The translations under genes and the position numbers were made by a program. Below, piece by piece: positions 1-64,000 of a stretch of DNA of 64,000 bases (position 1 is the first letter of the stretch; each line of letters begins with the position of its first letter). The notes under the pieces are model-generated. The model worked only from the letters and a program-made list of their open reading frames with translations, made no database searches and was not told the origin of the DNA. Source of the DNA: Acidobacteriota bacterium (GTDB lineage Bacteria > Acidobacteriota > Thermoanaerobaculia > Gp7-AA8); the NCBI GenBank assembly GCA_021781455.1, contig JAJXWV010000064.1:62001-126000 (forward strand), given 5' to 3'.

Positions 1-363
1 CCGATCGTCATGACCTCGCCAGGTGGAACACTCGAAGCGCGCCTCGTGCAGAACGACGACGACTACACAACGATGTTCGCGCTCTTCAGCGATGGCAATG
101 CGACGGCATTCGGAACCGCACTCGTGTTCGACGAGACGAACCAGCTGGTTGGAACCGAAGAGTTCGACATATCGCCAGGGTTCAATTTTCTGCCGCTCAA
201 AACGAGCATCCATGCCGGCCGGCTGGAAATCTTCGAGGGCACGGTGGGCTACGGCTGTCCTGGCTGCGACTACGCACCGCCGATCGGCGGCGTGGCGTTC
301 GTGAACTGGCGCGCCGGCGGATCGCCGCGGGCCGTGCCACTCGTCGCGCGCGCCTCTCCCTAG
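1..363 (+). CDS. C-terminal part of an unrecognised beta-rich protein (cut by window edge)
   Basis: The frame is open to the left edge (three codons before the first ATG at 10) and stops at 361-363, so only a C-terminal piece may be visible. The roughly 117 residues alternate polar and hydrophobic positions like a beta-sandwich, with a C-G-C-P-G-C cluster near residue 83 that might bind metal or form a disulphide. I recognise no family. It could be a phage protein or the end of a host secreted protein; in the latter case the phage boundary would fall near 365-430, where a small CGCCT-AAC-AGGCG hairpin sits (396-408). Confidence 0.45.
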   Translation, partial: PIVMTSPGGTLEARLVQNDDDYTTMFALFSDGNATAFGTALVFDETNQLVGTEEFDISPGFNFLPLKTSIHAGRLEIFEGTVGYGCPGCDYAPPIGGVAFVNWRAGGSPRAVPLVARASP

Positions 364-435
364 CGGTGCTGCCTTGCGTCTGTCGACGAACCGCCTAACA
401 GGCGCGTCGCCGGCAGAGCGGGAGGCAGCGCCGCA

Positions 436-639
436 ATGAATACGGCATGGATGATTCGGATCACGATCGTCTTCACGCTGGGGATCATTCTGCTCGCCGG
501 TTTCGGCGTGGCGCGGTTCTTTGATCTGGTCGTCCAGGGATGGCCCGCGCTCGCGACGCTCCTCGGAATCATGATCGGCGGCAAGACGTGGGAGCGCGTG
601 AAAGAGCTGAACATCAGCGCTCCGGGGACGGTGAAGTGA
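436..639 (+). CDS. Small two-helix membrane protein, holin candidate
   Basis: This is a 67-residue protein with hydrophobic segments at about residues 6-26 and 32-49 and a short basic-polar C-terminal tail. Size and topology fit a class II phage holin, which would open the inner membrane at lysis, but no sequence signature proves it. A GGGAGG ribosome site lies about 10 bases before the ATG. Its TGA overlaps the ATG of the next gene, which has one N-terminal membrane helix and a long outside domain, so a holin/spanin-like pair is plausible. The lysozyme-family protein of this phage is 13 kb downstream. Confidence 0.55.
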   Translation: MNTAWMIRITIVFTLGIILLAGFGVARFFDLVVQGWPALATLLGIMIGGKTWERVKELNISAPGTVK

Positions 640-1262
640 TGTTGCAGAAAATCGTTCCCGCATGGCTCTCGCTCGGCGTGCTCAGCGCGATCGTCGTCGG
701 CGCGCTGGCTCTGGTCGGCTGGATCAAGCCATATCTGCAGGGACCGGACCTCGGGCTCACGACGATCTATCGACCGAAGCCGGTGCCGGTGAAGGTGGAG
801 ACGGTCAAGTGGCTGAGTAAGGTCGAAGTCAGGCGCGAACAGATCACCGTCCCGATCGAGGTGATCCGCGAGGTGCCGGAGCAAGAGGCGGAGCACCTCC
901 ATGCGAACTTCGGGCTCAGCCTCCTCGATCTCAAGGCTGAGAACAAGGAGCTCGTCGACGTCCTCGCCGTTCCTCGCGCGCCCTACGGCGGCGAGATGGC
1001 GATCACGGCCGGCACCGTGACGGGAAAGGTCGACGGGATCTTCCGTCCGCACGCTGCGCCGTTCATCGAGTTCGGTGGAATCCGCGAAGTGGGTCTCGAC
1101 TACGACCCGCTGCAGGCGCGAGCGCACGGCTACTACCGGCAGGATCTCGTGCGCGTGGGGCCGGGAATCGTCAACGGCAAAGTGTTCGCGGCAGTGCCGC
1201 TCACGCCAGGCGGCCCGGCTCCCGACTACGGGGTGACGATCGGCGTGGCGGTGAGGTTCTAG
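639..1262 (+). CDS. Membrane-anchored phage protein, spanin-like topology
   Basis: This 207-residue protein starts at an ATG overlapping the previous stop. One membrane helix at about residues 8-28 is followed by a segment rich in charged and valine residues and a C-terminal beta-rich domain ending in V-R-F. An N-terminal anchor plus a periplasmic domain, directly after a holin-like gene, suggests a lysis accessory (inner-membrane spanin), but the domain lacks the long coiled coil usual in Rz. A membrane-associated structural role is equally possible. I do not recognise the family. Confidence 0.5.
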   Translation: MLQKIVPAWLSLGVLSAIVVGALALVGWIKPYLQGPDLGLTTIYRPKPVPVKVETVKWLSKVEVRREQITVPIEVIREVPEQEAEHLHANFGLSLLDLKAENKELVDVLAVPRAPYGGEMAITAGTVTGKVDGIFRPHAAPFIEFGGIREVGLDYDPLQARAHGYYRQDLVRVGPGIVNGKVFAAVPLTPGGPAPDYGVTIGVAVRF

Positions 1263-1264
1263 CG

Positions 1265-1432
1265 ATGTATTTCCGTCTTTGTGCCGTCGCCGTGGGCGGG
1301 CTCCTCCGCGCCGGGCGCGTCGTGGCGGGAATGGGCCCCTGCCGCGCGGGCGCGTGCTGGGAGGGAGCGCGCGGGCGCGTCGAGTCGAGCTCGTCCCGGC
1401 GCGCGGCACAAGGGTTTGGGAGAGTCGACTGA
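1265..1432 (+). CDS. Mini-ORF filling the gap between two phage genes (55 aa)
   Basis: The ORF begins 2 bases after the preceding stop and its TGA overlaps the next gene's ATG (TGATG at 1430-1434). The peptide has a hydrophobic N-terminus (V-A-V-G-G-L-L-R-A-G-R-V-V-A-G) and an arginine/serine-rich tail with two cysteines. There is no clear Shine-Dalgarno site, so translation would depend on coupling to the upstream gene. It is one of four mini-ORFs with this exact fit. GC-rich DNA has few stops, so chance is a serious alternative. Confidence 0.3.
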   Translation: MYFRLCAVAVGGLLRAGRVVAGMGPCRAGACWEGARGRVESSSSRRAAQGFGRVD

Positions 1433-1728
1433 TGTTCACGCGATCCGACATCGAGCTGCGCATCTGGGACGACTACGAGACGGGTGAGACGGTCGCGGTT
1501 GCGACCACCCGCCTCGCGGTCGCCGTGGTGCTTCCCCAGGATGTCGAGGGCGGTGACGCGGTCGAGATGCAAACGAGAGTCGAGCGCGCGAAAGAGCAGG
1601 CGCTCGCGGCTCTTCTGGCTGATCCGGCGCGGTACGTCGTGCCGGCCGGCATCAAACCGATGCGCCTGCACTACGACTCCGACCGGGCGGCTCTGGCTCG
1701 CGCGAGCGGAGGGAAGGCAGCCGAGTGA
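1432..1728 (+). CDS. Unrecognised small soluble phage protein
   Basis: The 98-residue product begins at ATG 1432, preceded by GGGAGAG about 8 bases upstream; a longer frame from 1279 is a spurious extension. It reads as a compact alpha/beta protein with a strongly hydrophobic strand (V-A-V-V-L-P) near residues 29-35 and an Ala/Arg-rich helix after it. No membrane segment or signal peptide is seen. Its position between the lysis-like genes and the methyltransferase gives no specific function. Confidence 0.6.
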   Translation: MFTRSDIELRIWDDYETGETVAVATTRLAVAVVLPQDVEGGDAVEMQTRVERAKEQALAALLADPARYVVPAGIKPMRLHYDSDRAALARASGGKAAE

Positions 1729-1880
1729 TGACGCGGGAGGACAAGCGGGTGCACGCGATTCTGGGCACCGGACAAGAACGCTTCGAGCGGTCCGCTGCGC
1801 TCCGGGTGCTGCCTTCTCTTGGCTTGCGCGCGGGGCGCCTGCGAGTTCCGGTCGGTCGGCTGGGTGAGGTGAAACCGTGA
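1728..1880 (+). CDS. Mini-ORF, 50 aa, start and stop both overlapping neighbours
   Basis: The ATG overlaps the previous stop (TGATG at 1726-1730) and the TGA lies in the GTGA that starts the next gene at 1877. The peptide is basic (nine Arg/Lys in 50) and ends L-R-A-G-R-L-R-V-P-V-G-R-L-G. This resembles the end of the 8813-8950 mini-ORF (A-R-L-R-I-P-V-G-G-R-G). The precise fit at both ends is the main reason to list it. Confidence 0.38.
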   Translation: MTREDKRVHAILGTGQERFERSAALRVLPSLGLRAGRLRVPVGRLGEVKP

Positions 1881-2170
1881 ACGTGAATTGGGAAATGGTC
1901 GCCGGCATGGTCGCAGCGTCGCTGCTGACCGCGGTCTTCATCTGGCTCGTGACGCGGTCGTTCCGTTCCTACGCGGATGACGCGGTGAAGCCGGTGCACG
2001 AACGGATCGCAGCGATCGAGAAGGACCTGCTGACGAATTACGTGCAGCACAAACACCTCGACGAGATGAAGAAGCTCATGGAGCGGCTGAACCAGAACTT
2101 CGTGAAGCTGCAGATCATGATCGCCAGCAAGCTGAAGCTGAGGATCGAACCGGAGCCCGATGAGAGCTGA
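1877..2170 (+). CDS. Membrane-anchored coiled-coil phage protein
   Basis: This is a 97-residue protein from GTG 1877, overlapping the mini-ORF by four bases. It has one hydrophobic helix at residues 8-25, then a charged region (about 30-90) predicted to be helical or coiled coil with heptad-like Leu/Ile/Met spacing. The layout fits a lysis accessory such as an Rz-type spanin or an antiholin-like anchor. Its end overlaps the start of the methyltransferase gene by 11 bases. I see no family motif. Confidence 0.55.
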   Translation: MNVNWEMVAGMVAASLLTAVFIWLVTRSFRSYADDAVKPVHERIAAIEKDLLTNYVQHKHLDEMKKLMERLNQNFVKLQIMIASKLKLRIEPEPDES

Positions 2171-3014
2171 CCTGCAACTGCTCGGCGGCGACTGCCGCGC
2201 GATGCTCGCGACGATTCCGGACGCGTCGATCGACGCGGTCGTGACCGATCCGCCTTACGAGATCGGATTCAGCGGCGCGGCGTGGGACGCGACCGGCGTT
2301 GCCTACGACTCCGAGATGTGGGCCGAGGTCCTCCGGGTCGCGAAGCCGGGCAGCTACCTCATGGCGTTCGGCGGAACGCGCACGTTCCACCGCATGGCGT
2401 CGGCGATAGAGGACGCGGGATTCAACGTCGAGGACTGCATGGCGTGGCTCTACTCGAACGGGTTTCCGAAGCACGCCTCGAAGCTCAAGCCTGCATGGGA
2501 GCCGATCGTTCTCGCGCGCAAGAGCGCCGCGCGCGCGACGCTCCTCAACATCGACGAGAACCGCGACAACGGCCGCTGGCCGGCGAACGTTCTCTTCGAC
2601 GACGGGGCGGCGGCGCAGTTCGACGGGGAGAACCCGCGGCGCGAGCAGCTCTCGCGGCTCTTCTACGTTGCGAAGCCGCGCACGGGCGAGCGCGAAGCCG
2701 GACTCTCGTCGAAGGCAGGGTTCCGCCGGCGCGCCATCAGCGTCCTCAGCGGCCTGAAGAAGGACGAGCCGACCCGCGCTCGCTTCAACGATCACCCGAC
2801 CGTCAAGCCGATCGAGCTGATGCGCCGGCTCATTCGCCTGGTCGCACCGCCGCGGGGAGTGGTCCTCGATCCGTTCACCGGCAGCGGCACGACCGGATGC
2901 GCGGCCATGCTCGAAGGCCGGCGCTTCGTCGGCATCGAGCGCGAGCGCGCGTACCTCCGGATCGCCGCGGCGCGGATTCGTCACTGGAAGGAGGTTGCCG
3001 CCAGTGGCGAGTAA
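2160..3014 (+). CDS. Phage DNA methyltransferase (N4-C/N6-A type, beta-class order)
   Basis: This 284-residue protein transfers a methyl group from S-adenosylmethionine to an exocyclic amino group of DNA. The catalytic motif IV D-P-P-Y is at residues 30-33, and the SAM-binding motif L-D-P-F-T-G-S-G-T-T-G follows near 235-246, the motif order of beta-class enzymes. The stretch between them contains the target-recognition region, and H-P-T-V-K-P just before motif I is typical of this family. No restriction endonuclease gene is adjacent, so it is probably an orphan methylase protecting phage DNA from host restriction. It overlaps both neighbouring genes and looks like an integral part of the phage operon. 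Confidence 0.92.
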   Translation: MRADLQLLGGDCRAMLATIPDASIDAVVTDPPYEIGFSGAAWDATGVAYDSEMWAEVLRVAKPGSYLMAFGGTRTFHRMASAIEDAGFNVEDCMAWLYSNGFPKHASKLKPAWEPIVLARKSAARATLLNIDENRDNGRWPANVLFDDGAAAQFDGENPRREQLSRLFYVAKPRTGEREAGLSSKAGFRRRAISVLSGLKKDEPTRARFNDHPTVKPIELMRRLIRLVAPPRGVVLDPFTGSGTTGCAAMLEGRRFVGIERERAYLRIAAARIRHWKEVAASGE

Positions 3015-3648
3015 AGCGAGACCGAAACCGTCCGCGGCGAAACGAACGCGCCGGCGGGTGAAGAAGACGAAGGAGATGAAGAGCCTTCGCCTTCCCGAGC
3101 CGCGCGGCCGTCGCGGGCACAAGACCGTCGACGACCAGCCAGGTCTCCGCGACTGGCTCATCGAGAACTATTGCAAGGTCAAGCCGCGGCCAACGCTCAA
3201 TGAGGTGATCGAGAAGCTCAAGGGAACTGGCTTCGCGATCGGCCGCACGGCGGTGTGGGAGTTCGACATCGAGTTCCGGCTTCGCCAGGCAGAGAAAGAC
3301 TTCCTCCTGGATCTCGCGAAGCAATACAACGAGACGGCCGCTGATGGTCAGGTGCTCGACATCGAGACCGCGATCGCCACGTTCGGCTCCGCGCGCATCT
3401 TTGCCGAGCTCCTCGAACGCGCCGGCGAGAAGTTGAGCGAGCGCGATCTCGAGCTGCTCGACGTTTTCCGGAAGCTGCAGTCATCGAGCTCGACGCGCGA
3501 GCGCACGAAGTTCGCGGTCGACCGTGGTCTCAAGGCGATGGCGATCCGCTTCCGCCAGGAGATGCAGGCGCTTCTCAAGAAGGACCCCGAGACACTGCGC
3601 AAGGTGCTGCGCACGATCGAAGCGACGACCGAGGAGCTGCGCGCATGA
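3004..3648 (+). CDS. Terminase small subunit, Mu gp27-like (DUF3486)
   Basis: This is a 214-residue protein. I chose GTG 3004 because A-A-G-G-A-G-G at 2988-2994 lies 9 bases upstream; a TTG at 2995 is the alternative. After a Lys/Arg-rich N-terminus comes a helix-turn-helix-like region (L-R-D-W-L-I-E-N, then L-N-E-V-I-E-K-L-K, then I-G-R-T-A-V-W). This matches the layout of Mu gp27-family proteins, which recognise phage DNA and deliver it to the large terminase. The C-terminal half is helical. It directly precedes and overlaps the large-subunit gene, as expected. Confidence 0.8.
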   Translation: MASKARPKPSAAKRTRRRVKKTKEMKSLRLPEPRGRRGHKTVDDQPGLRDWLIENYCKVKPRPTLNEVIEKLKGTGFAIGRTAVWEFDIEFRLRQAEKDFLLDLAKQYNETAADGQVLDIETAIATFGSARIFAELLERAGEKLSERDLELLDVFRKLQSSSSTRERTKFAVDRGLKAMAIRFRQEMQALLKKDPETLRKVLRTIEATTEELRA

Positions 3649-5429
3649 CCGAGCTGATGCGCGACTTCGCCGAGGGTCTGCGGGCCGAGCTCCCTCCGCG
3701 CGAGCGGCAGCGGCGGGCCGCGGCCGAGCGCTCCTGGCTGCTCGACTTCGTGGCCGAGCATGTGCCGACCGATCACGGCCGCTACACGCTCGCCGGGCAC
3801 GAGCCGCTCGCCGGCATCATCGAGCTCCTCGAACGGATCACGGTCGGGCGCGAGAGCGAGTCGCGCGTCGACGTCGTGAAGGCCGAGCAGGTCGGTCTAA
3901 CAACGTTCGCGATCGGCTTCGCGCTGTGGCTCGTCGCGGAGTACGGCTACAACGTCGGCTACTTCCTGCCGGACGACAAGTTCGCGAGCGAGTTCGGCAT
4001 GGCCCGGCTCAATCCGATCGTCGAGCAGTCGGTGTACCTCTCCTCGCTCATGGAGGACGCAGCCGTCGACCGCGGCGTGCTCAAGCAGCTCGGCGACAAG
4101 TTCCTCTATCTCCTCGGCCTGTCGAAACTGAAGGGCGCGACCTCGCGGCCGATGGATTGGCAGCTCTCCGACGAGGTCGACCTCACGAGCGAGGCGGTCC
4201 GCAAGTGGAAGCACGGACGCATGGCGGCCTCGAAGATGCGCGCCGAGTTCGACTTCTCGGCGCCGTACCGCCAGGACTCCGGCATCGATGCCCGATTCAA
4301 GGCCGGATCGCAGCGAACGTGGCGCGTCCGCTGCGCCGCATGCGGGAAGGACGACATCTGCCTCGAAGAGATCATGGATCTCACCGAGTGCTTCCGCCAG
4401 TTCAGCGGCACGTGGGTGCGCGTCTGTCCGTCGTGCAAGCGCAAGCTCGACGTGAAGGCCGGCCGCTGGGTCGCAGCCGAGCCGGAGCGGGAGCGCGATC
4501 GTCACTACTCGTTCCGCCTCTCGGCGATGGCGTTCGAAGCGATCGACGCGAACTTCATCATGAAGGAGTACCTCGCGGCGATCGACGATCCGGAGGCGAT
4601 GGCGATCTTCGACCGCACGCGGCGCGGCATCGCGAATGCCGGAGCGCTCCAGCCGTTCACGGACGTGCGTCTCCGAGAGATGGAGCGCGACTACGTTCTC
4701 AAGTGCACGCGCACGGGCAATCCGATCTTCGTCGGCGGCGACGTGGGCCAGGCATGCTGGTTCTGGGCTGAGGAGTGGCTGCCGGAAGGACGCTCGCGCC
4801 TCATCTACGTCGAGAAGATCCACAGCGACCAGTTCGCCGAGCGTTCCATTGAGCTCATCCGGATGCTGCAGCCGCGGTTCGGCGTCTTCGACTACATGCC
4901 TCTCTTCACAGAGTCGCGAAAGATCGCCTACGAGTTCCCGCGGACGATCGCCCTTCTCCAGTTCGAGAACGGACGCGCGCCGGAAATGATCGAAGAGAAG
5001 GTCGTGATCGAGGGAACGGTCGGTGCGGCGCGGCGCGAGTCCGGCCCCTCGTTCCTCCTCATCAAAGGCGACCGCAATCGCATCGTCGGTGAGTTCTGCA
5101 ATGAGTCGATCCACTCGACCCGCGGACTCTTGATCCCGAGTGAGAAGACGCAACGGATGAACGACGTCCGCGTGCATCTGAAGAAGCTGCAGAAAACTGT
5201 TGAGAAGGACGCGAAGGGGAACGAGATTCACAAGTTCCTCGACTCGGTCGACAACCATTACGGCTTCGCCGGCGCGGCGGCGCGCCTGGCGCGCCAGTTC
5301 GCGCCGAACGTTCAGCCGTTCACGCCGGTCCGCCTGGGCATCCGGACGCGAGGCGACGAGCTACGCAACGCGATCGACCCGCACGCTCCGAGCGAAGGCC
5401 GCCGCGAGCGGATGAGGAGGCTCATCTAA
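3645..5429 (+). CDS. Terminase large subunit, GpA-like packaging ATPase/nuclease
   Basis: This 594-residue DNA-packaging motor overlaps the small-subunit stop by four bases. The N-terminal ATPase carries K-A-E-Q-V-G-L-T around residues 79-86, the adenine/Walker-like motif of the GpA (lambda) terminase family. A zinc-ribbon-like pair C-A-A-C and C-P-S-C lies at about residues 229-264. The F-V-G-G-D-V-G segment near 364-370 probably opens the RNase H-like nuclease domain. Mu itself uses a gp28-type terminase, so GpA-like features beside a gp27-like small subunit and Mu-type portal are worth noting. Family assignment is by motif, not by search. Confidence 0.85.
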   Translation: MTELMRDFAEGLRAELPPRERQRRAAAERSWLLDFVAEHVPTDHGRYTLAGHEPLAGIIELLERITVGRESESRVDVVKAEQVGLTTFAIGFALWLVAEYGYNVGYFLPDDKFASEFGMARLNPIVEQSVYLSSLMEDAAVDRGVLKQLGDKFLYLLGLSKLKGATSRPMDWQLSDEVDLTSEAVRKWKHGRMAASKMRAEFDFSAPYRQDSGIDARFKAGSQRTWRVRCAACGKDDICLEEIMDLTECFRQFSGTWVRVCPSCKRKLDVKAGRWVAAEPERERDRHYSFRLSAMAFEAIDANFIMKEYLAAIDDPEAMAIFDRTRRGIANAGALQPFTDVRLREMERDYVLKCTRTGNPIFVGGDVGQACWFWAEEWLPEGRSRLIYVEKIHSDQFAERSIELIRMLQPRFGVFDYMPLFTESRKIAYEFPRTIALLQFENGRAPEMIEEKVVIEGTVGAARRESGPSFLLIKGDRNRIVGEFCNESIHSTRGLLIPSEKTQRMNDVRVHLKKLQKTVEKDAKGNEIHKFLDSVDNHYGFAGAAARLARQFAPNVQPFTPVRLGIRTRGDELRNAIDPHAPSEGRRERMRRLI

Positions 5430-7378
5430 TGCCGTCCGCGAAGAAGCAGGTCGTTCTGTTCGACGCGTTCGGCTACGAGCTGACGCTGCCGAGCGCTCCG
5501 GAGGGCAATAGCCAGGCCGAGATCGGCCGCATGCCGGACCGCTTCTCGGCACGGATCGCACGGGACATCACCCCGGAATCGCTCGTCGCGATTCTGCGGC
5601 CGATGACGCCAATGCAGGAGCACATGGCGCTCTGCGACAAGCTCTACGTCGACGCGCACTTCCTCTCGATCGCCTCCGATCGTTCCAGCACCGCGTCCGG
5701 TCTGGAGTGGGACATCAGCGCATTCACCGATGCGCCGGACACGAAGCCGAAACCGGCCGACCTCAAGGTGGCCGAGCTCGTGGCGACGGCTCTCAGGAAC
5801 GCGTCCGGGCTCGAACAGTACTTCGAACACCTCGCCTGGGGCGATGGCCTCTACCCGTTCACCGGCGCCGAGACGATCTGGAACCCCGACACCTACATGC
5901 CGTCACGGTTCGAGCTGCCGGATGCGACGCGGTTCAACTGGGATCCGATGACGAACAGCGCGCGCCTCCTCACGGATGCGAACCCGCGCGAAGGGGAACC
6001 GCTCAAGCCGGGCTGTTGGACACTCCATTCCGCCAATCCGACGAACCCGCGCAAGTCGCGGCTCTATCGAGCGCTCGCCTTCTACTACATGGTCGCGCGC
6101 TTCACGATCATCGACTGGCTCGCCTTCTCCGAGAAATATGGGAAGCCGATCCCAGTGGCGTACTTCGAAGATCCGAACGACAAGCCTTCGCTCGTCGAGG
6201 CGGTGACCAACATCGGGACCGAGTTTGCCGGCGTCCTGCCGAAGTCCGCGAAGCTGGAGATGATCCAGGCGCTCAATGCGACGAAGGACATCCAGGCGGG
6301 GCTCGCGCAGTTCGCACTCGACCAGTCAACAAAGGCGTGCTGCGGGCACGTGCTCGTCGTCGATCCGAAGCCGGGTGCCGGGACGCTCGCCGGCAACGGC
6401 GCGCAGCTGACAAACCTCAAGGTCGCGAAGGGCGTGGCCAAGCGCGTCGCTGCGAGCGTGAAGCAGGGTCTGATCCGCCCACTCGTATGGTTTCACTTCG
6501 GCGCGAAGGCGCTCGACCGGCTGCCGGCGCTCGCGTTCAAGACCGATCCACCGGAGGACGCGAAGACCAAGGCCGACACCTACGTCAGCTGGAACACGGC
6601 TCTCGAACCGGTCGGCCTCGCGATCGATCCCGAGCACATCAAAGACGTGAGCGGGATTCCGACGCTCGTTGCGCGGCCGGCGCTTGGCCAGCCGGCAGCT
6701 GCAGGAGCTCCTGCCGGCGACGCCGCGGCGGTCGCGGCGGCAGGCGGCGATCCGAACGCCGGCATCGCAACGCAGGTGGCGCTCACCGGCATCGCGATCA
6801 AGGAGATCCGCGACACGCTGAAGGATCTCGCCGCCGGGCTGATCGTGAAAGACGCGGCGATCGGGATCATCACCGGCGCGGGAATGACGCGAGAGGAAGC
6901 GACGGCAATCGTCGAGGCGACGATCAGCGGCAAGCCGGCTGTCGAGTCGGCGCCCGCTGCTGCGGCCCGGCCGCCTGCGCCGGACGCGCCTGCGCCGGCG
7001 GATGCCACTCCGCCCGACGACACGGCACCTCCCGAGGACTCCGCGACACCGCCTCCGCCCGAGAAGAAGCCGGCCGAGCAGAAGTCGCGCCTTCGGCCCG
7101 CCTACCAGGCGGACGCACCGAAGATCCGGACGCTCACCGACGTCATCGCCGCATCGACGCTCCTCGGGACGAAGGCTTCGCAGGACCAGACGCGTCGCAT
7201 CGTCCAGATGGCGCAGGAGGCGGTGGACTCAGGGATGAGCCTCGCCGAGTTCCGGGACAACCTCATGGAACAATACGATTCGTTTGACCACACCACGAAC
7301 GCGGAGCTGACGGCTCAGGGGATGGGTGTGGCCGAGGCGATCAGCCGGGTCGACGAGTTCGAAAGGCGGGCGAAATGA
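5429..7378 (+). CDS. Portal protein, Mu gp29-like (DUF935)
   Basis: This is a 649-residue protein whose ATG overlaps the terminase TAA. The first ~420 residues match the DUF935/Mu gp29 portal pattern, including I-R-P-L-V-W-F-H-F-G near residue 350 and the early R-P-M-T-P. The dodecameric portal is the entry and exit channel for DNA at one capsid vertex. After about residue 420 there is a long Ala/Pro-rich linker (residues 500-550) and a helical C-terminal tail, making it longer than the usual ~500 residues. The gene sits between terminase and F-like head protein, the canonical order. Confidence 0.88.
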   Translation: MPSAKKQVVLFDAFGYELTLPSAPEGNSQAEIGRMPDRFSARIARDITPESLVAILRPMTPMQEHMALCDKLYVDAHFLSIASDRSSTASGLEWDISAFTDAPDTKPKPADLKVAELVATALRNASGLEQYFEHLAWGDGLYPFTGAETIWNPDTYMPSRFELPDATRFNWDPMTNSARLLTDANPREGEPLKPGCWTLHSANPTNPRKSRLYRALAFYYMVARFTIIDWLAFSEKYGKPIPVAYFEDPNDKPSLVEAVTNIGTEFAGVLPKSAKLEMIQALNATKDIQAGLAQFALDQSTKACCGHVLVVDPKPGAGTLAGNGAQLTNLKVAKGVAKRVAASVKQGLIRPLVWFHFGAKALDRLPALAFKTDPPEDAKTKADTYVSWNTALEPVGLAIDPEHIKDVSGIPTLVARPALGQPAAAGAPAGDAAAVAAAGGDPNAGIATQVALTGIAIKEIRDTLKDLAAGLIVKDAAIGIITGAGMTREEATAIVEATISGKPAVESAPAAAARPPAPDAPAPADATPPDDTAPPEDSATPPPPEKKPAEQKSRLRPAYQADAPKIRTLTDVIAASTLLGTKASQDQTRRIVQMAQEAVDSGMSLAEFRDNLMEQYDSFDHTTNAELTAQGMGVAEAISRVDEFERRAK

Positions 7379-7554
7379 AACCCGCCGCCAAACGCACGAG
7401 GATCGCCGCTGTGGCGCGCGAGTTTTTCGCGCCCAATGCCCCGAGAAGTTTCCCGGCGCGCGTCCTGCGCGAATTTAAACGGGTGTTAAACGCTATCGGC
7501 GCCCACGGCTCGGGTCGCGCGGCGTTGTCGAGCCCGGAGGGGGGGGCGAGGTGA
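7375..7554 (+). CDS. Mini-ORF, 59 aa, between portal and F-like genes
   Basis: The ATG overlaps the portal stop (ATGA at 7375-7378) and the TGA lies inside the GTGA of the next gene (7551-7554). The peptide is very basic (about 13 Arg/Lys) and starts with a K-R-T-R-I motif also present in the 8813 mini-ORF. It has no hydrophobic segment. Perfect overlap at both ends argues for translation by coupling; the absence of a recognisable fold and the GC-rich context argue for caution. Confidence 0.4.
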   Translation: MKPAAKRTRIAAVAREFFAPNAPRSFPARVLREFKRVLNAIGAHGSGRAALSSPEGGAR

Positions 7555-8816
7555 CCATTTCGACCCCGCCGCCGCCGATTCCGGACAACCCGCCGCCGAT
7601 GATCCGGGTCTACGAGGAGGCGCTCGACTTCCAGAAGAAGCGGGCGCCGATGTTCGCCTGGAATTACTACGCCAAGTCGATGGACGAAGCGCGCCCGCGC
7701 GCGTTCACGATCTCCGGGCTCCAGAAGATGGAGCACCTCCACGAAGCGAACCGCCTCGTCGAGGCGGCGATCGCGAAGAACCAGACGATGAGCGACTTCG
7801 CCGACGAGTTAGGCGCGCTCGTTGACGATCACGGCGGAACGATCCTCTCGCCGGGCAGGCTGGAGCTCATCTACCACAACGCGATGGTCAACTGCGCCGC
7901 CGCCGGGCAGTGGCGCCAGGCGATGGAGTTCCCCGAGGACCGGCCGTACTTCAAGTACTTCGGACCGCTCGACGGGAAGACCTCGCGAATCTGCCGCGCG
8001 CTGCAGGACGTCATCGTCCACTACACCGATCCGATCCTCAAGAAGATGTGGCCGCCGAACCATCATTGGGAGCGGCATTGGTGGGACTCGCTCGCGGCCG
8101 ATGAAGTGAACCCGGACGAGGTCTACAAGACGCCGGAAGGCGAAGAGCCGGCGATCGGCGGGAGCCCGATCCGGCCGGCCGAAGGGTTTGAGTACAACCC
8201 CGGCGAAGTGTTCGGCTATGACGACGGCGCGCTCAAGCGAGGAGCCGAAAAGTTAGGCGACTACCTGCCGGCGAAGACGGCCAGCGACTACGGTCTCGAT
8301 GCGATCGGGAGCATGCCGCTCGACACGCTCCCCGATGCGCCGGCGCTCACCCATGACGTGAAGTTCGCGAGCGACGCCGCTGAGTGGGAGGCGTTCAAGG
8401 CCGGGTGCGGATTCCCGGCCGGCGCCGAGCGGATGCTGCAGCTCGACTATGCGAAGGACGGCCTCTGGATCAACCGCGAGACGTTCGATCACCTCGGTGA
8501 CGCGGCCGATCCTTCGAAGGCCGATCGCCTCTCGCAGGTGCCGTCGCTCCTCGCGACGCTGCGCGATCCGGCTGAAGTGTGGCTCGTGCCGCGGAAGACC
8601 GCGAGCGGCGACACCGTCTACACGAAGCGATATTTCGGCGCGTTCCGCGTCGCGGCAGAAGGACGCAATCGCCCGCGGACGACGGTGCTGTTTGTCGAGC
8701 GGAGCGACGACGGATGGCTCATGAGCTCCGGCTGGATCAAGAGCAATCAGAAGAAGCTCGAAAGCTGGCGGCAGGGCCTCCTGGTCTATTCGAAGGTGCC
8801 GAGGGTGAAGCCATGA
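7551..8816 (+). CDS. Mu F-like minor head protein with C-terminal PBECR-type nuclease-like domain
   Basis: This is a 421-residue protein from GTG 7551. Residues ~1-190 match the Mu F/gp30 head-morphogenesis family; the R-I-C-R-A-L-Q-D-V segment after F-G-P-L-D-G-K-T-S is its usual signature. Family members bind near the portal and are packaged in small numbers. Residues ~290-421 (V-P-S-L-L-A-T-L, D-P-A-E-V-W, Y-T-K-R-Y-F, the final R-Q-G-L-L-V-Y) resemble the PBECR family, predicted RNases related to barnase/EndoU/colicin E5 and known as fusions to phage head proteins. This could be an RNase toxin carried in or on the virion. The domain call is from pattern memory; catalytic residues are not assigned. 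Confidence 0.82.
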   Translation: MTISTPPPPIPDNPPPMIRVYEEALDFQKKRAPMFAWNYYAKSMDEARPRAFTISGLQKMEHLHEANRLVEAAIAKNQTMSDFADELGALVDDHGGTILSPGRLELIYHNAMVNCAAAGQWRQAMEFPEDRPYFKYFGPLDGKTSRICRALQDVIVHYTDPILKKMWPPNHHWERHWWDSLAADEVNPDEVYKTPEGEEPAIGGSPIRPAEGFEYNPGEVFGYDDGALKRGAEKLGDYLPAKTASDYGLDAIGSMPLDTLPDAPALTHDVKFASDAAEWEAFKAGCGFPAGAERMLQLDYAKDGLWINRETFDHLGDAADPSKADRLSQVPSLLATLRDPAEVWLVPRKTASGDTVYTKRYFGAFRVAAEGRNRPRTTVLFVERSDDGWLMSSGWIKSNQKKLESWRQGLLVYSKVPRVKP

Positions 8817-8950
8817 AGAGGACCCGGATTCGGGAAGCCATGCCTTCCGCCGGGCGGCTTGCTCCGCGCGCTGCATGGGCGATCGGGGTGCCAGCTGCTT
8901 CCAACAATAGGTCTGCGCGCTTGCGAATTCCAGTGGGAGGTCGGGGATGA
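8813..8950 (+). CDS. Mini-ORF, 45 aa, between F-like protein and protease genes
   Basis: The ATG overlaps the preceding TGA (ATGA at 8813-8816) and the stop is the TGA of the ATGA starting the next gene at 8947. The peptide is basic, begins M-K-R-T-R-I-R-E and ends A-R-L-R-I-P-V-G-G-R-G, echoing the 7375 and 1728 mini-ORFs respectively. No fold is recognised. It is the fourth mini-ORF bridging a 120-180-base gap in this operon. Confidence 0.38.
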   Translation: MKRTRIREAMPSAGRLAPRAAWAIGVPAASNNRSARLRIPVGGRG

Positions 8951-10320
8951 AGGTGACGAGCTCGTTCGTCGCAGCAGGAACGCGAGTCGATCCGGTCCCG
9001 ATCTGGGACCCGCGGTTCCGGAAGGCCGTGCAGAAGACCGTGGGTGGCGAGCCGCCGGCGTGGATGCAGATCTTCCCATACCCGAAATACGTCGGAACCA
9101 TCGACGGCGAGAAGACAACGTTCGTCACCGACGACGAATCACAGAACTCGATCGTCGAGTTCTTCGCGGCGCGAGGGAACGCTCTGGTCATCGACTACGA
9201 GCATCAGACCGACCTGACCGACAGCGGAATCAAGGCGCCGGCCGCCGGCCGCATCGTGGAGCTCGTCGCGGGCGGGAAGAAGGGTCTCCTCGCGCGCTGC
9301 GAATGGACCGAGGAGGGTGCGGACGATCTCAAAACCGGCCGCTACTTCTACGACAGTCCGACCTTTCTTTATGGCGAAGAAGATCTGCGGATCTACATCC
9401 TCCGCAGCCTGGCGCTCACCAATTCGCCGGGATCGTGGAACCGGATGTACGTGACCGACAACTCGAACATCGACTACGGAATCAAGAAGGCCGCGGCGAG
9501 CGCGAAGGGTCGCGCAATGAAGATGCTGTGCGCCAAGGGAGGGAGAACGATGGAACTCGGAAGCTTTCTCGAAAGTCTCCGCTACACGCTCGGCCGGCCG
9601 GTGACGGTCACAGGGAACGAGATGCGAGCGGACCTGCAGAAGATCATGGACCTCATCCCCGCGTCGGATGACATGATCTTCCTCACCGAAGACAACAACG
9701 CAACGAAGCAGAAGGATCAGACGATCGCCGATCTGCTCGGCGACGCGAAGCTCGCTGCTGCCGCGCAGAAGTCGACCGACGCGACGACGTCCGACGACGC
9801 GACGAAGATCGCCGAAGCGACCACGGCGGCGGCCACGGCCGCGCTCGCGCCCGTGCTCGTGGCGCTCGACATGAAGGACGGCGACGGCAAAGCCGCGGCG
9901 CTCGCGATCCTGGGCCTCAAGGCGACGACCGTGCCGGCGACGCGCGTCCGCGAACTCGAAGCCGAGCTCGAGGCGGCCAGCGCGAAGACCGACGAGGACA
10001 GGCTTGAGCTCCTCATCTCGTCGAACAAAGCGAAGCTCACGCCGCACGTCGAGGCCGAAGTGCGCCGCGTCGCCAAGCAGAGCTTCGATCTCGCGAAGAC
10101 GTTCGTCGACGCGCTGCCGCCGCTCGATCTCGGCTCGCAGAGCGAGAAGACCGAGCCGAAGAAGCCGGACGTGCCGGCCGTCGAGGTTTCGCCCGATCCG
10201 CTCATCGCCGCTTCGCAGAAGGCGGAGAAGCGCACGCGCCAGATCATGGCCGAGAAGAACCTCGACTACGCGGCGGCGAGCAAGCTGCGGCTCGATGAGG
10301 AGATGGCCGCGGCGAAGTAG
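8947..10320 (+). CDS. Prohead protease/scaffold fusion, Mu gpI-like
   Basis: This is a 457-residue protein. The N-terminal ~170 residues match the Mu I (gp32) protease pattern: V-I-D-Y-E-H-Q-T near residue 80, followed by A-P-A-A-G-R-I and a later S-L-A-L-T-N. This places the probable catalytic His at the E-H-Q and a Ser in the L-A-L-T-N-S region. The C-terminal half is Ala/Glu/Lys-rich and helical, the scaffold core around which capsid protein assembles; in Mu an internal start gives the separate scaffold protein Z. A candidate internal start is the ATG at 9550, preceded by G-G-G-A-G at 9540-9544. Confidence 0.82.
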   Translation: MKVTSSFVAAGTRVDPVPIWDPRFRKAVQKTVGGEPPAWMQIFPYPKYVGTIDGEKTTFVTDDESQNSIVEFFAARGNALVIDYEHQTDLTDSGIKAPAAGRIVELVAGGKKGLLARCEWTEEGADDLKTGRYFYDSPTFLYGEEDLRIYILRSLALTNSPGSWNRMYVTDNSNIDYGIKKAAASAKGRAMKMLCAKGGRTMELGSFLESLRYTLGRPVTVTGNEMRADLQKIMDLIPASDDMIFLTEDNNATKQKDQTIADLLGDAKLAAAAQKSTDATTSDDATKIAEATTAAATAALAPVLVALDMKDGDGKAAALAILGLKATTVPATRVRELEAELEAASAKTDEDRLELLISSNKAKLTPHVEAEVRRVAKQSFDLAKTFVDALPPLDLGSQSEKTEPKKPDVPAVEVSPDPLIAASQKAEKRTRQIMAEKNLDYAAASKLRLDEEMAAAK

Positions 10321-10395
10321 CGCGGGCGAAGCACACGCGAGGACCTGACACAACAACGACGGACTTTCAACAACGAACGGAAGGGAGAGGCAACT

Positions 10396-11001
10396 ATGTA
10401 TCCGACTCATGGACCTGGTCTCACGGCGGTGCTTGCTCCGAGCGCGGTGGTCGCGCGCGGCAAGTGGGTCGACAGCAGCGGAGACGTCATGGCGGTCGCG
10501 GGTGGCCGCGCGCGTGGTGTCGCCGCACAGAACTTCTCGACGGCCGAGGTCGGGAATGTCGCCGGCAGTCCGGGCAACCGGCTCGCCGTCGTCATCTTCG
10601 GCTCGGCCAAGGTGATCCTCGGCGGCGCCGTGGGAGACAAGAAGTTCGTCACCTGCGACGCGGTCGGCGACACCGTCGAGGCGGGCACCGCGAACGACGA
10701 AATCCTCGGCTACGCCGAAAAGGGCGGCGCCGATGGCGACGAGGTCGAGGTGTTCGTCCTCCGCAACGAAGACGCGCGCATGCCGGCCGCGGCGATCGCG
10801 ACGCTCGCCGGCGCCGGGAGCGGCGCCGCGGACGGAACGCTCGAAGCGGAGGGGCTGCTCGCGACGGTGGGCGGCAACACCTACGCCGACGCGGACGTCA
10901 ACGCGATCCTCACGAAGATCGAGAACAACATCGCCGAGCTCGCGGGCAAGGTGGCCGCGATCCAGGTGGTGATGCGCTCGCACAAGATCATCGCGACCTA
11001 G
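10396..11001 (+). CDS. Capsid decoration (cement) protein candidate
   Basis: This 201-residue protein is preceded by a G-G-A-A-G-G-G-A-G-A-G-G ribosome site. The first ~120 residues are Gly/Ala/Val-rich beta strands with the D-G-D-E-V-E-V-F motif typical of DUF2190-like head-stabilising proteins that sit on the capsid surface between major-capsid hexamers. The C-terminal ~60 residues form a helical segment ending in H-K-I-I-A-T. Its place between protease/scaffold and major capsid gene supports the role. No catalytic motif is present. Confidence 0.7.
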   Translation: MYPTHGPGLTAVLAPSAVVARGKWVDSSGDVMAVAGGRARGVAAQNFSTAEVGNVAGSPGNRLAVVIFGSAKVILGGAVGDKKFVTCDAVGDTVEAGTANDEILGYAEKGGADGDEVEVFVLRNEDARMPAAAIATLAGAGSGAADGTLEAEGLLATVGGNTYADADVNAILTKIENNIAELAGKVAAIQVVMRSHKIIAT

Positions 11002-11083
11002 CGCACCGCGGAAGAGAGAAGAACAGCAACCACCAAACCACAAACCGGATTTGCCCGCATGGGCGTGAAGCGAGGGAGGGAAC

Positions 11084-12085
11084 GTGAAGAAAATCATCAG
11101 CAAGGCTCTTGTGCAGGCAAATCAGAGCCTCAGCGAGGATCGCCTCGTTGGCCTGCCGCACGAGACGAATCTGGTCTCCGGCTACAGCCAGCCCGGATTC
11201 GTCGGCGCGACCGACATGGCGCCGAACGTCGACGTCTCGTCCGAGCGTGGTGAGTGGCGCGAATACGGCGCCGATGGGATGCAGCTCATCGAGGGCGGCA
11301 TCGAGATGCCGACCGGCATGGATCGGAAGGAGATCGAGATCGAGGTCGGCAAAGACGCCTTCACGACCGTGAAGGTCGGTCTCGAAGCGCGCGTCTACGA
11401 CGACGAGCAGGAAACCGAAGACTACGACGTGATCAAGGAGCGCAAGCTCGCCGCCGTCGCGAACGGGATTCTGCTGTACGTCGAGTATCTCGTTTCGAAG
11501 ATCGTCCAGAACGTGGCGAACTTCGCCGGCGGCTTCAGCGACACCAAGGTGCTCGCCACCGCGCGCTGGAACGACTACGTCAACTCGGACCCCACCGCCG
11601 ACATCCGCACCGGCTGCCTCGCGCTGGAAGACACGCACGAGGTCGATCGGCCGGAGTTCGTGGTGGGCCTGCCGATGGACGTCTGGCTCATTGCCTCGAA
11701 CCATCCGAAGCTGCAGCAGCCGATCCCCGGAACGGCCATCGCGCAGCCGCCGACACTCGAGTACCTGGCCAAGCTCTGGAACGTGAAGCAGGTCAAGGTG
11801 CTCTTCGGCAAGTACTCCTACAACGTCGGCGACAAGAAGGACCCGCGGAACTGGCGCTTCAAGCGCCTCTGGACGAACTGCGTGGTCATCTATCGGCCGA
11901 TCACGAAGCCGAACCCGCAGTCGCCGCTGTGGCTCGCGCGTCCGCATCGCCAGGGGTACCCGAAGGTCATGCCGCCGTACCGCGACAATCGGAAGGACGC
12001 CGACGTGTACCCGACGAACGACAAGTTCGGCGTGCTGCAGCGCGCGAACAACCGCGCGTATCTGATCGACCGCGTGCTGGCCTAG
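11084..12085 (+). CDS. Major capsid protein
   Basis: This is a 333-residue protein of HK97-fold size at the position of the major head gene, after protease and decoration protein. It has a long N-terminal arm, an extended loop-like acidic segment (residues ~60-110) and a C-terminal region rich in aromatic and basic residues (T-N-C-V-V-I-Y-R-P). It does not look like Mu gpT, and the family is set mainly by synteny and size. The gene is followed by a perfect 14-bp hairpin at 12113-12143 that could boost or separate its expression. Identification as capsid is inference from context. Confidence 0.75.
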   Translation: MKKIISKALVQANQSLSEDRLVGLPHETNLVSGYSQPGFVGATDMAPNVDVSSERGEWREYGADGMQLIEGGIEMPTGMDRKEIEIEVGKDAFTTVKVGLEARVYDDEQETEDYDVIKERKLAAVANGILLYVEYLVSKIVQNVANFAGGFSDTKVLATARWNDYVNSDPTADIRTGCLALEDTHEVDRPEFVVGLPMDVWLIASNHPKLQQPIPGTAIAQPPTLEYLAKLWNVKQVKVLFGKYSYNVGDKKDPRNWRFKRLWTNCVVIYRPITKPNPQSPLWLARPHRQGYPKVMPPYRDNRKDADVYPTNDKFGVLQRANNRAYLIDRVLA

Positions 12086-12112
12086 GCCGGCGACGGCTCC
12101 GAGGCTGGAATC

Positions 12113-12143
12113 GAGCGCGCGCGCACCCCGTGTGCGTGCGCTC
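12113..12143 (+). terminator. Strong 14-bp hairpin after the major capsid gene
   Basis: Arms at 12113-12126 and 12130-12143 pair along all 14 positions (two G-U) around a CCC loop, 28 bases after the capsid stop. No U-tract follows, so it is more likely a partial terminator or an mRNA-stabilising structure that raises capsid expression over the downstream genes. Confidence 0.6.
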
Positions 12144-12186
12144 CTTCGAGCGGCGGAACAGCCCTCGACCTAACGAAGGAGATGAC

Positions 12187-12654
12187 ATGTCGACGAAGAA
12201 GAAGAGTCATACCCCCGCAGCAGCAGCCGGCAGCGGCCTCATTCACAGCGCAGACGCCACCGCGCCGGCCACGTCCACGCCGGCGGCCGACCACCGCAGC
12301 TTCGAAGTGCTCGGCACCCTCGACCTCGGCATCAAGGACGGCGTGAGGGACGTCCGCAAACAGGGCGACGTCGTCGACAGCGACGAGCTCGACGCGGCGA
12401 TGATCCAGTACCTCATCGCCCACAAGCGGCTCGCCGACACGAACGCCCCGGTGGCGCCGAGCCAGGCGGACGCGACCCTCGCGTTCACGCACCTGGTCGA
12501 CGTCGCGAAGTCGACGGGCGCGCTCGTCCTCAGCGGCAACGCGTTCCACTTCGCCGGCCAGGACGAGCCGGTCTACCAGGGCTTCACCGAGCTGCGGAAG
12601 CGCGTCTCGGTCGCCGAGCTCAAGGCGGCGATCGTCGCGCGCTCGAATCGCTGA
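12187..12654 (+). CDS. Unrecognised phage head-region protein
   Basis: The 155-residue product starts at ATG 12187 with A-A-G-G-A-G-A upstream. The N-terminal ~35 residues are a low-complexity Ala/Thr/Ser region. The remainder is a small alpha/beta domain with a repeated S-x-x-E-L motif and L-A-F-T-H-L-V-D. Lying between major capsid and a gp36-like connector, it corresponds in position to Mu gp35, but I cannot confirm homology. Confidence 0.65.
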   Translation: MSTKKKSHTPAAAAGSGLIHSADATAPATSTPAADHRSFEVLGTLDLGIKDGVRDVRKQGDVVDSDELDAAMIQYLIAHKRLADTNAPVAPSQADATLAFTHLVDVAKSTGALVLSGNAFHFAGQDEPVYQGFTELRKRVSVAELKAAIVARSNR

Positions 12655-12686
12655 TCCGCACGACACGCACACGGAGGACGTAGCCG

Positions 12687-13163
12687 ATGATGCCCTACAG
12701 CCTGACGGCCGACGATCTGCTGGAGCGATTCAGCCAGCAGCGCCTGGTCGAGCTGACCGACCCGACAGGGGCGGCGCGGGACGACGCGAAGATCGAGCTG
12801 GCGGCTCTCGATGCCGCCGGCGAGCTGGAGATGGCGGCGGCGCGGTATTACCAGGTGCCGCTCACGCCTTTCACTCAGGGCTTGCGCGTGATCTTCCTCG
12901 ACCTCTGGGCATGGCGGCTGGTCTTCAACAACCGGCCGGAGTGGCTGAACACCGCCGATCCGGCCGACGACAACTACGCGCTCGTCCGGCGCCGCAAGGA
13001 GCTGGACGCGTGGCTCAAGGCAATTGCGAATGGCGACCCTGAGAAGCGGCAGGTGATCGCCGGCTGTGAGCCGCTGACCTCGACGCCCGAACCGTCGAGC
13101 GGCGGCGCCTGGTCGAAGGGCGGCGGGAACGTGATGACACGCGAGAGCCTGCTGAAGCTCTGA
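12687..13163 (+). CDS. Head-tail connector, Mu gp36-like (DUF1320)
   Basis: This 158-residue protein shows the gp36/DUF1320 pattern: S-L-T-A-D-D-L-L-E-R-F at the start, V-E-L-T-D, an A-A-L-D-A-A-G-E-L segment, and R-Y-Y-Q-V-P-L-T-P-F near residues 52-61. The family forms the adaptor ring below the portal, linking head to tail. The last 30 residues are a Ser/Gly-rich tail. Position after the capsid genes agrees. Confidence 0.82.
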   Translation: MMPYSLTADDLLERFSQQRLVELTDPTGAARDDAKIELAALDAAGELEMAAARYYQVPLTPFTQGLRVIFLDLWAWRLVFNNRPEWLNTADPADDNYALVRRRKELDAWLKAIANGDPEKRQVIAGCEPLTSTPEPSSGGAWSKGGGNVMTRESLLKL

Positions 13164-13173
13164 GAGAGAACCG

Positions 13174-13833
13174 ATGATCAAAGGCTACGTCGAGGTAAGC
13201 GGTCTGAAGGACATTCAGGAGCGCGTCGCGCGGCTGGGTGTTCGTGCGCAGGACCTGCGCCGGCCGAATGCCTTCATCGGCGCGCAACTCGTCCTCAACA
13301 ACCGCCGCCGCCTCGACGCGGGCGTCGACGTGCACGGCATGCCGCTGCGCTCGAAGCTCTCAGCACGCATGGGACTCAAGCCGTTAGGCGGCGCGGCCGG
13401 CCTCTTCGGTCGTTCGGTTCATTGGGAGATCGAAGGCCGCGACCTCAACCTGTTCTCGACCTTCATCGGCGCCGGCGTCGCATACCGCGGCGACACGATC
13501 GTGCCGAAGGTCAAGAAGTGGCTGACGATTCCGATGCGCGCGCGCGGTGGCGAGTTCGCCAGGGCCGACCGCGCCGTGGCCGTGCTCGGGAACCGCACCG
13601 GCCGGCGCGCCGCGCACTACTCGAAGAAGACGACCTTCTTCCTGCGGCGGAACGGGAAGCTGTTCCTCATGCAGAAGGAGCCCGGCGGAGGACTGCGGGC
13701 GCTCTTCTTCCTCACAAAGAAGGTCCGCTATCCGAAGAACGAGTGGCTGGGACTCTCGGCGAGCGACTTCGAGATGGCGATGAAGAAGTACGGCGAGCAC
13801 CTCGACACCTTCAGCGAAGGAGGGAATCGTTGA
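13174..13833 (+). CDS. Virion morphogenesis/tail-completion protein, Mu gpG-like
   Basis: This is a 219-residue basic protein, 10 bases after the gp36-like gene. It has a helical N-terminal region with a P-L-R-S-K motif near residue 51 and a long lysine-rich beta region. Position and composition fit the phage virion morphogenesis (gpG/P2 gpS-like) family that completes the head-tail joint. The sequence carries F-F-L-T-K-K-V-R-Y-P near residues 170-180, where family members usually have an R-P-F-L motif. Confidence 0.72.
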   Translation: MIKGYVEVSGLKDIQERVARLGVRAQDLRRPNAFIGAQLVLNNRRRLDAGVDVHGMPLRSKLSARMGLKPLGGAAGLFGRSVHWEIEGRDLNLFSTFIGAGVAYRGDTIVPKVKKWLTIPMRARGGEFARADRAVAVLGNRTGRRAAHYSKKTTFFLRRNGKLFLMQKEPGGGLRALFFLTKKVRYPKNEWLGLSASDFEMAMKKYGEHLDTFSEGGNR

Positions 13834-14678
13834 ATGCGCGCCAGTTCGATTGGAGGCGCCTGCGGATCGGGGTTTGTGCCGCGGCTTTTCTCGTGCAGCT
13901 CGACGCCGGCGAGCTCGGATTCATGCAGCAGCGCCGGCCGCCGGACAGTTCGCCTGCGGCGCCGCTCTGGCCGATGCCGGAGCCGACGTGGCCCCGTGAC
14001 TGCTGCCGCGGCGTCCAGGTGGCGGCGGGCGATTGGGAGGATGTGGAGATGCAACTGACACCGGAAGTGCGGAACGACTACGAGCAGAAATTCGGCACCT
14101 GCACGCTGCGGCCTGCGAGGCTCGCCGAGGTCGACAACACGATCGCTCGGATCATGGTCGGGCGCGCTCGCTATGCGGCCGTTGCGAAGACGGTCGGCAG
14201 CGTGCCCTGGTACATGATCGGGATCATCCATTCGATGGAGTGCGGCTCGCGCTTCTCCTGCCACCTCCACAACGGCGACCCGCTGACTGCGCGCACGCGT
14301 CAGGAGCCGAAGAACAGGCCGGCCGAAGGGGAGCCGCCATTCACCTGGGAAGAGAGCGCCGCCGACGCGTTGCGCCTCAAGCGGCTCGACACCTGGAGCG
14401 ACTGGTCGATCGGCGGGACGCTCTATCAGCTGGAGCGCTACAACGGCTTTGGTTACCGCGCGGCGAACGTCGGCATTCCGACGCCTTACCTGTGGGCCGG
14501 CTCTCAGCACTACAGCCGCGGCAAGTACGTCCGCGATCACGTATTCGATCCCCATTCCGAGTCGACGCAGATCGGCGCGGCCGTGCTGCTGCGCCGCATG
14601 CTGGACCACAACCTCATCGAGCTGCCCGCGGCAATCGCACCGACCGCGAGCGCAACCGAGGAAGGCTCGACGAGATGA
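13830..14678 (+). CDS. Lysozyme-family endolysin candidate
   Basis: The 282-residue frame starts at TTG 13830, overlapping the previous stop, with A-A-G-G-A-G-G-G 5 bases upstream; ATG 14048 would give the bare domain. Residues ~75-255 match a lysozyme-like peptidoglycan hydrolase family seen in many Gram-negative prophages: P-W-Y-M-I-G-I-I-H-S-M-E-C-G, L-H-N-G-D-P-L, the W-S-I-G-G-T-L-Y-Q-L-E-R-Y-N-G region and Y-L-W-A-G. The Glu in S-M-E is the probable catalytic acid. A hydrophobic stretch near residues 12-24 might act as an export signal or anchor. Placement between tail-joint genes is unusual for a lysis gene, so it could instead be a virion-associated lysin used at entry. Confidence 0.75.
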   Translation: MNARQFDWRRLRIGVCAAAFLVQLDAGELGFMQQRRPPDSSPAAPLWPMPEPTWPRDCCRGVQVAAGDWEDVEMQLTPEVRNDYEQKFGTCTLRPARLAEVDNTIARIMVGRARYAAVAKTVGSVPWYMIGIIHSMECGSRFSCHLHNGDPLTARTRQEPKNRPAEGEPPFTWEESAADALRLKRLDTWSDWSIGGTLYQLERYNGFGYRAANVGIPTPYLWAGSQHYSRGKYVRDHVFDPHSESTQIGAAVLLRRMLDHNLIELPAAIAPTASATEEGSTR

Positions 14679-15133
14679 GCTTCGACGCCGAGAAGTTCGA
14701 CGCAGACAACCGTGCGCGCCTGAGCGAGATCGGGGGCATTGCGTCGGTCGACTCGGCCGACTCGGTCGAGGACGCGCTGATGAAGCAGCGCGCGTTGCCG
14801 ATGCTCTGCACGCTCTACGACGGGAGCCGCAGCGACGGGCGCGTGGTGCCATCGAACAAGGGCCAGCGCCTTGCCGTGCGTCTCACGGTCATCGTCGTCG
14901 CGGAGAGCTGGCTCTCCAAAGCGGACGGCAAGCGTGGCGCCCTGCCGCTGATCAAGGCGGTGAAGAACACGATCGTCACGAGCTACCACCCGCAGCTCCA
15001 TCCCGACGAGTGGAAGAACCCGCAGGCGGACGGCCCGTTCGTCTACGTCGAGGATGCCTTCATGCAGCGCGAAAAGCAGCGCGTCGCATACCAGATCGAT
15101 TTTCGAACCAACGTCTACGACGACTTCAACTGA
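14675..15133 (+). CDS. Mu gp37-like phage protein (tail terminator position)
   Basis: This 152-residue product overlaps the previous stop by ATGA. The acidic N-terminus is followed by a conserved-looking core: L-P-M-L-C-T-L-Y-D-G-S, then L-A-V-R-L-T-V-I-V-V and a C-terminal Y-Q-I-D-F-R-T-N-V-Y. This beta-alpha-beta layout and the position just before tail genes fit the gp37 (DUF1834)/tail-terminator group. Confidence in the exact family is moderate. Confidence 0.6.
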   Translation: MSFDAEKFDADNRARLSEIGGIASVDSADSVEDALMKQRALPMLCTLYDGSRSDGRVVPSNKGQRLAVRLTVIVVAESWLSKADGKRGALPLIKAVKNTIVTSYHPQLHPDEWKNPQADGPFVYVEDAFMQREKQRVAYQIDFRTNVYDDFN

Positions 15134-15147
15134 GAAGAGGAGAGGCA

Positions 15148-15525
15148 ATGGCCAAGAGCAAAGAGCGTGAAGAAGAGCAGGCGACGACCGCGGCCGTCCC
15201 GACGCCTCCGGAGCCCGCCGGCGAGACGCCCGCGGACACTGAGGTGGTGCGCGTGACCGGCGGGACGAAGGACACCGTGATCGTCACCGTCGACGTCGAG
15301 CAGCTGCTCGCGAAGAAGTTTCCGCACGGCGCGCCCGTGCCGATCGTCTACGACGGCTCGCGCGGTCCGCGGATCGGCATGGCGAAGGCCAACGGAGAGC
15401 CGACGCGCTACTTCGCGGCGCACGTGCCGCAGCTCATCGACGATCGCGAGCTCGCGGTTCATCTGTTGATGTCGAAGAAGGGATTTGCGATCGCCGAAAC
15501 GATCGACAAGAACGCGAAACAGTAA
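15148..15525 (+). CDS. Unrecognised small phage protein
   Basis: This is a 125-residue protein with a G-A-G-G-A-G-A-G-G site before ATG 15148. Residues 1-35 are charged and Pro/Ala-rich, probably disordered. Residues ~36-120 form a small mixed domain with V-I-V-T-V-D-V-E-Q-L-L near the start. It sits between the gp37-like gene and the tail tube gene. No family is recognised. Confidence 0.6.
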   Translation: MAKSKEREEEQATTAAVPTPPEPAGETPADTEVVRVTGGTKDTVIVTVDVEQLLAKKFPHGAPVPIVYDGSRGPRIGMAKANGEPTRYFAAHVPQLIDDRELAVHLLMSKKGFAIAETIDKNAKQ

Positions 15526-15591
15526 CCGCACCGATTAACCGCCTGGCGCGCCTAACGCGCGCGGGGTTGAGAGTGGAGGGAGGACAGGCAC

Positions 15592-16554
15592 ATGGGATAC
15601 GCAACAGAGCATGACGTCCTGCTGATTGCAGGAAAGCAGGCCGGCTTCGGCGTCGTCGCCGCGGCCGGCCGTGTGGTGCCGATCGCGAAGGGCGGGCAGG
15701 GTCCGACTCACGACCGGAACAAGATCGCCAACGACGGCCGCTATCAGGACGGCCACCGCCGGCCGTTCGCGCTCGGCAACCACAAGTCGGGTGTCGACGA
15801 GCCGCTCGTCCCGAACCTCGACTACGTCGGTTATCCGCTCTACGGCTTCCTCGGCCAGTTCACCGACGCGGTGGCGGGGCCGCTGAACAGCCACGCCGGA
15901 ATCCTCGGGAAGAACATCATCTATTACACCCACGAGGAGAGCTACGGGAACGGCGACTTCTATCAGTACTTCGACAACGTTTATTCGGAGTACAGCTTCG
16001 AGTTCAGCAACGAGGGGATCTACAAACCCACGTTCAAGAGCGCGGGCTCGGGCAAGCTCGTCAAAGCCGTCGCGTCATTTGACGCCGCGGCGGACGAAGT
16101 CGCTGGCCGGCCGGTCGAGATGATCAACTGGGCTACGCTCATTGACGCCGAGGTCGAGGACGCCGGCGTCGTGTCCAAGCTCTCGTGCACGGCCAAACGC
16201 GAGATCATCGAAGTGCGCCCCTCGGGTGCGAACGGCCTCTGTAAAGCGCTGAAGGTCGGCGAGCTCACTGTCGACGGCACGATCACCATTCTCTTCACGA
16301 ATGACACGTACTGGGAGAAGGCGCGCAACGGAACGAAGATGAAGGTGAAGGCCACCGTCACGCGCGGAGAGGCGGCCGGGACCTACAGCATCGAGCACCT
16401 CTTCTCCGAGATGTTCCTCGTGCCAAGCGCACCCAAGAAGCAGAGCGGTCAGGTGGTCAGCCAGGACTTCACCTTCGAGTCCGACGTCGAGTCGGACGCG
16501 AATTCGCCGCTCAAGATCACGCTCATCAACGGCACCGTCACCCACAACGCGTAG
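15592..16554 (+). CDS. Tail tube protein
   Basis: This 320-residue protein opens the tail module, directly before the frameshifting chaperone pair, the usual place of the siphophage tail tube gene. It is rich in beta strands, including V-D-G-T-I-T-I-L-F-T-N-D-T-Y and the late D-F-T-F-E-S-D. Hexameric rings of such proteins stack on the tape measure to make the DNA conduit. No sheath gene is present, so the tail is non-contractile. Function is inferred from order and composition. Confidence 0.75.
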   Translation: MGYATEHDVLLIAGKQAGFGVVAAAGRVVPIAKGGQGPTHDRNKIANDGRYQDGHRRPFALGNHKSGVDEPLVPNLDYVGYPLYGFLGQFTDAVAGPLNSHAGILGKNIIYYTHEESYGNGDFYQYFDNVYSEYSFEFSNEGIYKPTFKSAGSGKLVKAVASFDAAADEVAGRPVEMINWATLIDAEVEDAGVVSKLSCTAKREIIEVRPSGANGLCKALKVGELTVDGTITILFTNDTYWEKARNGTKMKVKATVTRGEAAGTYSIEHLFSEMFLVPSAPKKQSGQVVSQDFTFESDVESDANSPLKITLINGTVTHNA

Positions 16555-16569
16555 GGAGGGGAGATCCCA

Positions 16570-17166
16570 ATGTCACTGATCACATCGACGAAGAACGGCG
16601 TTCCGCGTCCCGGTCCGGAGGGCGCGAATTTTTACGTCGTCCCGATGTCAGGTCCGGACCTCAAGAAGATCGCCCGCGCGATCACGAAGGTCGACTATCT
16701 GCGCGACGCCAAGGGCGCGATCATCTTCAACCAGCTCGGGGCGGCCGTGCCGCAGTTCGACATGGACGAGGACCGCATCGTCGCCGAGGCGCTCAAGCGC
16801 TGCCCGCGAATCGATCACGTGAAGGAGGGACAGCTCGACGGCGATGGGAACATCGTCGAAGAGACCCTCTTCATCGATCCGATGGCGACGGAGAAGGATC
16901 TGCCCGCGGGCACGATCATCGATCCTCAGCTCATCCGCGGCATCCTTGAGCTGCTCGTCAAGGTGGAGCGCGAGGTGCCGATCGCGCCGACCGCCGACGA
17001 TAAGCCGGCCGACGACAAGCCGGCCGCCGCCGAGCTCGCGGACGGCGAAACGCCGAAGCCGAAGACCCGGCCGGCCGCGGTCACGCAGCTCATCGCGGAG
17101 TGGCTCCTCGGCGAGTCCGCGGACCTCGGCCTCAAGCACCTGAAGGAGGCGCAAAAAAACTCATAG
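16570..17166 (+). CDS. Tail assembly chaperone, upstream frame (gpG-like)
   Basis: This 198-residue product in frame zero ends at TAG 17164-17166 just after a slippery site. It has an N-terminal mixed domain and a Pro/Asp/Lys-rich linker (about residues 138-158) before a short C-terminal helix. In long-tailed phages this protein, with its frameshifted longer form, coats the tape measure during tail assembly and is not part of the mature virion. It is expected to be the major product, the fusion being a minor fraction. Confidence 0.85.
   Translation: MSLITSTKNGVPRPGPEGANFYVVPMSGPDLKKIARAITKVDYLRDAKGAIIFNQLGAAVPQFDMDEDRIVAEALKRCPRIDHVKEGQLDGDGNIVEETLFIDPMATEKDLPAGTIIDPQLIRGILELLVKVEREVPIAPTADDKPADDKPAAAELADGETPKPKTRPAAVTQLIAEWLLGESADLGLKHLKEAQKNS
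17154..17160 (+). promoter_or_regulatory. Programmed -1 ribosomal frameshift site (A AAA AAC)
   Basis: In the upstream gene's frame the codons are CAA AAA AAC TCA TAG, so the heptamer A-AAA-AAC fits X-XXY-YYZ exactly. An internal Shine-Dalgarno-like A-A-G-G-A-G-G at 17143-17149 lies just upstream. A 10-bp stem (17189-17198 with 17204-17213, loop GAAAT) lies downstream, farther than the usual 5-8 bases. Shifting back one base bypasses the TAG and opens 134 more codons. Confidence 0.88.
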
Positions 17167-17564
17167 AGCACGCCGAATTTCAACTCGGGGAGGGGGCGGA
17201 AATCGCCTCCTCCGCAGCGTCCGCGGAACGGGCGCTCCGTGCGCGAGCTCATCACGAAGGTCGGGAGTACAAGCGGTTCGCGCCGCCGCCGCCAAGTGCG
17301 CCGGCGCTGCTGCCGGAGAACGAGGCGGCGTGGGAGCTCTTCGAGGCGTGTCAGTCGCAGGTGATCGTGGCGGGAATGGGCGGCGTCGTCGGGCTCTCGC
17401 ATGAATCGCTCCCCTGGAAGATGACGCTCCGCGGGTTCACGTCCGATGAGCAACTGGAGATCGAGGAGAAGTTCCGAATCATCGAAGCGGTGTTCGTGAA
17501 GAACTGCAACCGGCGCGCGGACGCAGCCGCGCGAGAGCATAAGACGAAGGGCAACCGTGGCTGA
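17160..17564 (+). CDS. Downstream frame of the tail assembly chaperone fusion (gpGT-like)
   Basis: This -1 frame segment has no convincing start of its own and should be made only as the C-terminal part of a fusion beginning at 16570, about 332 residues in total. It adds a charged Glu/Ala-rich stretch, a Pro-rich linker (P-P-P-P-S-A-P) and a helical domain with E-A-A-W-E-L-F-E-A-C and E-E-K-F-R-I-I-E-A-V. In lambda the T domain binds tail tube protein while G binds the tape measure. It overlaps the tape-measure start by eight bases. Confidence 0.85.
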   Translation, partial: LIEHAEFQLGEGAEIASSAASAERALRARAHHEGREYKRFAPPPPSAPALLPENEAAWELFEACQSQVIVAGMGGVVGLSHESLPWKMTLRGFTSDEQLEIEEKFRIIEAVFVKNCNRRADAAAREHKTKGNRG

Positions 17565-20500
17565 CTCCGAAAAAACCCTGCTCATCAAGCTCAAGATCGC
17601 GGCCGATGGCACGCCTCAGATCGCGGCCGTGGGCAAGGGTCTCAATGACGTCGCCGGGCATGCCAGCGGACTCGAATCGCGCATGGGCACGCTCGCGAAC
17701 GCGGTGCGCGCGTTCGTCGGCGCGTGGGCACTCAAGGAGATCGGCGGCGGCCTCTTCTCCTTGGTCCGAAGCGGCGTCGAATTCAACGCACAGATGGAGA
17801 CCAGCCGGCTCGGCATCGGCGCGCTCGTCGCCGGTCTCACTCAGATCACCGATTCGCAGAAGGGCGTGCTCACGGGACAGGACAAGTGGAACGCCGCCCT
17901 GTTGATCTCGACCGATCTGCAGAAGCGCGCCCGCGTCGCTGCGCTCGAAACGAAGGCCGAATACACCGACATCATCAAGCTCCTTCAGGTCGGCCTCGGA
18001 CCGATGCTCTCGGCTGGAATCAACGATCCTTCGAAGATCATCAAGTTCACACAGACGGTCGCGCAGACGGGCGGAGCACTCGGGATTCCGAGCGAGCAGA
18101 TGCCTTCCGAAATCCGGGCTCTCATGCGTGGCGAGAAGGGTCCCGACGCGCAGCTTTCGAACATCTTCCTGGGCGACATCACGCCGGCGAAATTCGCGCA
18201 GCTCAAAGAAGCCGGGAAGCTCTACGACTTCCTCATGGAGAAGATGGCCGCCTTCGCAAAGGCCGGCCAGGAGTCGCAGAACACGTTCGACACGGCGATG
18301 TCGAACCTGAAGGACGCGCTCCACCAGGCGCTCGGCGAAGGCACGCAGGGAACGACCTCGAAGTTCACGGCTGCGATCAAGGATCTCACCGCCTCGATCG
18401 TCACGTTCGACGCGCAGGGCAACGCGGTCTTCAATCCGCAGTTCGTCGCAACCGTTGAAGCCGTGGGCGAAGCGTTCGCGAAGACCGCTCGGTTCACGGC
18501 CGATCTCGCGATGTCGCTCCCCGAAGTCATCATTCAGATGCAAGCCGTCTGGCTGTCCATGAAGAAGGTCGCGGAGGCGTACAAGGAGTACGACCCGCAG
18601 AAGCACCCGCTTGCATTCGCCGCGGGCGGCGGTCTTGGTTCGCTCCTGGCCGGCTACTTCGGATCAGGCGCGATCCTGCGCGAGGGGCCGCTGACGCCAG
18701 ACGATTTCGTGAAGCAGCTCATGGCGGCGCAGACCTACTCGGCGCCGATCGGACCGCGCACGACGGGCGAGATGTATGACGCGGCGATCGGCCCGCAGTT
18801 CGATCCCGCCGTCGCGCGCCTGCGCGACCTCACGATGAGCGCGTTGGCGAAGCAGCAGAAGGAAACCAAGGACACGACGAAGCGGAAGATCGATTCGCTC
18901 CAGGCGGACTGGTCGCTGCTCTTCTCGAAGGAGGACCGCGACATCGCGGCTGCCGGCGACCCGCTCGCGGAGGCGCTCGCGAAGATCGAGGACGAGCGTG
19001 AACAGCGGCTGCAGAAGCTCAAAGAGCAGCAGACCGAATTCGGCAAGCTGATGAGCGCCGACTTCTTCAAAGACACGGAGAAGGACATCAAGGGGAAGGC
19101 CGACGAGAAGATCATGCAGGCCGAGTTCACCAGCGCCGCGAAGAAGGGAGCGGACTGGTCGGGGCCGTGGGCCAAGTGGACCGCCGACGCGCAGCAGGCG
19201 AAGGAGATCACGCTCTCGACGCAGCGCGAGATCGAGGACGGACGGATCGGTCTCATTCAGAACGGGCTCCAGCGCGAGCTCCAGCAGAAGCTCACGGCTC
19301 ACGCTCGCGAGCTTGAAGACGCGAAACAGAAGTACGGCCAGAACAGCGACGAGTACCGCGCCGCGGTCGATCGCCGGCAGCAGCTCGACGATCAGGCGGT
19401 CGACAGCTACTGGCACATGCTCGACGAGGAGACCGCCGGCACGACCGCGTGGGCTCGCAAGAACAAGGAGCTCATCGCCCAGCAATACGGCACGATCGAC
19501 GACATCCTGCGGCGCACGTTCCTCGACAGCCACAACGTGCTGGCCTCCGCGACGAACGATTTCCTCGACCAGCTCGCCTCTGGCCAGGCGGACCTCATCG
19601 GATCGCTCGAAGGTCTCGCCTCCGGCCTCGGAAAGGTGTGGACGAAGGCGCTCACCGACATCCTGATGAACGGCGGGAACGTCTGGAAGCAGCTAAAGGG
19701 GCTGTTCAGCTTCGATGACCAGGTCGACGAGCAGGGCAATAAAGACTATCTCGGCACGCTCACGAAAGGCGCCGGCATCGGTTCGATGGTGGGTGGCCTG
19801 TTTCAGACGCAGAACAATTACGCCTCGACGGGCGGCGCCATCGGTGGCGCGATCGGGGCAGGTATCGGCATGTACTTCGGCGGGCCCGGAGGCGCGGCGA
19901 TCGGAACGATGATCGGCTCCATGATCGGCACGGCGATCGGCGCCGCGATCAAGAAGAACGGGAACCACATCCAGGTGTCAATCACGAACGCGACGCTCGA
20001 CGCGCTTCAGGGATCGAACTGGTCCGACGTCTCGACCGGCGATCCCGGTCATGACCGGAAGCTCGACATGGGCAACGGCGCCTTTTTCCAGATCGAGCAG
20101 CAGGGCCTCAGCATGGAGGCGTTCAACGAGCTGCAGGTGCAGGTGCGCCGCAAGGTGCGCGAGGAGATGAAGGGCTGGCAGTCGATCCTCGATCTCTTCC
20201 CGCAGGAAGTGAAGGACGCTCTCAAGGACTGGAAGCCGACGCTCACGTTCTCCGGCGGTGTCGAGGGCGGCAACGAGATCGGCGACACGACCGGGCTGCA
20301 GCAGCTCAACGACTTCCTCAGCAACAAGCTCCCCAAGGCCACATTCAACGCTTACGAGGACGGGCTGAAGAAAGCGTTCGAGACGCTTGGCATGGGCAAG
20401 GAGCGCATCAAGGAGCTCTTCGCCCGCTGGGGTGAGCTGCAAGGCCAGGAGCTGCAGGACGCGGTCAAGGACTTCACCCTCACCATGCTCGAAGGCCGCA

Positions 20501-21582
20501 ACTGGCAGGACACCTTCACCGACAAGTCCGGCATGGGCGCGGGCTCGAAGGTGTGGGTCGAAGCGCAGAGACCGCATACAGTGATGACGCAGCTCGACGA
20601 CTACGTTTCGAAGATGGCGGTCACGACCGCCTCGATGTCGAAGCTCACCGACGTCGACGATCTGCTCGCGTCTCAGAAGACGTTGAACGGGCTCTCGCGC
20701 GATTACTACGGCTTCGCTCTACAGGCAGCCGAGCAGCTGATCGCGCAGTTCAAAGCGATGAGGTCGGGCAACGACTCACTCAAGGAGTCGATCGCCGTCT
20801 CGGGCATGGGCGACCAGGAGAAGCTCAACTTCTTCTACAAGCGCCTCGGCGAGATCCAGAGCCAGATGGCAGGGTCGACCGACCCGGCCGAGATCGCGTC
20901 CCTCAATTCCCAGATGCAGCAGTACGTGCAGGCCGCGCTCGGCATCGCGCCGGACAACGAAGAGAACCGCACGAAGCTGATGCAGATCATCGACTCGTTC
21001 AACGCTCTCCTCAGCGGACGGCAGGACACGATCGCCGAGGAGATGCAGAAGAGGGACGAGCAGGTCGCGAACCTCCTCGAACAGGCCGCCCAGGCACTGC
21101 TCAAGGCTGCCGGGGATCTCTCCGGAGGGAACAAGCCGCCTGAGACGCAGCCGCCTCCGGCCAACACCAAGCCCCCCAACGACGGCCCGCGGGTGCGAAT
21201 CCCCATTCTCAACGACGCCGCAACCGCCGAGGGTCTCGTGTCGGCGCCGAACAGCGAGCTCCTGGCCGCGCTGAAGCAGGCGGCCGACGACTCCCGCGTG
21301 AGCTCGATCGATGCAGCGCGCCAGATGCAGCTGGAGCTGACGACGAGGCTTCAGGCGATCACAGACGCAGAACACCAGGCCAAAGCGCAGGAAGCCTCAG
21401 CCTCGGCCGCGGGTATCGCCGACGCAGTCAGGGCAGCGCTCGCGGGAATGGAGATGACCGGAACGATGGGCGACGTCGCGGCCTCGATCGACACGACCGA
21501 CCTCCAGATCGCCGCGGCGAATTACACCGTCCGCTTCATTCAGCGCAATCCCGATTCGATCGCGTCGAGGACGAGGGGGTGA
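17557..21582 (+). CDS. Tape measure protein
   Basis: This is a 1341-residue protein starting at GTG 17557, the longest head/tail gene apart from the fibre. It is mostly helical, with an N-terminal tape-measure-like region (G-L-N-D-V-A-G-H-A-S-G-L-E) and a central hydrophobic Gly/Ala-rich stretch at about residues 740-800, a likely membrane-penetrating segment used during DNA entry. The C-terminal region has helices and a Pro-rich linker near residue 1195. At the usual ~1.5 angstrom per residue the tail would be roughly 200 nm; that figure is inference. Confidence 0.92.
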   Translation: MADSEKTLLIKLKIAADGTPQIAAVGKGLNDVAGHASGLESRMGTLANAVRAFVGAWALKEIGGGLFSLVRSGVEFNAQMETSRLGIGALVAGLTQITDSQKGVLTGQDKWNAALLISTDLQKRARVAALETKAEYTDIIKLLQVGLGPMLSAGINDPSKIIKFTQTVAQTGGALGIPSEQMPSEIRALMRGEKGPDAQLSNIFLGDITPAKFAQLKEAGKLYDFLMEKMAAFAKAGQESQNTFDTAMSNLKDALHQALGEGTQGTTSKFTAAIKDLTASIVTFDAQGNAVFNPQFVATVEAVGEAFAKTARFTADLAMSLPEVIIQMQAVWLSMKKVAEAYKEYDPQKHPLAFAAGGGLGSLLAGYFGSGAILREGPLTPDDFVKQLMAAQTYSAPIGPRTTGEMYDAAIGPQFDPAVARLRDLTMSALAKQQKETKDTTKRKIDSLQADWSLLFSKEDRDIAAAGDPLAEALAKIEDEREQRLQKLKEQQTEFGKLMSADFFKDTEKDIKGKADEKIMQAEFTSAAKKGADWSGPWAKWTADAQQAKEITLSTQREIEDGRIGLIQNGLQRELQQKLTAHARELEDAKQKYGQNSDEYRAAVDRRQQLDDQAVDSYWHMLDEETAGTTAWARKNKELIAQQYGTIDDILRRTFLDSHNVLASATNDFLDQLASGQADLIGSLEGLASGLGKVWTKALTDILMNGGNVWKQLKGLFSFDDQVDEQGNKDYLGTLTKGAGIGSMVGGLFQTQNNYASTGGAIGGAIGAGIGMYFGGPGGAAIGTMIGSMIGTAIGAAIKKNGNHIQVSITNATLDALQGSNWSDVSTGDPGHDRKLDMGNGAFFQIEQQGLSMEAFNELQVQVRRKVREEMKGWQSILDLFPQEVKDALKDWKPTLTFSGGVEGGNEIGDTTGLQQLNDFLSNKLPKATFNAYEDGLKKAFETLGMGKERIKELFARWGELQGQELQDAVKDFTLTMLEGRNWQDTFTDKSGMGAGSKVWVEAQRPHTVMTQLDDYVSKMAVTTASMSKLTDVDDLLASQKTLNGLSRDYYGFALQAAEQLIAQFKAMRSGNDSLKESIAVSGMGDQEKLNFFYKRLGEIQSQMAGSTDPAEIASLNSQMQQYVQAALGIAPDNEENRTKLMQIIDSFNALLSGRQDTIAEEMQKRDEQVANLLEQAAQALLKAAGDLSGGNKPPETQPPPANTKPPNDGPRVRIPILNDAATAEGLVSAPNSELLAALKQAADDSRVSSIDAARQMQLELTTRLQAITDAEHQAKAQEASASAAGIADAVRAALAGMEMTGTMGDVAASIDTTDLQIAAANYTVRFIQRNPDSIASRTRG

Positions 21583-21586
21583 TCCG

Positions 21587-22105
21587 GTGATCGTCAACAG
21601 GTCGAACTTCCTCGTCGAGATCGGCACGGCCGTTCCGCTGCGCTGGACCCGCTATCGCGGCTTCACGGCGGACGGCCGGCGCGGGCTCATCGTCGACGGC
21701 AACTACTACGCGGCCGTGAATGTCGTGATCCCGCAGATCGACCAGATGATGAATCCCTCGCCGCTACAGGTTGACCTCGTCATCGGCAACGCCCACGGCA
21801 TCGCGGACGATCTCGTCTTCGATGCAGCCAACGTTGGCGCGCCGGTCACGATCACGCGGCTCGTCTTTGCCGACACGCCATGGGAGGAGCATCTGCCGCC
21901 GGCGATCTCGAGCGCGGAGCTGTGGTTCGAGGGGCTGTACGGGCGGCGCAGCTTCAACGGCGCGAAGGTCTCGATCTCCTGCGACGCGAACCTCGGCCGG
22001 CGCGGGTCGTCGCCGCGGACCTCATCGCGCACGCTCATGACTGCGCACACTCCGCCGGAGCCGGGAGCGCGGCTCACAGTACGCGTCCTCGTGCAGGGAG
22101 GCTGA
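21587..22105 (+). CDS. Minor tail protein (tail tip region)
   Basis: This is a 172-residue beta-rich product from GTG 21587, immediately after the tape measure. It begins with N-R-S-N-F-L-V-E-I-G, contains strands around L-Q-V-D-L-V-I-G-N and ends in L-T-V-R-V-L-V-Q. In siphophages this slot holds distal-tail or tip-assembly proteins that join the tube to the baseplate. I do not recognise a specific family. Confidence 0.65.
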   Translation: MIVNRSNFLVEIGTAVPLRWTRYRGFTADGRRGLIVDGNYYAAVNVVIPQIDQMMNPSPLQVDLVIGNAHGIADDLVFDAANVGAPVTITRLVFADTPWEEHLPPAISSAELWFEGLYGRRSFNGAKVSISCDANLGRRGSSPRTSSRTLMTAHTPPEPGARLTVRVLVQGG

Positions 22106-22110
22106 TCCAC

Positions 22111-22668
22111 ATGCCGAACGTCTTTCCCGACATCTACCCTGCGGTCTGGGAGCCCTCCTGGGAGGCGTATCAGGAGCGCGACGAAGCGCGCGACGGCTTC
22201 CTTCAGCTCAACAGCTACGACCCGGTTGACCAGGTCTCCGCTCATGCTGGTTGGTCGACGCTTTCGCGCGCCGAGCGTGACCAGATCAAAGCGCACCGCG
22301 ACGCGAACAAGGATCGCTCGTTCACCCTGTTCGACTTTCATTCGGCGACGCCAGCAGCGGTCTACGTCGCGACGGGTAACGGGGTGGCGACCGCCTTCAC
22401 GCTGCCGGCGAAAGCGGTTGCCGGCCTGACTGTCACCGTGAACGGAGCTCCCGTTGCGGTCGTGCTCGCAGCGGGCGCGGGCACGGACGGCGCGGACAGG
22501 ATCACGTTCGCGGCGCCGCCGGCGGCAGGGGCGATCATCCGCTTCAGCGCCACCGAGGCGCGCATGCGGTACGAGCTGCTCTACAAGGTCGGCACCTTCG
22601 CCTGGCGGCACGTGGAGGCGGACATCTGGAGCATCGAGACCGACTTCATCCAGGAGGTCGCTGCCTGA
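22111..22668 (+). CDS. Tail tip protein, DUF2460-like
   Basis: This 185-residue protein lies 5 bases after the previous gene. It has F-T-L-F-D-F-H near residue 71 followed by A-T-G-N-G-V-A-T-A-F-T-L-P, a pattern common in DUF2460-type phage tail proteins in which a fibre-like strand region is inserted in the domain. The C-terminal part (Y-E-L-L-Y-K-V-G) is beta. Placement between minor tail protein and hub/fibre gene fits a tip component. Family call is moderate. Confidence 0.6.
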   Translation: MPNVFPDIYPAVWEPSWEAYQERDEARDGFLQLNSYDPVDQVSAHAGWSTLSRAERDQIKAHRDANKDRSFTLFDFHSATPAAVYVATGNGVATAFTLPAKAVAGLTVTVNGAPVAVVLAAGAGTDGADRITFAAPPAAGAIIRFSATEARMRYELLYKVGTFAWRHVEADIWSIETDFIQEVAA

Positions 22669-22669
22669 G

Positions 22670-25600
22670 ATGAGCCGGACTCGTGCAGTCGAGAAGCCCA
22701 TCGTCACACCGACGCAGAAGCTGCCGGACGCGCCGATCCTGCCGCCGCCTTCCATCGTCACGAAGCGCGTGACGCGATCCTTCGAAAACCGAGAGATCAC
22801 GCTCCCGAGCCCCGATGGTGTGCGCGCCTACGCATGCGGCGAGCAGTGGCTCGGAGGGAAAGTCCAGTACGTCTTCTATCCGGGGACCCTCGATGATCTC
22901 TGGTACGTCGTCGAACTGTGCGCCGGCGAGTGCGATGCCCTCCTCGACGTCTCGAACCCGGAACGCCCCGGCGTGATCGCGCACGCGGCGTGGTGGTGGT
23001 ATCCGGGCACCGACGCGGGCGCGGTCGACTCGCACCTTCAGGCCGTCGACGCGAGCTGGAGTGAAGCGTTCGCCGGAACGTGCTACGCCATCGTCCATCT
23101 GACGGAATTCAGCACGTACTGGCAGGGGCAGATCCCGAACTTCCTCTGGCACATGCGCACGCGCAAGGTCCTCTGCCCCGACACCGGCGTGCGCGCCTAC
23201 TCGACCAACGTCTGGGATCAGTGGTACGACTACGTGCGGTGGAGCGAGGGCAAGGCTCTCCCGCTCGCGCGCGTCGACGCCGCGGCCTTTGCCGCCGCGA
23301 AAGCCGCCGACGCCGCTGCCGGCCGCGACTGCGCGGTCCACATGCTGCTGCTCGACGCGACCGATCCCAGCGACGTGATCAGCTCGTTCACGCTCCTCGC
23401 CAGTGCCTGGTGGTTCTGGGACGACCTCGCAAACCGCTACACCGTCGTCCCTGATCGCGCCGGCGCGGCCGTCGCGGCCACCTACGACGATCACCACGGC
23501 CTGCGCGCCGCGTCTGTGAGTGGCGCCGGCCAGGACACCTTCGAGCGTCCTAACAAGGTCACCGTCTGGTGCACCGATCTCACGAACAAGCGCACGCTCA
23601 TCCCGATCTCCGTCCAGACGCACGCGGTCGACATCGGCTCTGCTGATCCGATCGAGGAAGAGCACCGGCTGCCGTGGCTCTACAGCCCGACGAGGGCGCG
23701 CTCGATCGCCATGTACATCCTGAATTCCTTCCAGTTCGATCTGCAGATTCAGGACGAGTGGAACGCGCTCACGGCCGCCCGGAGGTTGGGCGACGTCGTC
23801 ACGCTCAACATCCCTGCGCGCGCCCGCAGCTTCACCGGCCGCCTGATGCAGCGCTCGAGGCTGCCGAGCGGCACGTTCAAGGTCACGCTCCTCGAACACA
23901 ACGAGGCGAAGTTCAGCGACGCAGTCGTCGACATCCCCGCGAAGACTCCGTCGACCCGACCCGACCCGCCGATCTACACGACGACCGAGGACGCCGCGGC
24001 AGCCGCGCCCGTGCAGTCGGTCGTCGGCGCGATCGGCGATGTCACTCTGGCCGACATCCTCGGCGCCGGCGCGGAGTCAGCCGTCCACGCGGCGGGCACC
24101 TACGAGACGATCGTGCACGCGGCGGGCACCTACGAGACTGCGGTCCACGCCGCCGCTACCTATGCGGCGATTGCGAGCCCCGTGTTTACGGGCGTACCAG
24201 CGGCCCCCACGGCGGCGGGCGGCACAAATACGACGCAGATTGCCACTACAGCATTCGTGCATTCCGAGGCGCCTGGACTCGCACCCGTGCAGAGCGTGTT
24301 CGGTCGGACCGGTGCGGTCGTCCCGACAACTGGTGACTACGGCGTAGCACAGGTGACCGGCGCGGAATCGAGCGCTCACGCGGCGGCGACCTATGTGCCA
24401 CTGGCGCGATCGATCGCGACGACGGCGCCGCTCGCAGGCGGCGGCGATCTCACTGCGAATCGCACGCTGTCGATCGCAATCACACCAACGGCCAACGGCG
24501 GAGCGGTGGCGCTCCAAGCGACAACGCCCGGAACCCAACAGGTGGGAAGCCTCAACCTCTTGGGGTCGGGAGTGTTTGATGGATCGGTTCGCACGAGACA
24601 CACTTATGACGCCTACAGCCTAACAGGCGCTGTCACTGCGTTTTTCGACGCGAACGACGCAACCGCAGCGTCACGCCTCTATGTCGCGACGGCACACCCG
24701 CTGAATATCTACACCTCTGCGGCGCTCCGTATGGTCGTCCGTGCGACGGGCGAGGTGGGCATCGGCACGTCAACCGCGGCCGCAAAGCTCGCGATCAACG
24801 GCGGCCTGCACGTTGGCGGGGACTCCGACCCCGGCAACGACAATCTGCTTGCTGACGGCTGGGTCCGAACCTCAAGCTCGTTCTCGGCGGCGGGCGGCTT
24901 CGCCGCGCTCCCGCCCACCGACGCCGGACTCGTCTACCTGTACCGCACGAGCGGCGCGGGCACCACCTACCCGTTCAATGAAGCGGGCCACCTCGTGCTG
25001 CAATCGCGGAACGTGGACAGTCGTGGCGTGCTCTTCGTGACCGGTGCGACGTCCGCAGTCTCGGCCGTCGTGAACAACGTCGGCATCGGCGTGAAATGCA
25101 CTCCGTCCGCATTCCCACTCGAATCAGCAGGCCACGTCGGACCTAACGCGCAGACCACATATGATCTGGGCTCGCCGTACACCAAGTGGCGATCGCTCTT
25201 CGCGGCGGAGCTACAGGTCGAAACTCTCGTCGCGCAGAACACGATCGCCACAATCGGCGGGCGCATTCTCGTCGGGCCGACGACGAAGCTCACCGCGGAC
25301 GTCGCGGCGGCAGGCACCTCGATCACCGTCGAGAACAACGAGATGGCCGTGGGCGATCGGATCTATCTGGAGACGGCGCCCGGCGGAGTGCAGCAGACCG
25401 AGTACATGGCCGTGACGGCTGGGCCGACCGGCACCGGCCCCTACGTGTACACCGTCACGCGCAACCTCGACGGCACGGGCGCGAACGACTGGCAAGCCGG
25501 GGACGCCGTGTTCAACACCGGCGCGGCGGGCGACGGTTTCATCGACCTCTACTCCGTCCACGGCGTCAAAGGGGTGAGCGAATACGGCCCGACGATCGTG

Positions 25601-27565
25601 GGCAACGTGCGCGCCTCGGCGGCGTTCAACGATTACGGACCGCGCTGGGCCATCGGGAATTTGAACGGGCTGTACGGCTACCTCACGACAACCTACGGCG
25701 CCGCGTTCGGCGTGCCCACTGCCGCATGGATCAAGATCGATCCGAGCAGCGGCGTGAGGATCGGGCATAACACGACCGTCTTTGCGCAGGTCGATGCCTC
25801 TGGCGCCGCGAGCTTCACCGGCTCGGTCACGGTGACCGGCGGCAACGCGGCCACCACGACGTATGTGGACACCGGCCTGTCGGGCAAGATTGCCAGCGGT
25901 GGCGCAGCCGCGGACGTGAACGCGAACGTCACGACGATCAGCGGCGGGAAGATCACCGCCGCCACCATCACGACCGCGCAGCTCAACTTCACGCCGGTGC
26001 AGACGTCTAACGTCGTGGCGAGCATCAACGCCTCGGCCGAAGGCATCCAGATCAGCGGAGCGAGGATCGCAATCAGCGGCTCGACGACGTTCGCGGCAGG
26101 CTACGACCCGACCGGCAAGATCGCCGCTGGTGGCGCAGCGGCGGACGTGAACGCGAACGTGACCACGATCAGCGGCGGGAAGATCACCGCCGCCACGATC
26201 ACCACGGCGCAGTTGAACTTCACCCCGGTACAGACCTCCAATGTCGTTGCATCGATCAACGCCTCAGCCGAAGGGATTCAGATCAGCGGAGCGAGGATCG
26301 CGATCAGTGGCTCGACGACGTTCGCCGCAGGCTACGACCCGACCGGCAAGATCGCCAGCGGTGGCGCGGCAGCGGACGTGAACGCGAACGTCACGACGAT
26401 CAGCGGCGGGAAGATCACCGCAGCCACGATCACGACCGCGCAGCTCAACTTCACGCCGGTAGAGACGTCTAACGTCGTGGCGAGCATCAACGCCTCAGCC
26501 GAGGGCATCCAGATCAGCGGAGCGAGGATCGCAATCAGCGGCTCAACGACGTTCGCGGCAGGCTACGACCCGACCGGCAAGATCGCCTCAGGTGGCGCGG
26601 CAGCGGACGTGAACGCGAACGTCACGACGATCAGCGGCGGGAAGATCACCGCAGCCACGATCACCGCCACGCAGTTGAATGTAGCCCAGCTCTCGGCGAT
26701 CGCCGCCGACATGGGCGCGGTCACCGCCGGTTCGATCGTGATCGGCTCGACCAATAAGGTGTGGCTCAACGATGCCGCGGATGGCGCGCTGAACATTGGT
26801 GGAGCGACTAAGGCATCTGCGCCATTCCACGTGACCGCCGCGGGCGCGCTCACCGCGACCAACGCGACGATCACCGGCACAATCACGGCGACCTCGGGCA
26901 CCTTCGGCGGATTCACGGCCACGGCGGGCGAGCTGTACGCTGGTTCCGGTTCCACTCGTGTGGAGATGCAGGCGGCGGGCGGCTTCTGGGCTGGGGCGAC
27001 GGCGTTTGTGAACGCGCCGTTCAGCGTGTCGCCTGCGGGCGTCTTGACCGCGGCGAGTGGCACGATCGGCGGCCTGACGATCACGGGCTCGAACCTCTCA
27101 CTCGGCTACGGCATCTACGGGAGCGCGTACACGCCGTTCTACGTTGACTCCAGCGGACAATTCTCACTGGGGGATAAGTTCCTGTGGAATGGAGCGACTG
27201 GCACTATCGGTGGATGGACGATTGGGAACTCTACCCTGTCAGCTGGCGGGATGGTCCTCAATTCCGGTTACCCCAAAATCACCTTCACGGCCGGCATTGA
27301 CATGTACGTCAATGGCGAGTTACTTGTGGTATCAGATAGCCTGTATTCCGTTGGCAGTCTCATCGCCGGTAAAGATAATGGCGCGGCGCGAGTCATGCTA
27401 AATGGGTCCCTCGGTACTATCGTTATCGGTACCGACAAAGTCCTCGGCGCGCGTGGGGCTGCCGTCGCACACGCGGATGGAACACTCGCTTCGGCGACCG
27501 CACAGCTCAACGCTCTGATCGACCGCTTCAGCGCCGCAGCGGGGGGGCATGGTGCAATCGCCTAA
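22670..27565 (+). CDS. Tail hub/fibre protein with 77-residue tandem repeats
   Basis: This 1631-residue product begins at ATG 22670, two bases after the preceding stop; the frame extending to 22454 overlaps a real gene. Residues ~1-430 are Trp/Tyr-rich with a D-L-Q-I-Q-D-E-W-N-A-L-T segment, like a central tail hub. From about residue 440 it turns into fibre: 10-residue repeats (H-A-A-G-T-Y-E-T) near 475-505, beta-rich spacers, and three full plus one partial copy of a 77-residue unit at 25883-26675. The end is an Ala-rich helix. It probably forms the trimeric host-recognition fibre. The repeat DNA differs mostly at synonymous sites. Confidence 0.82.
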   Translation: MSRTRAVEKPIVTPTQKLPDAPILPPPSIVTKRVTRSFENREITLPSPDGVRAYACGEQWLGGKVQYVFYPGTLDDLWYVVELCAGECDALLDVSNPERPGVIAHAAWWWYPGTDAGAVDSHLQAVDASWSEAFAGTCYAIVHLTEFSTYWQGQIPNFLWHMRTRKVLCPDTGVRAYSTNVWDQWYDYVRWSEGKALPLARVDAAAFAAAKAADAAAGRDCAVHMLLLDATDPSDVISSFTLLASAWWFWDDLANRYTVVPDRAGAAVAATYDDHHGLRAASVSGAGQDTFERPNKVTVWCTDLTNKRTLIPISVQTHAVDIGSADPIEEEHRLPWLYSPTRARSIAMYILNSFQFDLQIQDEWNALTAARRLGDVVTLNIPARARSFTGRLMQRSRLPSGTFKVTLLEHNEAKFSDAVVDIPAKTPSTRPDPPIYTTTEDAAAAAPVQSVVGAIGDVTLADILGAGAESAVHAAGTYETIVHAAGTYETAVHAAATYAAIASPVFTGVPAAPTAAGGTNTTQIATTAFVHSEAPGLAPVQSVFGRTGAVVPTTGDYGVAQVTGAESSAHAAATYVPLARSIATTAPLAGGGDLTANRTLSIAITPTANGGAVALQATTPGTQQVGSLNLLGSGVFDGSVRTRHTYDAYSLTGAVTAFFDANDATAASRLYVATAHPLNIYTSAALRMVVRATGEVGIGTSTAAAKLAINGGLHVGGDSDPGNDNLLADGWVRTSSSFSAAGGFAALPPTDAGLVYLYRTSGAGTTYPFNEAGHLVLQSRNVDSRGVLFVTGATSAVSAVVNNVGIGVKCTPSAFPLESAGHVGPNAQTTYDLGSPYTKWRSLFAAELQVETLVAQNTIATIGGRILVGPTTKLTADVAAAGTSITVENNEMAVGDRIYLETAPGGVQQTEYMAVTAGPTGTGPYVYTVTRNLDGTGANDWQAGDAVFNTGAAGDGFIDLYSVHGVKGVSEYGPTIVGNVRASAAFNDYGPRWAIGNLNGLYGYLTTTYGAAFGVPTAAWIKIDPSSGVRIGHNTTVFAQVDASGAASFTGSVTVTGGNAATTTYVDTGLSGKIASGGAAADVNANVTTISGGKITAATITTAQLNFTPVQTSNVVASINASAEGIQISGARIAISGSTTFAAGYDPTGKIAAGGAAADVNANVTTISGGKITAATITTAQLNFTPVQTSNVVASINASAEGIQISGARIAISGSTTFAAGYDPTGKIASGGAAADVNANVTTISGGKITAATITTAQLNFTPVETSNVVASINASAEGIQISGARIAISGSTTFAAGYDPTGKIASGGAAADVNANVTTISGGKITAATITATQLNVAQLSAIAADMGAVTAGSIVIGSTNKVWLNDAADGALNIGGATKASAPFHVTAAGALTATNATITGTITATSGTFGGFTATAGELYAGSGSTRVEMQAAGGFWAGATAFVNAPFSVSPAGVLTAASGTIGGLTITGSNLSLGYGIYGSAYTPFYVDSSGQFSLGDKFLWNGATGTIGGWTIGNSTLSAGGMVLNSGYPKITFTAGIDMYVNGELLVVSDSLYSVGSLIAGKDNGAARVMLNGSLGTIVIGTDKVLGARGAAVAHADGTLASATAQLNALIDRFSAAAGGHGAIA
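24088..24177 (+). repeat. 30-bp in-frame repeats in the fibre gene
   Basis: Two near-identical 30-bp copies and a diverged third encode V-H-A-A-G-T-Y-E-T-I/A units at the transition from hub to fibre. Confidence 0.75.
25883..26675 (+). repeat. 231-bp tandem repeat, 3.4 copies, inside the fibre gene
   Basis: Copies start at 25883, 26114, 26345 and 26576, exactly 231 bp apart; the fourth diverges after about 95 bp. Each encodes 77 residues beginning G-K-I-A. Amino-acid changes are rare (S to A, Q to E) while silent changes are frequent between copies. Confidence 0.95.
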
Positions 27566-27633
27566 CGCATACGAGAAAGAGGATGAGCAGCAAGATTCGA
27601 TCACTACGCCGAAAGGCAAGAAAGGACACGTTC

Positions 27634-28029
27634 ATGAAGGTCAATTTGTCGAAGGAAATTGTGCGAGCAAATGGGGAGATCGTGAGGGACGGAGACGCCA
27701 GGCCCGTCGAGATCCTCTGCTCGCAGTGTGCCACCAAAGAGAAGCAGAAGCCGCCCCTGACGGTCGCGGCGGCCATCGTCACCGCGCTTGGGCTGGAGTA
27801 TCGCGATCCGGACGGCAGGCTGCTCGAACACATCGATGGGAAAGAGAAGCACCGCCGCGACAAGCTCTCGCGCAGGATCTTCGATGCGGGCACCGAGATG
27901 GTCGATATCTCCATCGAGGAAGCGGCGTCAATCAAGAAGGTGATCGAGTTGTGCTACCCGCCATACGTTCTCGGCCCGGTGTACGACGCGCTGGAATGCG
28001 CTGAAACCCCGGCACCTGCCGCTTCGTAG
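27634..28029 (+). CDS. Unrecognised late phage protein
   Basis: I chose ATG 27634 (131 aa) because A-A-A-G-G-A lies 7 bases upstream; ATG 27583 would add 17 basic residues. The product starts M-K-V-N-L-S-K-E, has a C-x-x-C pair (residues 30-33), a hydrophobic helix (L-T-V-A-A-A-I-V-T-A-L) and a charged middle. It lies after the fibre gene and before a strong hairpin, so it may be a fibre-associated or late accessory protein. No family is recognised. Confidence 0.6.
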   Translation: MKVNLSKEIVRANGEIVRDGDARPVEILCSQCATKEKQKPPLTVAAAIVTALGLEYRDPDGRLLEHIDGKEKHRRDKLSRRIFDAGTEMVDISIEEAASIKKVIELCYPPYVLGPVYDALECAETPAPAAS

Positions 28030-28044
28030 TCATCATCAGAGCCC

Positions 28045-28070
28045 TGCGGACGAGCACACGCTCGTCCGCA
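28045..28070 (+). terminator. Perfect 11-bp hairpin at the end of the phage operon
   Basis: Arms 28045-28055 and 28060-28070 pair perfectly around an ACAC loop, 16 bases after the last long phage gene. No U-tract is present, so termination would be partial or factor-assisted. Confidence 0.55.
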
Positions 28071-28121
28071 ACGATGATCACGATCCGGATGGAGCGCCGG
28101 AAGTAAGCTGAGGTGCACATC

Positions 28122-28295
28122 ATGAAGAAGAGAGCAGTCCTCGTCCTCGCGGTCCTCCTCATCGCATCCGCGGCTGCAGCGGCCGGACGTCAGCGGACAG
28201 TCAGCGCGCCGACGATCCTGCCGATCGTCTGGCAGAGCGCGACCTTCGATTCCGCTCCGCAGGCTTGCGCGACAACCGACCGCTCGTGGAGATGA
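28122..28295 (+). CDS. Small exported peptide, possibly frameshifted
   Basis: The 57-residue product starts with a clear signal peptide (M-K-K-R followed by a Leu/Val/Ala core, A-A-A-A-A cleavage region). The frame ends at 28295, but the -1 frame reads on from about 28250 to a stop at 28345 with a protein-like sequence (R-D-N-R-P-L-V-E-M-I-N-D-L-G). A one-base change near 28245-28260 would join them into a ~74-residue exported protein. It could be a phage moron or the first host gene after the prophage. Confidence 0.4.
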   Translation: MKKRAVLVLAVLLIASAAAAAGRQRTVSAPTILPIVWQSATFDSAPQACATTDRSWR

Positions 28296-28338
28296 TCAAC
28301 GACCTCGGCCGCGCTTTCGACGTCCCGGCCGTCGAAGA

Positions 28339-28363
28339 CCCTTGAAACCGTGTTTCAAAAGGG
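28339..28363 (+). terminator. GAAAC/GTTTC hairpin at the phage-host junction region
   Basis: C-C-C-T-T-G-A-A-A-C pairs across a CGT loop with G-T-T-T-C-A-A-A-A-G-G-G, with two unpaired A. It lies where phage-type genes end and host genes begin, so it may be a terminator; no clear att sequence is visible. Confidence 0.35.
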
Positions 28364-28489
28364 TTGCTGGGCTGCGGAAAACGATAGTTATTGCCGCCCC
28401 AAAGCATCCGCGGAATTCGCCCCAAAGATTTCGCGAGCTTACACATTCGTTCTCGCCCAATCTCAACTCATCCTGATGCCTTTGTTTTT

Positions 28490-28521
28490 ACTCAGTACTC
28501 AGCACTCAGTACTCAGCACTC
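28490..28521. repeat. Heptamer tandem repeat ACTCAGT/ACTCAGC
   Basis: Alternating ACTCAGT and ACTCAGC words fill these 32 bases. The stop codon of the minus-strand membrane protein gene (28499-28501) lies inside the array. The same words recur at 45107, 55941, 55983, 59871 and 59985. Confidence 0.9.
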
Positions 28522-28651
28522 GAGTCTGCGTCGCGGCGGGTCGCTGCTGCATCCGCTGCAGGTCGGTGAGCTGCTTGTAGAGCTGGAGGAACACCAGGCC
28601 GAAGATCAGCAGCAGCAGAATGCCGAGAGCGCGGATTGCCCAGCGGTTCAT
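28499..28651 (-). CDS. Small single-helix membrane protein coupled to pdxA
   Basis: This is a 50-residue protein whose ATG overlaps the pdxA stop (28648-28651). One strong hydrophobic helix lies at residues ~6-26, followed by a short Gln/Arg-rich helix. The last few residues are encoded by the ACTCAGT repeat, which supplies the stop codon, so the C-terminus may have been changed by repeat insertion. No family is recognised. Confidence 0.5.
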   Translation of the reverse strand: MNRWAIRALGILLLLIFGLVFLQLYKQLTDLQRMQQRPAATQTRVLSTEC

Positions 28652-29574
28652 CGGGCGAAGTCCTCCGCGTGCCGGGCTGCCCACTCGATGGCATATCGCA
28701 TCGGGGCTGCGTCGGCCACTCCTTTGCCGGCGACGTCGAACGCGGTGCCGTGATCCACCGACGCGCGCAGGTAAGGCAGGCCAAGAGTGACGTTCACCGA
28801 TCGCGCGAACTCGAGAGTCTTGACCGGAATCAATCCCTGGTCGTGGTACATGGCCATCACCACATCGTACGTCCCCTGTCGAGCGGCCAGGAAGAGCGTA
28901 TCTGCCGGATGAGGGCCGCTGATATCGAGACCGTCGCTGCGCGCCGACTCGACGCCGCGGGCGATGATCGCCTCCTCGTCTCCGAAGCGGCCCCCCTCGC
29001 CCGCATGCGGATTGATTCCGGCCACGGCCAGACGAGGCTTCGAACCGTAGATCCGCGCGTACTCGCGTGTGGTCAGGCGGGCCAGCGCGGCAATGGCATC
29101 GGCGTCGATCGACTCGATGGCCGTCCGCAGCGGCACGTGCACGCTCAGCAGCACCGTCCTGAGGGAAGGCGAGTCGAAGTACATCGCATAGTCATGGGCG
29201 TATCGCCGCAGGCCGGCGCGCGACGCCAGCAGTTCCGTGTGACCGGGGAAAGGGGAGCCCGCTGCGGCGATGGCCTGCTTGTGGATTGGAGCGGTGACCA
29301 GGGCGGAGCAGTCACCGCGGCCGATCGCGTCGACCGCCGCGTCGATCGATGCGAGCGCAATGCGCCCTGCATCCGCCGAGATCTCGCCGAAGCGCACCGC
29401 GCCCGATCCGGAGATCTCGATGAACCGCTCGACCGGCGGGACTGGCCACGCCTTTTCGGCGAGCGCGCGATGGCCGAACACCCAGACAGGCAGGGCGCTG
29501 TTTTCGAGCGCCTTGAAAACGACTTCCGCACCGATCCCGGCCGGGTCGCCCAGCGTGATGGCCAGCGGCTTCAC
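28648..29574 (-). CDS. pdxA: 4-hydroxythreonine-4-phosphate dehydrogenase
   Basis: This 308-residue NAD-dependent enzyme oxidises 4-phosphohydroxy-L-threonine in the DXP-dependent pathway to pyridoxal phosphate. It starts at GTG 29574 with I-T-L-G-D-P-A-G-I-G, the family's opening motif. Metal-binding histidines are in P-G-H-T-E, the A-G-I-N-P-H-A-G-E-G-G loop and M-Y-H-D-Q-G-L. The length is slightly shorter than typical (~330). PdxJ, the next enzyme of the pathway, is encoded 30 kb away at 59108-59845. Upstream codons to 29700 look non-coding. Confidence 0.95.
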   Translation of the reverse strand: MKPLAITLGDPAGIGAEVVFKALENSALPVWVFGHRALAEKAWPVPPVERFIEISGSGAVRFGEISADAGRIALASIDAAVDAIGRGDCSALVTAPIHKQAIAAAGSPFPGHTELLASRAGLRRYAHDYAMYFDSPSLRTVLLSVHVPLRTAIESIDADAIAALARLTTREYARIYGSKPRLAVAGINPHAGEGGRFGDEEAIIARGVESARSDGLDISGPHPADTLFLAARQGTYDVVMAMYHDQGLIPVKTLEFARSVNVTLGLPYLRASVDHGTAFDVAGKGVADAAPMRYAIEWAARHAEDFAR

Positions 29575-29597
29575 GCCACGATCATATGCGCTGGGGC

Positions 29598-29936
29598 CTA
29601 GAGCTCGTCCCGTTTGAACAGGTACTTGATGCAGTGCTTCTGGATGAGCAGATTCGGCGCGCCTTCGCGATTGACCTTGATGCAGTTGCGGTCGTACCAC
29701 TCGATGCAGCCGTGGATTTGTTCACCGTCGGTCATGACGATGACCATCGGGGTGCGGGAGTTCATCTGCTTGGTGTAGTAGAAGCTTTCGGCGTTCGTCG
29801 TTTCCGGAGGTGCCGGTTTCTGGCGGCCGTTGCCACCATTCTTGGGGAAGCGCTTCAGGTCCGGCACGGAGCGAAACATGCGCCGGTTCGAGATGTAGGT
29901 GCCGTCGGTGTCGTACGGCCGATTCGAAAAGGGCAT
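29598..29936 (-). CDS. Hfq-like Sm-fold RNA-binding protein with N-terminal extension
   Basis: This is a 112-residue protein with G-G-A-G-G 5 bases before the ATG. Residues ~47-112 match the Hfq Sm fold: [26 protein letters not shown] as Sm1, and [11 protein letters not shown] as Sm2 (the K-H is the diagnostic RNA-binding pair). Unlike most Hfq it has a ~45-residue basic, Tyr/Arg/Pro-rich N-terminal extension and almost no tail after Sm2. It probably binds U-rich RNA and may act in sRNA regulation. It is divergent from etfB and separated from pdxA by 23 bases. Confidence 0.75.
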
Positions 29937-30086
29937 GCCAGCCTCCGCTTGTCCGTGTTCCGTCGCAGCCGGGTGCGATGCGCGCCGGGCCTGTCTCACG
30001 TCTCTGTTCTCAACCCATGGAAAATCGCGACTCGAGATTTGAATCATCGTGCTTTGCGAGTCTCGTGCCGCAGCGGCCGGCCGCGG

Positions 30087-30115
30087 TTGCGGCAAGTGCC
30101 GCTTTTCCCTAGAAT
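30087..30115 (+). promoter_or_regulatory. Candidate sigma-70 promoter for etfBA
   Basis: TTGCGG (30087-30092), a 17-base spacer and TAGAAT (30110-30115) give a plausible -35/-10 pair about 155 bases before etfB. The -10 matches 5 of 6 and the -35 matches 3 of 6. Confidence 0.45.
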
Positions 30116-30124
30116 TGCCGCCCG

Positions 30125-30139
30125 ATTCCGACTCGGAAT
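30125..30139. promoter_or_regulatory. 15-bp palindrome at the predicted etfBA transcription start
   Basis: ATTCCGA-C-TCGGAAT is a perfect 7+1+7 dyad, starting about 10 bases after the -10 box. This is a typical repressor operator position, for example for a fatty-acid-responsive TetR-type regulator; the regulator is not identified here. Confidence 0.4.
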
Positions 30140-30175
30140 GCGCGTGCCCCGCGCGCATCCTCTCCGCCCCGACCC

Positions 30176-30255
30176 GGCATGAGGCAAGAGGCATGAGGCA
30201 CGAGTCGCTCACACAACCCACGCACATGTTCATGCCTCATTGCTCATGCCTGATC
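30176..30255. repeat. GGCATGAGGCA word repeats in inverted arms
   Basis: GGCATGAGGCAAGAGGCATG-type words at 30176-30204 are answered by ATGCCTCA/CATGCC words at 30225-30255. The arms can fold into an imperfect hairpin ending just before the etfB ribosome site. Confidence 0.6.
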
Positions 30256-30268
30256 ATCGGAGGTTCCA

Positions 30269-31048
30269 TTGAATTCAGTCGTCTGCATCAGCCAGGTACC
30301 TGACACCGAATCGCGGATCAAGATCGCCGCGGACGGGAAGCACATCGACGAAGCGGGACTGAAGTTCATCGTCTCGCCCTACGACGAGTTTGCGCTGGAA
30401 GAAGCGATCCGGCTGAAGGAGGGCAAAGGGGGAGACGTCACCGTCGTGACCTTCGGCCCCGACCGGTCTGCTCAGGCGTTGCGCGAGTGCCTGGCCCGCG
30501 GCGCGACGAAGGCGATGCACATCAAGGGCGACTCCGTCGACGCGGACTCGCTGGGCGTCGCCAGAGTCCTCGCCGCTGCGATCAGGACGCTTCCGCACGA
30601 CATCGTCTTCTTCGGAAAGCAGGGAGTCGGAACCGACAACGGGCTCGTCGGCCCGATGGTCGCGGAGCTCCTCGACGTTCCGCAGGTCAACGTCGTCACG
30701 CACCTCGAGGTGGGCGACGGCAAGCTCACCGCGCATCGCGAGATCGAGGGTGCGGAAGAGATCGTCGAATGCTCTCTGCCGGCCGTAATCACGGCTCAGA
30801 AGGGGCTCAACGAGCCGCGCTATGCCTCGCTCAAAGGCATCATGGCCGCGAAGAAGATTCCCATCGACACCAGGTCCGTGGCCGATCTCGGATTGACCGA
30901 CAGCGATGTGTTCCATCAGCGGGTGACGTTCGTGGGTCTGGAAACGCCCGCCGAGAAAAGCGGCGGCCGCAAGATCGACGGCGCCGATCCGAGTGCCGCT
31001 GCACAGGAAATCATCAAATACATCCGCGAAGAGGCCAAGGCGCTGTAA
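30269..31048 (+). CDS. etfB: Electron transfer flavoprotein beta subunit
   Basis: This is a 259-residue protein starting at TTG 30269 with G-G-A-G-G 5 bases upstream. It shows the ETF-beta pattern: N-S-V-V-C-I-S-Q-V-P-D at the start, N-x-x-D-E-F-A-L-E-E-A-like S-P-Y-D-E-F-A-L-E-E-A near residue 38, F-F-G-K-Q-G-V-G-T-D-N-G near 112, and the late L-K-G-I-M-A-A-K-K. With EtfA it accepts electrons from acyl-CoA and other dehydrogenases and passes them to ETF:quinone oxidoreductase, encoded at 52999. It binds AMP in the cytoplasmic heterodimer. Confidence 0.95.
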   Translation: MNSVVCISQVPDTESRIKIAADGKHIDEAGLKFIVSPYDEFALEEAIRLKEGKGGDVTVVTFGPDRSAQALRECLARGATKAMHIKGDSVDADSLGVARVLAAAIRTLPHDIVFFGKQGVGTDNGLVGPMVAELLDVPQVNVVTHLEVGDGKLTAHREIEGAEEIVECSLPAVITAQKGLNEPRYASLKGIMAAKKIPIDTRSVADLGLTDSDVFHQRVTFVGLETPAEKSGGRKIDGADPSAAAQEIIKYIREEAKAL

Positions 31049-31115
31049 CGATGCTGCACGAACGCACGGGTGTCAGTTGCGCCGCCTCAGAATGACCCAT
31101 CGACTGGAGACTGAA

Positions 31116-32093
31116 ATGCCTGGAATTCTGGTTTTCTGCGAAACGAAAGACGGGAAGCTGAAGAAGGTCTCCCGCGAGGCGCTGTCCATCGGCCGCAAGC
31201 TCGCCGAAAAAACGGGCGGTGATCTCGCCGCGGTGGTGGTCGGCTCCCAGGCCGCTTCACTGGCGGCCGACGCTGGCCACTACGGCGCGAAGAAGTTGTA
31301 CGCAGTCGAGAGTGCCGCGCTCGACTCCTACACGACCGGGCAGACCACCGCCGCCGTCAAACAGGCCGTCGACGACTTCAAGCCTTCCGTCCTCCTGATG
31401 GGAGGCACGTCCAACGGCCGCGATCTCGCTCCCCGCCTCGCCGCGCGCCTCGGCGTCGGCGTCGCTTCGGATGTCGATCAGCTCGACTGGACCGACGGCA
31501 AGCTTCGCGCGCGCCGCTCCATCTACTCCGGCAAGGTCTTCGGCCGCGTTGAGATCAGCGGGACGCCGGCCATCGCCACGACGCGGCCTAACGCCTTTTC
31601 CGCGGAAGTGGTGGCCGGCGGCGGTGCCGCAGACGTGGTGAAGGTCTCGTTCACTCCGGTCGAAGTGAAGTCGAAGCTGCTCGAGACGAAGACGCCCGAA
31701 GCCGGCGAGCTGACCATCGCCGAGGCCGACATCATCGTGTCGGGAGGGCGGGGTCTGAAGGAAGCGCAGAACTTTTCGTACATTCGCGATCTTGCGCACG
31801 CGATCGGAGGCGCCGTGGGGGCATCGCGCGCGACCGTCGACGCGGGGTGGATCGACCACCAGCACCAGGTCGGCCAGACAGGACGCGTGGTCAGCCCGAA
31901 TGTCTACATCGCCGCCGGCATCTCCGGCGCCATCCAGCATCTGGCCGGCATGTCGTCCTCGAAGCACATCATCGCCATCAACAAGGATCCCGAGGCGCCA
32001 ATCTTCCGCGTGGCGGATCTCGGAGTGGTTGGTGATCTCTTCACGATCCTTCCCGCGCTCACCGAAGAGGTGAAGAAGGCGAAGGCACACTGA
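31116..32093 (+). CDS. etfA: Electron transfer flavoprotein alpha subunit
   Basis: This is a 325-residue protein, start ATG 31116 (G-G-A-G-A upstream; ATG 31092 is an alternative). The C-terminal FAD domain has [19 protein letters not shown] near residue 240, [11 protein letters not shown] and [12 protein letters not shown], all diagnostic for ETF-alpha. It carries the redox FAD of the heterodimer. It is 67 bases after etfB and surely in the same operon. Confidence 0.96.
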
Positions 32094-32136
32094 ACGTCCT
32101 CTTCTTCACGCGTTCATGACTGAAATCTGACGGTGC

Positions 32137-32180
32137 GAACGGAAAGTAGACGCGCGGCCGCGCCAGTTCCGCCGTTTTTA
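32137..32180 (+). terminator. Possible terminator after etfA
   Basis: GGAA/TTCC flanks a GCGCGGCCGCGC palindrome and is followed by CCGTTTTT. The fold is imperfect. Confidence 0.35.
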
Positions 32181-32226
32181 TCGCGCCGCCACGTGCGACT
32201 GACGTTCGCGTCGCTAGTTTAGTGGC

Positions 32227-35200
32227 GTGCGACGGCTGCTTCTCTCGTTACGCGCAGTCGCTGCCAGACTCTTACCAGCCAGCGGCGACGCGACAGCAGC
32301 AGAACGAAGTCCGGCGTTCCGGTATGGACGACTGGCTGAACCTCTTCTTGGACTGAGTCTTCGAGCGACTCTGATCAAACATCCGGTGAGAAGCCCGCAA
32401 CCACGACATCGCAAGCATCCTTCCATCGGCGCCTCTCGGCTCTGGTGGCGTGCGTTGTCGAGCGCCGCACTCGTGGCCTCGATCCTGGCAATGAATGCCG
32501 GTGCAGCTCCTGCTGTTCCGTCAGCTGTTGGTGATGCGTCAGCGGCCGTTGCGCGGACCGCCGTCGAGCAGGTCGCGTCCGATGCGACGGCCGGATCGAT
32601 CGACGACTTCGCAAGCCACCTTGCGGTCGCTGCGGCTCTGGTGAAGCAACTGCGCGACGTGAAAGAGCAACAACGCCTTTCCGCAATCGTGCGTGCATTC
32701 GACGACCTGCTGGTCGTATGGCAATACTGGCTGAGCGATCCGGCCGGCGGTTTCTTCGATGATCAGTCCTCGGCTGGTATGTTCAGCCGCCTGGTCCGCG
32801 ACTATCCCGAATACCGCGCCTTCATTGAGCCGTTTGCGATTCGTGCGAATCGCGGCCGCATCCTCTATCCCACGGCAGAGACGCGGCGTTTTCTCATCGA
32901 AGTTGCGCGCGCTCAGCTCGCTCCCGGTCGGTCACCGCGGCCCGAGTCGTCGATTGCGACAAAGGGTGCGCCGCCGACCGTCAGCATTCCATCGGAACGA
33001 TCGGTCTCGACGAACAAGACGCCTGCTGCAGTATCTCCGGCGACAGATGCCCGGATACAAACGAACCGTGTTCAGCCGGAGAGGGTGGCCACGCCGACTG
33101 CCGCCATGTCGCCAATCGCCAATGTTGATGGCTCCTGTGCGTCGTTGACGAAGCTGCAGAACCTCGAGCTGACGCCCACGGGACTCGTCATCAGTGCCGC
33201 TTCGCCGGTGACGGCGAGGATTACCAGAACTCAACAGATCGGCGACGCCGGGTTCGCCGGGTTCACGCTGGTGACCGTTGAGGTGCCGTTCGCTGATCCA
33301 GGCACGACGCCGAGCCGTCTTACCAGTGAACAGGGACCATTCAGCAGTCTGCGCGCCGTTCGTTATCAGAGCTCTGGGGAATGCGGCGTTCGCATCCGTC
33401 TGGAGGCTCGCGAGCAGGGACCGTGGATCGTCGAGACCTCGGGAAATACGATCAGCGTTTCGCGACCGAGAACGCCCGTCCTGACCACCGGCGAGCGGGC
33501 CGAGGTCGCGGCTCAGCAACGGGGCCAATCCGGGAGTATTCATGTCGGAGGCACTTCGTTCGCAGCGTCTAACGGTGCGAATGCGGGAGGACAGGCACAG
33601 ATAGGCTTCGCTACTGATGCCGGCGCTGGTACGACGCTACGCGGTTTCTTCTCGGCTGTGGCGCCGCGCAGCATCGGCGGGGGACCTTACGGAGCGCTGT
33701 CGCTTTCCGGCTTCGAGATTCTCGGCCGACCGGCCGAGATCGGACTCGGCGATCTTGCGGTCTCGATGTCAGGCGAAAGCGTCAGTTCTGCGAGTCAACT
33801 CACGATCCGCGGCCTGGCGGGAGCCATCTACGTTTCGCCGAGGTCGGCCCTCCAGATCTTCGGAGGTCGCGCCGCGCTCTCCTCACTCCGGCGCATTTTC
33901 GAGGACCAGCAGACGTCTGACATTTCCTCGGATCGTGTCGTCGGCGTGACACAGCGGTGGCTTCCGACGGCCACGAACTCGGGATTTTCGTTCGGATGGG
34001 CTCACAGCCTCCCACGGCAAGGCAGAAGCTCCGACGATCTGCTTCAGTCCTTTCAGTTCCGAGCAAACCGGGCGTATGACGTGCGCTTCACGGCCGAAGA
34101 ATCGGTGTCTCGCGAAACAGATCGGACGCTGTTTGGATACGCGTGGACCGTCGAACCACGCGCGGTCATGAAGAAATTGTCGATCAACGGCTTCTACAGG
34201 TACACCAGCCCGGATTTCCACCCGCCACTGGCTTCGAGCTTCTACGCCGGTTTGCGCCGAAGTTACAACCTCACCGGTTCGTATACTCCCACGGAGCGGC
34301 TGACGGTTGGTGCGTCTCTTGGGCAGACAAAGTCTTTCTCTGTCTTCGACCCCGAAGCATCGGGGACCGTCGCTTCATCGATTGCATCGAGTGTGTCGTA
34401 CCGGCTGACGAGGAGGCTTTCGGCGTCGGCGACTTACGCGGAGTCAGGGATGCGCTCCGACCCGGGCGTTCTGGTCGAGACGAACAGCGATACACGGGGC
34501 ACCGGAGGCGGGCTTTTCTTCTCATCGGGTCGTGGCGGCGTGGGGCTGAGCCTTTCTCAGAATCGCACGGTCGACCGGGCCAACGACGCTCTCGATTTCA
34601 ATTCGACGAGACTCGACCTGAACGCAAGCTACGGACGAAACGACTTGCAGTTCCTCGGCCGCTTCCACGTCGGCCACGCCGAACGTGCGACTGGTGCAGC
34701 AGCCGGAGCCGAGTACGGCGGAGCACTCGGGGTCCAGTCGTCGCGCACCTCGGGCGCTCTGCGCGCGGAAACCGGATTCTCTGCCACACCGTCAGGCGTC
34801 GCCGCCCAACCCGTGCGTCAGTTCTATGCCTCCCTTGCGTATACGCCCGCGTCGCAGTTTCGTCTCTTCCAAGGCAGTGCTCAGCTCACGTACCAATCCG
34901 TCCAGGTCAACGGAGAACCGGCGAGAAACGCGCTGCTGGTTTCACTCACCGCAGGAAGACTTTTCGAGTGGGGCCGCGCATCTCGGCCCCTTGCGCCGTA
35001 CGAAACGCGAGCGCTTCAGGTCGGCCAAACGTTGCTGCAGCCGCTGTCCGGGCATGTCGACCTTTATGTGTTCGAAGATCGCAATGACAACGGAAGCCGC
35101 GATCCCGACGAGCCGCTCCTTCCCGGAATTTCTCTCCATCTCGACGAGAGGCGAGTCACGACGGGAAGTTCCGGATTGGCAAGTGTTCTCGTTCCTCCTG

Positions 35201-35637
35201 GAATCCACCATCTGCGCCTGGGCGCAGGTCTAATCACGCAGAGCTACGTCGCAATCCGTCCGCTTCCGCGGATCGAAGTCGGAGCAGGTCAGCACAAGAG
35301 CGCCGCGATTCCGCTCGTCCCTGCCGGGCGCCTGGTCATCCGAGTGCTATTCACCGGGCAAGGAGAAAGCGACGCGCTGCTCTCAGGTATCCGCGTCGTG
35401 GCGCACGGCGAACACACGACCCGAGAACAGGTCACCACCGGTGCCGGCGATATGGCGTTCGGATTGTTGCCCGTCGGGGACTACACCGTGTCCGTCGATC
35501 CGAAGACGCTTGCACCCGAAACGCGTCTGGCGACTCCCGCCTCTTTCAGTGTGAAGATCACTCATGGACAACGCTCAGTGTTGACGTTCCGTATCCGGCG
35601 CGCGACGCTCCGCGAACGATTTGGCGCAAGCACGTAA
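32227..35637 (+). CDS. Large AMIN-domain beta-barrel outer-membrane protein, usher-like in layout
   Basis: The frame gives 1136 residues from GTG 32227; the export signal is late (W-W-R-A-L-S-S-A-A-L-V-A-S-I near residues 73-90), so GTG 32386 may be the true start. Domain order: a helical region (100-230), a Pro/Ser linker, an AMIN-like domain (about 305-415, with L-E-L-T-P-T-G-L-V-I), a long run of amphipathic strands typical of an outer-membrane barrel (430-930), then two Ig/Cna-B-like domains (945-1130) opening with F-E-D-R-N-D-N-G-S-R-D-P-D-E. AMIN domains bind peptidoglycan in secretins and amidases. Barrel plus two C-terminal beta domains mimics ushers, and the pilin- and chaperone-like genes after it suggest it exports them. 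This is inference. Confidence 0.7.
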   Translation: MRRLLLSLRAVAARLLPASGDATAAERSPAFRYGRLAEPLLGLSLRATLIKHPVRSPQPRHRKHPSIGASRLWWRALSSAALVASILAMNAGAAPAVPSAVGDASAAVARTAVEQVASDATAGSIDDFASHLAVAAALVKQLRDVKEQQRLSAIVRAFDDLLVVWQYWLSDPAGGFFDDQSSAGMFSRLVRDYPEYRAFIEPFAIRANRGRILYPTAETRRFLIEVARAQLAPGRSPRPESSIATKGAPPTVSIPSERSVSTNKTPAAVSPATDARIQTNRVQPERVATPTAAMSPIANVDGSCASLTKLQNLELTPTGLVISAASPVTARITRTQQIGDAGFAGFTLVTVEVPFADPGTTPSRLTSEQGPFSSLRAVRYQSSGECGVRIRLEAREQGPWIVETSGNTISVSRPRTPVLTTGERAEVAAQQRGQSGSIHVGGTSFAASNGANAGGQAQIGFATDAGAGTTLRGFFSAVAPRSIGGGPYGALSLSGFEILGRPAEIGLGDLAVSMSGESVSSASQLTIRGLAGAIYVSPRSALQIFGGRAALSSLRRIFEDQQTSDISSDRVVGVTQRWLPTATNSGFSFGWAHSLPRQGRSSDDLLQSFQFRANRAYDVRFTAEESVSRETDRTLFGYAWTVEPRAVMKKLSINGFYRYTSPDFHPPLASSFYAGLRRSYNLTGSYTPTERLTVGASLGQTKSFSVFDPEASGTVASSIASSVSYRLTRRLSASATYAESGMRSDPGVLVETNSDTRGTGGGLFFSSGRGGVGLSLSQNRTVDRANDALDFNSTRLDLNASYGRNDLQFLGRFHVGHAERATGAAAGAEYGGALGVQSSRTSGALRAETGFSATPSGVAAQPVRQFYASLAYTPASQFRLFQGSAQLTYQSVQVNGEPARNALLVSLTAGRLFEWGRASRPLAPYETRALQVGQTLLQPLSGHVDLYVFEDRNDNGSRDPDEPLLPGISLHLDERRVTTGSSGLASVLVPPGIHHLRLGAGLITQSYVAIRPLPRIEVGAGQHKSAAIPLVPAGRLVIRVLFTGQGESDALLSGIRVVAHGEHTTREQVTTGAGDMAFGLLPVGDYTVSVDPKTLAPETRLATPASFSVKITHGQRSVLTFRIRRATLRERFGAST

Positions 35638-35879
35638 ATTGAGCAGGTACACATTTCCGTCGAATGCGAGGTTCCCGCAATGAATAACACTGGAGTTGCA
35701 TCGCGTGCAACCTGTAGTGTCAGCCGGTGACTATGCGTAACTTCCTATATGTAAATGACTTCGGCATGTTCCGACCTGAGCTGACACTCATTTGGGTGAG
35801 GCGTTGTGATAATATTCTTTTGGGTTTGAGGCAAATCGTTAAGAAGCGTCGGCGGTTCTCTAGCCGGCAGGGAGAGGCT

Positions 35880-36608
35880 ATGAAGCGAGTCTCGGTTGTT
35901 TTCTCAACAGTCCTGGTGTCTCTGGTTGTGGGCTTTGTCATCCTACTGAGTGGTCCGGTTGCCGAGGCGGGTACGCCGACCACCAGCACCACCACGAGTG
36001 CAGTCGGTAGCGCTCACAGCGTCAACGTCAGCGTGCCGGGCATCGTCGGAGTCGATCTGGAATCGGATCCGACGTGGGATTTCAGCACGTATACCGCGGC
36101 GGCGAATAACGCGACCTGTACAAACTCCAACAACCTCTGGCCGATCTCGATCACATGTGCGGGCGAAACCGCGACCACCTTACTGTTCGATCCGACGAAC
36201 TCCACCGATCCCGGAATTGGAACGTCACCGCTGAATTCTGTCGCCGGCGTACCGGCAACGGCCGGCACGAAGGCGATCTGGCTGGCGTTCTTCTGCAGCC
36301 GAACGTCAGGTGGCACGCTGGCGATTTCGACGACGATGACGGGACTGACCTCGAATACCGGTATCACCGTAGGACAGTTCAAATTTCAAGGTGCGAGTGG
36401 CACGGGCTCTAACAATGCGAAAGCCGTGGGAGGAACGACGGGTTGGACCTCGTTTGCGGCCACTGCCGTGACAGTCCCTGTCGGCAGTCTCAGCGCGCCG
36501 TTCCCCTGGACTCGCGCGGACCAGTTCATCACGCTCCAGCTTCCGAACACTGTTGCACTGGCTGAAGGTTCGGATAGCGCGAGTATTCAATACACGATCT
36601 CCAAGTAA
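35880..36608 (+). CDS. Exported pilin-like subunit (candidate major subunit)
   Basis: This 242-residue protein starts at ATG 35880 after G-G-G-A-G-A-G-G. A signal peptide ends near A-E-A/G-T (residue ~31). The mature protein is a Thr/Ser/Gly-rich beta-sandwich beginning S-V-N-V-S-V-P-G-I-V-G-V-D-L, a motif echoed in the 41480 protein (S-V-S-V-T-V-P-A-V-A-G-F-D-V). Four cysteines could form two disulphides. It overlaps the chaperone-like gene by one base. Role as a fibre subunit is inferred from size, composition and neighbours; it is not a recognisable SCPU or FimA pilin. Confidence 0.6.
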   Translation: MKRVSVVFSTVLVSLVVGFVILLSGPVAEAGTPTTSTTTSAVGSAHSVNVSVPGIVGVDLESDPTWDFSTYTAAANNATCTNSNNLWPISITCAGETATTLLFDPTNSTDPGIGTSPLNSVAGVPATAGTKAIWLAFFCSRTSGGTLAISTTMTGLTSNTGITVGQFKFQGASGTGSNNAKAVGGTTGWTSFAATAVTVPVGSLSAPFPWTRADQFITLQLPNTVALAEGSDSASIQYTISK

Positions 36609-37537
36609 TGCGGACATCTCCTTTTCGGCGGAGTTCGCGGGTCGCACTCGCGGACTCCCGATATTCCTGTCTCCGCCTCTTCGCCATCCTCCTCGTTTCG
36701 TTGATGGCTTCTCCGCTGGCGGCACTGGGGCTTCTCGTTTCGCCGACGCAGTTAGGCCTGGTCGGCAAGCCAGGCCAGATTGTCTCGGGGACGCTCCACG
36801 TATCGTCTTCCAAGTCGGAGGAAAACCACATCAGTCTCGCGATCAGCGACTTCACGCGGAATGAAGACGGACAGGTCGTGGAGATCCTCGATTCCAAGCT
36901 GCAGCCTCGCAGCTGCAAGGGGTGGATCGACGTCGACCGGTCGGATTTCGTCAGCCCGGCCGTCGGATCGGTTGACGTGACAGTCAGCGCCAGGATTCCT
37001 GCCGACGCTACGGGCAGTTACTGGGCTCTGGTGGCGCTTGCCTCCCAACCCCCGGCTCGTGACCTGAGGGGCCAGGGTGTTGCCATTCGTCTCATTCCCC
37101 GAGTCGCGATTCCGATCGTGGTTACCGTGGAAGGCACAACGAAGCCGGCCGTGGCAATCATCGAAACCCGCGCAGTGCGAGCGGACAAAGGTGTAGACGT
37201 TTACTCGACCATCGAGAACACGGGAAACACGGCGGTGCTCATCTCGGCGGCTTTTTCACTGGAGCGTCGCTCGACCGGCGGTGGGGAAGCGGAAGAGCTG
37301 GCCGGCACAACGGTCGGTCCACTCACATCGCTTCCGGGCACGCGAATGAAAGCGAAAGGCCACCTTGAATACGATGGATCGCTCGCTGGGGTGCAGGCGC
37401 ACGCGTACCTGAGATACGGACCCGATGCGGCCGACTCGACCGAAGCCGTCGCTGTCATCGAGGATCGCCCCCCGGTAAGGCAGGATTCGGCGGTTAACGG
37501 GACCTCCCCCAGTGCCGCACATCCTGTTAAGCGATGA
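36608..37537 (+). CDS. Exported chaperone-like two-domain beta protein
   Basis: This is a 309-residue protein with an N-terminal signal (L-F-A-I-L-L-V-S-L-M-A-S-P near residues 24-36). Two Ig-like domains follow: V-S-P-T-Q-L-G-L-V-G near residue 45, then T-G-S-Y-W-A-L-V near 135, P-I-V-V-T-V-E-G-T near 172 and N-T-G-N-T-A-V-L-I at the start of domain 2. This layout parallels periplasmic pilus chaperones, which complete a strand of the subunit before export. The protein at 41922 is a clear paralogue. Neither matches classical PapD motifs well. Confidence 0.6.
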   Translation: MRTSPFRRSSRVALADSRYSCLRLFAILLVSLMASPLAALGLLVSPTQLGLVGKPGQIVSGTLHVSSSKSEENHISLAISDFTRNEDGQVVEILDSKLQPRSCKGWIDVDRSDFVSPAVGSVDVTVSARIPADATGSYWALVALASQPPARDLRGQGVAIRLIPRVAIPIVVTVEGTTKPAVAIIETRAVRADKGVDVYSTIENTGNTAVLISAAFSLERRSTGGGEAEELAGTTVGPLTSLPGTRMKAKGHLEYDGSLAGVQAHAYLRYGPDAADSTEAVAVIEDRPPVRQDSAVNGTSPSAAHPVKR

Positions 37538-38445
37538 CCTCGCGGCGAACCATGCTTTTGGCCGTTGTGATCTGCGCGGCGTCCGCGGCTGTCGCTGCAG
37601 CACCGGGACCCCCTTCGATCGTCGTTCTTTCACCGTTAGTTGACCTTGGCTCCGTCAGACCATCAGTCGACGGAATCGCCGCGCCGGAGCCGAGGAGCGC
37701 TCCCATTCCGCTGCTCATTCAGAGTTCCTCGCCATGGTCGCTCACCGCGACGCTGGAGTCGAATTCAGCTGCAACGCAGTTACTGCCGGACGGCGATCGA
37801 ATCGAGATTCGCCCGGCGGGACGCGTCTGGACTCGCCTGCAGCTTTCACTGCCGATTCCTTTAGCATCGGGTGGCGAGACCGGGCCTGCCGGAGATTCCA
37901 TACCGCTGGAGGTCCGCGTGATCTCCACGCTCGATTCTCCGCCGGGCTCTCGTCACGTCCGGATTCGCTTTGCCATCGCGAGCGATTCCAACACCGGGTT
38001 CGCCGATGTTTCGTATGCCGTTCCTGTCGTGACGCAGCTGAACGATGACTTGACCCCGTTCGTTTCGCCACGGGTAAACCCCGCACGGCCCGGTCTCTAC
38101 CCTTACGAAATCCGCACTTATCAGGTCGTCAGCAATGTGCCCTGGGTCGTCGAGGCGACCTTGAGCGCTCCTGCGATCGCACAGGCCAGCGCCGCGACAC
38201 TGCCACAGAACACGCTCGTCATCACGAATGAGACGGGTGTGGCGCAGCCACTCGTTCCAAACGAGCCTGTGGCGATCGCATCCGGAGGGGCCAGTGGCCA
38301 GCAACCGCGAAGTGTTCAGCTGAGACTGGCGGTGAAGGTGGATGACGCGGTCCTGCCGGCCGGCGATTACAGTGGCCAGCTCTCTCTTTCCATCCGACCC
38401 GCTGCTTCATCGGGCAGTGGGACCGAAGCGGCCGTTCGACGCTGA
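37534..38445 (+). CDS. Exported two-domain beta protein (candidate minor subunit)
   Basis: This is a 303-residue protein overlapping the previous gene by ATGA. A signal peptide (M-L-L-A-V-V-I-C-A-A-S-A-A-V-A-A-A) precedes two domains of about 130 residues, the second starting near S-P-R-V-N-P. Each starts with Pro-rich strands and ends in a strand pattern like S-V-Q-L-R-L-A-V-K-V. It could be an adaptor or tip subunit, or a third chaperone. No family is recognised. Confidence 0.55.
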   Translation: MTSRRTMLLAVVICAASAAVAAAPGPPSIVVLSPLVDLGSVRPSVDGIAAPEPRSAPIPLLIQSSSPWSLTATLESNSAATQLLPDGDRIEIRPAGRVWTRLQLSLPIPLASGGETGPAGDSIPLEVRVISTLDSPPGSRHVRIRFAIASDSNTGFADVSYAVPVVTQLNDDLTPFVSPRVNPARPGLYPYEIRTYQVVSNVPWVVEATLSAPAIAQASAATLPQNTLVITNETGVAQPLVPNEPVAIASGGASGQQPRSVQLRLAVKVDDAVLPAGDYSGQLSLSIRPAASSGSGTEAAVRR

Positions 38446-38504
38446 TCGGCGCCAAAATTGCGGAAACTTAACGACAGGACGACGCCGCCGGTGACGCCCT
38501 CGTC

Positions 38505-41228
38505 ATGAGAATTGTGAGTGCACCAGCCGACGCTCGCTGGCGACCGAGAGGTATCGACGAGATGAGACTGTCGATCAGAACGCGATCATTGTGGCCGTCG
38601 GATACTCGTGCGCTGACGGGATATCGGCGCCGTACCGCGGTCGGTCTGCTGCTCGGCCTCTCAGTTGTGGTTGCGTTCGGGATCTCGTCGCCAGCGGCAG
38701 CCCAGAGCTGCTACGGCCTTCAGTCCTACGGCGGTGCGTCCACGGTGAACCTCGTATCGGCTGTACCGGATGTTGGGACCTCTCCATCGAACATGAACGC
38801 GCTCGAGAGTCCCACGCCGGCTTACTACCAGCTTTCGACGTTTGCGGGCCCGGCTTCCGTCACCATTGCGACGGCGCTCGTCTCCGGTTCGATCGCTGAT
38901 AACGACAAGGCGCCCCTCGGGCTGACGTTCATCAACGGCAGTGCTGCGGACGTGAAGATCCGGCAGGTGAGGGTCCAGTCGGATCGCAGCAAACTGCCTC
39001 TGTTCCGCACATCCCCGAAGCCCACCAACATCGGTCCGCTCGTTGGAACGTGGGCGGTGTCCGCAGACCGTTACGACGCCGTCTGGACCGCGCCCTCCGG
39101 CGGCTATACGGTTCCGTTGAAGAGCGCGCAGGGCTTCCTGGCGAACATCTTTGTGTCCAACGTTGGCGCAAACATCCTGGGCGATCTCGTCGGCGGCAGC
39201 ATCACAACGTGCGCAAGCGTGTGCAACGGAACCGACGACCTCACAACCTATGTGGCGCAGGCGTACGCGACCGACCTCTACGTTCCAATCTCATCGCAGA
39301 AGGTCGCTACGGCCGTCGTGGGATTCGTCGATGGCGGCAACTTCCCCCGCACGACGAACACGGCGACCTATGGCCCGCCCGCCAACCTCATCGGTGGTCA
39401 GGTCAGCACGATTCGTGTGCGTGCGAAGGAGTGGTCAGGCAACCAGAGCATCGCCTCAGGTCTGCGGCTCACCGTCACGCTTCCCGCTCAATGGACGAAC
39501 GTGTCCGTCACGGCGGCCGGCGCGCCGTGGAATCTCGCGACGGCAACGGTCAGCGGGTCGAGCGCCACGGGCTGGACGATCACCATCTCGACGAATGCTG
39601 TGATTCAGAAAGGCACTTCGACCGGCGACGTGACGATCACCGCCACGCCGCCGGTGGTTTACACCAAGAGCACATTCCAGGCGAAGGCGTCTCTATCAGG
39701 CCACGACACGTCGGCCGTGCCGGCCGGCGGTCATCCGATCCGATCCGTGTGCGATGGCGGTGGAACGGTTCTGCCGGTTCAGGGCGGCGGCGGGTCGTCC
39801 GTGCTGAACGTTGAATTCCTTTCGCCCAGGCTCAATGCAGGCCCGACGAAAGCACCGGTCGAACAGATCGACTTCAGGACCGACTTCGACATCATCAATG
39901 ACGCTGAACCGATCAGTGTCACCGCTCAGGCCTACAACTTCACGACCAACACGTGGCAGACGATCAGCGGCACGCCTGTAACGCCTTCAGGCTCGAATGT
40001 GACGATTACCGAGACGTTTTCGGGTGACTCGCTGTTCGATTTGCTCGACGATCAGATGCGTATGCGCGTTCGTTTCTTCACCAGCGTCGGCGGGCCGCAG
40101 ACGCTGCGCATTGACTACCTCACCTGGAACGCGCAGGCGTACTGGGCCGTCGACAACACACCGGGTATCGGGAGTGACACGTGGCCCGCAGGGACGAAAT
40201 TCGCAGGTTCCACAAAGTATCCGTTCGCGTCCTTCGCGCAGGCAACGTCCGTGACAACGGGCGGTGAGCGAGTCCGTGTCATGGTCGGTGCGAGCCAGAG
40301 TGGAACGCCGTACCCCGCGGACGTCGCTCTCGGCTCCTCGGCTGCAGGCACAGCAACGTGTCGGACTTGGTTTGAAGGCGTGACGAGCGGGTCGCAGATG
40401 CCGCGCCTCCGCGGTGCGGATCCGACGCTTGACTGGGGCTTCGACGTTGCCGCAGATCACGTCAGGATCAGCGGTTTCCGCATCGAAAATATGTACGCAG
40501 CACTGCTCGCGGAGAATCCCGCGACCGATGTCGTGTTCGACGGCAACAGCGTTGAGCTCGCGGACCTCGCGTACGGCATCGTCCTCAACAACTTCGACCC
40601 CGACGTGCCACCGACCGCGCCGAGCACCGGCCTCCAGGCGACGAACAACACGATCGACGGCACCGGATTTCAGGCGTTCTCGGCGATCATGGACTTAGGG
40701 GCGCAGGCGTCGGTCATCGACGGAAACCGATTGATCTCTGCTGCGATCCCAGGCCTGGCGGCGATGTACATCGATGGCGCCACGGCACCTCTCATCCAGC
40801 GGAACATCGTCACGGGCAACTACATCGGGATCTACCTCGCGCGCACGACAAATCCGAAGCTGTACAACAACACCGTCGACGGCAGCACGTACGAGCAGCC
40901 GTACCGTGGAATTCATTGCGAGAGCTCGACCAGCATCGTCTCGCGGAACAACATCATTGCGCGATACGGGATCGGCTTCTCGACCGATACGCCGGGCAGC
41001 GTGGATTCGAATTACGACGGCTTCTGGGCGAATACAACCGCGACGGACGGCTTCACGACTGGGGCGAACAGCCTCGCGGCCGATCCTTTGTTCGTTCAGA
41101 CCACCACGCCGTCACTGGCGACGTACTATCAGCCTGGAACTGGAAGCGCCTGCATTGATGCCGGCACCAACCTCGGTCTCCCGTTCCTCGGCCTCGCGCC
41201 CGACCTCGGCGCCGTCGAATCGCACTAG
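38505..41228 (+). CDS. Large exported adhesin with C-terminal right-handed beta-helix
   Basis: This is a 907-residue protein; ATG 38562 is an alternative start. A signal peptide with a basic R-R-R n-region and a core V-G-L-L-L-G-L-S-V-V-V-A-F ends at A-A-A-Q near residue 67. Residues ~70-430 are beta-sandwich-like, ~440-600 a further domain, and ~610-890 carry the N-N-T/N-x-I/G-I-Y-L periodicity of parallel beta-helix repeats (T-N-N-T-I-D-G, I-Y-L-A-R-T-T-N-P). The end, A-C-I-D-A-G-T-N followed by D-L-G-A-V-E, is the terminal motif of many secreted beta-helix proteins. It probably is the adhesive or tip component of this locus. Confidence 0.65.
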   Translation: MRIVSAPADARWRPRGIDEMRLSIRTRSLWPSDTRALTGYRRRTAVGLLLGLSVVVAFGISSPAAAQSCYGLQSYGGASTVNLVSAVPDVGTSPSNMNALESPTPAYYQLSTFAGPASVTIATALVSGSIADNDKAPLGLTFINGSAADVKIRQVRVQSDRSKLPLFRTSPKPTNIGPLVGTWAVSADRYDAVWTAPSGGYTVPLKSAQGFLANIFVSNVGANILGDLVGGSITTCASVCNGTDDLTTYVAQAYATDLYVPISSQKVATAVVGFVDGGNFPRTTNTATYGPPANLIGGQVSTIRVRAKEWSGNQSIASGLRLTVTLPAQWTNVSVTAAGAPWNLATATVSGSSATGWTITISTNAVIQKGTSTGDVTITATPPVVYTKSTFQAKASLSGHDTSAVPAGGHPIRSVCDGGGTVLPVQGGGGSSVLNVEFLSPRLNAGPTKAPVEQIDFRTDFDIINDAEPISVTAQAYNFTTNTWQTISGTPVTPSGSNVTITETFSGDSLFDLLDDQMRMRVRFFTSVGGPQTLRIDYLTWNAQAYWAVDNTPGIGSDTWPAGTKFAGSTKYPFASFAQATSVTTGGERVRVMVGASQSGTPYPADVALGSSAAGTATCRTWFEGVTSGSQMPRLRGADPTLDWGFDVAADHVRISGFRIENMYAALLAENPATDVVFDGNSVELADLAYGIVLNNFDPDVPPTAPSTGLQATNNTIDGTGFQAFSAIMDLGAQASVIDGNRLISAAIPGLAAMYIDGATAPLIQRNIVTGNYIGIYLARTTNPKLYNNTVDGSTYEQPYRGIHCESSTSIVSRNNIIARYGIGFSTDTPGSVDSNYDGFWANTTATDGFTTGANSLAADPLFVQTTTPSLATYYQPGTGSACIDAGTNLGLPFLGLAPDLGAVESH

Positions 41229-41479
41229 GATTTCCGTCCTTTCCCGCGAACGCCGGCGTTTTGGAGCGCCGCTTGCCGGTTAGGCCGTGAACGCCTCACC
41301 CAAACGGCGCTTGCCGCCGTTGCCGTTTCGACGTATCGATAGGTGCTCGGGTCCGCCATTACATCTTTGCCGAAGGCCTGCTGCTGGACCTCGCTCGAGG
41401 CGCGCTGTGTCGTGCAGCGAGCTGTGATCCGGTGGAAGGCCGCTTTCCGGAGTGGCCCGATTGGGGGAGGCGAACGCCC

Positions 41480-41941
41480 ATGGAAGAGGGATTTCATGCT
41501 TCCGAGTCAGCTCGCCTTGTTGCTTCGGCGATCTTGGCCTTTCTTTTGACAGCGATCACGGTGGCACAACTCCTGGCCGCCGGGATCATCGACGGATCAA
41601 GGGCTGTGGCGTCGACGAGCGTATCGGTCACGGTCCCCGCGGTTGCCGGGTTCGACGTTGCGCCGCTCGACCGAGGCAATGAGATGCGCGCCAGGCGAGT
41701 CGCGGTGCGGCTGTTTCGCAGCAGCGGCGATCCGATTCTCGTTCGCGTGACGCCGGCTCCCCAAACGAATGTTTTCCTGGCCGTCGCGTTGAGGCGTCGC
41801 GCCGGCGGAGTTGTGATGATCCCGGCGCCGCTCGAAAACGGTTGGCAGCAGTTCGAAGCCCACGAAGCAGCATCGCCCTGGCGATTGGCCTCGGGCGCCG
41901 CGCGACCGGCCAAGGTCATCTATGAACTGTGGAACTTCTGA
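41480..41941 (+). CDS. Short exported pilin-like protein
   Basis: This is a 153-residue protein from ATG 41480 with G-G-G-G-G-A-G-G 8 bases upstream. A hydrophobic signal/anchor lies at residues ~15-35. The mature part starts S-V-S-V-T-V-P-A-V-A-G-F-D-V, close to the start of the mature 35880 protein, and is a single small beta domain ending V-I-Y-E-L-W-N-F. It overlaps the next chaperone-like gene by 20 bases, repeating the subunit-then-chaperone order seen at 35880-37537. Minor subunit is the best guess. Confidence 0.55.
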   Translation: MEEGFHASESARLVASAILAFLLTAITVAQLLAAGIIDGSRAVASTSVSVTVPAVAGFDVAPLDRGNEMRARRVAVRLFRSSGDPILVRVTPAPQTNVFLAVALRRRAGGVVMIPAPLENGWQQFEAHEAASPWRLASGAARPAKVIYELWNF

Positions 41942-42755
41942 ACGGAGCCGCGTCGCGGTCGTGGTTCTGGCGCTGTTCGCGGCGTCGTCCTCTGCTCGGG
42001 CGATAGGCGTGCTGGCGCAGCCGATCAACTTCTATCTGACCGGCGACGCCGGATCGACACTCGCGGCTCGCGTGTGGCTCTCCCCGACGGCCGGCGACGC
42101 TGTGGCCTCTCTCTCCGTGACGTCTTTCACTGTCGACCAGCAAGGAAAGCCGGCAAGCTGTGAGGGCCGCCTCGATCGAAGCGTCGTGCCGTGGACATCG
42201 CTCAGCACGCACCGGCTGCTTCTTCGGTCCGGCGGCAGTGAGCCGCTCGATCTGAAGCTCGAGATTCCACTGGCTGCCGTGGGAACCTATTGGGGCGCGG
42301 TCATGATGGATGTCGAGCCGGCTGCGCCCGATCATCTCCTGCCGGTTCGTTCGCGGCTTGCCATTCCTCTCTTCGTGACCGTTCGTGGTACGGAAGCAGC
42401 GCGGGTCCGCATCGAAGAGCTGCATGCGTTCAGGAGTGCGGAGGGTGATGTCCTCGTGAACGCGATGATTGTGAATGACGGCAACACGGTCCTCCATTCG
42501 CCGGTCCTGTTATCAGTGGAGGCGGGCGACCGATCGGCGCCCATCGAGCTCGCGTCGCTCGAGGACACCGTGGTCACGGTATTGCCTGGTAACCGGCGGG
42601 CCATCCGGCTTCTGATTCGAGGCGATTTTGGAGCCGATCGAAAGCTGCGGGTCGGCGCCTGGATCCGGTTCGGCCGGAGTGCATCGGAGGTCGTTGAGGG
42701 GCTGTGTGACGTTCTGCCCACACGGTGCGCAACGCCGGGCTGCGTCGGCAGCTAG
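41922..42755 (+). CDS. Second exported chaperone-like protein, paralogue of 36608-37537
   Basis: This 277-residue protein has a signal peptide (V-A-V-V-V-L-A-L-F-A-A-S-S-S-A-R-A). It shares with the 36608 protein the S-F-T-V/D-F-T-R strand, G-T-Y-W-G-A-V (G-S-Y-W-A-L-V), P-L-F-V-T-V-R-G-T (P-I-V-V-T-V-E-G-T) and N-D-G-N-T-V-L at the domain junction. Two Ig-like domains are expected. Duplication of a subunit/chaperone pair suggests that each chaperone serves its own subunit. Confidence 0.6.
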   Translation: MNCGTSERSRVAVVVLALFAASSSARAIGVLAQPINFYLTGDAGSTLAARVWLSPTAGDAVASLSVTSFTVDQQGKPASCEGRLDRSVVPWTSLSTHRLLLRSGGSEPLDLKLEIPLAAVGTYWGAVMMDVEPAAPDHLLPVRSRLAIPLFVTVRGTEAARVRIEELHAFRSAEGDVLVNAMIVNDGNTVLHSPVLLSVEAGDRSAPIELASLEDTVVTVLPGNRRAIRLLIRGDFGADRKLRVGAWIRFGRSASEVVEGLCDVLPTRCATPGCVGS

Positions 42756-42779
42756 GTGTCGGCTGACTTTCCAGCATGA

Positions 42780-42793
42780 GTGACGAAGTTCAC
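42780..42793. promoter_or_regulatory. CRP/FNR-like dyad GTGA-N6-TCAC (site 1)
   Basis: GTGA (42780-42783) and TCAC (42790-42793) are separated by six bases, the core of CRP-family sites, shortly after the 41922-42755 gene. Confidence 0.4.
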
Positions 42794-42916
42794 AGTCTGT
42801 GACCTCCAGAGGGGCCACATTGCGAGGAAAGCGTCAGATGGCTGTGAACAAAACGCAAATCCAAGGCAGCCCCAGTCGATCTGCCCTATTTGGGTGATGA
42901 CTACCGTCAAAATTCA

Positions 42917-42930
42917 GTGATATAAGTCAC
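42917..42930. promoter_or_regulatory. CRP/FNR-like dyad GTGA-N6-TCAC (site 2)
   Basis: GTGA-TATAAG-TCAC is a perfect core dyad about 33 bases before the next start codon, in a locally A+T-rich patch. It could regulate the 42963 gene from a promoter-proximal position. Confidence 0.45.
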
Positions 42931-42962
42931 AAACATAAATCAAAAGAACGGTCGGGTGCGGG

Positions 42963-43574
42963 TTGGTGAGGCGCGTTGAAGTACCGGCCGAATCAATTGT
43001 GATCGAACCAGCAGCCCGGTGCGCCCCCGGTGCCCCAGCGGCCGTCAGCGGCACGACGGCGCGAAGCCAAGCTGCCGCCCCCCACAAGACCAACAGAATC
43101 GTTACGACGGCACGCCTCCTGCCGGGAGCGGGACGAGTTCTCCTGGTGCTCCTGGTGATCTTCACGGCGCCCCACCTCTTCGCGGGATCGTCCTCGGCAC
43201 CGATGCACGTCTCCGTGACCGTGATCGCGCGCGCCGTGCTCACCGTGGCGAGCCAGCCCACGGCAGTCACCGTGACCGACGCCGACGTCGCCCGCGGGTA
43301 TGTCGACGTGAGCTCTCCGATCGTCGTCCAGGTGCGGACCAACAGCCGGGCCGGGTACTTGCTGCAGGCCGACAGGCAGACTGTTGATTTCGCGACCGTC
43401 GAGCTCCAATTCGGCGAGGCGACGATGACGGTTGCCGATGGCGAGAGCTGGATCAGCCGCCCCTACATTCCTGGCGGCGACGTGATCGCGATGCACGCGC
43501 GTTTGCACCTTGCTCCAGGCATGCAGGCGGGGTCCTATCCGCTGCCAATCGCGCTGAGCGCTCGACCGCTCTGA
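42963..43574 (+). CDS. Exported pilin-like protein
   Basis: This is a 203-residue frame from TTG 42963 (start uncertain). A basic, Ala/Pro-rich N-terminal ~55 residues precede a signal-like core (V-L-L-V-L-L-V-I-F near residue 60). The mature ~125 residues begin M-H-V-S-V-T-V-I-A-R-A-V-L-T-V and form one beta domain with R-T-N-S-R-A-G-Y-L-L. It resembles pilin-like beta-sandwiches and may be a third subunit of the locus. Two CRP-like dyads lie upstream, so it may be separately regulated. Confidence 0.5.
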   Translation: MVRRVEVPAESIVIEPAARCAPGAPAAVSGTTARSQAAAPHKTNRIVTTARLLPGAGRVLLVLLVIFTAPHLFAGSSSAPMHVSVTVIARAVLTVASQPTAVTVTDADVARGYVDVSSPIVVQVRTNSRAGYLLQADRQTVDFATVELQFGEATMTVADGESWISRPYIPGGDVIAMHARLHLAPGMQAGSYPLPIALSARPL

Positions 43575-43606
43575 GCCAAAGCCGGCACAACGGCTCGGGC
43601 GGATCT

Positions 43607-43634
43607 AACGAGCCTCCATTCTCCCCGGCTCGTT
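43607..43634 (+). terminator. Inverted repeat after the pilin-like gene
   Basis: AACGAGCC (43607-43614) pairs with GGCTCGTT (43627-43634) across 12 bases, between the surface locus and the sensor kinase gene. Confidence 0.4.
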
Positions 43635-43707
43635 CATTTGCGTCACCGCCGCTCGAAGGTGCACACTCCTCCCTGCAATTGCGGGCCAACAGGGGAGGGA
43701 GGGGGCT

Positions 43708-45105
43708 GTGACCGACGAAGAAGCCGCTGTCCGGGTATCACCTCTTCCGGCGGCAATCCTTTCAAAAGATCTCGCATTCCTGAACGTCAACCGGGCGATG
43801 GCTGAGTTCGCCGGACCGCGGGCCAAGGGTCGTACGCTGCTCGACATCGTCGACCTGCGCGATCGCGCGGAGCTGCTGGAAGACTTTGGGAAGCTGCGAT
43901 CGACATCGGAGTCCCTGCGGATCGAGGTACGCCTCGGAACCGAAGAGCCGCAACCGGTCGGTCTCGTCATCGCACGGAAACTTCCGCGTGGCGCCAGCGG
44001 CGCCTACCTGGCTCATCTCGTCGATCTGGCGAGCATCCATCGAAGCGAGCGCTGGAGCCAGCTCCTGCAGGATTTCGAACGAGCCGCGTCTGAGTGGCGC
44101 CGGACCTTCGATGCCGTCGAGCTGCCGATCGTGATCGTCGACGCCGATCTCAACGTCACCCGCATCAACCGCGCCGCGCGGATGCTTGTCGGGAAGCAGT
44201 ACGCGGAAATCATCGGTCACGGCATCGCCGAGGTGGGATCGACCGAGCCGTGGCACTCGATCGCCGAGCTCTCGCGCGAAGTCCGCAAGACCCGTTCACC
44301 GGCCGCACGCCAGGTGAAGGATCCGTCCGATCGCACCCTCGACGTGCTGGCCATGCTCTTCAACACCGACGATCCCGGCGACAACCGCGTGATCTCGATC
44401 GTATGGGACGTCTCCGCTCTCATCGATCTTCAGAAGCGTCTCGAGCAGCAGCGCACGATGGCCACGATGGGAGCGCTCGTGGCGGGCGTGGCCCATGAGG
44501 TCCGCAATCCACTGTTCGCAATCTCCGCCACCGTTGACGCCATGGAGTCGATGGCGGACCCCGGCACGAAGGAGTATTTCGAGGTTCTGCGCGAAGAGAT
44601 CGATCGCATGACCAATCTCATGCAGGACCTGCTCACCTATGGTCGCCCCTCGGCTCCGGTTTTTGAGGGAACGACTGTGGGCTCGATCATCGAGAGTGCC
44701 ATTCGCGCGTCGTCTGCGCTGGCACAGAAGCAGAACGTCCGCATTCGCAGCGACGTCAACGGCGACATCGGGATCGTTGCCGATCGGGAGCGGCTCACGC
44801 GCGCCATCCAGAACCTGGTCGACAACGCCATCCAGCACTCACCGGCGGGTTCCGAGGTTAGTGTCGCCGCTTCCGGTCGAAAGCGCGGGAACGTCGAGAT
44901 CCGGGTCGTCGATCACGGCCCCGGTTTCACCGCTGACGTCATCTCGCGGGTTTTCGAGCCCTTCTTCTCGCGGCGCAAGGGTGGCACGGGTCTCGGCATG
45001 TCGCTGGTCCAGCAGATCGTGACGGAACACGGTGGCGAGGTCTCGGCCGGGAATGCCGCGGCAGGAGGCGGTGAAGTGTTGATTCGCCTGCCGCTGGCGC
45101 GGTGA
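43708..45105 (+). CDS. Soluble PAS-domain sensor histidine kinase, NtrB-like
   Basis: This 465-residue kinase starts at GTG 43708. Two PAS-like domains lie at about 10-110 and 130-240 (second: F-D-A-V-E-L-P-I-V-I-V-D-A-D). The HisKA helix has G-V-A-H-E-V-R-N-P-L with phospho-acceptor H263. The ATPase domain has N-L-V-D-N-A-I-Q-H-S (N box), D-H-G-P-G-F (G1), F-E-P-F-F-S-R-R and G-T-G-L-G-M-S. No membrane helix is seen, so it senses an intracellular signal. It is followed by an NtrC-like regulator, its probable partner. Confidence 0.93.
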   Translation: MTDEEAAVRVSPLPAAILSKDLAFLNVNRAMAEFAGPRAKGRTLLDIVDLRDRAELLEDFGKLRSTSESLRIEVRLGTEEPQPVGLVIARKLPRGASGAYLAHLVDLASIHRSERWSQLLQDFERAASEWRRTFDAVELPIVIVDADLNVTRINRAARMLVGKQYAEIIGHGIAEVGSTEPWHSIAELSREVRKTRSPAARQVKDPSDRTLDVLAMLFNTDDPGDNRVISIVWDVSALIDLQKRLEQQRTMATMGALVAGVAHEVRNPLFAISATVDAMESMADPGTKEYFEVLREEIDRMTNLMQDLLTYGRPSAPVFEGTTVGSIIESAIRASSALAQKQNVRIRSDVNGDIGIVADRERLTRAIQNLVDNAIQHSPAGSEVSVAASGRKRGNVEIRVVDHGPGFTADVISRVFEPFFSRRKGGTGLGMSLVQQIVTEHGGEVSAGNAAAGGGEVLIRLPLAR

Positions 45106-45106
45106 C

Positions 45107-45131
45107 GAGTCCTGAGTCCTGAGTGCTGAGA
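45107..45131. repeat. Short GAGTCCT/GAGTGCT heptamer array
   Basis: Three to four heptamer words of the ACTCAGT family (here in the opposite orientation) lie between kinase and regulator genes, just before GGTATACTCG. Confidence 0.8.
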
Positions 45132-45169
45132 CGGTATACTCGCGCAGCCACCGGGATGAGGAGAGGTGC

Positions 45170-46531
45170 GTGCCGCGCAACAAGGTTCTGCTCGTCGAGG
45201 ATGATCGCGGAATCCGCTTTGGCATCCGCAATTTCCTCATCGGACGCGATTACGACGTCGACGAGGCGGAGACGCTGAAACAGGGCGAGGAGCTGTTCAA
45301 ACAGAACCGCCCCGACATCGCTGTCCTCGACTATTCGCTCCCTGACGGAAACGCGCTCGAGATCCTTCCGCGGCTCAAGGAAGCCGACCCCTCGATTCCC
45401 ATCGTCATCCTCACCGGCCATGGCTCCATCGATCTCGCGGTGCGCGCCATCAAGGAAGGCGCCGAGCAGTTCCTGACCAAACCCGTGCAGATGCAGACGC
45501 TGCTCGTGGTCATCGAGCGACTCCTCGACTCCAAACGAGTCAAGCAGCGCGATCAGGCGCGCACGACCGTGCAGTCGCGCACGGGCGGCGTCGATCCGTT
45601 CATCGGGGTCAGCGATCCGATCAAGGAGCTGCGCGAGCAGGTGGAGCGCATCGTCAGAGCCGACCGCCCGATCCTGATTCTCGGCGAGACCGGAACCGGG
45701 AAGAGCGTTCTGGCCGCGTGGCTGCACCGCAACGGACCTCGCGCCGAGGAAGCGTTCGTCGATCTGAATTGCGCGGGGCTCGCCCGCGAGTTCGTGGAGA
45801 CTGAGCTCTTCGGCCACGAGAAGGGTGCTTTCACGGGCGCGGTCGCGGCGAAGACAGGGCTGCTCGAGGTGGCGCATCGCGGTGTTCTCTTCCTCGATGA
45901 GATTGGCGACGTAGACATCACCGTCCAGCCAAAGCTGTTGAAGGTCCTCGAGGAGAAGAAGTATCGCCGCATGGGCGACGTCCGGGACCGTACCACGGAC
46001 GTCCAGCTGATCGCTGCCACGCATCAGGACCTTCGTGAGGCCATCCGAGAGAAGCGGTTCCGCGAAGACCTCTACTTCCGCATCAGCACCATCCCCCTGA
46101 CGATCCCTCCTCTGCGGAACCGCCCGGCTGACATCCCGCTGCTCGCGGAGTTCTTCCTCCGCCGTTTCGGAAACGAGATGTCCGTGCCGGCGATCGAGCT
46201 GGCGCCGGACGCGATCGAGGCCCTCCGCCGCTACTCCTGGCCTGGCAACGTGCGCGAGCTGAAGAACGTCATCGAGCGGGGCATCCTGCTGAGCGACCGC
46301 AAGGCCGTCGCCGCAAGGGACCTGCGGTTCGAAGTCGAGTCACCGACCGGGCAGGACGGAGTCGGGTTCGGTGACGACATGACTCTCGACGAGCTCGAGA
46401 AACGCTACGTCGAACACGTCCTTCGCAGCGAGGGAGGCAAAGTCGAAGCGGCTTCGCGTCGCCTCGGGATTCCGCGAAGCAGCCTGTATCAAAAGATCAA
46501 GAAGTGGGACATCCCGAGTTCCCGATCTTAG
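45170..46531 (+). CDS. Sigma-54-dependent response regulator, NtrC family
   Basis: This is a 453-residue protein from GTG 45170. The receiver domain has phospho-acceptor D54 (V-L-D-Y-S-L-P-D-G). The AAA+ domain has Walker A G-E-T-G-T-G-K-S (172-179), the sigma-54-contact loop G-A-F-T-G-A (219-224) and Walker B V-L-F-L-D-E-I-G-D. The Fis-type helix-turn-helix is at the end (A-A-S-R-R-L-G-I-P-R-S-S-L-Y-Q-K). It should activate sigma-54 promoters from upstream sites; candidate dyads lie at 47273-47309, before the pilus operon. Confidence 0.95.
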   Translation: MPRNKVLLVEDDRGIRFGIRNFLIGRDYDVDEAETLKQGEELFKQNRPDIAVLDYSLPDGNALEILPRLKEADPSIPIVILTGHGSIDLAVRAIKEGAEQFLTKPVQMQTLLVVIERLLDSKRVKQRDQARTTVQSRTGGVDPFIGVSDPIKELREQVERIVRADRPILILGETGTGKSVLAAWLHRNGPRAEEAFVDLNCAGLAREFVETELFGHEKGAFTGAVAAKTGLLEVAHRGVLFLDEIGDVDITVQPKLLKVLEEKKYRRMGDVRDRTTDVQLIAATHQDLREAIREKRFREDLYFRISTIPLTIPPLRNRPADIPLLAEFFLRRFGNEMSVPAIELAPDAIEALRRYSWPGNVRELKNVIERGILLSDRKAVAARDLRFEVESPTGQDGVGFGDDMTLDELEKRYVEHVLRSEGGKVEAASRRLGIPRSSLYQKIKKWDIPSSRS

Positions 46532-46539
46532 ACAATAGC

Positions 46540-46554
46540 GTCTGATTTACAGAC
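46540..46554. promoter_or_regulatory. GTCTG-N5-CAGAC dyad after the NtrC-like gene
   Basis: GTCTGATTTACAGAC shares outer half-sites with the two dyads at 47273 and 47295 but differs in the centre. It starts nine bases after the regulator stop, and could be an autoregulatory site or part of a terminator. Confidence 0.35.
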
Positions 46555-46656
46555 GGGCTTGACGCTGATTTTGCGTCGCACCCCAGTAAATTGGCCGTTT
46601 TCTCGTTATCTGCACCAATGCGTTGCGTGGCTCACTCCTTGCGATTGAGCCCCGCC

Positions 46657-47043
46657 GTGAACAGAATCCTGGTGGTCGACGACGAAAAGAGCATCGTGTT
46701 TGCGCTGGAGAAGTACTTCGCGCAGCACGGATTCGAAGTCGACACGGCAACTGACGCCGAGACCGCGCAGGCGCTGCTCCGAGAGCATTGCTACGCCCTG
46801 GCGATCCTCGACGTACACCTCAGCGGACGGACGGACCTCACTGAAGGCCTCGACCTGGCCGCCATGGTCCGGGAAACGGCCCCAGAGACGGCCGTGATCC
46901 TGATGACCGCCCTCGGCACCCCGGAGACCGAGCAGCGTGCGACTGAAGTCGGCGCGCACTCGTTCATCCGCAAGCCGACCCGGCTGTCGTCCATGGCTGA
47001 CATCGCCTTCGGGCTCATCGGCGCGGGCGTCCCGGTCGCGTAG
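46657..47043 (+). CDS. Single-domain CheY-like response regulator
   Basis: This 128-residue product starts at GTG 46657, which fits the receiver fold exactly (V-N-R-I-L-V-V-D-D-E); ATG 46618 would add 13 residues. Phospho-acceptor D52 lies in L-D-V-H-L-S-G-R, with T at M-T-A-L-G and K in F-I-R-K-P-T. An insertion after the Asp (T-D-L-T-E-G) is slightly unusual. There is no output domain, so it would act by protein contact, perhaps as a phosphate sink for the upstream kinase. Confidence 0.85.
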   Translation: MNRILVVDDEKSIVFALEKYFAQHGFEVDTATDAETAQALLREHCYALAILDVHLSGRTDLTEGLDLAAMVRETAPETAVILMTALGTPETEQRATEVGAHSFIRKPTRLSSMADIAFGLIGAGVPVA

Positions 47044-47272
47044 GCGTCGCCCTGCGCCAGCGCCCTGGCGCGAATGCGGTCGAGGTATCAACCCACGTTA
47101 TCCCTCCTGATCCCTTCTGCGGGCCACTCAAATGCTCCTCCGTGCGATGGCGCGGTCCCGCGTCCGTGCACACGTGTCCATTGGAGAGCGGAACGTCCGC
47201 TCTCCGCGTTTGGGCGCCAGAGATGAGTCGGGTCCGATTATCAGTATCCGCCCACACCTGCGCATGTTCGCC

Positions 47273-47309
47273 GTCTGGACACCAGACAGATTTCGTCTGG
47301 GATCCAGAC
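47273..47309. promoter_or_regulatory. Tandem activator-site candidate: two GTCTGG-N3-CCAGAC dyads
   Basis: Dyads at 47273-47287 and 47295-47309 have centres 22 bp apart, two helical turns. The second extends to an 11-bp arm palindrome (ATTTCGTCTGG/CCAGACGAAAT). They lie about 130-150 bp before a candidate sigma-54 start, the usual range for NtrC-family sites. Confidence 0.6.
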
Positions 47310-47404
47310 GAAATGGCCTGATGCCAGATCTGCCGCGGAGACGGGTCGGACCATAAGCATAGAAGAATCATCTATTTGGCTGATTTTCGAACGGCTGTGC
47401 CAGC

Positions 47405-47421
47405 TCGGTACAGCCGCTGCA
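47405..47421 (+). promoter_or_regulatory. Candidate sigma-54 promoter of the pilus operon
   Basis: TCGGTACA...CTGCA places GG (47407-47408) and GC (47419-47420) exactly 10 bases apart, as in -24/-12 elements; other consensus positions match only partly. The start would be near 47431, about 140 bases before the first pilin ATG. Confidence 0.4.
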
Positions 47422-47572
47422 GTAAGGGGAGCCGGCGACAACAGAAGCTGCAGAGAGAAAACGAAGAAACGAAGCAGATCGAAAGCCGCCAGGAAATCAA
47501 AAAAGCAATCGAGACAAAGAAAAACAACTTGAGACCGGCCGAATCGGCCAAATCTTATTAGGAGAAACGAAA

Positions 47573-48073
47573 ATGAAACGCACGATCATCCTTCTCACCG
47601 CCCTCGCCGCCCTGATCATCTCCACCCCGATGTTTGCCGCCACCGCCACTTCGAACCTCGCGGTCAGCGCGTCCGTCGCAGCAAATTGCACCATCTCAAC
47701 ACTTCCCGTCGCCTTCGGCCCGTATGACCCGCTCGGAGCGAACTCAACCACTCCAGCCGGCGACCTTGCTGGCAGCGGTAGCATCACTGTCACTTGCACC
47801 AAAGGTGGCGGGGCGACGGTCGATCTCGGCTTGGGCCTTTACGCCGTCGGCTCTGTCCGAAATATGAGCGATGCCACCGACACGCTGACCTACGAGCTTT
47901 ATACGGACTCCGGACACACGACCGTATGGGGTTCGGGCGCCACTACCAACACCATCGGCGGTGCTACGAGTAAGACGCCGCGTGTAATCCCGGTGTACGG
48001 TCTCGTGCCGGGTGCCCAGTACGTCGGAGCCGGAAGCTACGTCGACACGGTCGTCGCAACCGTCAACTACTAA
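47573..48073 (+). CDS. Spore coat U-type (SCPU) pilin
   Basis: This 166-residue pilin has a signal peptide ending at M-F-A-A. The SCPU features are A-A-N-C-T-I-S at the start of the domain, F-G-P-Y-D-P-L near residue 48, V-T-C-T-K-G, L-T-Y-E-L-Y-T-D and Y-x-D-T-V-V-A-T-V-N-Y at the end. Subunits of this type polymerise by donor-strand exchange into thin archaic (Csu-like) pili used in surface attachment and biofilm formation. AGGAG lies before the ATG. First position and candidate promoter suggest it is the major subunit. Confidence 0.92.
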   Translation: MKRTIILLTALAALIISTPMFAATATSNLAVSASVAANCTISTLPVAFGPYDPLGANSTTPAGDLAGSGSITVTCTKGGGATVDLGLGLYAVGSVRNMSDATDTLTYELYTDSGHTTVWGSGATTNTIGGATSKTPRVIPVYGLVPGAQYVGAGSYVDTVVATVNY

Positions 48074-48109
48074 CGCGCAACGAGCAGCATTCAACGGATA
48101 ATTCGGGGA

Positions 48110-48886
48110 ATGAGAAGATTGATCGCGCTAACCCTTGGCATCCTCGGCCTGGTCCTCCAGGCCGGGGATGCTGCCGCGAGTGCCTTTCGCGTCACCCCGA
48201 TCCAGGTCCAGTTCTCCGGAAAATCGAGCACCCTGCTGAATCTGAGCAACGAAAGCGACCAACCCCTCCGGTTCCAGATCAGCGCATTCGCCTGGACGCA
48301 GAGTCCGACGGGCGAGATCCAGCTGAGCCCGACCGAGGACATCACGTTCTTTCCATCGCTGCTGAGCCTCAAACCTGGCGAGGAACGCAAGGTACGCGTC
48401 GGCTCGAATGTCACGGCAACGGACAGCGAGAAGACGTACCGGATCTTTTTTGAAGAGCTTCCACCGCCGGAGAAGCCAGCCGGCGAGAAGAAATCGGAAG
48501 TGCGCATTCTGACCAAGATGGGCATTCCGATCTTCGTGCAGCCGCCCAAGGGCACTGCCGAAGCACGAGTTGCTGATTTGAAAACTGACAACGGCCGGGT
48601 GACGTTCCGCGTGACGAACACGGGGAACACACACTACTCGGTTCGGGCGATTCACCTGACGGCGACCGATGCCGGCGGACAGAAGGTGTTCAATCGCGAC
48701 CTCGACGGCTGGTACATCCTGGCCGGTGGAGTTCGCGACTACTCCGTCGACCTGCCGGCCGACAGTTGCCCGAAGATCCGCTCGATCAAGGCGGAAGTTG
48801 TCACCGATATCTCGACGGATGCCAACGCATCGACAGTGAGCACCGAGCAGGCGTTCCCCAACGGGGTCTCCTGCCATCAGAAGTAG
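48110..48886 (+). CDS. Periplasmic pilus chaperone (FimC/CsuC-like)
   Basis: This 258-residue protein has a signal peptide (L-G-L-V-L-Q-A-G-D-A-A-A). Domain 1 has F-R-V-T-P-I-Q-V, L-L-N-L-S-N-E-S and L-L-S-L-K-P-G-E-E-R-K-V-R-V, followed by T-Y-R-I-F-F-E-E-L; these are the usual G1/F1 strand motifs. Domain 2 begins near V-T-N-T-G-N-T-H-Y. The chaperone binds each pilin in the periplasm, supplies the missing strand and delivers it to the usher. Confidence 0.93.
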   Translation: MRRLIALTLGILGLVLQAGDAAASAFRVTPIQVQFSGKSSTLLNLSNESDQPLRFQISAFAWTQSPTGEIQLSPTEDITFFPSLLSLKPGEERKVRVGSNVTATDSEKTYRIFFEELPPPEKPAGEKKSEVRILTKMGIPIFVQPPKGTAEARVADLKTDNGRVTFRVTNTGNTHYSVRAIHLTATDAGGQKVFNRDLDGWYILAGGVRDYSVDLPADSCPKIRSIKAEVVTDISTDANASTVSTEQAFPNGVSCHQK

Positions 48887-48913
48887 CCGGATTCGAGCAG
48901 AGCGGGAACGACA

Positions 48914-49408
48914 ATGCGGAGCGGTATCACAAGACTGATTCTCGCGGGGGCGCTGATGTGCGGCGCCGCGAGCGCCTGGGCAGGGTCGGCGACGACCTTC
49001 CTGCAGGTGTCGGTCAACGTGGTGCCGAACTGCCGCCTCTCGATCACCGATCTAGCATTCGGCAATTACGATCCCCTGCTCGACAACGCCGACCGCCCTC
49101 TCGACGGCTCCGCCCAGCTGCAGATGGTCTGCACCAAGAACTCCCAGGCCAGCATCATGTTCGACACGGGCCAGCACGGCGTCGGGTCGACTCGCGGTAT
49201 GGCCCTCGGCAGCGACCGCGTCAACTATGATCTGTTCCGCGACTCAGCGCGGACGCAGCGCTGGGCCGACACGACCGACGCGCTCCACGTGGTGGGGACG
49301 GGCAGTCGCGATCCGCAGCAGTTCACGGTCTTCGGGCGTGTTCCTGCCGGCCAGGCAGTTGGCGCAGGCGCCTACTTGGATATCGTGACCGCAACCGTCG
49401 ACTTCTGA
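48914..49408 (+). CDS. Second SCPU pilin
   Basis: This is a 164-residue SCPU protein with a signal peptide (L-A-G-A-L-M-C-G-A-A-S-A-W-A). It has N-C-R-L-S-I-T-D-L-A-F-G-N-Y-D-P, a second cysteine in M-V-C-T-K-N, V-N-Y-D-L-F-R-D and the closing D-I-V-T-A-T-V-D-F. It lies between chaperone and usher, unlike the usual arrangement with all pilins before the chaperone, and is probably a minor subunit or adaptor between shaft and tip. Confidence 0.9.
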   Translation: MRSGITRLILAGALMCGAASAWAGSATTFLQVSVNVVPNCRLSITDLAFGNYDPLLDNADRPLDGSAQLQMVCTKNSQASIMFDTGQHGVGSTRGMALGSDRVNYDLFRDSARTQRWADTTDALHVVGTGSRDPQQFTVFGRVPAGQAVGAGAYLDIVTATVDF

Positions 49409-49409
49409 G

Positions 49410-51755
49410 TTGGTGAATGTGGCGAGAGCGACCATCGACCGTTTTTCATTGACGGCGAGGGCCTTCCTGATGGCCCTGCTTCTGACACCGCCGCTGCTCG
49501 CGGCACCGCAGATCATTCCGATGCCGGTCACGGCCAACCAGGTCGACCGCGGCCAGATGACAGTCGCCATCGACAACGAGGACGTGGCGATGCGCGTGTC
49601 GGATCTCGAGTCGATGGGCATCACGGGAACCGCATGGAACCGGCTTCTGCTGTTGAGTCGGATGATTCGAACGCCACTCTCGATCGAAGGTTCGGAAGCG
49701 ATTTCCTTGAAGACCCTGGATCCATACGTCAAGTACGTCATGAACCAGGAAGACCTGACGCTCAGCCTGACCATCGCGCCTTCCTTCCTGGCTCCCACGT
49801 CAATCGGGGCTCGCGCCTCGCGTCCTGCCGACATCATTTACACGCACGACCGGACCGGATTCTTCAACTACTCACTCTCTGCGGCGAATCTGAAGGACGT
49901 CGCCGGTTTCGGAGAAGCGGGCCTGTCGATGTCTCGCGGCCTGCTCTACAGCAGCTTCTCCCGTCCGGCGAATGGTCAGCTCATCCGCGGCATGTCGAAC
50001 TTCATCTTCGACGATCGCACGCACCTGAACCGTTGGACCGTCGGCGACGCAGTGGTCAGCCCTTCGGATCCGCTCGGCGGCAGCGCGATCCTCACCGGGG
50101 TCACGGTCGCGCGCAATTTCAACCTCGATCCCTACTTCATCCGCTTCCCGTCGATGAACCTGGCCGGAACGGCTCTGACGCCATCGCGCGTCGACGTCTA
50201 CGTCAACGGCGTGCTGGTCTCCGAGCAGGAGGTTCCACCCGGTCCGTTCCAGTTGCGCGGCGTTCAGGTGACGCCCGGCTCCGGCAACACGCAACTCGTC
50301 ATTCGTGATGCGTTCGGGCGCGAGCAGGTGCAGACGGCCGACTACTACTATTCGACCAGCGTTCTCGAGCGCGGCTTGAGCGAGTTCGTTTATTCAGCGG
50401 GTGTAGAGCGCGAGCAGCTCGGGGTCCGCAGTTTTGCCCGTGGCGATCCCACGGCGGTGGCGTTTCAGCGATATGGCTTCACCGACTGGTTGACAGCCGG
50501 CGGTCGCGCCGAGGTCTCGAGAGGACTCTGGTCAGGTGGCCCGACGGCCAGCGTCCGCACGTGGGTCGGCGATTTCGGTCTGTCGGGCTCGTTCAGCAGC
50601 GACACCGGTTCAACTGGCGCAGCGGGAGCGCTTTCGTACCTGTACCTGAACCGCCGGTTTGGTTTTGGCGGCCAGTTCCAGGCCATGAGCCGCGACTACG
50701 CGACGCTCTCACTGCCGAAGACCTCGGATCGAGCGCTGACTCAGGCTTCCGCGTTCGCGTCCATTTCAGGACGGCGAGGCAGCCTTTCGGCGCAATACTC
50801 GCGCAACGCCATGAGGGACACCGGCAACCTCACCCGCACGACGCTTCTCGCCTCGTTCTCGGTCGCGCGCGGAGCGTCGCTCATTCTTTCAGCCGCATCG
50901 GTCAATCAGGGCGGAGCTCGTCACGGCGAGTATTTCGCTGGCGCGAGCTTCAGTCTCGGACGGAACACGACGGCTTCTGCTGGTTTCAGCAAACAAGGCG
51001 ACCAAAACCAGACCACCTTCGAAGTCGATCGTCCGGTGCCGGTCGGAACGGGGATGGGGTACCGCATCTCGAGTATCTTCTCGGGCGATGGCACCCGCAG
51101 CGGAGCGGCGTCACTTTCGTACCAGACTGCGTTCGGCCGCTACGATCTGACAGGAGACCCGTTCCAATCGGGGTCGCGTCCGTCTCTCTCCGCTGCGGGC
51201 GGCCTGGTCTTCGCCGGCGGCGCGCTGAAGCTTTCGCCTCCAATCCAGGACAGCTATGCGCTGGTCCGAGTCCCGGGTGTGGAAGGTGTTCGAGTGTTCG
51301 CCAGCAATCAGCTGGTCGGTCGAACAGACGGTCAAGGGAACCTCCTCGTTCCGAGCCTTCTCTCCTATTACGGGAACCCGTTGCGAATCGAAGACAAAGA
51401 CGTTCCGATGACGTATCAGGTGGACGGCGTCGAGAAGACCATCGCTCCGCCGTATCGCGGGGGCGCTGTTGTGGTGTTCCCAGTGCGGCAACACCGCAGT
51501 GTCACCGGCAAGGTCACGGTGGTTTCCGGGAAGACTGAGATTTCTCCCGCGCTCGGGACATTCACTCTGACGAAGGGATCGAAGAGCTGGGACTCGCCCC
51601 TCGGGCGTACGAGCGACTTCGATTTCGAGGACATTCCAGAAGGTGTGTACGACGCGCTGCTCGAATATCGCGACGGTACATGCCGATTCCAGCTCACGGT
51701 GCCGCCGGGCGGAAGCGTCGATCTGGGACGCGTAGTCTGCTCAACGGCGAAATAA
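49410..51755 (+). CDS. Outer-membrane usher (FimD/CsuD-like)
   Basis: This 781-residue protein starts at TTG 49410 or GTG 49413, adjacent to the pilin stop. A signal peptide (L-M-A-L-L-L-T-P-P-L-L-A) precedes the N-terminal domain. The barrel follows, with F-S-R-P-A-N-G-Q-L-I-R-G and T-V-G-D-A-V near residues 185-215, then P-S-R-V-D-V-Y-V-N-G and the plug-region strands. C-terminal domains include V-R-V-P-G-V-E-G-V-R-V and I-P-E-G-V-Y. It forms the pore through which folded subunits pass and are assembled from the tip down. The length is typical for archaic ushers. Confidence 0.94.
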   Translation: MVNVARATIDRFSLTARAFLMALLLTPPLLAAPQIIPMPVTANQVDRGQMTVAIDNEDVAMRVSDLESMGITGTAWNRLLLLSRMIRTPLSIEGSEAISLKTLDPYVKYVMNQEDLTLSLTIAPSFLAPTSIGARASRPADIIYTHDRTGFFNYSLSAANLKDVAGFGEAGLSMSRGLLYSSFSRPANGQLIRGMSNFIFDDRTHLNRWTVGDAVVSPSDPLGGSAILTGVTVARNFNLDPYFIRFPSMNLAGTALTPSRVDVYVNGVLVSEQEVPPGPFQLRGVQVTPGSGNTQLVIRDAFGREQVQTADYYYSTSVLERGLSEFVYSAGVEREQLGVRSFARGDPTAVAFQRYGFTDWLTAGGRAEVSRGLWSGGPTASVRTWVGDFGLSGSFSSDTGSTGAAGALSYLYLNRRFGFGGQFQAMSRDYATLSLPKTSDRALTQASAFASISGRRGSLSAQYSRNAMRDTGNLTRTTLLASFSVARGASLILSAASVNQGGARHGEYFAGASFSLGRNTTASAGFSKQGDQNQTTFEVDRPVPVGTGMGYRISSIFSGDGTRSGAASLSYQTAFGRYDLTGDPFQSGSRPSLSAAGGLVFAGGALKLSPPIQDSYALVRVPGVEGVRVFASNQLVGRTDGQGNLLVPSLLSYYGNPLRIEDKDVPMTYQVDGVEKTIAPPYRGGAVVVFPVRQHRSVTGKVTVVSGKTEISPALGTFTLTKGSKSWDSPLGRTSDFDFEDIPEGVYDALLEYRDGTCRFQLTVPPGGSVDLGRVVCSTAK

Positions 51756-51771
51756 TCGGGAGGACGGTTCC

Positions 51772-52689
51772 ATGAAAAGACAACTCATCACGGCCGCAAT
51801 GCTCTGCATCGTGGCTCTTGCCTCCCAAAATGCCCGCGCCGGCGCATGCACCTGTAACGCGCAGACACTGACAGTCACACCCGGATTCAGCGTCTTCAGT
51901 ACGAGTCCGCAGCAGCCGACGGCGACCTTCAGTCTCGACTGCAACGGCAACGCGACCTACGACATGACGATCTCGACCGGTTCTTCGGGCACATACGCGA
52001 ATCGGACGATGCTCAACGGCCTCGGCGATGTCCTGAACTACAACATCTACACCGATGCCGCTCGAACGATCGTCTGGGATGAAACGACCGGGAAGCGTGA
52101 GTACATCACCACGAGTGGGCAGAACACACTCACAGACAGCCTTTTTCTGACAATCCCTGGAACCACACAGGACGTGGCCTACAGCGGACCGCTGTACCAG
52201 GACACCGTCACCGTGACACTCAAACCTGTCAGCGGAGGTTCGACGAAGAATTGTACGTTCACGATTCAGACGAGCGTCATCGGCGAGTGCCTCGCTCCAG
52301 GCGCCACGCTGAATTTCGGCACCTATGATCCGGTGACCGCAAACGCCACGGCCGCGTCGCCGCTCGATGCGACCACCTCGCTGATGTACACGTGCACGAA
52401 GAACGTGCCCGCCACGATCCAGCTCGATCAGGGGCTTTACCCGAGCGGTGGGCGAAGGCTCTCCGGACCGGCATCCAATTTCCTGTCGTACGAGCTCTAC
52501 ACGAGCAGTGCGCGAACGGTGATCTGGGGAACGACGATCGGGACGAACACGGTAACGATGACCTCGACTTCGAAAAATGTTCCGCTCGGTGGCGCGGGCG
52601 GTCTTCCGGTTTACGGCCGGATCCCCGGTGGCCAGGATGTCGTCGCAGGGTCGTACAGCGACTCGGTCACGGCGACCGTCAACTATTGA
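51772..52689 (+). CDS. Two-domain SCPU tip adhesin (CsuE-like)
   Basis: This 305-residue protein has a signal peptide (A-M-L-C-I-V-A-L-A-S-Q-N-A-R-A) and two SCPU domains, the first from about residue 24 (G-A-C-T-C-N-A-Q), the second from about 165 (E-C-L-A-P-G-A-T-L-N-F-G-T-Y-D-P) to the closing S-D-S-V-T-A-T-V-N-Y. Two-domain SCPU proteins cap archaic pili and carry the adhesive surface. It is the last gene of the operon and is followed by two perfect hairpins. Confidence 0.9.
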   Translation: MKRQLITAAMLCIVALASQNARAGACTCNAQTLTVTPGFSVFSTSPQQPTATFSLDCNGNATYDMTISTGSSGTYANRTMLNGLGDVLNYNIYTDAARTIVWDETTGKREYITTSGQNTLTDSLFLTIPGTTQDVAYSGPLYQDTVTVTLKPVSGGSTKNCTFTIQTSVIGECLAPGATLNFGTYDPVTANATAASPLDATTSLMYTCTKNVPATIQLDQGLYPSGGRRLSGPASNFLSYELYTSSARTVIWGTTIGTNTVTMTSTSKNVPLGGAGGLPVYGRIPGGQDVVAGSYSDSVTATVNY

Positions 52690-52998
52690 TCGCGCGCAGG
52701 GAGAGCGGGTCTCCAGACCCGCAGTCGGCCGCGGTTTCCCGCGGCCGTCCTCGGTGATCACTACGCGGAAGTTGCCGGCGGGGACCGTCGACGACTGCGG
52801 AACGGAGCTCCGCTCTCTGCTCACTGCTGAGAAGTTGTGTGAACGCTGTCCTTCCTGATCACGCGTGACCCTCCATTCGCAGCAGAGGCATGCGTGAGAT
52901 TCAACTCCCCAGCGATGTAAGGCGCTCATATAGAATCCTCCGTCGCGTCGCATTCAGCTGCGGTCGCGATCCACTGCTGATCCGAAGGAGCTACGTCC
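52690..52998. other. 309-bp intergenic region before the ETF:QO gene
   Basis: No gene is seen. After the double hairpin, a TATAGAAT sequence at 52929-52936 is a candidate -10 element for the downstream gene; no good -35 is visible. Confidence 0.6.
52705..52746 (+). terminator. Double hairpin at the end of the pilus operon
   Basis: GCGGGTCT/AGACCCGC (52705-52722) and GGCCGCGG-TTTC-CCGCGGCC (52727-52746) are both perfect 8-bp stems, 16 and 38 bases after the adhesin stop. No U-tract follows. Confidence 0.55.
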
Positions 52999-54702
52999 AT
53001 GGCAGAACTTCCCGGCGTCGAGCGCGAGACGCTCGATGTCGATGTGGTGATCGTCGGCGCGGGCCCGGCAGGGCTCGCAGCGGCGTACAAGCTGGTCAAG
53101 CTCGTCGAGGCACACAACGCCTCGAATCCCGACAAGCCGATCGAACCGCTCTCGATCGCCGTCCTCGAAAAAGGGAAGGAGATCGGTGCGCACGGGCTCT
53201 CCGGGGCCGTCATGGATCCGCGCGGGATCACAGCGCTCATGCCCGACTGGCTCGAGCGCGGCTTCCCGGTTCAGGCGAAGGTCGGTCACGACGCGTTCTG
53301 GTATCTGTTCGACAGGAAGAAATTCGCAGCTCCGATCCTGCCGCCTCCTTTGCAGAACCAGGGCAACTACGTCATCTCTCTATCCGAAGTCACTCGATGG
53401 ATGGGCGGGGTGATCGGCGAGATGGGCGTCGACCTCTTCCCTGAGTTCCCGGCTGCTCGCGTGCTGGTCGAGGACGGGCGCGTCGTGGGCGTTCGCACCG
53501 GTGATAAAGGCATCGACAAGAATGGCGAACCGAAGGCGAACTTCGAGCCGGGTGTCGACATTCGCGCGAAGATCACGATCCTCGCCGAAGGCCCGCGCGG
53601 CACGCTCACCAAGCAACTCGCCGGTCTGCTCGACCTGTACGCCGGAAGGAACCCGCAGGTCTACTCGGTCGGAGTCAAGGAGCTCTGGCAATTGCCGGAC
53701 GATCGCTTCGCGCCCGGCACCGTGATTCACACGATGGGCTGGCCGCTCGACTCCAACACGTTCGGCGGCGGGTTCATCTACGGGCTGAGGGATCGGATCG
53801 TCGACATCGGTCTCGTGGTCGGCCTCGACTACAAGAACCCGACGCTCGATCCGCATCACGAGTTCCAGCGCTACAAGCTGCATCCGGCCGTCCGCGAGCT
53901 GCTGCAGGGCGGCAAGATGATCGAGGCGGGTGCGAAGGCGATCCCCGAGGGCGGGTACTTCTCGATGCCGCGGATGTACGGCGACGGCTTCATGATCGTC
54001 GGCGATTCCGCCGGTTACCTCAACGGAGCGCGCCTCAAAGGAATCCACCTGGCGATCGAGTCGGGGATTTTCGCCGCCGAGGCGGCTCTGCACGCCATTC
54101 TCGCCAACGATTGCTCGGCGAATCAGCTCTCCGAGTACGACGCGCTTTTCGAGGACTCACGCGCAAAGGACGAGCTTTGGAAGCAACGTAATTTCCATCA
54201 GGCGTTCGAAGACGGGCAGCTCGCAGGGATGTTGAACACGGGACTGGGGATGATCACCGGCGGTCGCGGCTACGGTCTTGCGAACCGGCTGCCGGGGCAT
54301 CCCGGTCACGAGCAGATGGTTCGCATCCAGCGCTACTTCAGCAGCGATCATCCACATCCGCCCGAGAAGATGAAGTTCGACAACAGCTATACGTTCGACA
54401 AGGTCACGGACGTTTACAACGGCGGGGTCCTTCACGAGGAGAATCAGCCGCCGCACCTTCTGATTCTCGATACCGAGGTCTGCATCACGCGCTGTACCGA
54501 GGAGTACGGCAATCCGTGTCTTCACTTCTGTCCGGCGAGCGTCTATGAGCCGCGACCCACGGCCGACGGGCGGGGGAAGGTGCCGTTCCTCAACTTCACC
54601 AACTGCTACCACTGCAAGACCTGCGACATCATGGACCCGTACCAGGTGATCACCTGGGTGCCGCCGGAGGGTGGGGGCGGGCCGAATTACCGGAAGGCGT
54701 AA
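52999..54702 (+). CDS. Electron transfer flavoprotein:ubiquinone oxidoreductase
   Basis: This 567-residue enzyme moves electrons from reduced ETF to membrane quinone. The FAD-binding motif V-I-V-G-A-G-P-A-G-L is at residues 17-26, followed by E-K-G-K-E-I-G-A-H-G-L-S-G-A. F-M-I-V-G-D-S-A-G-Y-L-N near residue 332 is the second FAD contact. C-terminal cysteines (C-I-T-R-C, N-C-Y-H-C-K-T-C-D-I) bind a 4Fe-4S cluster. The length matches the family. GAAGGAG precedes ATG 52999. It completes the pathway of etfBA at 30269-32093, from which it is separated by the surface loci. Confidence 0.96.
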   Translation: MAELPGVERETLDVDVVIVGAGPAGLAAAYKLVKLVEAHNASNPDKPIEPLSIAVLEKGKEIGAHGLSGAVMDPRGITALMPDWLERGFPVQAKVGHDAFWYLFDRKKFAAPILPPPLQNQGNYVISLSEVTRWMGGVIGEMGVDLFPEFPAARVLVEDGRVVGVRTGDKGIDKNGEPKANFEPGVDIRAKITILAEGPRGTLTKQLAGLLDLYAGRNPQVYSVGVKELWQLPDDRFAPGTVIHTMGWPLDSNTFGGGFIYGLRDRIVDIGLVVGLDYKNPTLDPHHEFQRYKLHPAVRELLQGGKMIEAGAKAIPEGGYFSMPRMYGDGFMIVGDSAGYLNGARLKGIHLAIESGIFAAEAALHAILANDCSANQLSEYDALFEDSRAKDELWKQRNFHQAFEDGQLAGMLNTGLGMITGGRGYGLANRLPGHPGHEQMVRIQRYFSSDHPHPPEKMKFDNSYTFDKVTDVYNGGVLHEENQPPHLLILDTEVCITRCTEEYGNPCLHFCPASVYEPRPTADGRGKVPFLNFTNCYHCKTCDIMDPYQVITWVPPEGGGGPNYRKA

Positions 54703-54756
54703 CGAAGGACGGCGGGCTTCTTGCCCGTTTCTCGTCCTTTCTTCAGTCTTTCACCA

Positions 54757-54787
54757 GGTTGTGCGGTTGCGCGGTTTCGCGGTGTGG
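54757..54787. repeat. GGTTGCGCGGTT-type words
   Basis: GGTTGTGCGGTTGCGCGGTT words occur once here, without an inverted partner; the same word forms a hairpin at 63697-63766. Confidence 0.55.
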
Positions 54788-54969
54788 AGGGCTGGCGTTC
54801 ATTACCTCATTCCCGATTTGCCACCGTGGAACAGCGTAACTGCACACCCCAGCAACCCGTCGAAGGAGCATCGGTTTTCACCCCATCGTGACCGGTGCGA
54901 GAATCGACACGCGGCTGCGCCTGTTACGCCGGGCACGGATTTCGTTATCAACCGACTGATTGGTACGGC

Positions 54970-55938
54970 ATGGCAAGTGAACCTCTCCCGCTGAACCCTC
55001 CGCGATCGCTCGAAAAGATCGCTGCTCTGCAGGCGAATGTCGAAAAGGTCATTCGTGGAAAGCCGGAGGTCGTGCAATTCTGCATCGCAGCGATGCTGTC
55101 GAAGGGCCACATCCTCCTCGAGGACGTGCCTGGCGTCGGCAAGACCACGCTGGCCCATGCCCTGGCCCGGTCGCTCTCCCTCGGATTCCAGCGCATCCAG
55201 TTCACCAGTGATCTGCTGCCCGCGGACATCGTCGGCGTGACGATCTACAACCAGGAGGCTCAGGAGTTCGAGTTCATTTCCGGCCCGATCTTCACGAACG
55301 TTCTCCTCGCCGACGAGATCAACCGTGCCACGCCGAAATCGCAGTCGGCGCTCCTCGAAGCGATGAGCGAGGGGATGATCACGATCGAGAAGCGCCGACT
55401 GGTGCTGCCCGATCCGTTCCTGGTCATTGCCACGCAGAATCCGATCGAGCACGTGGGCACCTACCCCCTGCCCGAATCGCAGCTGGACCGTTTTCTGATG
55501 AAGCTGACCATCGGTTATCCCAACAGCGGCGACGAGAAGCAGCTCCTGCGCAGCGGCGGCGCGCAGGTGGCGCTCGATCATCTCGAGCCGGTACTCGACG
55601 AGAGCGAAGTGCGCCAGCTGCAGGAACAGGTTCACCAGATCCACGTGAACGAGTCGCTGCTCGAGTATCTGATGACGATCGTGCAGACGACGCGGAGCCA
55701 TCCCGAAGTGGCTCTGGGCGTCTCCACGCGCGGTGCGCTGGTCTATTTCAAGGTCTGCCAGGCATTGGCCATGGTCAGCGGCCGCGACTTCGTCATTCCC
55801 GAGGACATCAAACGGCTGGCCAGCCCGGTGCTCTCGCATCGCATCCTGATGAAGGAGCGACGGCTGATGCGCGGCGACAGCTCGCCCGAGGCCCGGTTCA
55901 TCCAGCGCCTGCTCAGTGAGATTCCGGTGCCGCGATGA
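54970..55938 (+). CDS. MoxR-family AAA+ ATPase
   Basis: This is a 322-residue ATPase starting at ATG 54970. It has Walker A D-V-P-G-V-G-K-T-T (52-60), Walker B with V-L-L-A-D-E-I-N-R-A, sensor 1 A-T-Q-N-P-I-E and the MoxR-typical F-T-S-D-L-L-P-A-D-I-V-G. MoxR proteins act as chaperones maturing metal or extracellular proteins and commonly occur with DUF58 and transglutaminase genes, as here. An inverted heptamer array separates it from the DUF58 gene. Confidence 0.93.
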   Translation: MASEPLPLNPPRSLEKIAALQANVEKVIRGKPEVVQFCIAAMLSKGHILLEDVPGVGKTTLAHALARSLSLGFQRIQFTSDLLPADIVGVTIYNQEAQEFEFISGPIFTNVLLADEINRATPKSQSALLEAMSEGMITIEKRRLVLPDPFLVIATQNPIEHVGTYPLPESQLDRFLMKLTIGYPNSGDEKQLLRSGGAQVALDHLEPVLDESEVRQLQEQVHQIHVNESLLEYLMTIVQTTRSHPEVALGVSTRGALVYFKVCQALAMVSGRDFVIPEDIKRLASPVLSHRILMKERRLMRGDSSPEARFIQRLLSEIPVPR

Positions 55939-55940
55939 GA

Positions 55941-56028
55941 GTGCTGAGTACTGAGTGCTGAGTACTGAGTAGAGGCGTCGCCCACTCAGTACTCAGTACT
56001 CAGCACTCAGCACTCAGCACTCAGTACT
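55941..56028. repeat. Giant inverted heptamer array between moxR-like and DUF58 genes
   Basis: Left arm 55941-55970 (GTGCTGA/GTACTGA words) and right arm 55983-56028 (ACTCAGT/ACTCAGC words) can pair over 30 bases with two wobble mismatches around a 12-base loop. It lies inside an operon, 7 bases before the next ATG. Confidence 0.9.
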
Positions 56029-56034
56029 GCGACG

Positions 56035-57036
56035 ATGACGAGGACTTCCCCGAGTTTCGCCTTCAACGGCGTCGTCCGCCTCACGCGGATCGGCACGACG
56101 TACGTCGTCTTCACGATCGTCATCGGCTTCGCTGCGTTGAACACCGGGAACAACGCCCTCTATGTCGCGCTCACGTTCATGCTTGGCTGCCTCCTGCTAT
56201 CGGGCGTCGCCTCCAAGGGCGGGCTCAAGCATCTGGGGATCGAGGCGAGCGGAATCGACCAGGCATGGGCGGGGCGACCGGCCTACGGCGTTCTCCGCGT
56301 GACCAATCACTCGCTCATCTGGAACGTCCGGGACGTGGTGATCACTTCCGACGACCTCTCCGACCCGGTCCTGCTGCCGTTGATCGCGAAGAGGGCGTCG
56401 CTGGACATGCCGGTGGCGTTCCTGTTTCAACGGCGCGGCATCGTCCGCCTGAAGAGCATCGATCTGTACACGAGGTATCCGTTCGGCTTCTTCCTGAAGA
56501 AACGGCGGGCCCGCCTCTCCGGCGAGATTGTCGTCTTCCCGCGCCTGCTCCCTGAAGAGACCGCCCGGGAGCGCTTCCGTCCGATCATCGGAGAGCAGTT
56601 GACCGCCAACCGTCCCGGTCCAGGAACGGAGATCCACTCGTTCCGGGAGTACGTACGCGGCGATTCCATGCGCCACGTCTACTGGAAGAAGTCGGCGAGC
56701 CTCGGTCGCTGGATCATGAAGCAGACGGACCTTGAAGCCGCGCATGCCATCCACATAGTGCTCGATCCATACAAGCCGCACGATGCGAGCAGCGACGAGT
56801 TCGAGGAGATGATCAGCGCAGCGGCCACGTTTCTGTTCCACGCGGTGCGCCGCGGCCTGAACGTGATGCTCTCGCTGCCGCGTGTGACGCTGCAGGCATC
56901 CGATCCGGATGGTGCGAACTCGATGTTCAGGCTTCTGGCCACGATCGAGCCTTCGTACGAGCCGGTGTATCAGACGATCGACCGCGACAGCATCGTCTTC
57001 TCGCTCAGGGGGATCCGCGAGTATGCGAGCGCGTGA
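56035..57036 (+). CDS. DUF58 domain protein
   Basis: This is a 333-residue protein with two membrane helices at about residues 24-60 (Y-V-V-F-T-I-V-I-G-F-A-A-L-N and a second, Leu-rich). The DUF58 core follows near residue 200 (H-S-F-R-E-Y-V-R-G-D-S-M-R-H-V-Y-W-K-K-S), ending with L-D-P-Y-K-P-H. The family functions with MoxR and transglutaminase proteins, probably in cell-envelope protein processing; the biochemical role is unknown. It overlaps the next gene by 14 bases. Confidence 0.92.
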   Translation: MTRTSPSFAFNGVVRLTRIGTTYVVFTIVIGFAALNTGNNALYVALTFMLGCLLLSGVASKGGLKHLGIEASGIDQAWAGRPAYGVLRVTNHSLIWNVRDVVITSDDLSDPVLLPLIAKRASLDMPVAFLFQRRGIVRLKSIDLYTRYPFGFFLKKRRARLSGEIVVFPRLLPEETARERFRPIIGEQLTANRPGPGTEIHSFREYVRGDSMRHVYWKKSASLGRWIMKQTDLEAAHAIHIVLDPYKPHDASSDEFEEMISAAATFLFHAVRRGLNVMLSLPRVTLQASDPDGANSMFRLLATIEPSYEPVYQTIDRDSIVFSLRGIREYASA

Positions 57037-58978
57037 GATCGAGTTGCTGCTGCTGACCGCGTTCTCGGCGGTGCCGCTCTACTTCACGGGCGCCGTGGGG
57101 ATCATGCCGTTGGTCGTCTTCCACGCCGTGATCCTGGGCATGGTCGTGCGCGTGGCTCGCGGCAGGGGACCGGACATCGTGCCGATGACGGTCATGCGCG
57201 GCATCGGTATCGCGTACATCGTCTTCTACTTCATCGATGCCGCGGTGATCTCGCGAAGCGCCATCGCCGCGTCGACTCACCTGGTGCTCTTCATTTCGCT
57301 GTATCAGCCCATCGACGCGATGCAGCACGAGAACCGCGCACAGCGCCTTCTGACGACGGCCCTGATCTTCGTGGCCAGCGTGGCCACTTCGACCGACATC
57401 ACCATCGTGCCGTTCGTGGCGGTCTTCGGCTTCTTCATGTTCCGGCAGTTGATGCGCATCAGCCATGCGGAGACGGCGCAATCGATTGGACGCGACTACA
57501 GCGATGCTCCGTCCGCTCGGGCTGCCGCCCTCTACCTGTGTGGTGCGACGCTGATCGGGGCGGTGATGTTTCCTCTCCTTCCCCGCGTGCGAAATCCGTT
57601 CGTGCACGGCGTGACGGGCACGCTGACCAACGCCACGACCGGCTTGAGCAACTCGATCGATTTCAACTACGACCGCACCAGCACTCCCGACGCCAGCGTG
57701 GTGGCGCGCATCTGGATGGGGCAGGAAGCGGTGCCATTTTTCACGCCGCTGCGCCTGCGCGGCACGGTGTACGACCGTTATCAGCACAACACCTGGATGC
57801 AGTCTCCCCTCGGCTACCGGTATCTCGACGCCCGTGAAGGCGTCTACGCCGTGGCCAGGCCGGTCGGCTTCACCCGCAGCGCTCACGTGCAGCAGCGCAT
57901 GATGCATAACGCGCGAATCTTCCTTCCCGTCGGCACCTTCTCCGTGAGCGGCCTGGGGACGCTGCTGGAGGGGCCCGCTCACAACTCCTACGCCACCTCG
58001 CAGTTCGCCGGCGGGCTCGTCACGTTCGACGTGGCCATGGCCCGCAGCACGCGCCCCCTGAAGCAACGGAGGCCGCCCCAGGTGGTGGCCTATCCGATCA
58101 CACCGGCGGTCGCAGCCCTGGCGCACACGATGGTCGGCAATCGGACGGATCCGGCACAGCAGGCCGCAGCCATCGAGGACTACATGTCGCGCCATTTTCA
58201 GTACGTGGCGCGTCCGGAGCAGATCGGCCACACGATGACCACCGATGAGTTCCTGCTGGATCACCGGCGCGGTCACTGCGAATATTTCGCGGCCGGCATG
58301 GTGGCACTGATGACGGCGCTCAATGTCCCTGCGCGCATCGTCGGTGGATATTACGGCGGCCGGCTGAATCCGTTGACCGGGTATTTCGTCCTTCGCAACG
58401 AGGATGCGCATGCGTGGGTCGAGGTGTGGACCGGCAATCAGTGGGAGACGTTCGACCCTACCCCGGCCAGCCTGCGGCCCGGCAATACCCAGGACGGCCT
58501 GCTGCGCGCGTATGCAAGCGCGCTGAGCGATTCGGTGAACTACTTCTGGGACCGTTACGTCCTCACCTACGGCCTGGGAGACCAGCTCGCGATCGCCGTG
58601 GCTGCGATCGGCCATCTCCGTGATGCGATCGCGCTGGCGAAAGCGGCAGGCCACGCCGGTGCGGAGCAGATCACCGCGCTGCGCGTTGCCCTGGCCACGC
58701 TTCTTCCGGCTGCCCTCGCGCTGGTGGTCCTGCTGGCACGCCGGCGCAGGCAGCCGCTGTTCGATCTCCTGTCGGCCCACCTGCGCAGGCTCGGAATCGA
58801 AGTCGGTCCGGCAATGACGATGGAGGAAGCGCTGGGCGTCCTGCGGTTGGAGCATCCGGAGGCGGCGCGTGAGCTCGAGCCGCTGATTGCTCTCTACGAC
58901 GAGGAGCGCTTCTCAGGGCAGCGCGACCGAAGCCGGATCACACGAATCAGGAGACGGCTGGCGGAGCTGCGGACGTGA
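57023..58978 (+). CDS. Membrane transglutaminase-like protein with DUF4129-type tail
   Basis: This is a 651-residue protein starting at ATG 57023. Several membrane helices fill residues ~1-190. A periplasmic transglutaminase-like cysteine peptidase domain follows, with catalytic Cys 419 (G-H-C-E-Y-F-A), His 463 (D-A-H-A-W-V) and Asp 478 (F-D-P-T-P). One more helix near 565-580 precedes a cytoplasmic tail of about 70 residues. The MoxR-DUF58-transglutaminase order is a well-known operon. Substrate is unknown. Confidence 0.93.
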   Translation: MRAREIELLLLTAFSAVPLYFTGAVGIMPLVVFHAVILGMVVRVARGRGPDIVPMTVMRGIGIAYIVFYFIDAAVISRSAIAASTHLVLFISLYQPIDAMQHENRAQRLLTTALIFVASVATSTDITIVPFVAVFGFFMFRQLMRISHAETAQSIGRDYSDAPSARAAALYLCGATLIGAVMFPLLPRVRNPFVHGVTGTLTNATTGLSNSIDFNYDRTSTPDASVVARIWMGQEAVPFFTPLRLRGTVYDRYQHNTWMQSPLGYRYLDAREGVYAVARPVGFTRSAHVQQRMMHNARIFLPVGTFSVSGLGTLLEGPAHNSYATSQFAGGLVTFDVAMARSTRPLKQRRPPQVVAYPITPAVAALAHTMVGNRTDPAQQAAAIEDYMSRHFQYVARPEQIGHTMTTDEFLLDHRRGHCEYFAAGMVALMTALNVPARIVGGYYGGRLNPLTGYFVLRNEDAHAWVEVWTGNQWETFDPTPASLRPGNTQDGLLRAYASALSDSVNYFWDRYVLTYGLGDQLAIAVAAIGHLRDAIALAKAAGHAGAEQITALRVALATLLPAALALVVLLARRRRQPLFDLLSAHLRRLGIEVGPAMTMEEALGVLRLEHPEAARELEPLIALYDEERFSGQRDRSRITRIRRRLAELRT

Positions 58979-58984
58979 AGACGG

Positions 58985-59106
58985 GGGTCACGGGGTCACG
59001 AGGTCACGAGGTGGAGTCACGATCGTTGAGGTGACAACCTCGAAACCTCGTGACCCGGTCACCCGGTCACCCGGTCACCCGGTCACCCGGTGACCCGGTG
59101 ACCCAG
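58985..59106. repeat. GGTCACG/CCCGGTCA tandem words
   Basis: Words of GGGTCACGAGGT type (58985-59015) precede six tandem 8-bp units, four CCCGGTCA then two CCCGGTGA (59054-59101). The array ends inside the 3' end of pdxJ on the other strand, between convergent genes. Confidence 0.9.
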
Positions 59107-59107
59107 T

Positions 59108-59845
59108 TCACTTTCCCGGCAACCGTCTCGGCCGCCGCATCAGCTCCGACATTTCGCGCACGGCATGATCAAGACCGACCAGCGCGGCACGGGCGATGAT
59201 GGAGTGCCCGATGTTGAGCTCCTCGATCTCCGGCACCGTGGCGATCGCGTCGATGTTGCGATAGGTGAGGCCGTGTCCGGCGAAGACGATCAGTCCGACC
59301 TTCTTCGCCGCGCGTGCGGCGAGCGCCACCTTCTCCAGCTCGGTCTGCCAGTTGCCGCCGCCGTTCCAGGCATCGGCGTACTTTCCGGTGTTGATCTCGA
59401 TTTTCGGCGAGCCGATCTTGTGGCACATCCGGATCTGTTCCAGGTCCGGGTCGACGAAGATCGAGACGTCGATCTGCGAATCGAGGAGCTGTTTTACGAC
59501 CTTCTCGATGTTTCCGGCGTGCAGCACCACATCGAGGCCGCCTTCCGTCGTGACCTCGTCGCGCCGTTCGGGCACCAGCGTCACGCGATGAGGCTTGATG
59601 GTCTGGGCGATGCGCACCATCTCCGCCGATGCGGCCATCTCCACGTTCAGATTCGTGCTCACCACGCGGCGCAGCACCTCCACGTCGCGGTCCTGCATGT
59701 GGCGGCGGTCGCTGCGCAGGTGAACGGTGATGCCCTGTGCTCCGGCAAGCTCGCAGAGCACGGCAGCGGCAACGGGATCGGGTTCGTCGGCCTTCCGCGC
59801 TTCCCGGATCGTGGCGATGTGATCGATGTTGACGGCGAGACGCAT
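59108..59845 (-). CDS. pdxJ: Pyridoxine 5'-phosphate synthase
   Basis: This is a 245-residue TIM-barrel enzyme joining deoxyxylulose phosphate and aminoacetone phosphate to pyridoxine phosphate. It starts M-R-L-A-V-N-I-D-H-I-A-T-I-R-E-A-R, the diagnostic opening. The H-L-R-S-D-R-R-H-M-Q-D-R-D-V motif near residue 42 and E-I-N-T-G and G-H-G-L-T-Y-R-N later are all conserved. The start is at 59845; upstream codons run into heptamer repeats. It acts downstream of PdxA (28648-29574). Confidence 0.96.
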   Translation of the reverse strand: MRLAVNIDHIATIREARKADEPDPVAAAVLCELAGAQGITVHLRSDRRHMQDRDVEVLRRVVSTNLNVEMAASAEMVRIAQTIKPHRVTLVPERRDEVTTEGGLDVVLHAGNIEKVVKQLLDSQIDVSIFVDPDLEQIRMCHKIGSPKIEINTGKYADAWNGGGNWQTELEKVALAARAAKKVGLIVFAGHGLTYRNIDAIATVPEIEELNIGHSIIARAALVGLDHAVREMSELMRRPRRLPGK

Positions 59846-59870
59846 GGCGTAAGAGTAAATCACGAAAAGA

Positions 59871-60014
59871 GTGCTGAGTACTGAGTGCTGAGTACTGAGT
59901 GCTGAGTACTGAGTGTCGCTCGGGCTCTCACAACGCATTTGATGCGGTTGCGGGTGAACCCTGCCGGAATCTGGGTCGGACGCCACTCAGTACTCAGTAC
60001 TCAGTACTCAGCAC
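59871..60014. repeat. Two opposed heptamer arrays between pdxJ and the ABC-F gene
   Basis: GTGCTGA/GTACTGA words at 59871-59914 face ACTCAGT words at 59985-60014 across 70 bases, filling the divergent promoter region. They can pair over about 30 bases. Confidence 0.88.
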
Positions 60015-60058
60015 TTCGCAGGACTAGACGAGCACACCCAGCTGTTACCTTCTGCCCG

Positions 60059-62077
60059 ATGCTCTATCGCTTCGACGACGTCGAGAAATCGTATGGGCCG
60101 CACGATGTGCTTCGCGGCGTGACCTGGCAGCACAATCCGGGCGAGCACGTGGGGCTGGTCGGCCGCAACGGCGCGGGAAAGACGACGCTGTTCCGCCTTC
60201 TGCTGAAGCAGGAGGAGGCCGACCGCGGCCAGATCATCCGCGCCTCCGGGCTGACCATCGGCCACGTCGGCCAGCACCTCGACGCGCAGCGCGGCATGTC
60301 GCTGTTCGATTACGTGGAGACTGCATTCGCGGATGTTCTGGAGATCGAGCAGGGGATGCGGAGCATCGAGCACGACCTGGCCGATCCGTCGAAGGCCGCC
60401 GCCGAGCACGAGAAGCTCCTCGGCAAGTACGCCGGGCTGCAGCACGAATACGAGCACCACAACGGCTACACGCTCCACGCCGAGGTCGAGCGCGTGCTCA
60501 CCGGCGTCGGTTTCGTAAAGAGCGACTTCGATCGCCCCATTGACGAGTTCAGCGGCGGCCAGCAGAACCGCGCCATGCTGGCCAGGGTGCTGCTGACCAA
60601 AGTCGACCTGCTGCTGCTCGACGAGCCGACGAACCATCTCGACCTCGACGGCATCGAGTTCCTGGAAGGGTTTCTCCAGTCCTTCGCCGGCAGCTATCTC
60701 CTGATCTCACACGACCGTACGTTCCTGAATCGCACCATCACCAAGATCATCGAGCTCGCCCACGGAAAGCTCGTCGAATATCACGGCAACTACGAGCGCT
60801 TTCTGCAGCTCCGCGAAGAGCGCCTGGAGAAGATGGCCACCGATTACGAGCGGCAGCAGGAGTACATCGAGAAGACGCAGGACTTCATCCGCCGGAACAT
60901 TGCCGGGCAGAAGACGAAGCAGGCCAAGTCGCGCCGGAAGATGCTCAACAAGCTCGACGAGCTGGAGCGGCCCGAGACCGACGAAACGATGGCGAACTTC
61001 AGGCTCGATGCCGGCCCGCGCTCCGGAGCGATCGCCATGACCGCCGATCGGCTGACCGCCGGCTACGGAGGCCATGCCGTCGAGCCGAAACCTGTGCTCC
61101 ACGATTTCTCGATCACCATCCGCCGCGGAGAGCGCTACGCCATCATGGGCCCGAACGGTTCGGGCAAGTCGACGCTGCTGAAGACATTCGCCTCACGTCT
61201 CGAGCCGCTCGGCGGCGCCGTCATGTACGGCCACAACGTCCAGGTCGGGTACTACGATCAGACGCTCGGCGATCTGAATCCGAACGGGATCGTGATCGAC
61301 GAGGTCTGGAACCTCGACCATACGCAAACCGAGGAGCAGGTGCGGAGCTATCTCGCGCAGTTCTCGTTCTTCGACGACGACGTGTACAAGAAGACCCGCG
61401 ATCTCTCCGGCGGCGAGAAGGGTCGCCTGGCTCTGGCCAAGATCATGTACGTCGGCGGCAACCTGATGCTGCTCGACGAGCCGACCAATCACCTCGACGT
61501 CTACACGCGCGAAGCCCTCGAAGAGGCGCTGGAGCGGTTCACCGGCGCTCTCGTGGTCGTGTCGCACGACCGCTACTTCATCGATCGCATCGCCGAGAAC
61601 ATCATCCTGGTGGAGGACGGCCACGGTGAGGTCTACGACGGCAACTACTCCGAGCTGGTGGAGCGCTTCAAAGCGGGCACGGCCGCTCCGGCGGTCATCG
61701 ATCACTCGCCGGCCAGAAAAGCGGTCGAGGACAGCAGGCCGCACCTCGACGATCTGAAAGGCGACAGGACGAGACAGCAGTCGCCACAACAGCGCGCGGA
61801 ACAGAAGAAACGCGAAAAGCGGGTGAAGAAGATCGCGGAAGAGATCGCTCAGCTGGAGGAGCGCATCGCCGCCGCGGAACGCGATCGCGAGCGGAACGAC
61901 CTTCTGCTCTGTTCGGAAGAGGTCTATCGCGACGGCGAACGGATGAAGAAGATCCAGCAGCAGAACAGTGAGCTCAAGGCGATGGTCGACCTGCTCTACG
62001 GCAAATGGGAAACCCTGTCGAAGGAGAAGGAAGCGCTGGTGCCGTCGTCATCCCGAGCGCAGTCCCCGTCACTCTGA
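60059..62077 (+). CDS. ABC-F family ATPase with C-terminal coiled coil (Uup-like)
   Basis: This is a 672-residue soluble protein with two ABC domains and no membrane helices. Domain 1: Walker A G-R-N-G-A-G-K-T (35-42), signature F-S-G-G-Q-Q (about 164). Domain 2: G-P-N-G-S-G-K-S (about 364) and L-S-G-G-E-K (about 449). Both have L-L-D-E-P-T-N-H-L-D. A long linker lies between them, and a coiled coil at residues 580-660 fits the Uup C-terminal domain. ABC-F proteins act on the ribosome or on branched DNA. The last residues are encoded by an intergenic repeat (62066-62084) that contains the stop. Confidence 0.93.
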   Translation: MLYRFDDVEKSYGPHDVLRGVTWQHNPGEHVGLVGRNGAGKTTLFRLLLKQEEADRGQIIRASGLTIGHVGQHLDAQRGMSLFDYVETAFADVLEIEQGMRSIEHDLADPSKAAAEHEKLLGKYAGLQHEYEHHNGYTLHAEVERVLTGVGFVKSDFDRPIDEFSGGQQNRAMLARVLLTKVDLLLLDEPTNHLDLDGIEFLEGFLQSFAGSYLLISHDRTFLNRTITKIIELAHGKLVEYHGNYERFLQLREERLEKMATDYERQQEYIEKTQDFIRRNIAGQKTKQAKSRRKMLNKLDELERPETDETMANFRLDAGPRSGAIAMTADRLTAGYGGHAVEPKPVLHDFSITIRRGERYAIMGPNGSGKSTLLKTFASRLEPLGGAVMYGHNVQVGYYDQTLGDLNPNGIVIDEVWNLDHTQTEEQVRSYLAQFSFFDDDVYKKTRDLSGGEKGRLALAKIMYVGGNLMLLDEPTNHLDVYTREALEEALERFTGALVVVSHDRYFIDRIAENIILVEDGHGEVYDGNYSELVERFKAGTAAPAVIDHSPARKAVEDSRPHLDDLKGDRTRQQSPQQRAEQKKREKRVKKIAEEIAQLEERIAAAERDRERNDLLLCSEEVYRDGERMKKIQQQNSELKAMVDLLYGKWETLSKEKEALVPSSSRAQSPSL

Positions 62078-62266
62078 GCCGGCGCAACCGCGGGGGTGGT
62101 GGACGGGCGGGAGCGGTCGAGCGCGGCGAAGAGTCTCTTACCGGGACGATCAGTAAGCTTGAGACTCTTCGCCGCGCTACGCCGCTCCAACCACCCAACC
62201 CTTTCGCGGCTTCGCCGGCTCAGAGTGACGGGAGCCGCGGCTCCGCCGGCTCAGAGTCAGAGTGAC
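62066..62266. repeat. Nested inverted-repeat element overlapping the 3' end of the ABC-F gene
   Basis: The outer arms 62066-62084 and 62213-62231 are a perfect 19-bp inverted repeat (CCGTCACTCTGAGCCGGCG). The inner arms 62110-62137 and 62161-62188 match except for three central bases. A partial direct copy of the outer arm follows at 62244-62266. The whole looks like a REP/BIME- or MITE-type element. Confidence 0.85.
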
Positions 62267-62335
62267 CATGGCCCTGGACTGCGTCAGGTGCGAACAATCA
62301 CTGCGGGCCGTTGCGCTGTGCGAGAGATTCGCGCC

Positions 62336-63670
62336 ATGCGTACCGCGGGATTTGTTCTGCTGTCCTGCCTCGCCTTTCCCGTCGCGCTCGTCGCCCAGAA
62401 CACCGACATCGAGGCTCTCTCCGGCCTTCAGTTCAACTTCGGCAATCCGGGCGCCCGATCGCTCGGAATGGGAGGAGCGTTCATCGGCCTCGCCGATGAT
62501 GCTTCCGCCGCGGAAGCAAACCCGGCCGGCCTGACGATCCTGCGCAAGGCGGAGATCTCGCTCGAGGCGCGCCGCACGACCACGGCGCAGACTTTCGTGA
62601 CCGGCGGGACGTATCCATTCATCAACACGAGCGACTTCGCCGCCGCGCAGAAGTCGATCACCTTCGCGAGCGCGGTGGTGCCGGCGCGAAACTGGGTTCT
62701 GGCGGTGTACTACCACCGGCCGCTTTCGTTCCGGAACAGCGTCGACGTCACGCAGCGCTACAGCATGCCGGTGTACTTCATTGGACCGTCCGGGCCGGTG
62801 TCGCGCGAGGACTGCGCGTCGATGGTCGACTGCCAGCAGCGGCAGATTTACCCGTTCAGCACGTCCGTCGACGTGCAGATGGAGACGTATGGGATCGCCG
62901 CGGCGCGCGAGTGGAAGACAGTCTCGGTCGGCGTGGCCGTGCGCTATCAACGTTTCGAAGAAGCGGCCGACACGATTCGCCGCGATGTCGACCTTCCCGG
63001 TCAGCCGACTTTCATCGTCGCCCAGACCAACAGCGGCAAGTTCTACGGCGACGCAGCCAACTCCGACGTCACGTTCGTCGGTGGAGCGAAATGGAGTCCC
63101 TCGCCTCGTTTCAGCATGGGTGGCGTCTACAAGCAGGATGCGACGTTCGCGGCTCCTGTGACCGCCGCCCAGGCCGGTACGGCACAGACCGTGATCGGGA
63201 TGACCCGTTTCCACGTGCCGGCCTCCGCGGGTGTGGGTGTCGCTTTTCGTCCGGCTCCCGCACTCACGATCACAGCCGACGCGATCCACGTCTCCTACGC
63301 GCACCTCACCGACAACTTCGTATCGGTCATCGAATACGGCGCAGGCGGTGGCGGCCTCGAACAGGTCACCGGATACGAGGCCCGGAACGTCATAGAGCGT
63401 CATCTCGGCCTCGAGTACTTCATCCTCGGGCGAACGCCCGTGGCCATTCGCGGCGGCTGGTGGCGCGACCCGGCACACGCGATCGCCTATCGCGGGTCAC
63501 TGGTCACCCCTGAAGAAGTCGCGGCGCATATCCTTTTTCCCGGCGCACGCGATGAAAACCACTACTCCGCCGGGATCGGCGTGGCCTGGCAGCGCTTTCA
63601 GATCGACGCCGCGTACGACACATCGCGCACCTTGAAGAACGCGTCGGTGTCGGTGATCGCGCGATTCTGA
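62336..63670 (+). CDS. FadL/OmpP1-type outer-membrane transport protein
   Basis: This 444-residue protein has a signal peptide (V-L-L-S-C-L-A-F-P-V-A-L-V-A-Q). The start of the mature part fits the FadL/PorV family: F-N-F-G-N-P-G-A-R-S-L-G-M-G-G-A-F-I-G-L-A-D-D-A-S-A-type segment followed by A-N-P-A-G-L. The remainder is amphipathic strands ending in R-F. Such barrels take up hydrophobic compounds such as fatty acids; with ETF genes nearby that is plausible, but the substrate is unknown. Confidence 0.85.
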   Translation: MRTAGFVLLSCLAFPVALVAQNTDIEALSGLQFNFGNPGARSLGMGGAFIGLADDASAAEANPAGLTILRKAEISLEARRTTTAQTFVTGGTYPFINTSDFAAAQKSITFASAVVPARNWVLAVYYHRPLSFRNSVDVTQRYSMPVYFIGPSGPVSREDCASMVDCQQRQIYPFSTSVDVQMETYGIAAAREWKTVSVGVAVRYQRFEEAADTIRRDVDLPGQPTFIVAQTNSGKFYGDAANSDVTFVGGAKWSPSPRFSMGGVYKQDATFAAPVTAAQAGTAQTVIGMTRFHVPASAGVGVAFRPAPALTITADAIHVSYAHLTDNFVSVIEYGAGGGGLEQVTGYEARNVIERHLGLEYFILGRTPVAIRGGWWRDPAHAIAYRGSLVTPEEVAAHILFPGARDENHYSAGIGVAWQRFQIDAAYDTSRTLKNASVSVIARF

Positions 63671-63696
63671 TTTCGCCGCCGCCCGGCCGATTACGA

Positions 63697-63766
63697 GGTT
63701 GCGCGGTTGCGGGGTTCCGTGGTGTTCGGACGGTAGTCCACCGCGCAACCGCGGAACCGCGCAACC
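63697..63766. repeat. GGTTGCGCGGTT inverted repeat
   Basis: Left arm 63697-63719 and right arm 63741-63766 pair over at least 12 perfect bases at the base, between the FadL-like gene and cinA. Confidence 0.8.
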
Positions 63767-63818
63767 ATGATCAGACCGGGACGATGGTTCGCCTGCGATG
63801 GCGGTACCATTCGCGCCC

Positions 63819-64000
63819 ATGTCCGATCCTCGCCACAGCGCCTCGATCATCGCCATCGGCTCGGAGATGCTCGGCATCACGCGCGTGGATACGAACTCGC
63901 TGAAGATCACGGCCGCGCTCGAAAATGCCGGCATTCCGCTCGTTCGAAAGAGCGTCGTCGGCGACAGCCGCGGCGATCTCGTTGCCGAGATCCGTTTCTC
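63819..64000 (+). CDS. cinA: CinA N-terminal part (cut by window end)
   Basis: The visible 60 residues start at ATG 63819 and match the CinA/molybdopterin-binding domain start: I-I-A-I-G-S-E-M-L-G-I, then D-T-N-S near residue 25 and V-V-G-D-S near 46. CinA proteins recycle nicotinamide nucleotides (ADP-ribose pyrophosphatase and NMN deamidase activities) and are linked to competence in some species. The rest lies beyond the window, so domain completeness is unknown. Confidence 0.85.
   Translation, partial: MSDPRHSASIIAIGSEMLGITRVDTNSLKITAALENAGIPLVRKSVVGDSRGDLVAEIRF

Follow-up and report, generated by a model that had tools for sequence, protein, structure and literature searches.

In the window, i.e., the whole stretch of 64,000 nucleotides analyzed, the list of open reading frames contains the eight consecutive + strand genes that the earlier note had described, and their coordinates and overlaps were all confirmed. 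The first five genes (32227-41228) form a core encoding an outer-membrane barrel, a pilin-like protein, a two-domain chaperone, a two-domain beta protein and a beta-helix adhesin. The frames 35880-36608 and 36608-37537 overlap by 1 base, 36608-37537 and 37534-38445 by 4 bases, and 41480-41941 and 41922-42755 by 20 bases; intergenic gaps of 208-252 bases occur between some of the eight genes. All five core genes are present in the identical order, with 29-41% identity, in G376, a distant Acidobacteriota genome from another family. The frames are more than chance frames, given that homologues of five of the eight occur, in unchanged order, in a different family of Acidobacteriota.

The barrel gene (32227..35637, +) encodes an outer-membrane protein that we propose to be a plug-less usher-like pore, and its orthologue at locus L115 shows 34% identity (E 9e-131). 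The AF2 model, which spans window positions 33124-35634, is weak (mean pLDDT 64.7 over the whole model, pTM 0.50). The strands, of which there are about 25-26 as against the 24 of the usher barrel, place the barrel region at model residues 151-616 (33574..34971, +). The eleven best Foldseek matches of this model are all FimD/PapC, the alignments covering both the barrel and the C-terminal domains, but other large barrels score equally well in VIA-align. No plug domain was found in the model, where the longest gap near the expected site amounts to ~15 residues (252-266), a result limited by the confidence of the model, and no N-terminal usher domain was recognized in 32227. Usher (PF00577) was not matched by 32227 (Pfam, E up to 1), by ten related barrels (E up to 0.1), by six further barrels (E up to 5) or by two Deinococcus barrels, nor did 32227 match CooC_C or TcfC in Pfam. 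The two C-terminal Ig-like domains (35050..35601, +), which have an equivalent pair in related barrels, are usher-like (Prob 93.5, E 2.3e-7 against the corresponding pair of the plugged ushers); their matches to CarboxypepD_reg and SdrD_B lie below the Pfam cut-offs in 32227 and above them in many relatives. The protein had previously been read as a barrel with an AMIN domain and two C-terminal Ig-like domains, and the question of a plug had been raised: the large barrel (on a weak model) and the terminal domains stand, the plug is missing from that model, and AMIN remains a guess, because no Pfam match was obtained in 32227 (E up to 1) or in the orthologue (E up to 5) and the putative region folds with low confidence in AF2. 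In sister operons, whose chaperones belong to the same family, the barrels carry an N-terminal domain and a plug and can be aligned along a true usher; they have the C-terminal domain pair in common with the window barrel. A search with the window barrel independently arrives at the barrels of chaperone-bearing operons; a profile built from four related barrels (A5) failed to retrieve the window barrel and gave a weak match at its C-terminal domains.

Two chaperone-like proteins are encoded by 36608..37537 (+), with an orthologue at L115 (41%, E 9e-59), and 41922..42755 (+), which is 29% identical to the former (E 3.3e-17). The paralogy proposed earlier was borne out, both proteins falling into one clade (support 99/95); the archaic chaperones lie on a long separate branch of this tree, which was read without the row G003_archaic, a wrong-frame translation. 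Because a search of the PDB sequences with 36608 alone found nothing, profiles were needed, and the chaperone profile matched the archaic chaperone next door (Prob 95.9). The fold predicted for 36608 is the two-Ig-domain PapD-type fold of chaperone-usher chaperones (AF2, pLDDT 86.2). In the Foldseek and VIA comparisons, its top-ranked match was Enterococcus faecium WxLIP (Foldseek E 7e-12, Z 15.2, rmsd 7.2); the chaperone-usher chaperones gave Z 12.5-13.1 and rmsd about 4.3-5.8. The proline of strand D1, CsuC Pro59, is invariant across the chaperone superfamily (PMC4654587). This position is R in 36608, K in L115, T in 41922 and L002, and P in the remaining 20 members of the family aligned. 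The position of the carboxylate-anchoring CsuC Arg89 (strand F1) is W in all these four window-type chaperones; among the relatives, it is R in many and H or another residue in the rest. The proposed donor strand G1 of 36608, VAIRLIPRVAIPIVV (37079..37123, +), which was aligned by sequence to CsuC 110-116 via the archaic chaperone 48110, shows alternating hydrophobic residues, the pattern being less regular in 41922. WxLIP_PGBD (PF06030) had no Pfam match in 36608 or 41922 and was matched by 7 of the 23 members of the chaperone family; no C-terminal membrane helix could be read from the sequence of either protein.

The pilin-like subunit 35880..36608 (+) has an orthologue at L115 (29%, E 1e-16), and the short pilin-like subunit 41480..41941 (+) has a paralogue (L011 7251-7733) that forms a gene pair with a chaperone at another place in the genome. 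The alternating hydrophobic start of 35880, VNVSVPGIVGVD (36021..36056, +), is proposed to be the donor strand of the subunit, and its pattern is common to L115 and 41480 and, more loosely, to four Deinococcus subunits. The shared start of the two pilin-like proteins had been given as V-S-V-x-V-P-x-x-x-G-x-D; the likeness holds, but since 35880 reads V-N-V-S-V-P-G-I-V-G-V-D, the correct motif is V-x-V-x-V-P-x-x-x-G-x-D. The secreted two-domain beta protein 37534..38445 (+; L115 orthologue 31%, E 1e-34) is a probable subunit; in related operons the beta subunit has a single domain, which is matched by the first half of 37534 (Prob 96.0, E 4e-9). The probable adhesin 38505..41228 (+; L115 orthologue 34%, E 3e-92) does contain the beta-helix (PF13229, E 2e-9). 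SCPU (PF05229) had no Pfam match in 35880, 41480 or 42963, and homology of the subunits to SCPU or other chaperone-usher pilins was sought and not shown. Nor was homology shown between the window-type subunit profile and a Deinococcus subunit.

The secreted beta protein 42963..43574 (+) has homologues in the clusters of G012 and G014, and also in G006, where the homologue (L134) adjoins kinase and NtrC genes on a contig without any chaperone or barrel gene. It may therefore lie outside the export unit and belong to the adjacent module consisting of a sensor kinase and an NtrC-type regulator (43708..46531, +). The earlier note's reading of the eight genes as an export system is supported, with the membership of 42963 uncertain. 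The kinase and the regulator, identified as open reading frames, are possible regulators of the locus: a kinase homologue adjoins the cluster in G012, and 10 of the 18 genomes of the family have a homologous kinase. The adjoining NtrC gene led us to expect sigma-54 control. Upstream of the first subunit gene, -24/-12 sites lie at a distance of 29-48 bases in five related loci (L098, L099, L110, L111, and L113), but the pattern that found these sites detected none in the window.

Among the relatives' loci with enough flanking sequence to be assessed, the chaperone gene adjoins a large barrel-type gene in 29 out of 31. A looser set (pilin-like protein, chaperone, beta protein, and barrel) was found throughout the Acidobacteriota and on plasmids of Deinococcus, so that the chaperone-barrel association extends to a second phylum; similar gene sets in both are mostly annotated "hypothetical protein". 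The pattern scan of genome contigs (FGPVPGGEL and one other pattern) is a weak guide to spread and yielded three loci, because its patterns belong to one subgroup. The fact that the homologues stay together in this way, along with the predicted structures, supports the chaperone-usher-like architecture put forward in the earlier note, which had asked for both checks.

The classical archaic pilus operon reported next door is indeed present (47573-52689) and matches SCPU (47573, 48914, and 51772), PapD_N and Usher (49410, 1e-28). Like archaic (sigma) pili such as this one and Acinetobacter Csu, the locus has a periplasmic chaperone with two Ig domains and an alternating-hydrophobic G1 strand, clustered genes for small exported beta subunits, and a large outer-membrane barrel bearing C-terminal Ig-like domains. 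The locus might be an ordinary archaic pilus which has simply drifted past the reach of Pfam, since the archaic chaperone of the neighbouring operon is matched by the chaperone profile and archaic systems have been reported in several phyla, including Deinococcus-Thermus (PMC4654587). We consider this very unlikely: none of SCPU, PapD_N and Usher is matched by the eight genes, in line with the dissimilarity to known families noted previously, the plug is missing from the model, the absence of Pro59 and Arg89 already argues against it, and the archaic chaperones branch separately. FimD/PapC, the best Foldseek matches of the barrel model, differ in that this model shows no plug and that 32227 has neither a PF00577 match nor a recognized usher N-terminal domain; the alternative (alpha) chaperones CfaA (Foldseek E 2e-10) and EcpB (Z 12.5, rmsd 4.3, weak profile match E 0.038) resemble the window chaperone model in their fold, but the anchor residues and the usher families differ. 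That unrelated exported surface proteins are neighbours by chance is scarcely credible: the gaps leave more than one transcription unit possible and 42963 is also found away from the other genes, but the five-gene order kept between distant genomes, because of which this explanation was rejected, speaks against it, and so does the linkage of chaperone and barrel seen in two phyla.

WxLIP (DUF916/DUF3324) holds WxL proteins in monoderms, where it is encoded in WxL clusters, and to our knowledge is not part of any secretion system. The chaperone-like proteins might similarly remain in lasting complexes with their beta partners as a surface scaffold, the barrel being an outer-membrane anchor or porin. 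The E. faecium protein (9i25) is the best structural match, ranking above the chaperone-usher chaperones, with a weak profile match (E 0.005); like the window chaperones, it has a gene for a small secreted beta protein as its neighbour, WxLIP_PGBD is matched within the family, and a Streptomyces plasmid carries a WxL-like and WxLIP-like pair without a barrel. However, WxLIP has a C-terminal membrane helix, which the window proteins lack, and no barrel partner; the window chaperones are consistently linked to one whose C-terminal domains are usher-like. The rmsd to WxLIP, 7.2, exceeds that to the chaperone-usher chaperones, and the WxL domain was not found in the 14 related subunits scanned. 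WxLIP has also been described as a surface linker, not a chaperone (PMC10599100). We regard this scaffold as improbable, though less so than the other alternatives.

The locus is probably a diverged and apparently simplified chaperone-usher-like system exporting and assembling surface subunits, an interpretation resting directly on the gene content, the conserved order, the co-occurrence and the predicted chaperone fold, and with low to moderate confidence on the barrel model and its usher-like C-terminal domains. It is not a canonical member, because Pfam Usher is matched by none of the barrels tested and both Pro59 and Arg89 are missing from the window chaperones. The weak barrel model, the rank of WxLIP, the undemonstrated homology of the subunits to chaperone-usher pilins and the absence of binding or strand-exchange data weigh against the interpretation. 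Most likely, the system works like the chaperone-usher pathway, by donor-strand complementation and export via a plug-less usher-like pore, strand donation itself being inferred. The exported pilin-like and beta subunits would be kept in the periplasm by 36608 and 41922, the G1 strand of which would complete them, and passed to 32227, the C-terminal Ig-like domains of which may take them up; the chaperone strand would then give way to the N-terminal strand of the incoming subunit, and the chain would extend outward, with 38505 as its likely tip or as a surface adhesin. Strand exchange, passage through the barrel, fibre assembly and adhesion are likewise inferences.

Genome pipelines detect chaperone-usher pili through Usher, PapD and SCPU models. 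Since the members of this family in the window escape these models, surface structures may go unnoticed in Acidobacteriota and Deinococcus. The chances seem even that the locus represents a further undescribed chaperone-usher class, spread across Acidobacteriota and Deinococcota, in which the pore has no plug and the chaperone, sharing ancestry with WxLIP, anchors differently. A plug-less pore, if confirmed, would be a test of whether the pathway can do without plug gating, and the requirements of strand donation could be probed with chaperones in which the anchor arginine and the proline, elsewhere invariant, are both missing. The chaperones of the locus link those of the chaperone-usher pathway with the monoderm WxL/WxLIP system; if they share ancestry with WxLIP, the chaperone-subunit pair may predate the usher, and this link makes the origin of the chaperone-usher pathway testable.

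All eight ORFs reported in the earlier note at 32227-43574 on the forward strand, together with their overlaps, are present in the window. In these ORFs, the Pfam and NCBIfam scans detected little beyond weak carboxypeptidase-regulatory and SdrD_B domain matches at the C-terminal end of the barrel 32227 and the beta-helix of 38505, in contrast to the adjoining chaperone-usher (CU) operon at 47573-52689, where the SCPU, PapD_N, and Usher models recognized the archaic pilus operon previously claimed (SCPU, PapD_N chaperone, SCPU, Usher, and a two-domain SCPU protein, in that order). Genes for a MoxR-type ATPase, a DUF58-like protein, and a membrane transglutaminase-like protein were seen by eye in series at 54895-58978.

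The conserved core of the locus is composed of the five genes at 32227-41228, encoding the barrel, a pilin-like subunit (35880), a chaperone (36608), a two-domain protein (37534), and the beta-helix protein. The idea that homologs of these genes stay together was borne out, the strongest case being that of L115, a locus from another family of the phylum, which carries all five genes in the same order (identities: barrel 34%, pilin 29%, chaperone 41%, two-domain protein 31%, and beta-helix protein 34%). Family profiles detected the chaperone through the phylum, and the carriers of the system among the relatives include a Thermoanaerobaculia bacterium. Apart from L118 and L120, the chaperone adjoins a gene for a barrel-type protein of 640-1050 amino acids in all the loci with sufficient flanking sequence (29/31), most of which also encode small secreted beta proteins; this count is based on a reading of ORF lists and leaves out clear archaic operons and unexamined weak matches. 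The window barrel, used as the sole query, independently retrieved barrels of chaperone-bearing operons in three genomes (G204, G309, and G316). The C-terminal domain types were detected by Pfam in 16 of the 16 barrels scanned. In the neighborhoods L012-L015, a beta subunit, a pilin-like subunit, and the chaperone accompany a large barrel bearing a C-terminal pair of Ig-like domains. Among the related operons, the barrels L100 5927-8560 and L105 9755-12913 terminate in a SPOR domain (peptidoglycan binding), and those of L104 and L105 start with a Cu_amine_oxidN1-like domain.

The view that the eight genes form a single system held for this core but is uncertain for the beta protein 42963: although the G012 and G014 clusters include a homolog, that of G006 (L134 4178-9112) lies beside kinase, NtrC, and SCPU-like genes on a contig carrying neither chaperone nor barrel. 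Searches with 36608 yielded matches in relatives and two more copies in the same genome, namely 41922 and one on contig C74, where L011 7251-12268 contains a short subunit/chaperone pair resembling 41480/41922, after which come a REC-EAL protein, an opposite-strand NtrC-like gene, and a close 42963 homolog. Sigma-54-type -24/-12 sites occur 29-48 bases upstream of the first subunit gene in L098, L099, L110, L111, and L113, with an NtrC-type gene nearby; the same pattern detected no such site in the window.

The proposal of an usher-type barrel was supported, with caveats, by structure prediction. The model of 33124-35634, which is weak (pLDDT 64.7, pTM 0.50), shows about 25-26 strands and terminal Ig-like domains but no plug-sized insert. 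Its eleven best Foldseek matches were the classical ushers FimD and PapC (E 3e-15 to 4e-10); by VIA-align, other barrels score equally well, and PF00577 matched none of the barrels tested. In six loci with the same chaperone family (L106, L107, L108, L116, L117, and L121), the barrels have an N-terminal region and a plug and could be aligned along the length of the archaic usher 49410 (Prob 79.6, E 1.5e-5); their C-terminal domain pair resembles that of 32227 (Prob 93.5, E 2.3e-7). We infer that the window barrel is an usher-like pore from which the plug was lost or in which it was never present.

The two-domain chaperone-like fold was borne out by prediction: the AF2 model (pLDDT 86.2) built for 36608 from 23 sequences consists of two beta-sandwich domains, and Foldseek ranked the Enterococcus faecium WxLIP first, followed by the CU chaperones CfaA, CsuC, and Caf1M. 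With VIA-align, Z was 15.2 and rmsd 7.2 for WxLIP, versus about 12.5-13 and about 4.3-5.8 for the CU chaperones. The chaperone profile matched the archaic chaperone next door (Prob 95.9), via which the family members were aligned with CsuC. The alternating hydrophobic residues of strand G1 are retained and the position of Arg115 is mostly basic. Pro59, described as the sole invariant residue of the superfamily (PMC4654587), is conserved in the other 20 aligned family members, but the four window-type proteins have R, K, T, and T at this position, and all four carry Trp at that of the carboxylate-anchoring Arg89. Since members match WxLIP_PGBD (7/23) or PapD_N (5/23), mostly weakly, the family can be placed between the WxLIP and PapD-type proteins.

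The start shared by the pilin-like proteins 35880 and 41480 was recovered as V-x-V-x-V-P-x-x-x-G-x-D, with hydrophobic residues in alternation. This stretch is also present in L115, and a looser form of it occurs in four Deinococcus subunits; judging from its sequence, it fits what would be expected of an N-terminal donor strand. Comparison of the subunits with SCPU pilins did not show homology. Related operons encode a single-domain beta subunit to which the first half of 37534 is homologous.

Four Deinococcus plasmid records carry a subunit, the chaperone, a beta protein, and a barrel-sized gene, mostly annotated as hypothetical; in NW-56, the chaperone and the beta protein matched their profiles with Prob 99.8 (E 6e-29) and Prob 80.6, respectively. 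A three-gene version (subunit, chaperone, and barrel) is present on D. deserti plasmid 2 (L139 4366-8214), where the annotation of the chaperone as a FimB/Mfa2 family fimbrial subunit is probably misleading. On a Streptomyces plasmid (L138 2272-3867), a WxL-like secreted protein and an adjoining WxLIP-like protein, the latter having a hydrophobic helix at its C terminus, may possibly be the monoderm counterpart of the subunit/chaperone pair.

Classical and alternative CU systems are reported to be confined to beta- and gamma-proteobacteria, and archaic ones to occur in more phyla, including Deinococcus-Thermus (PMC4654587). No description of the present system was found in the open-licence papers searched, which does not exclude its description elsewhere. 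It should not be classed as a canonical CU member, since tests for an Usher match, a plug, the invariant proline, and the anchor arginine all gave negative results. On the basis of the parts list, the predicted folds, and the conserved association, which are all that has been shown so far, the mechanism is most likely CU-like: the chaperone would donate a strand to the subunit, which would be passed over at the barrel, and strand exchange between subunits would then lead to outward growth.
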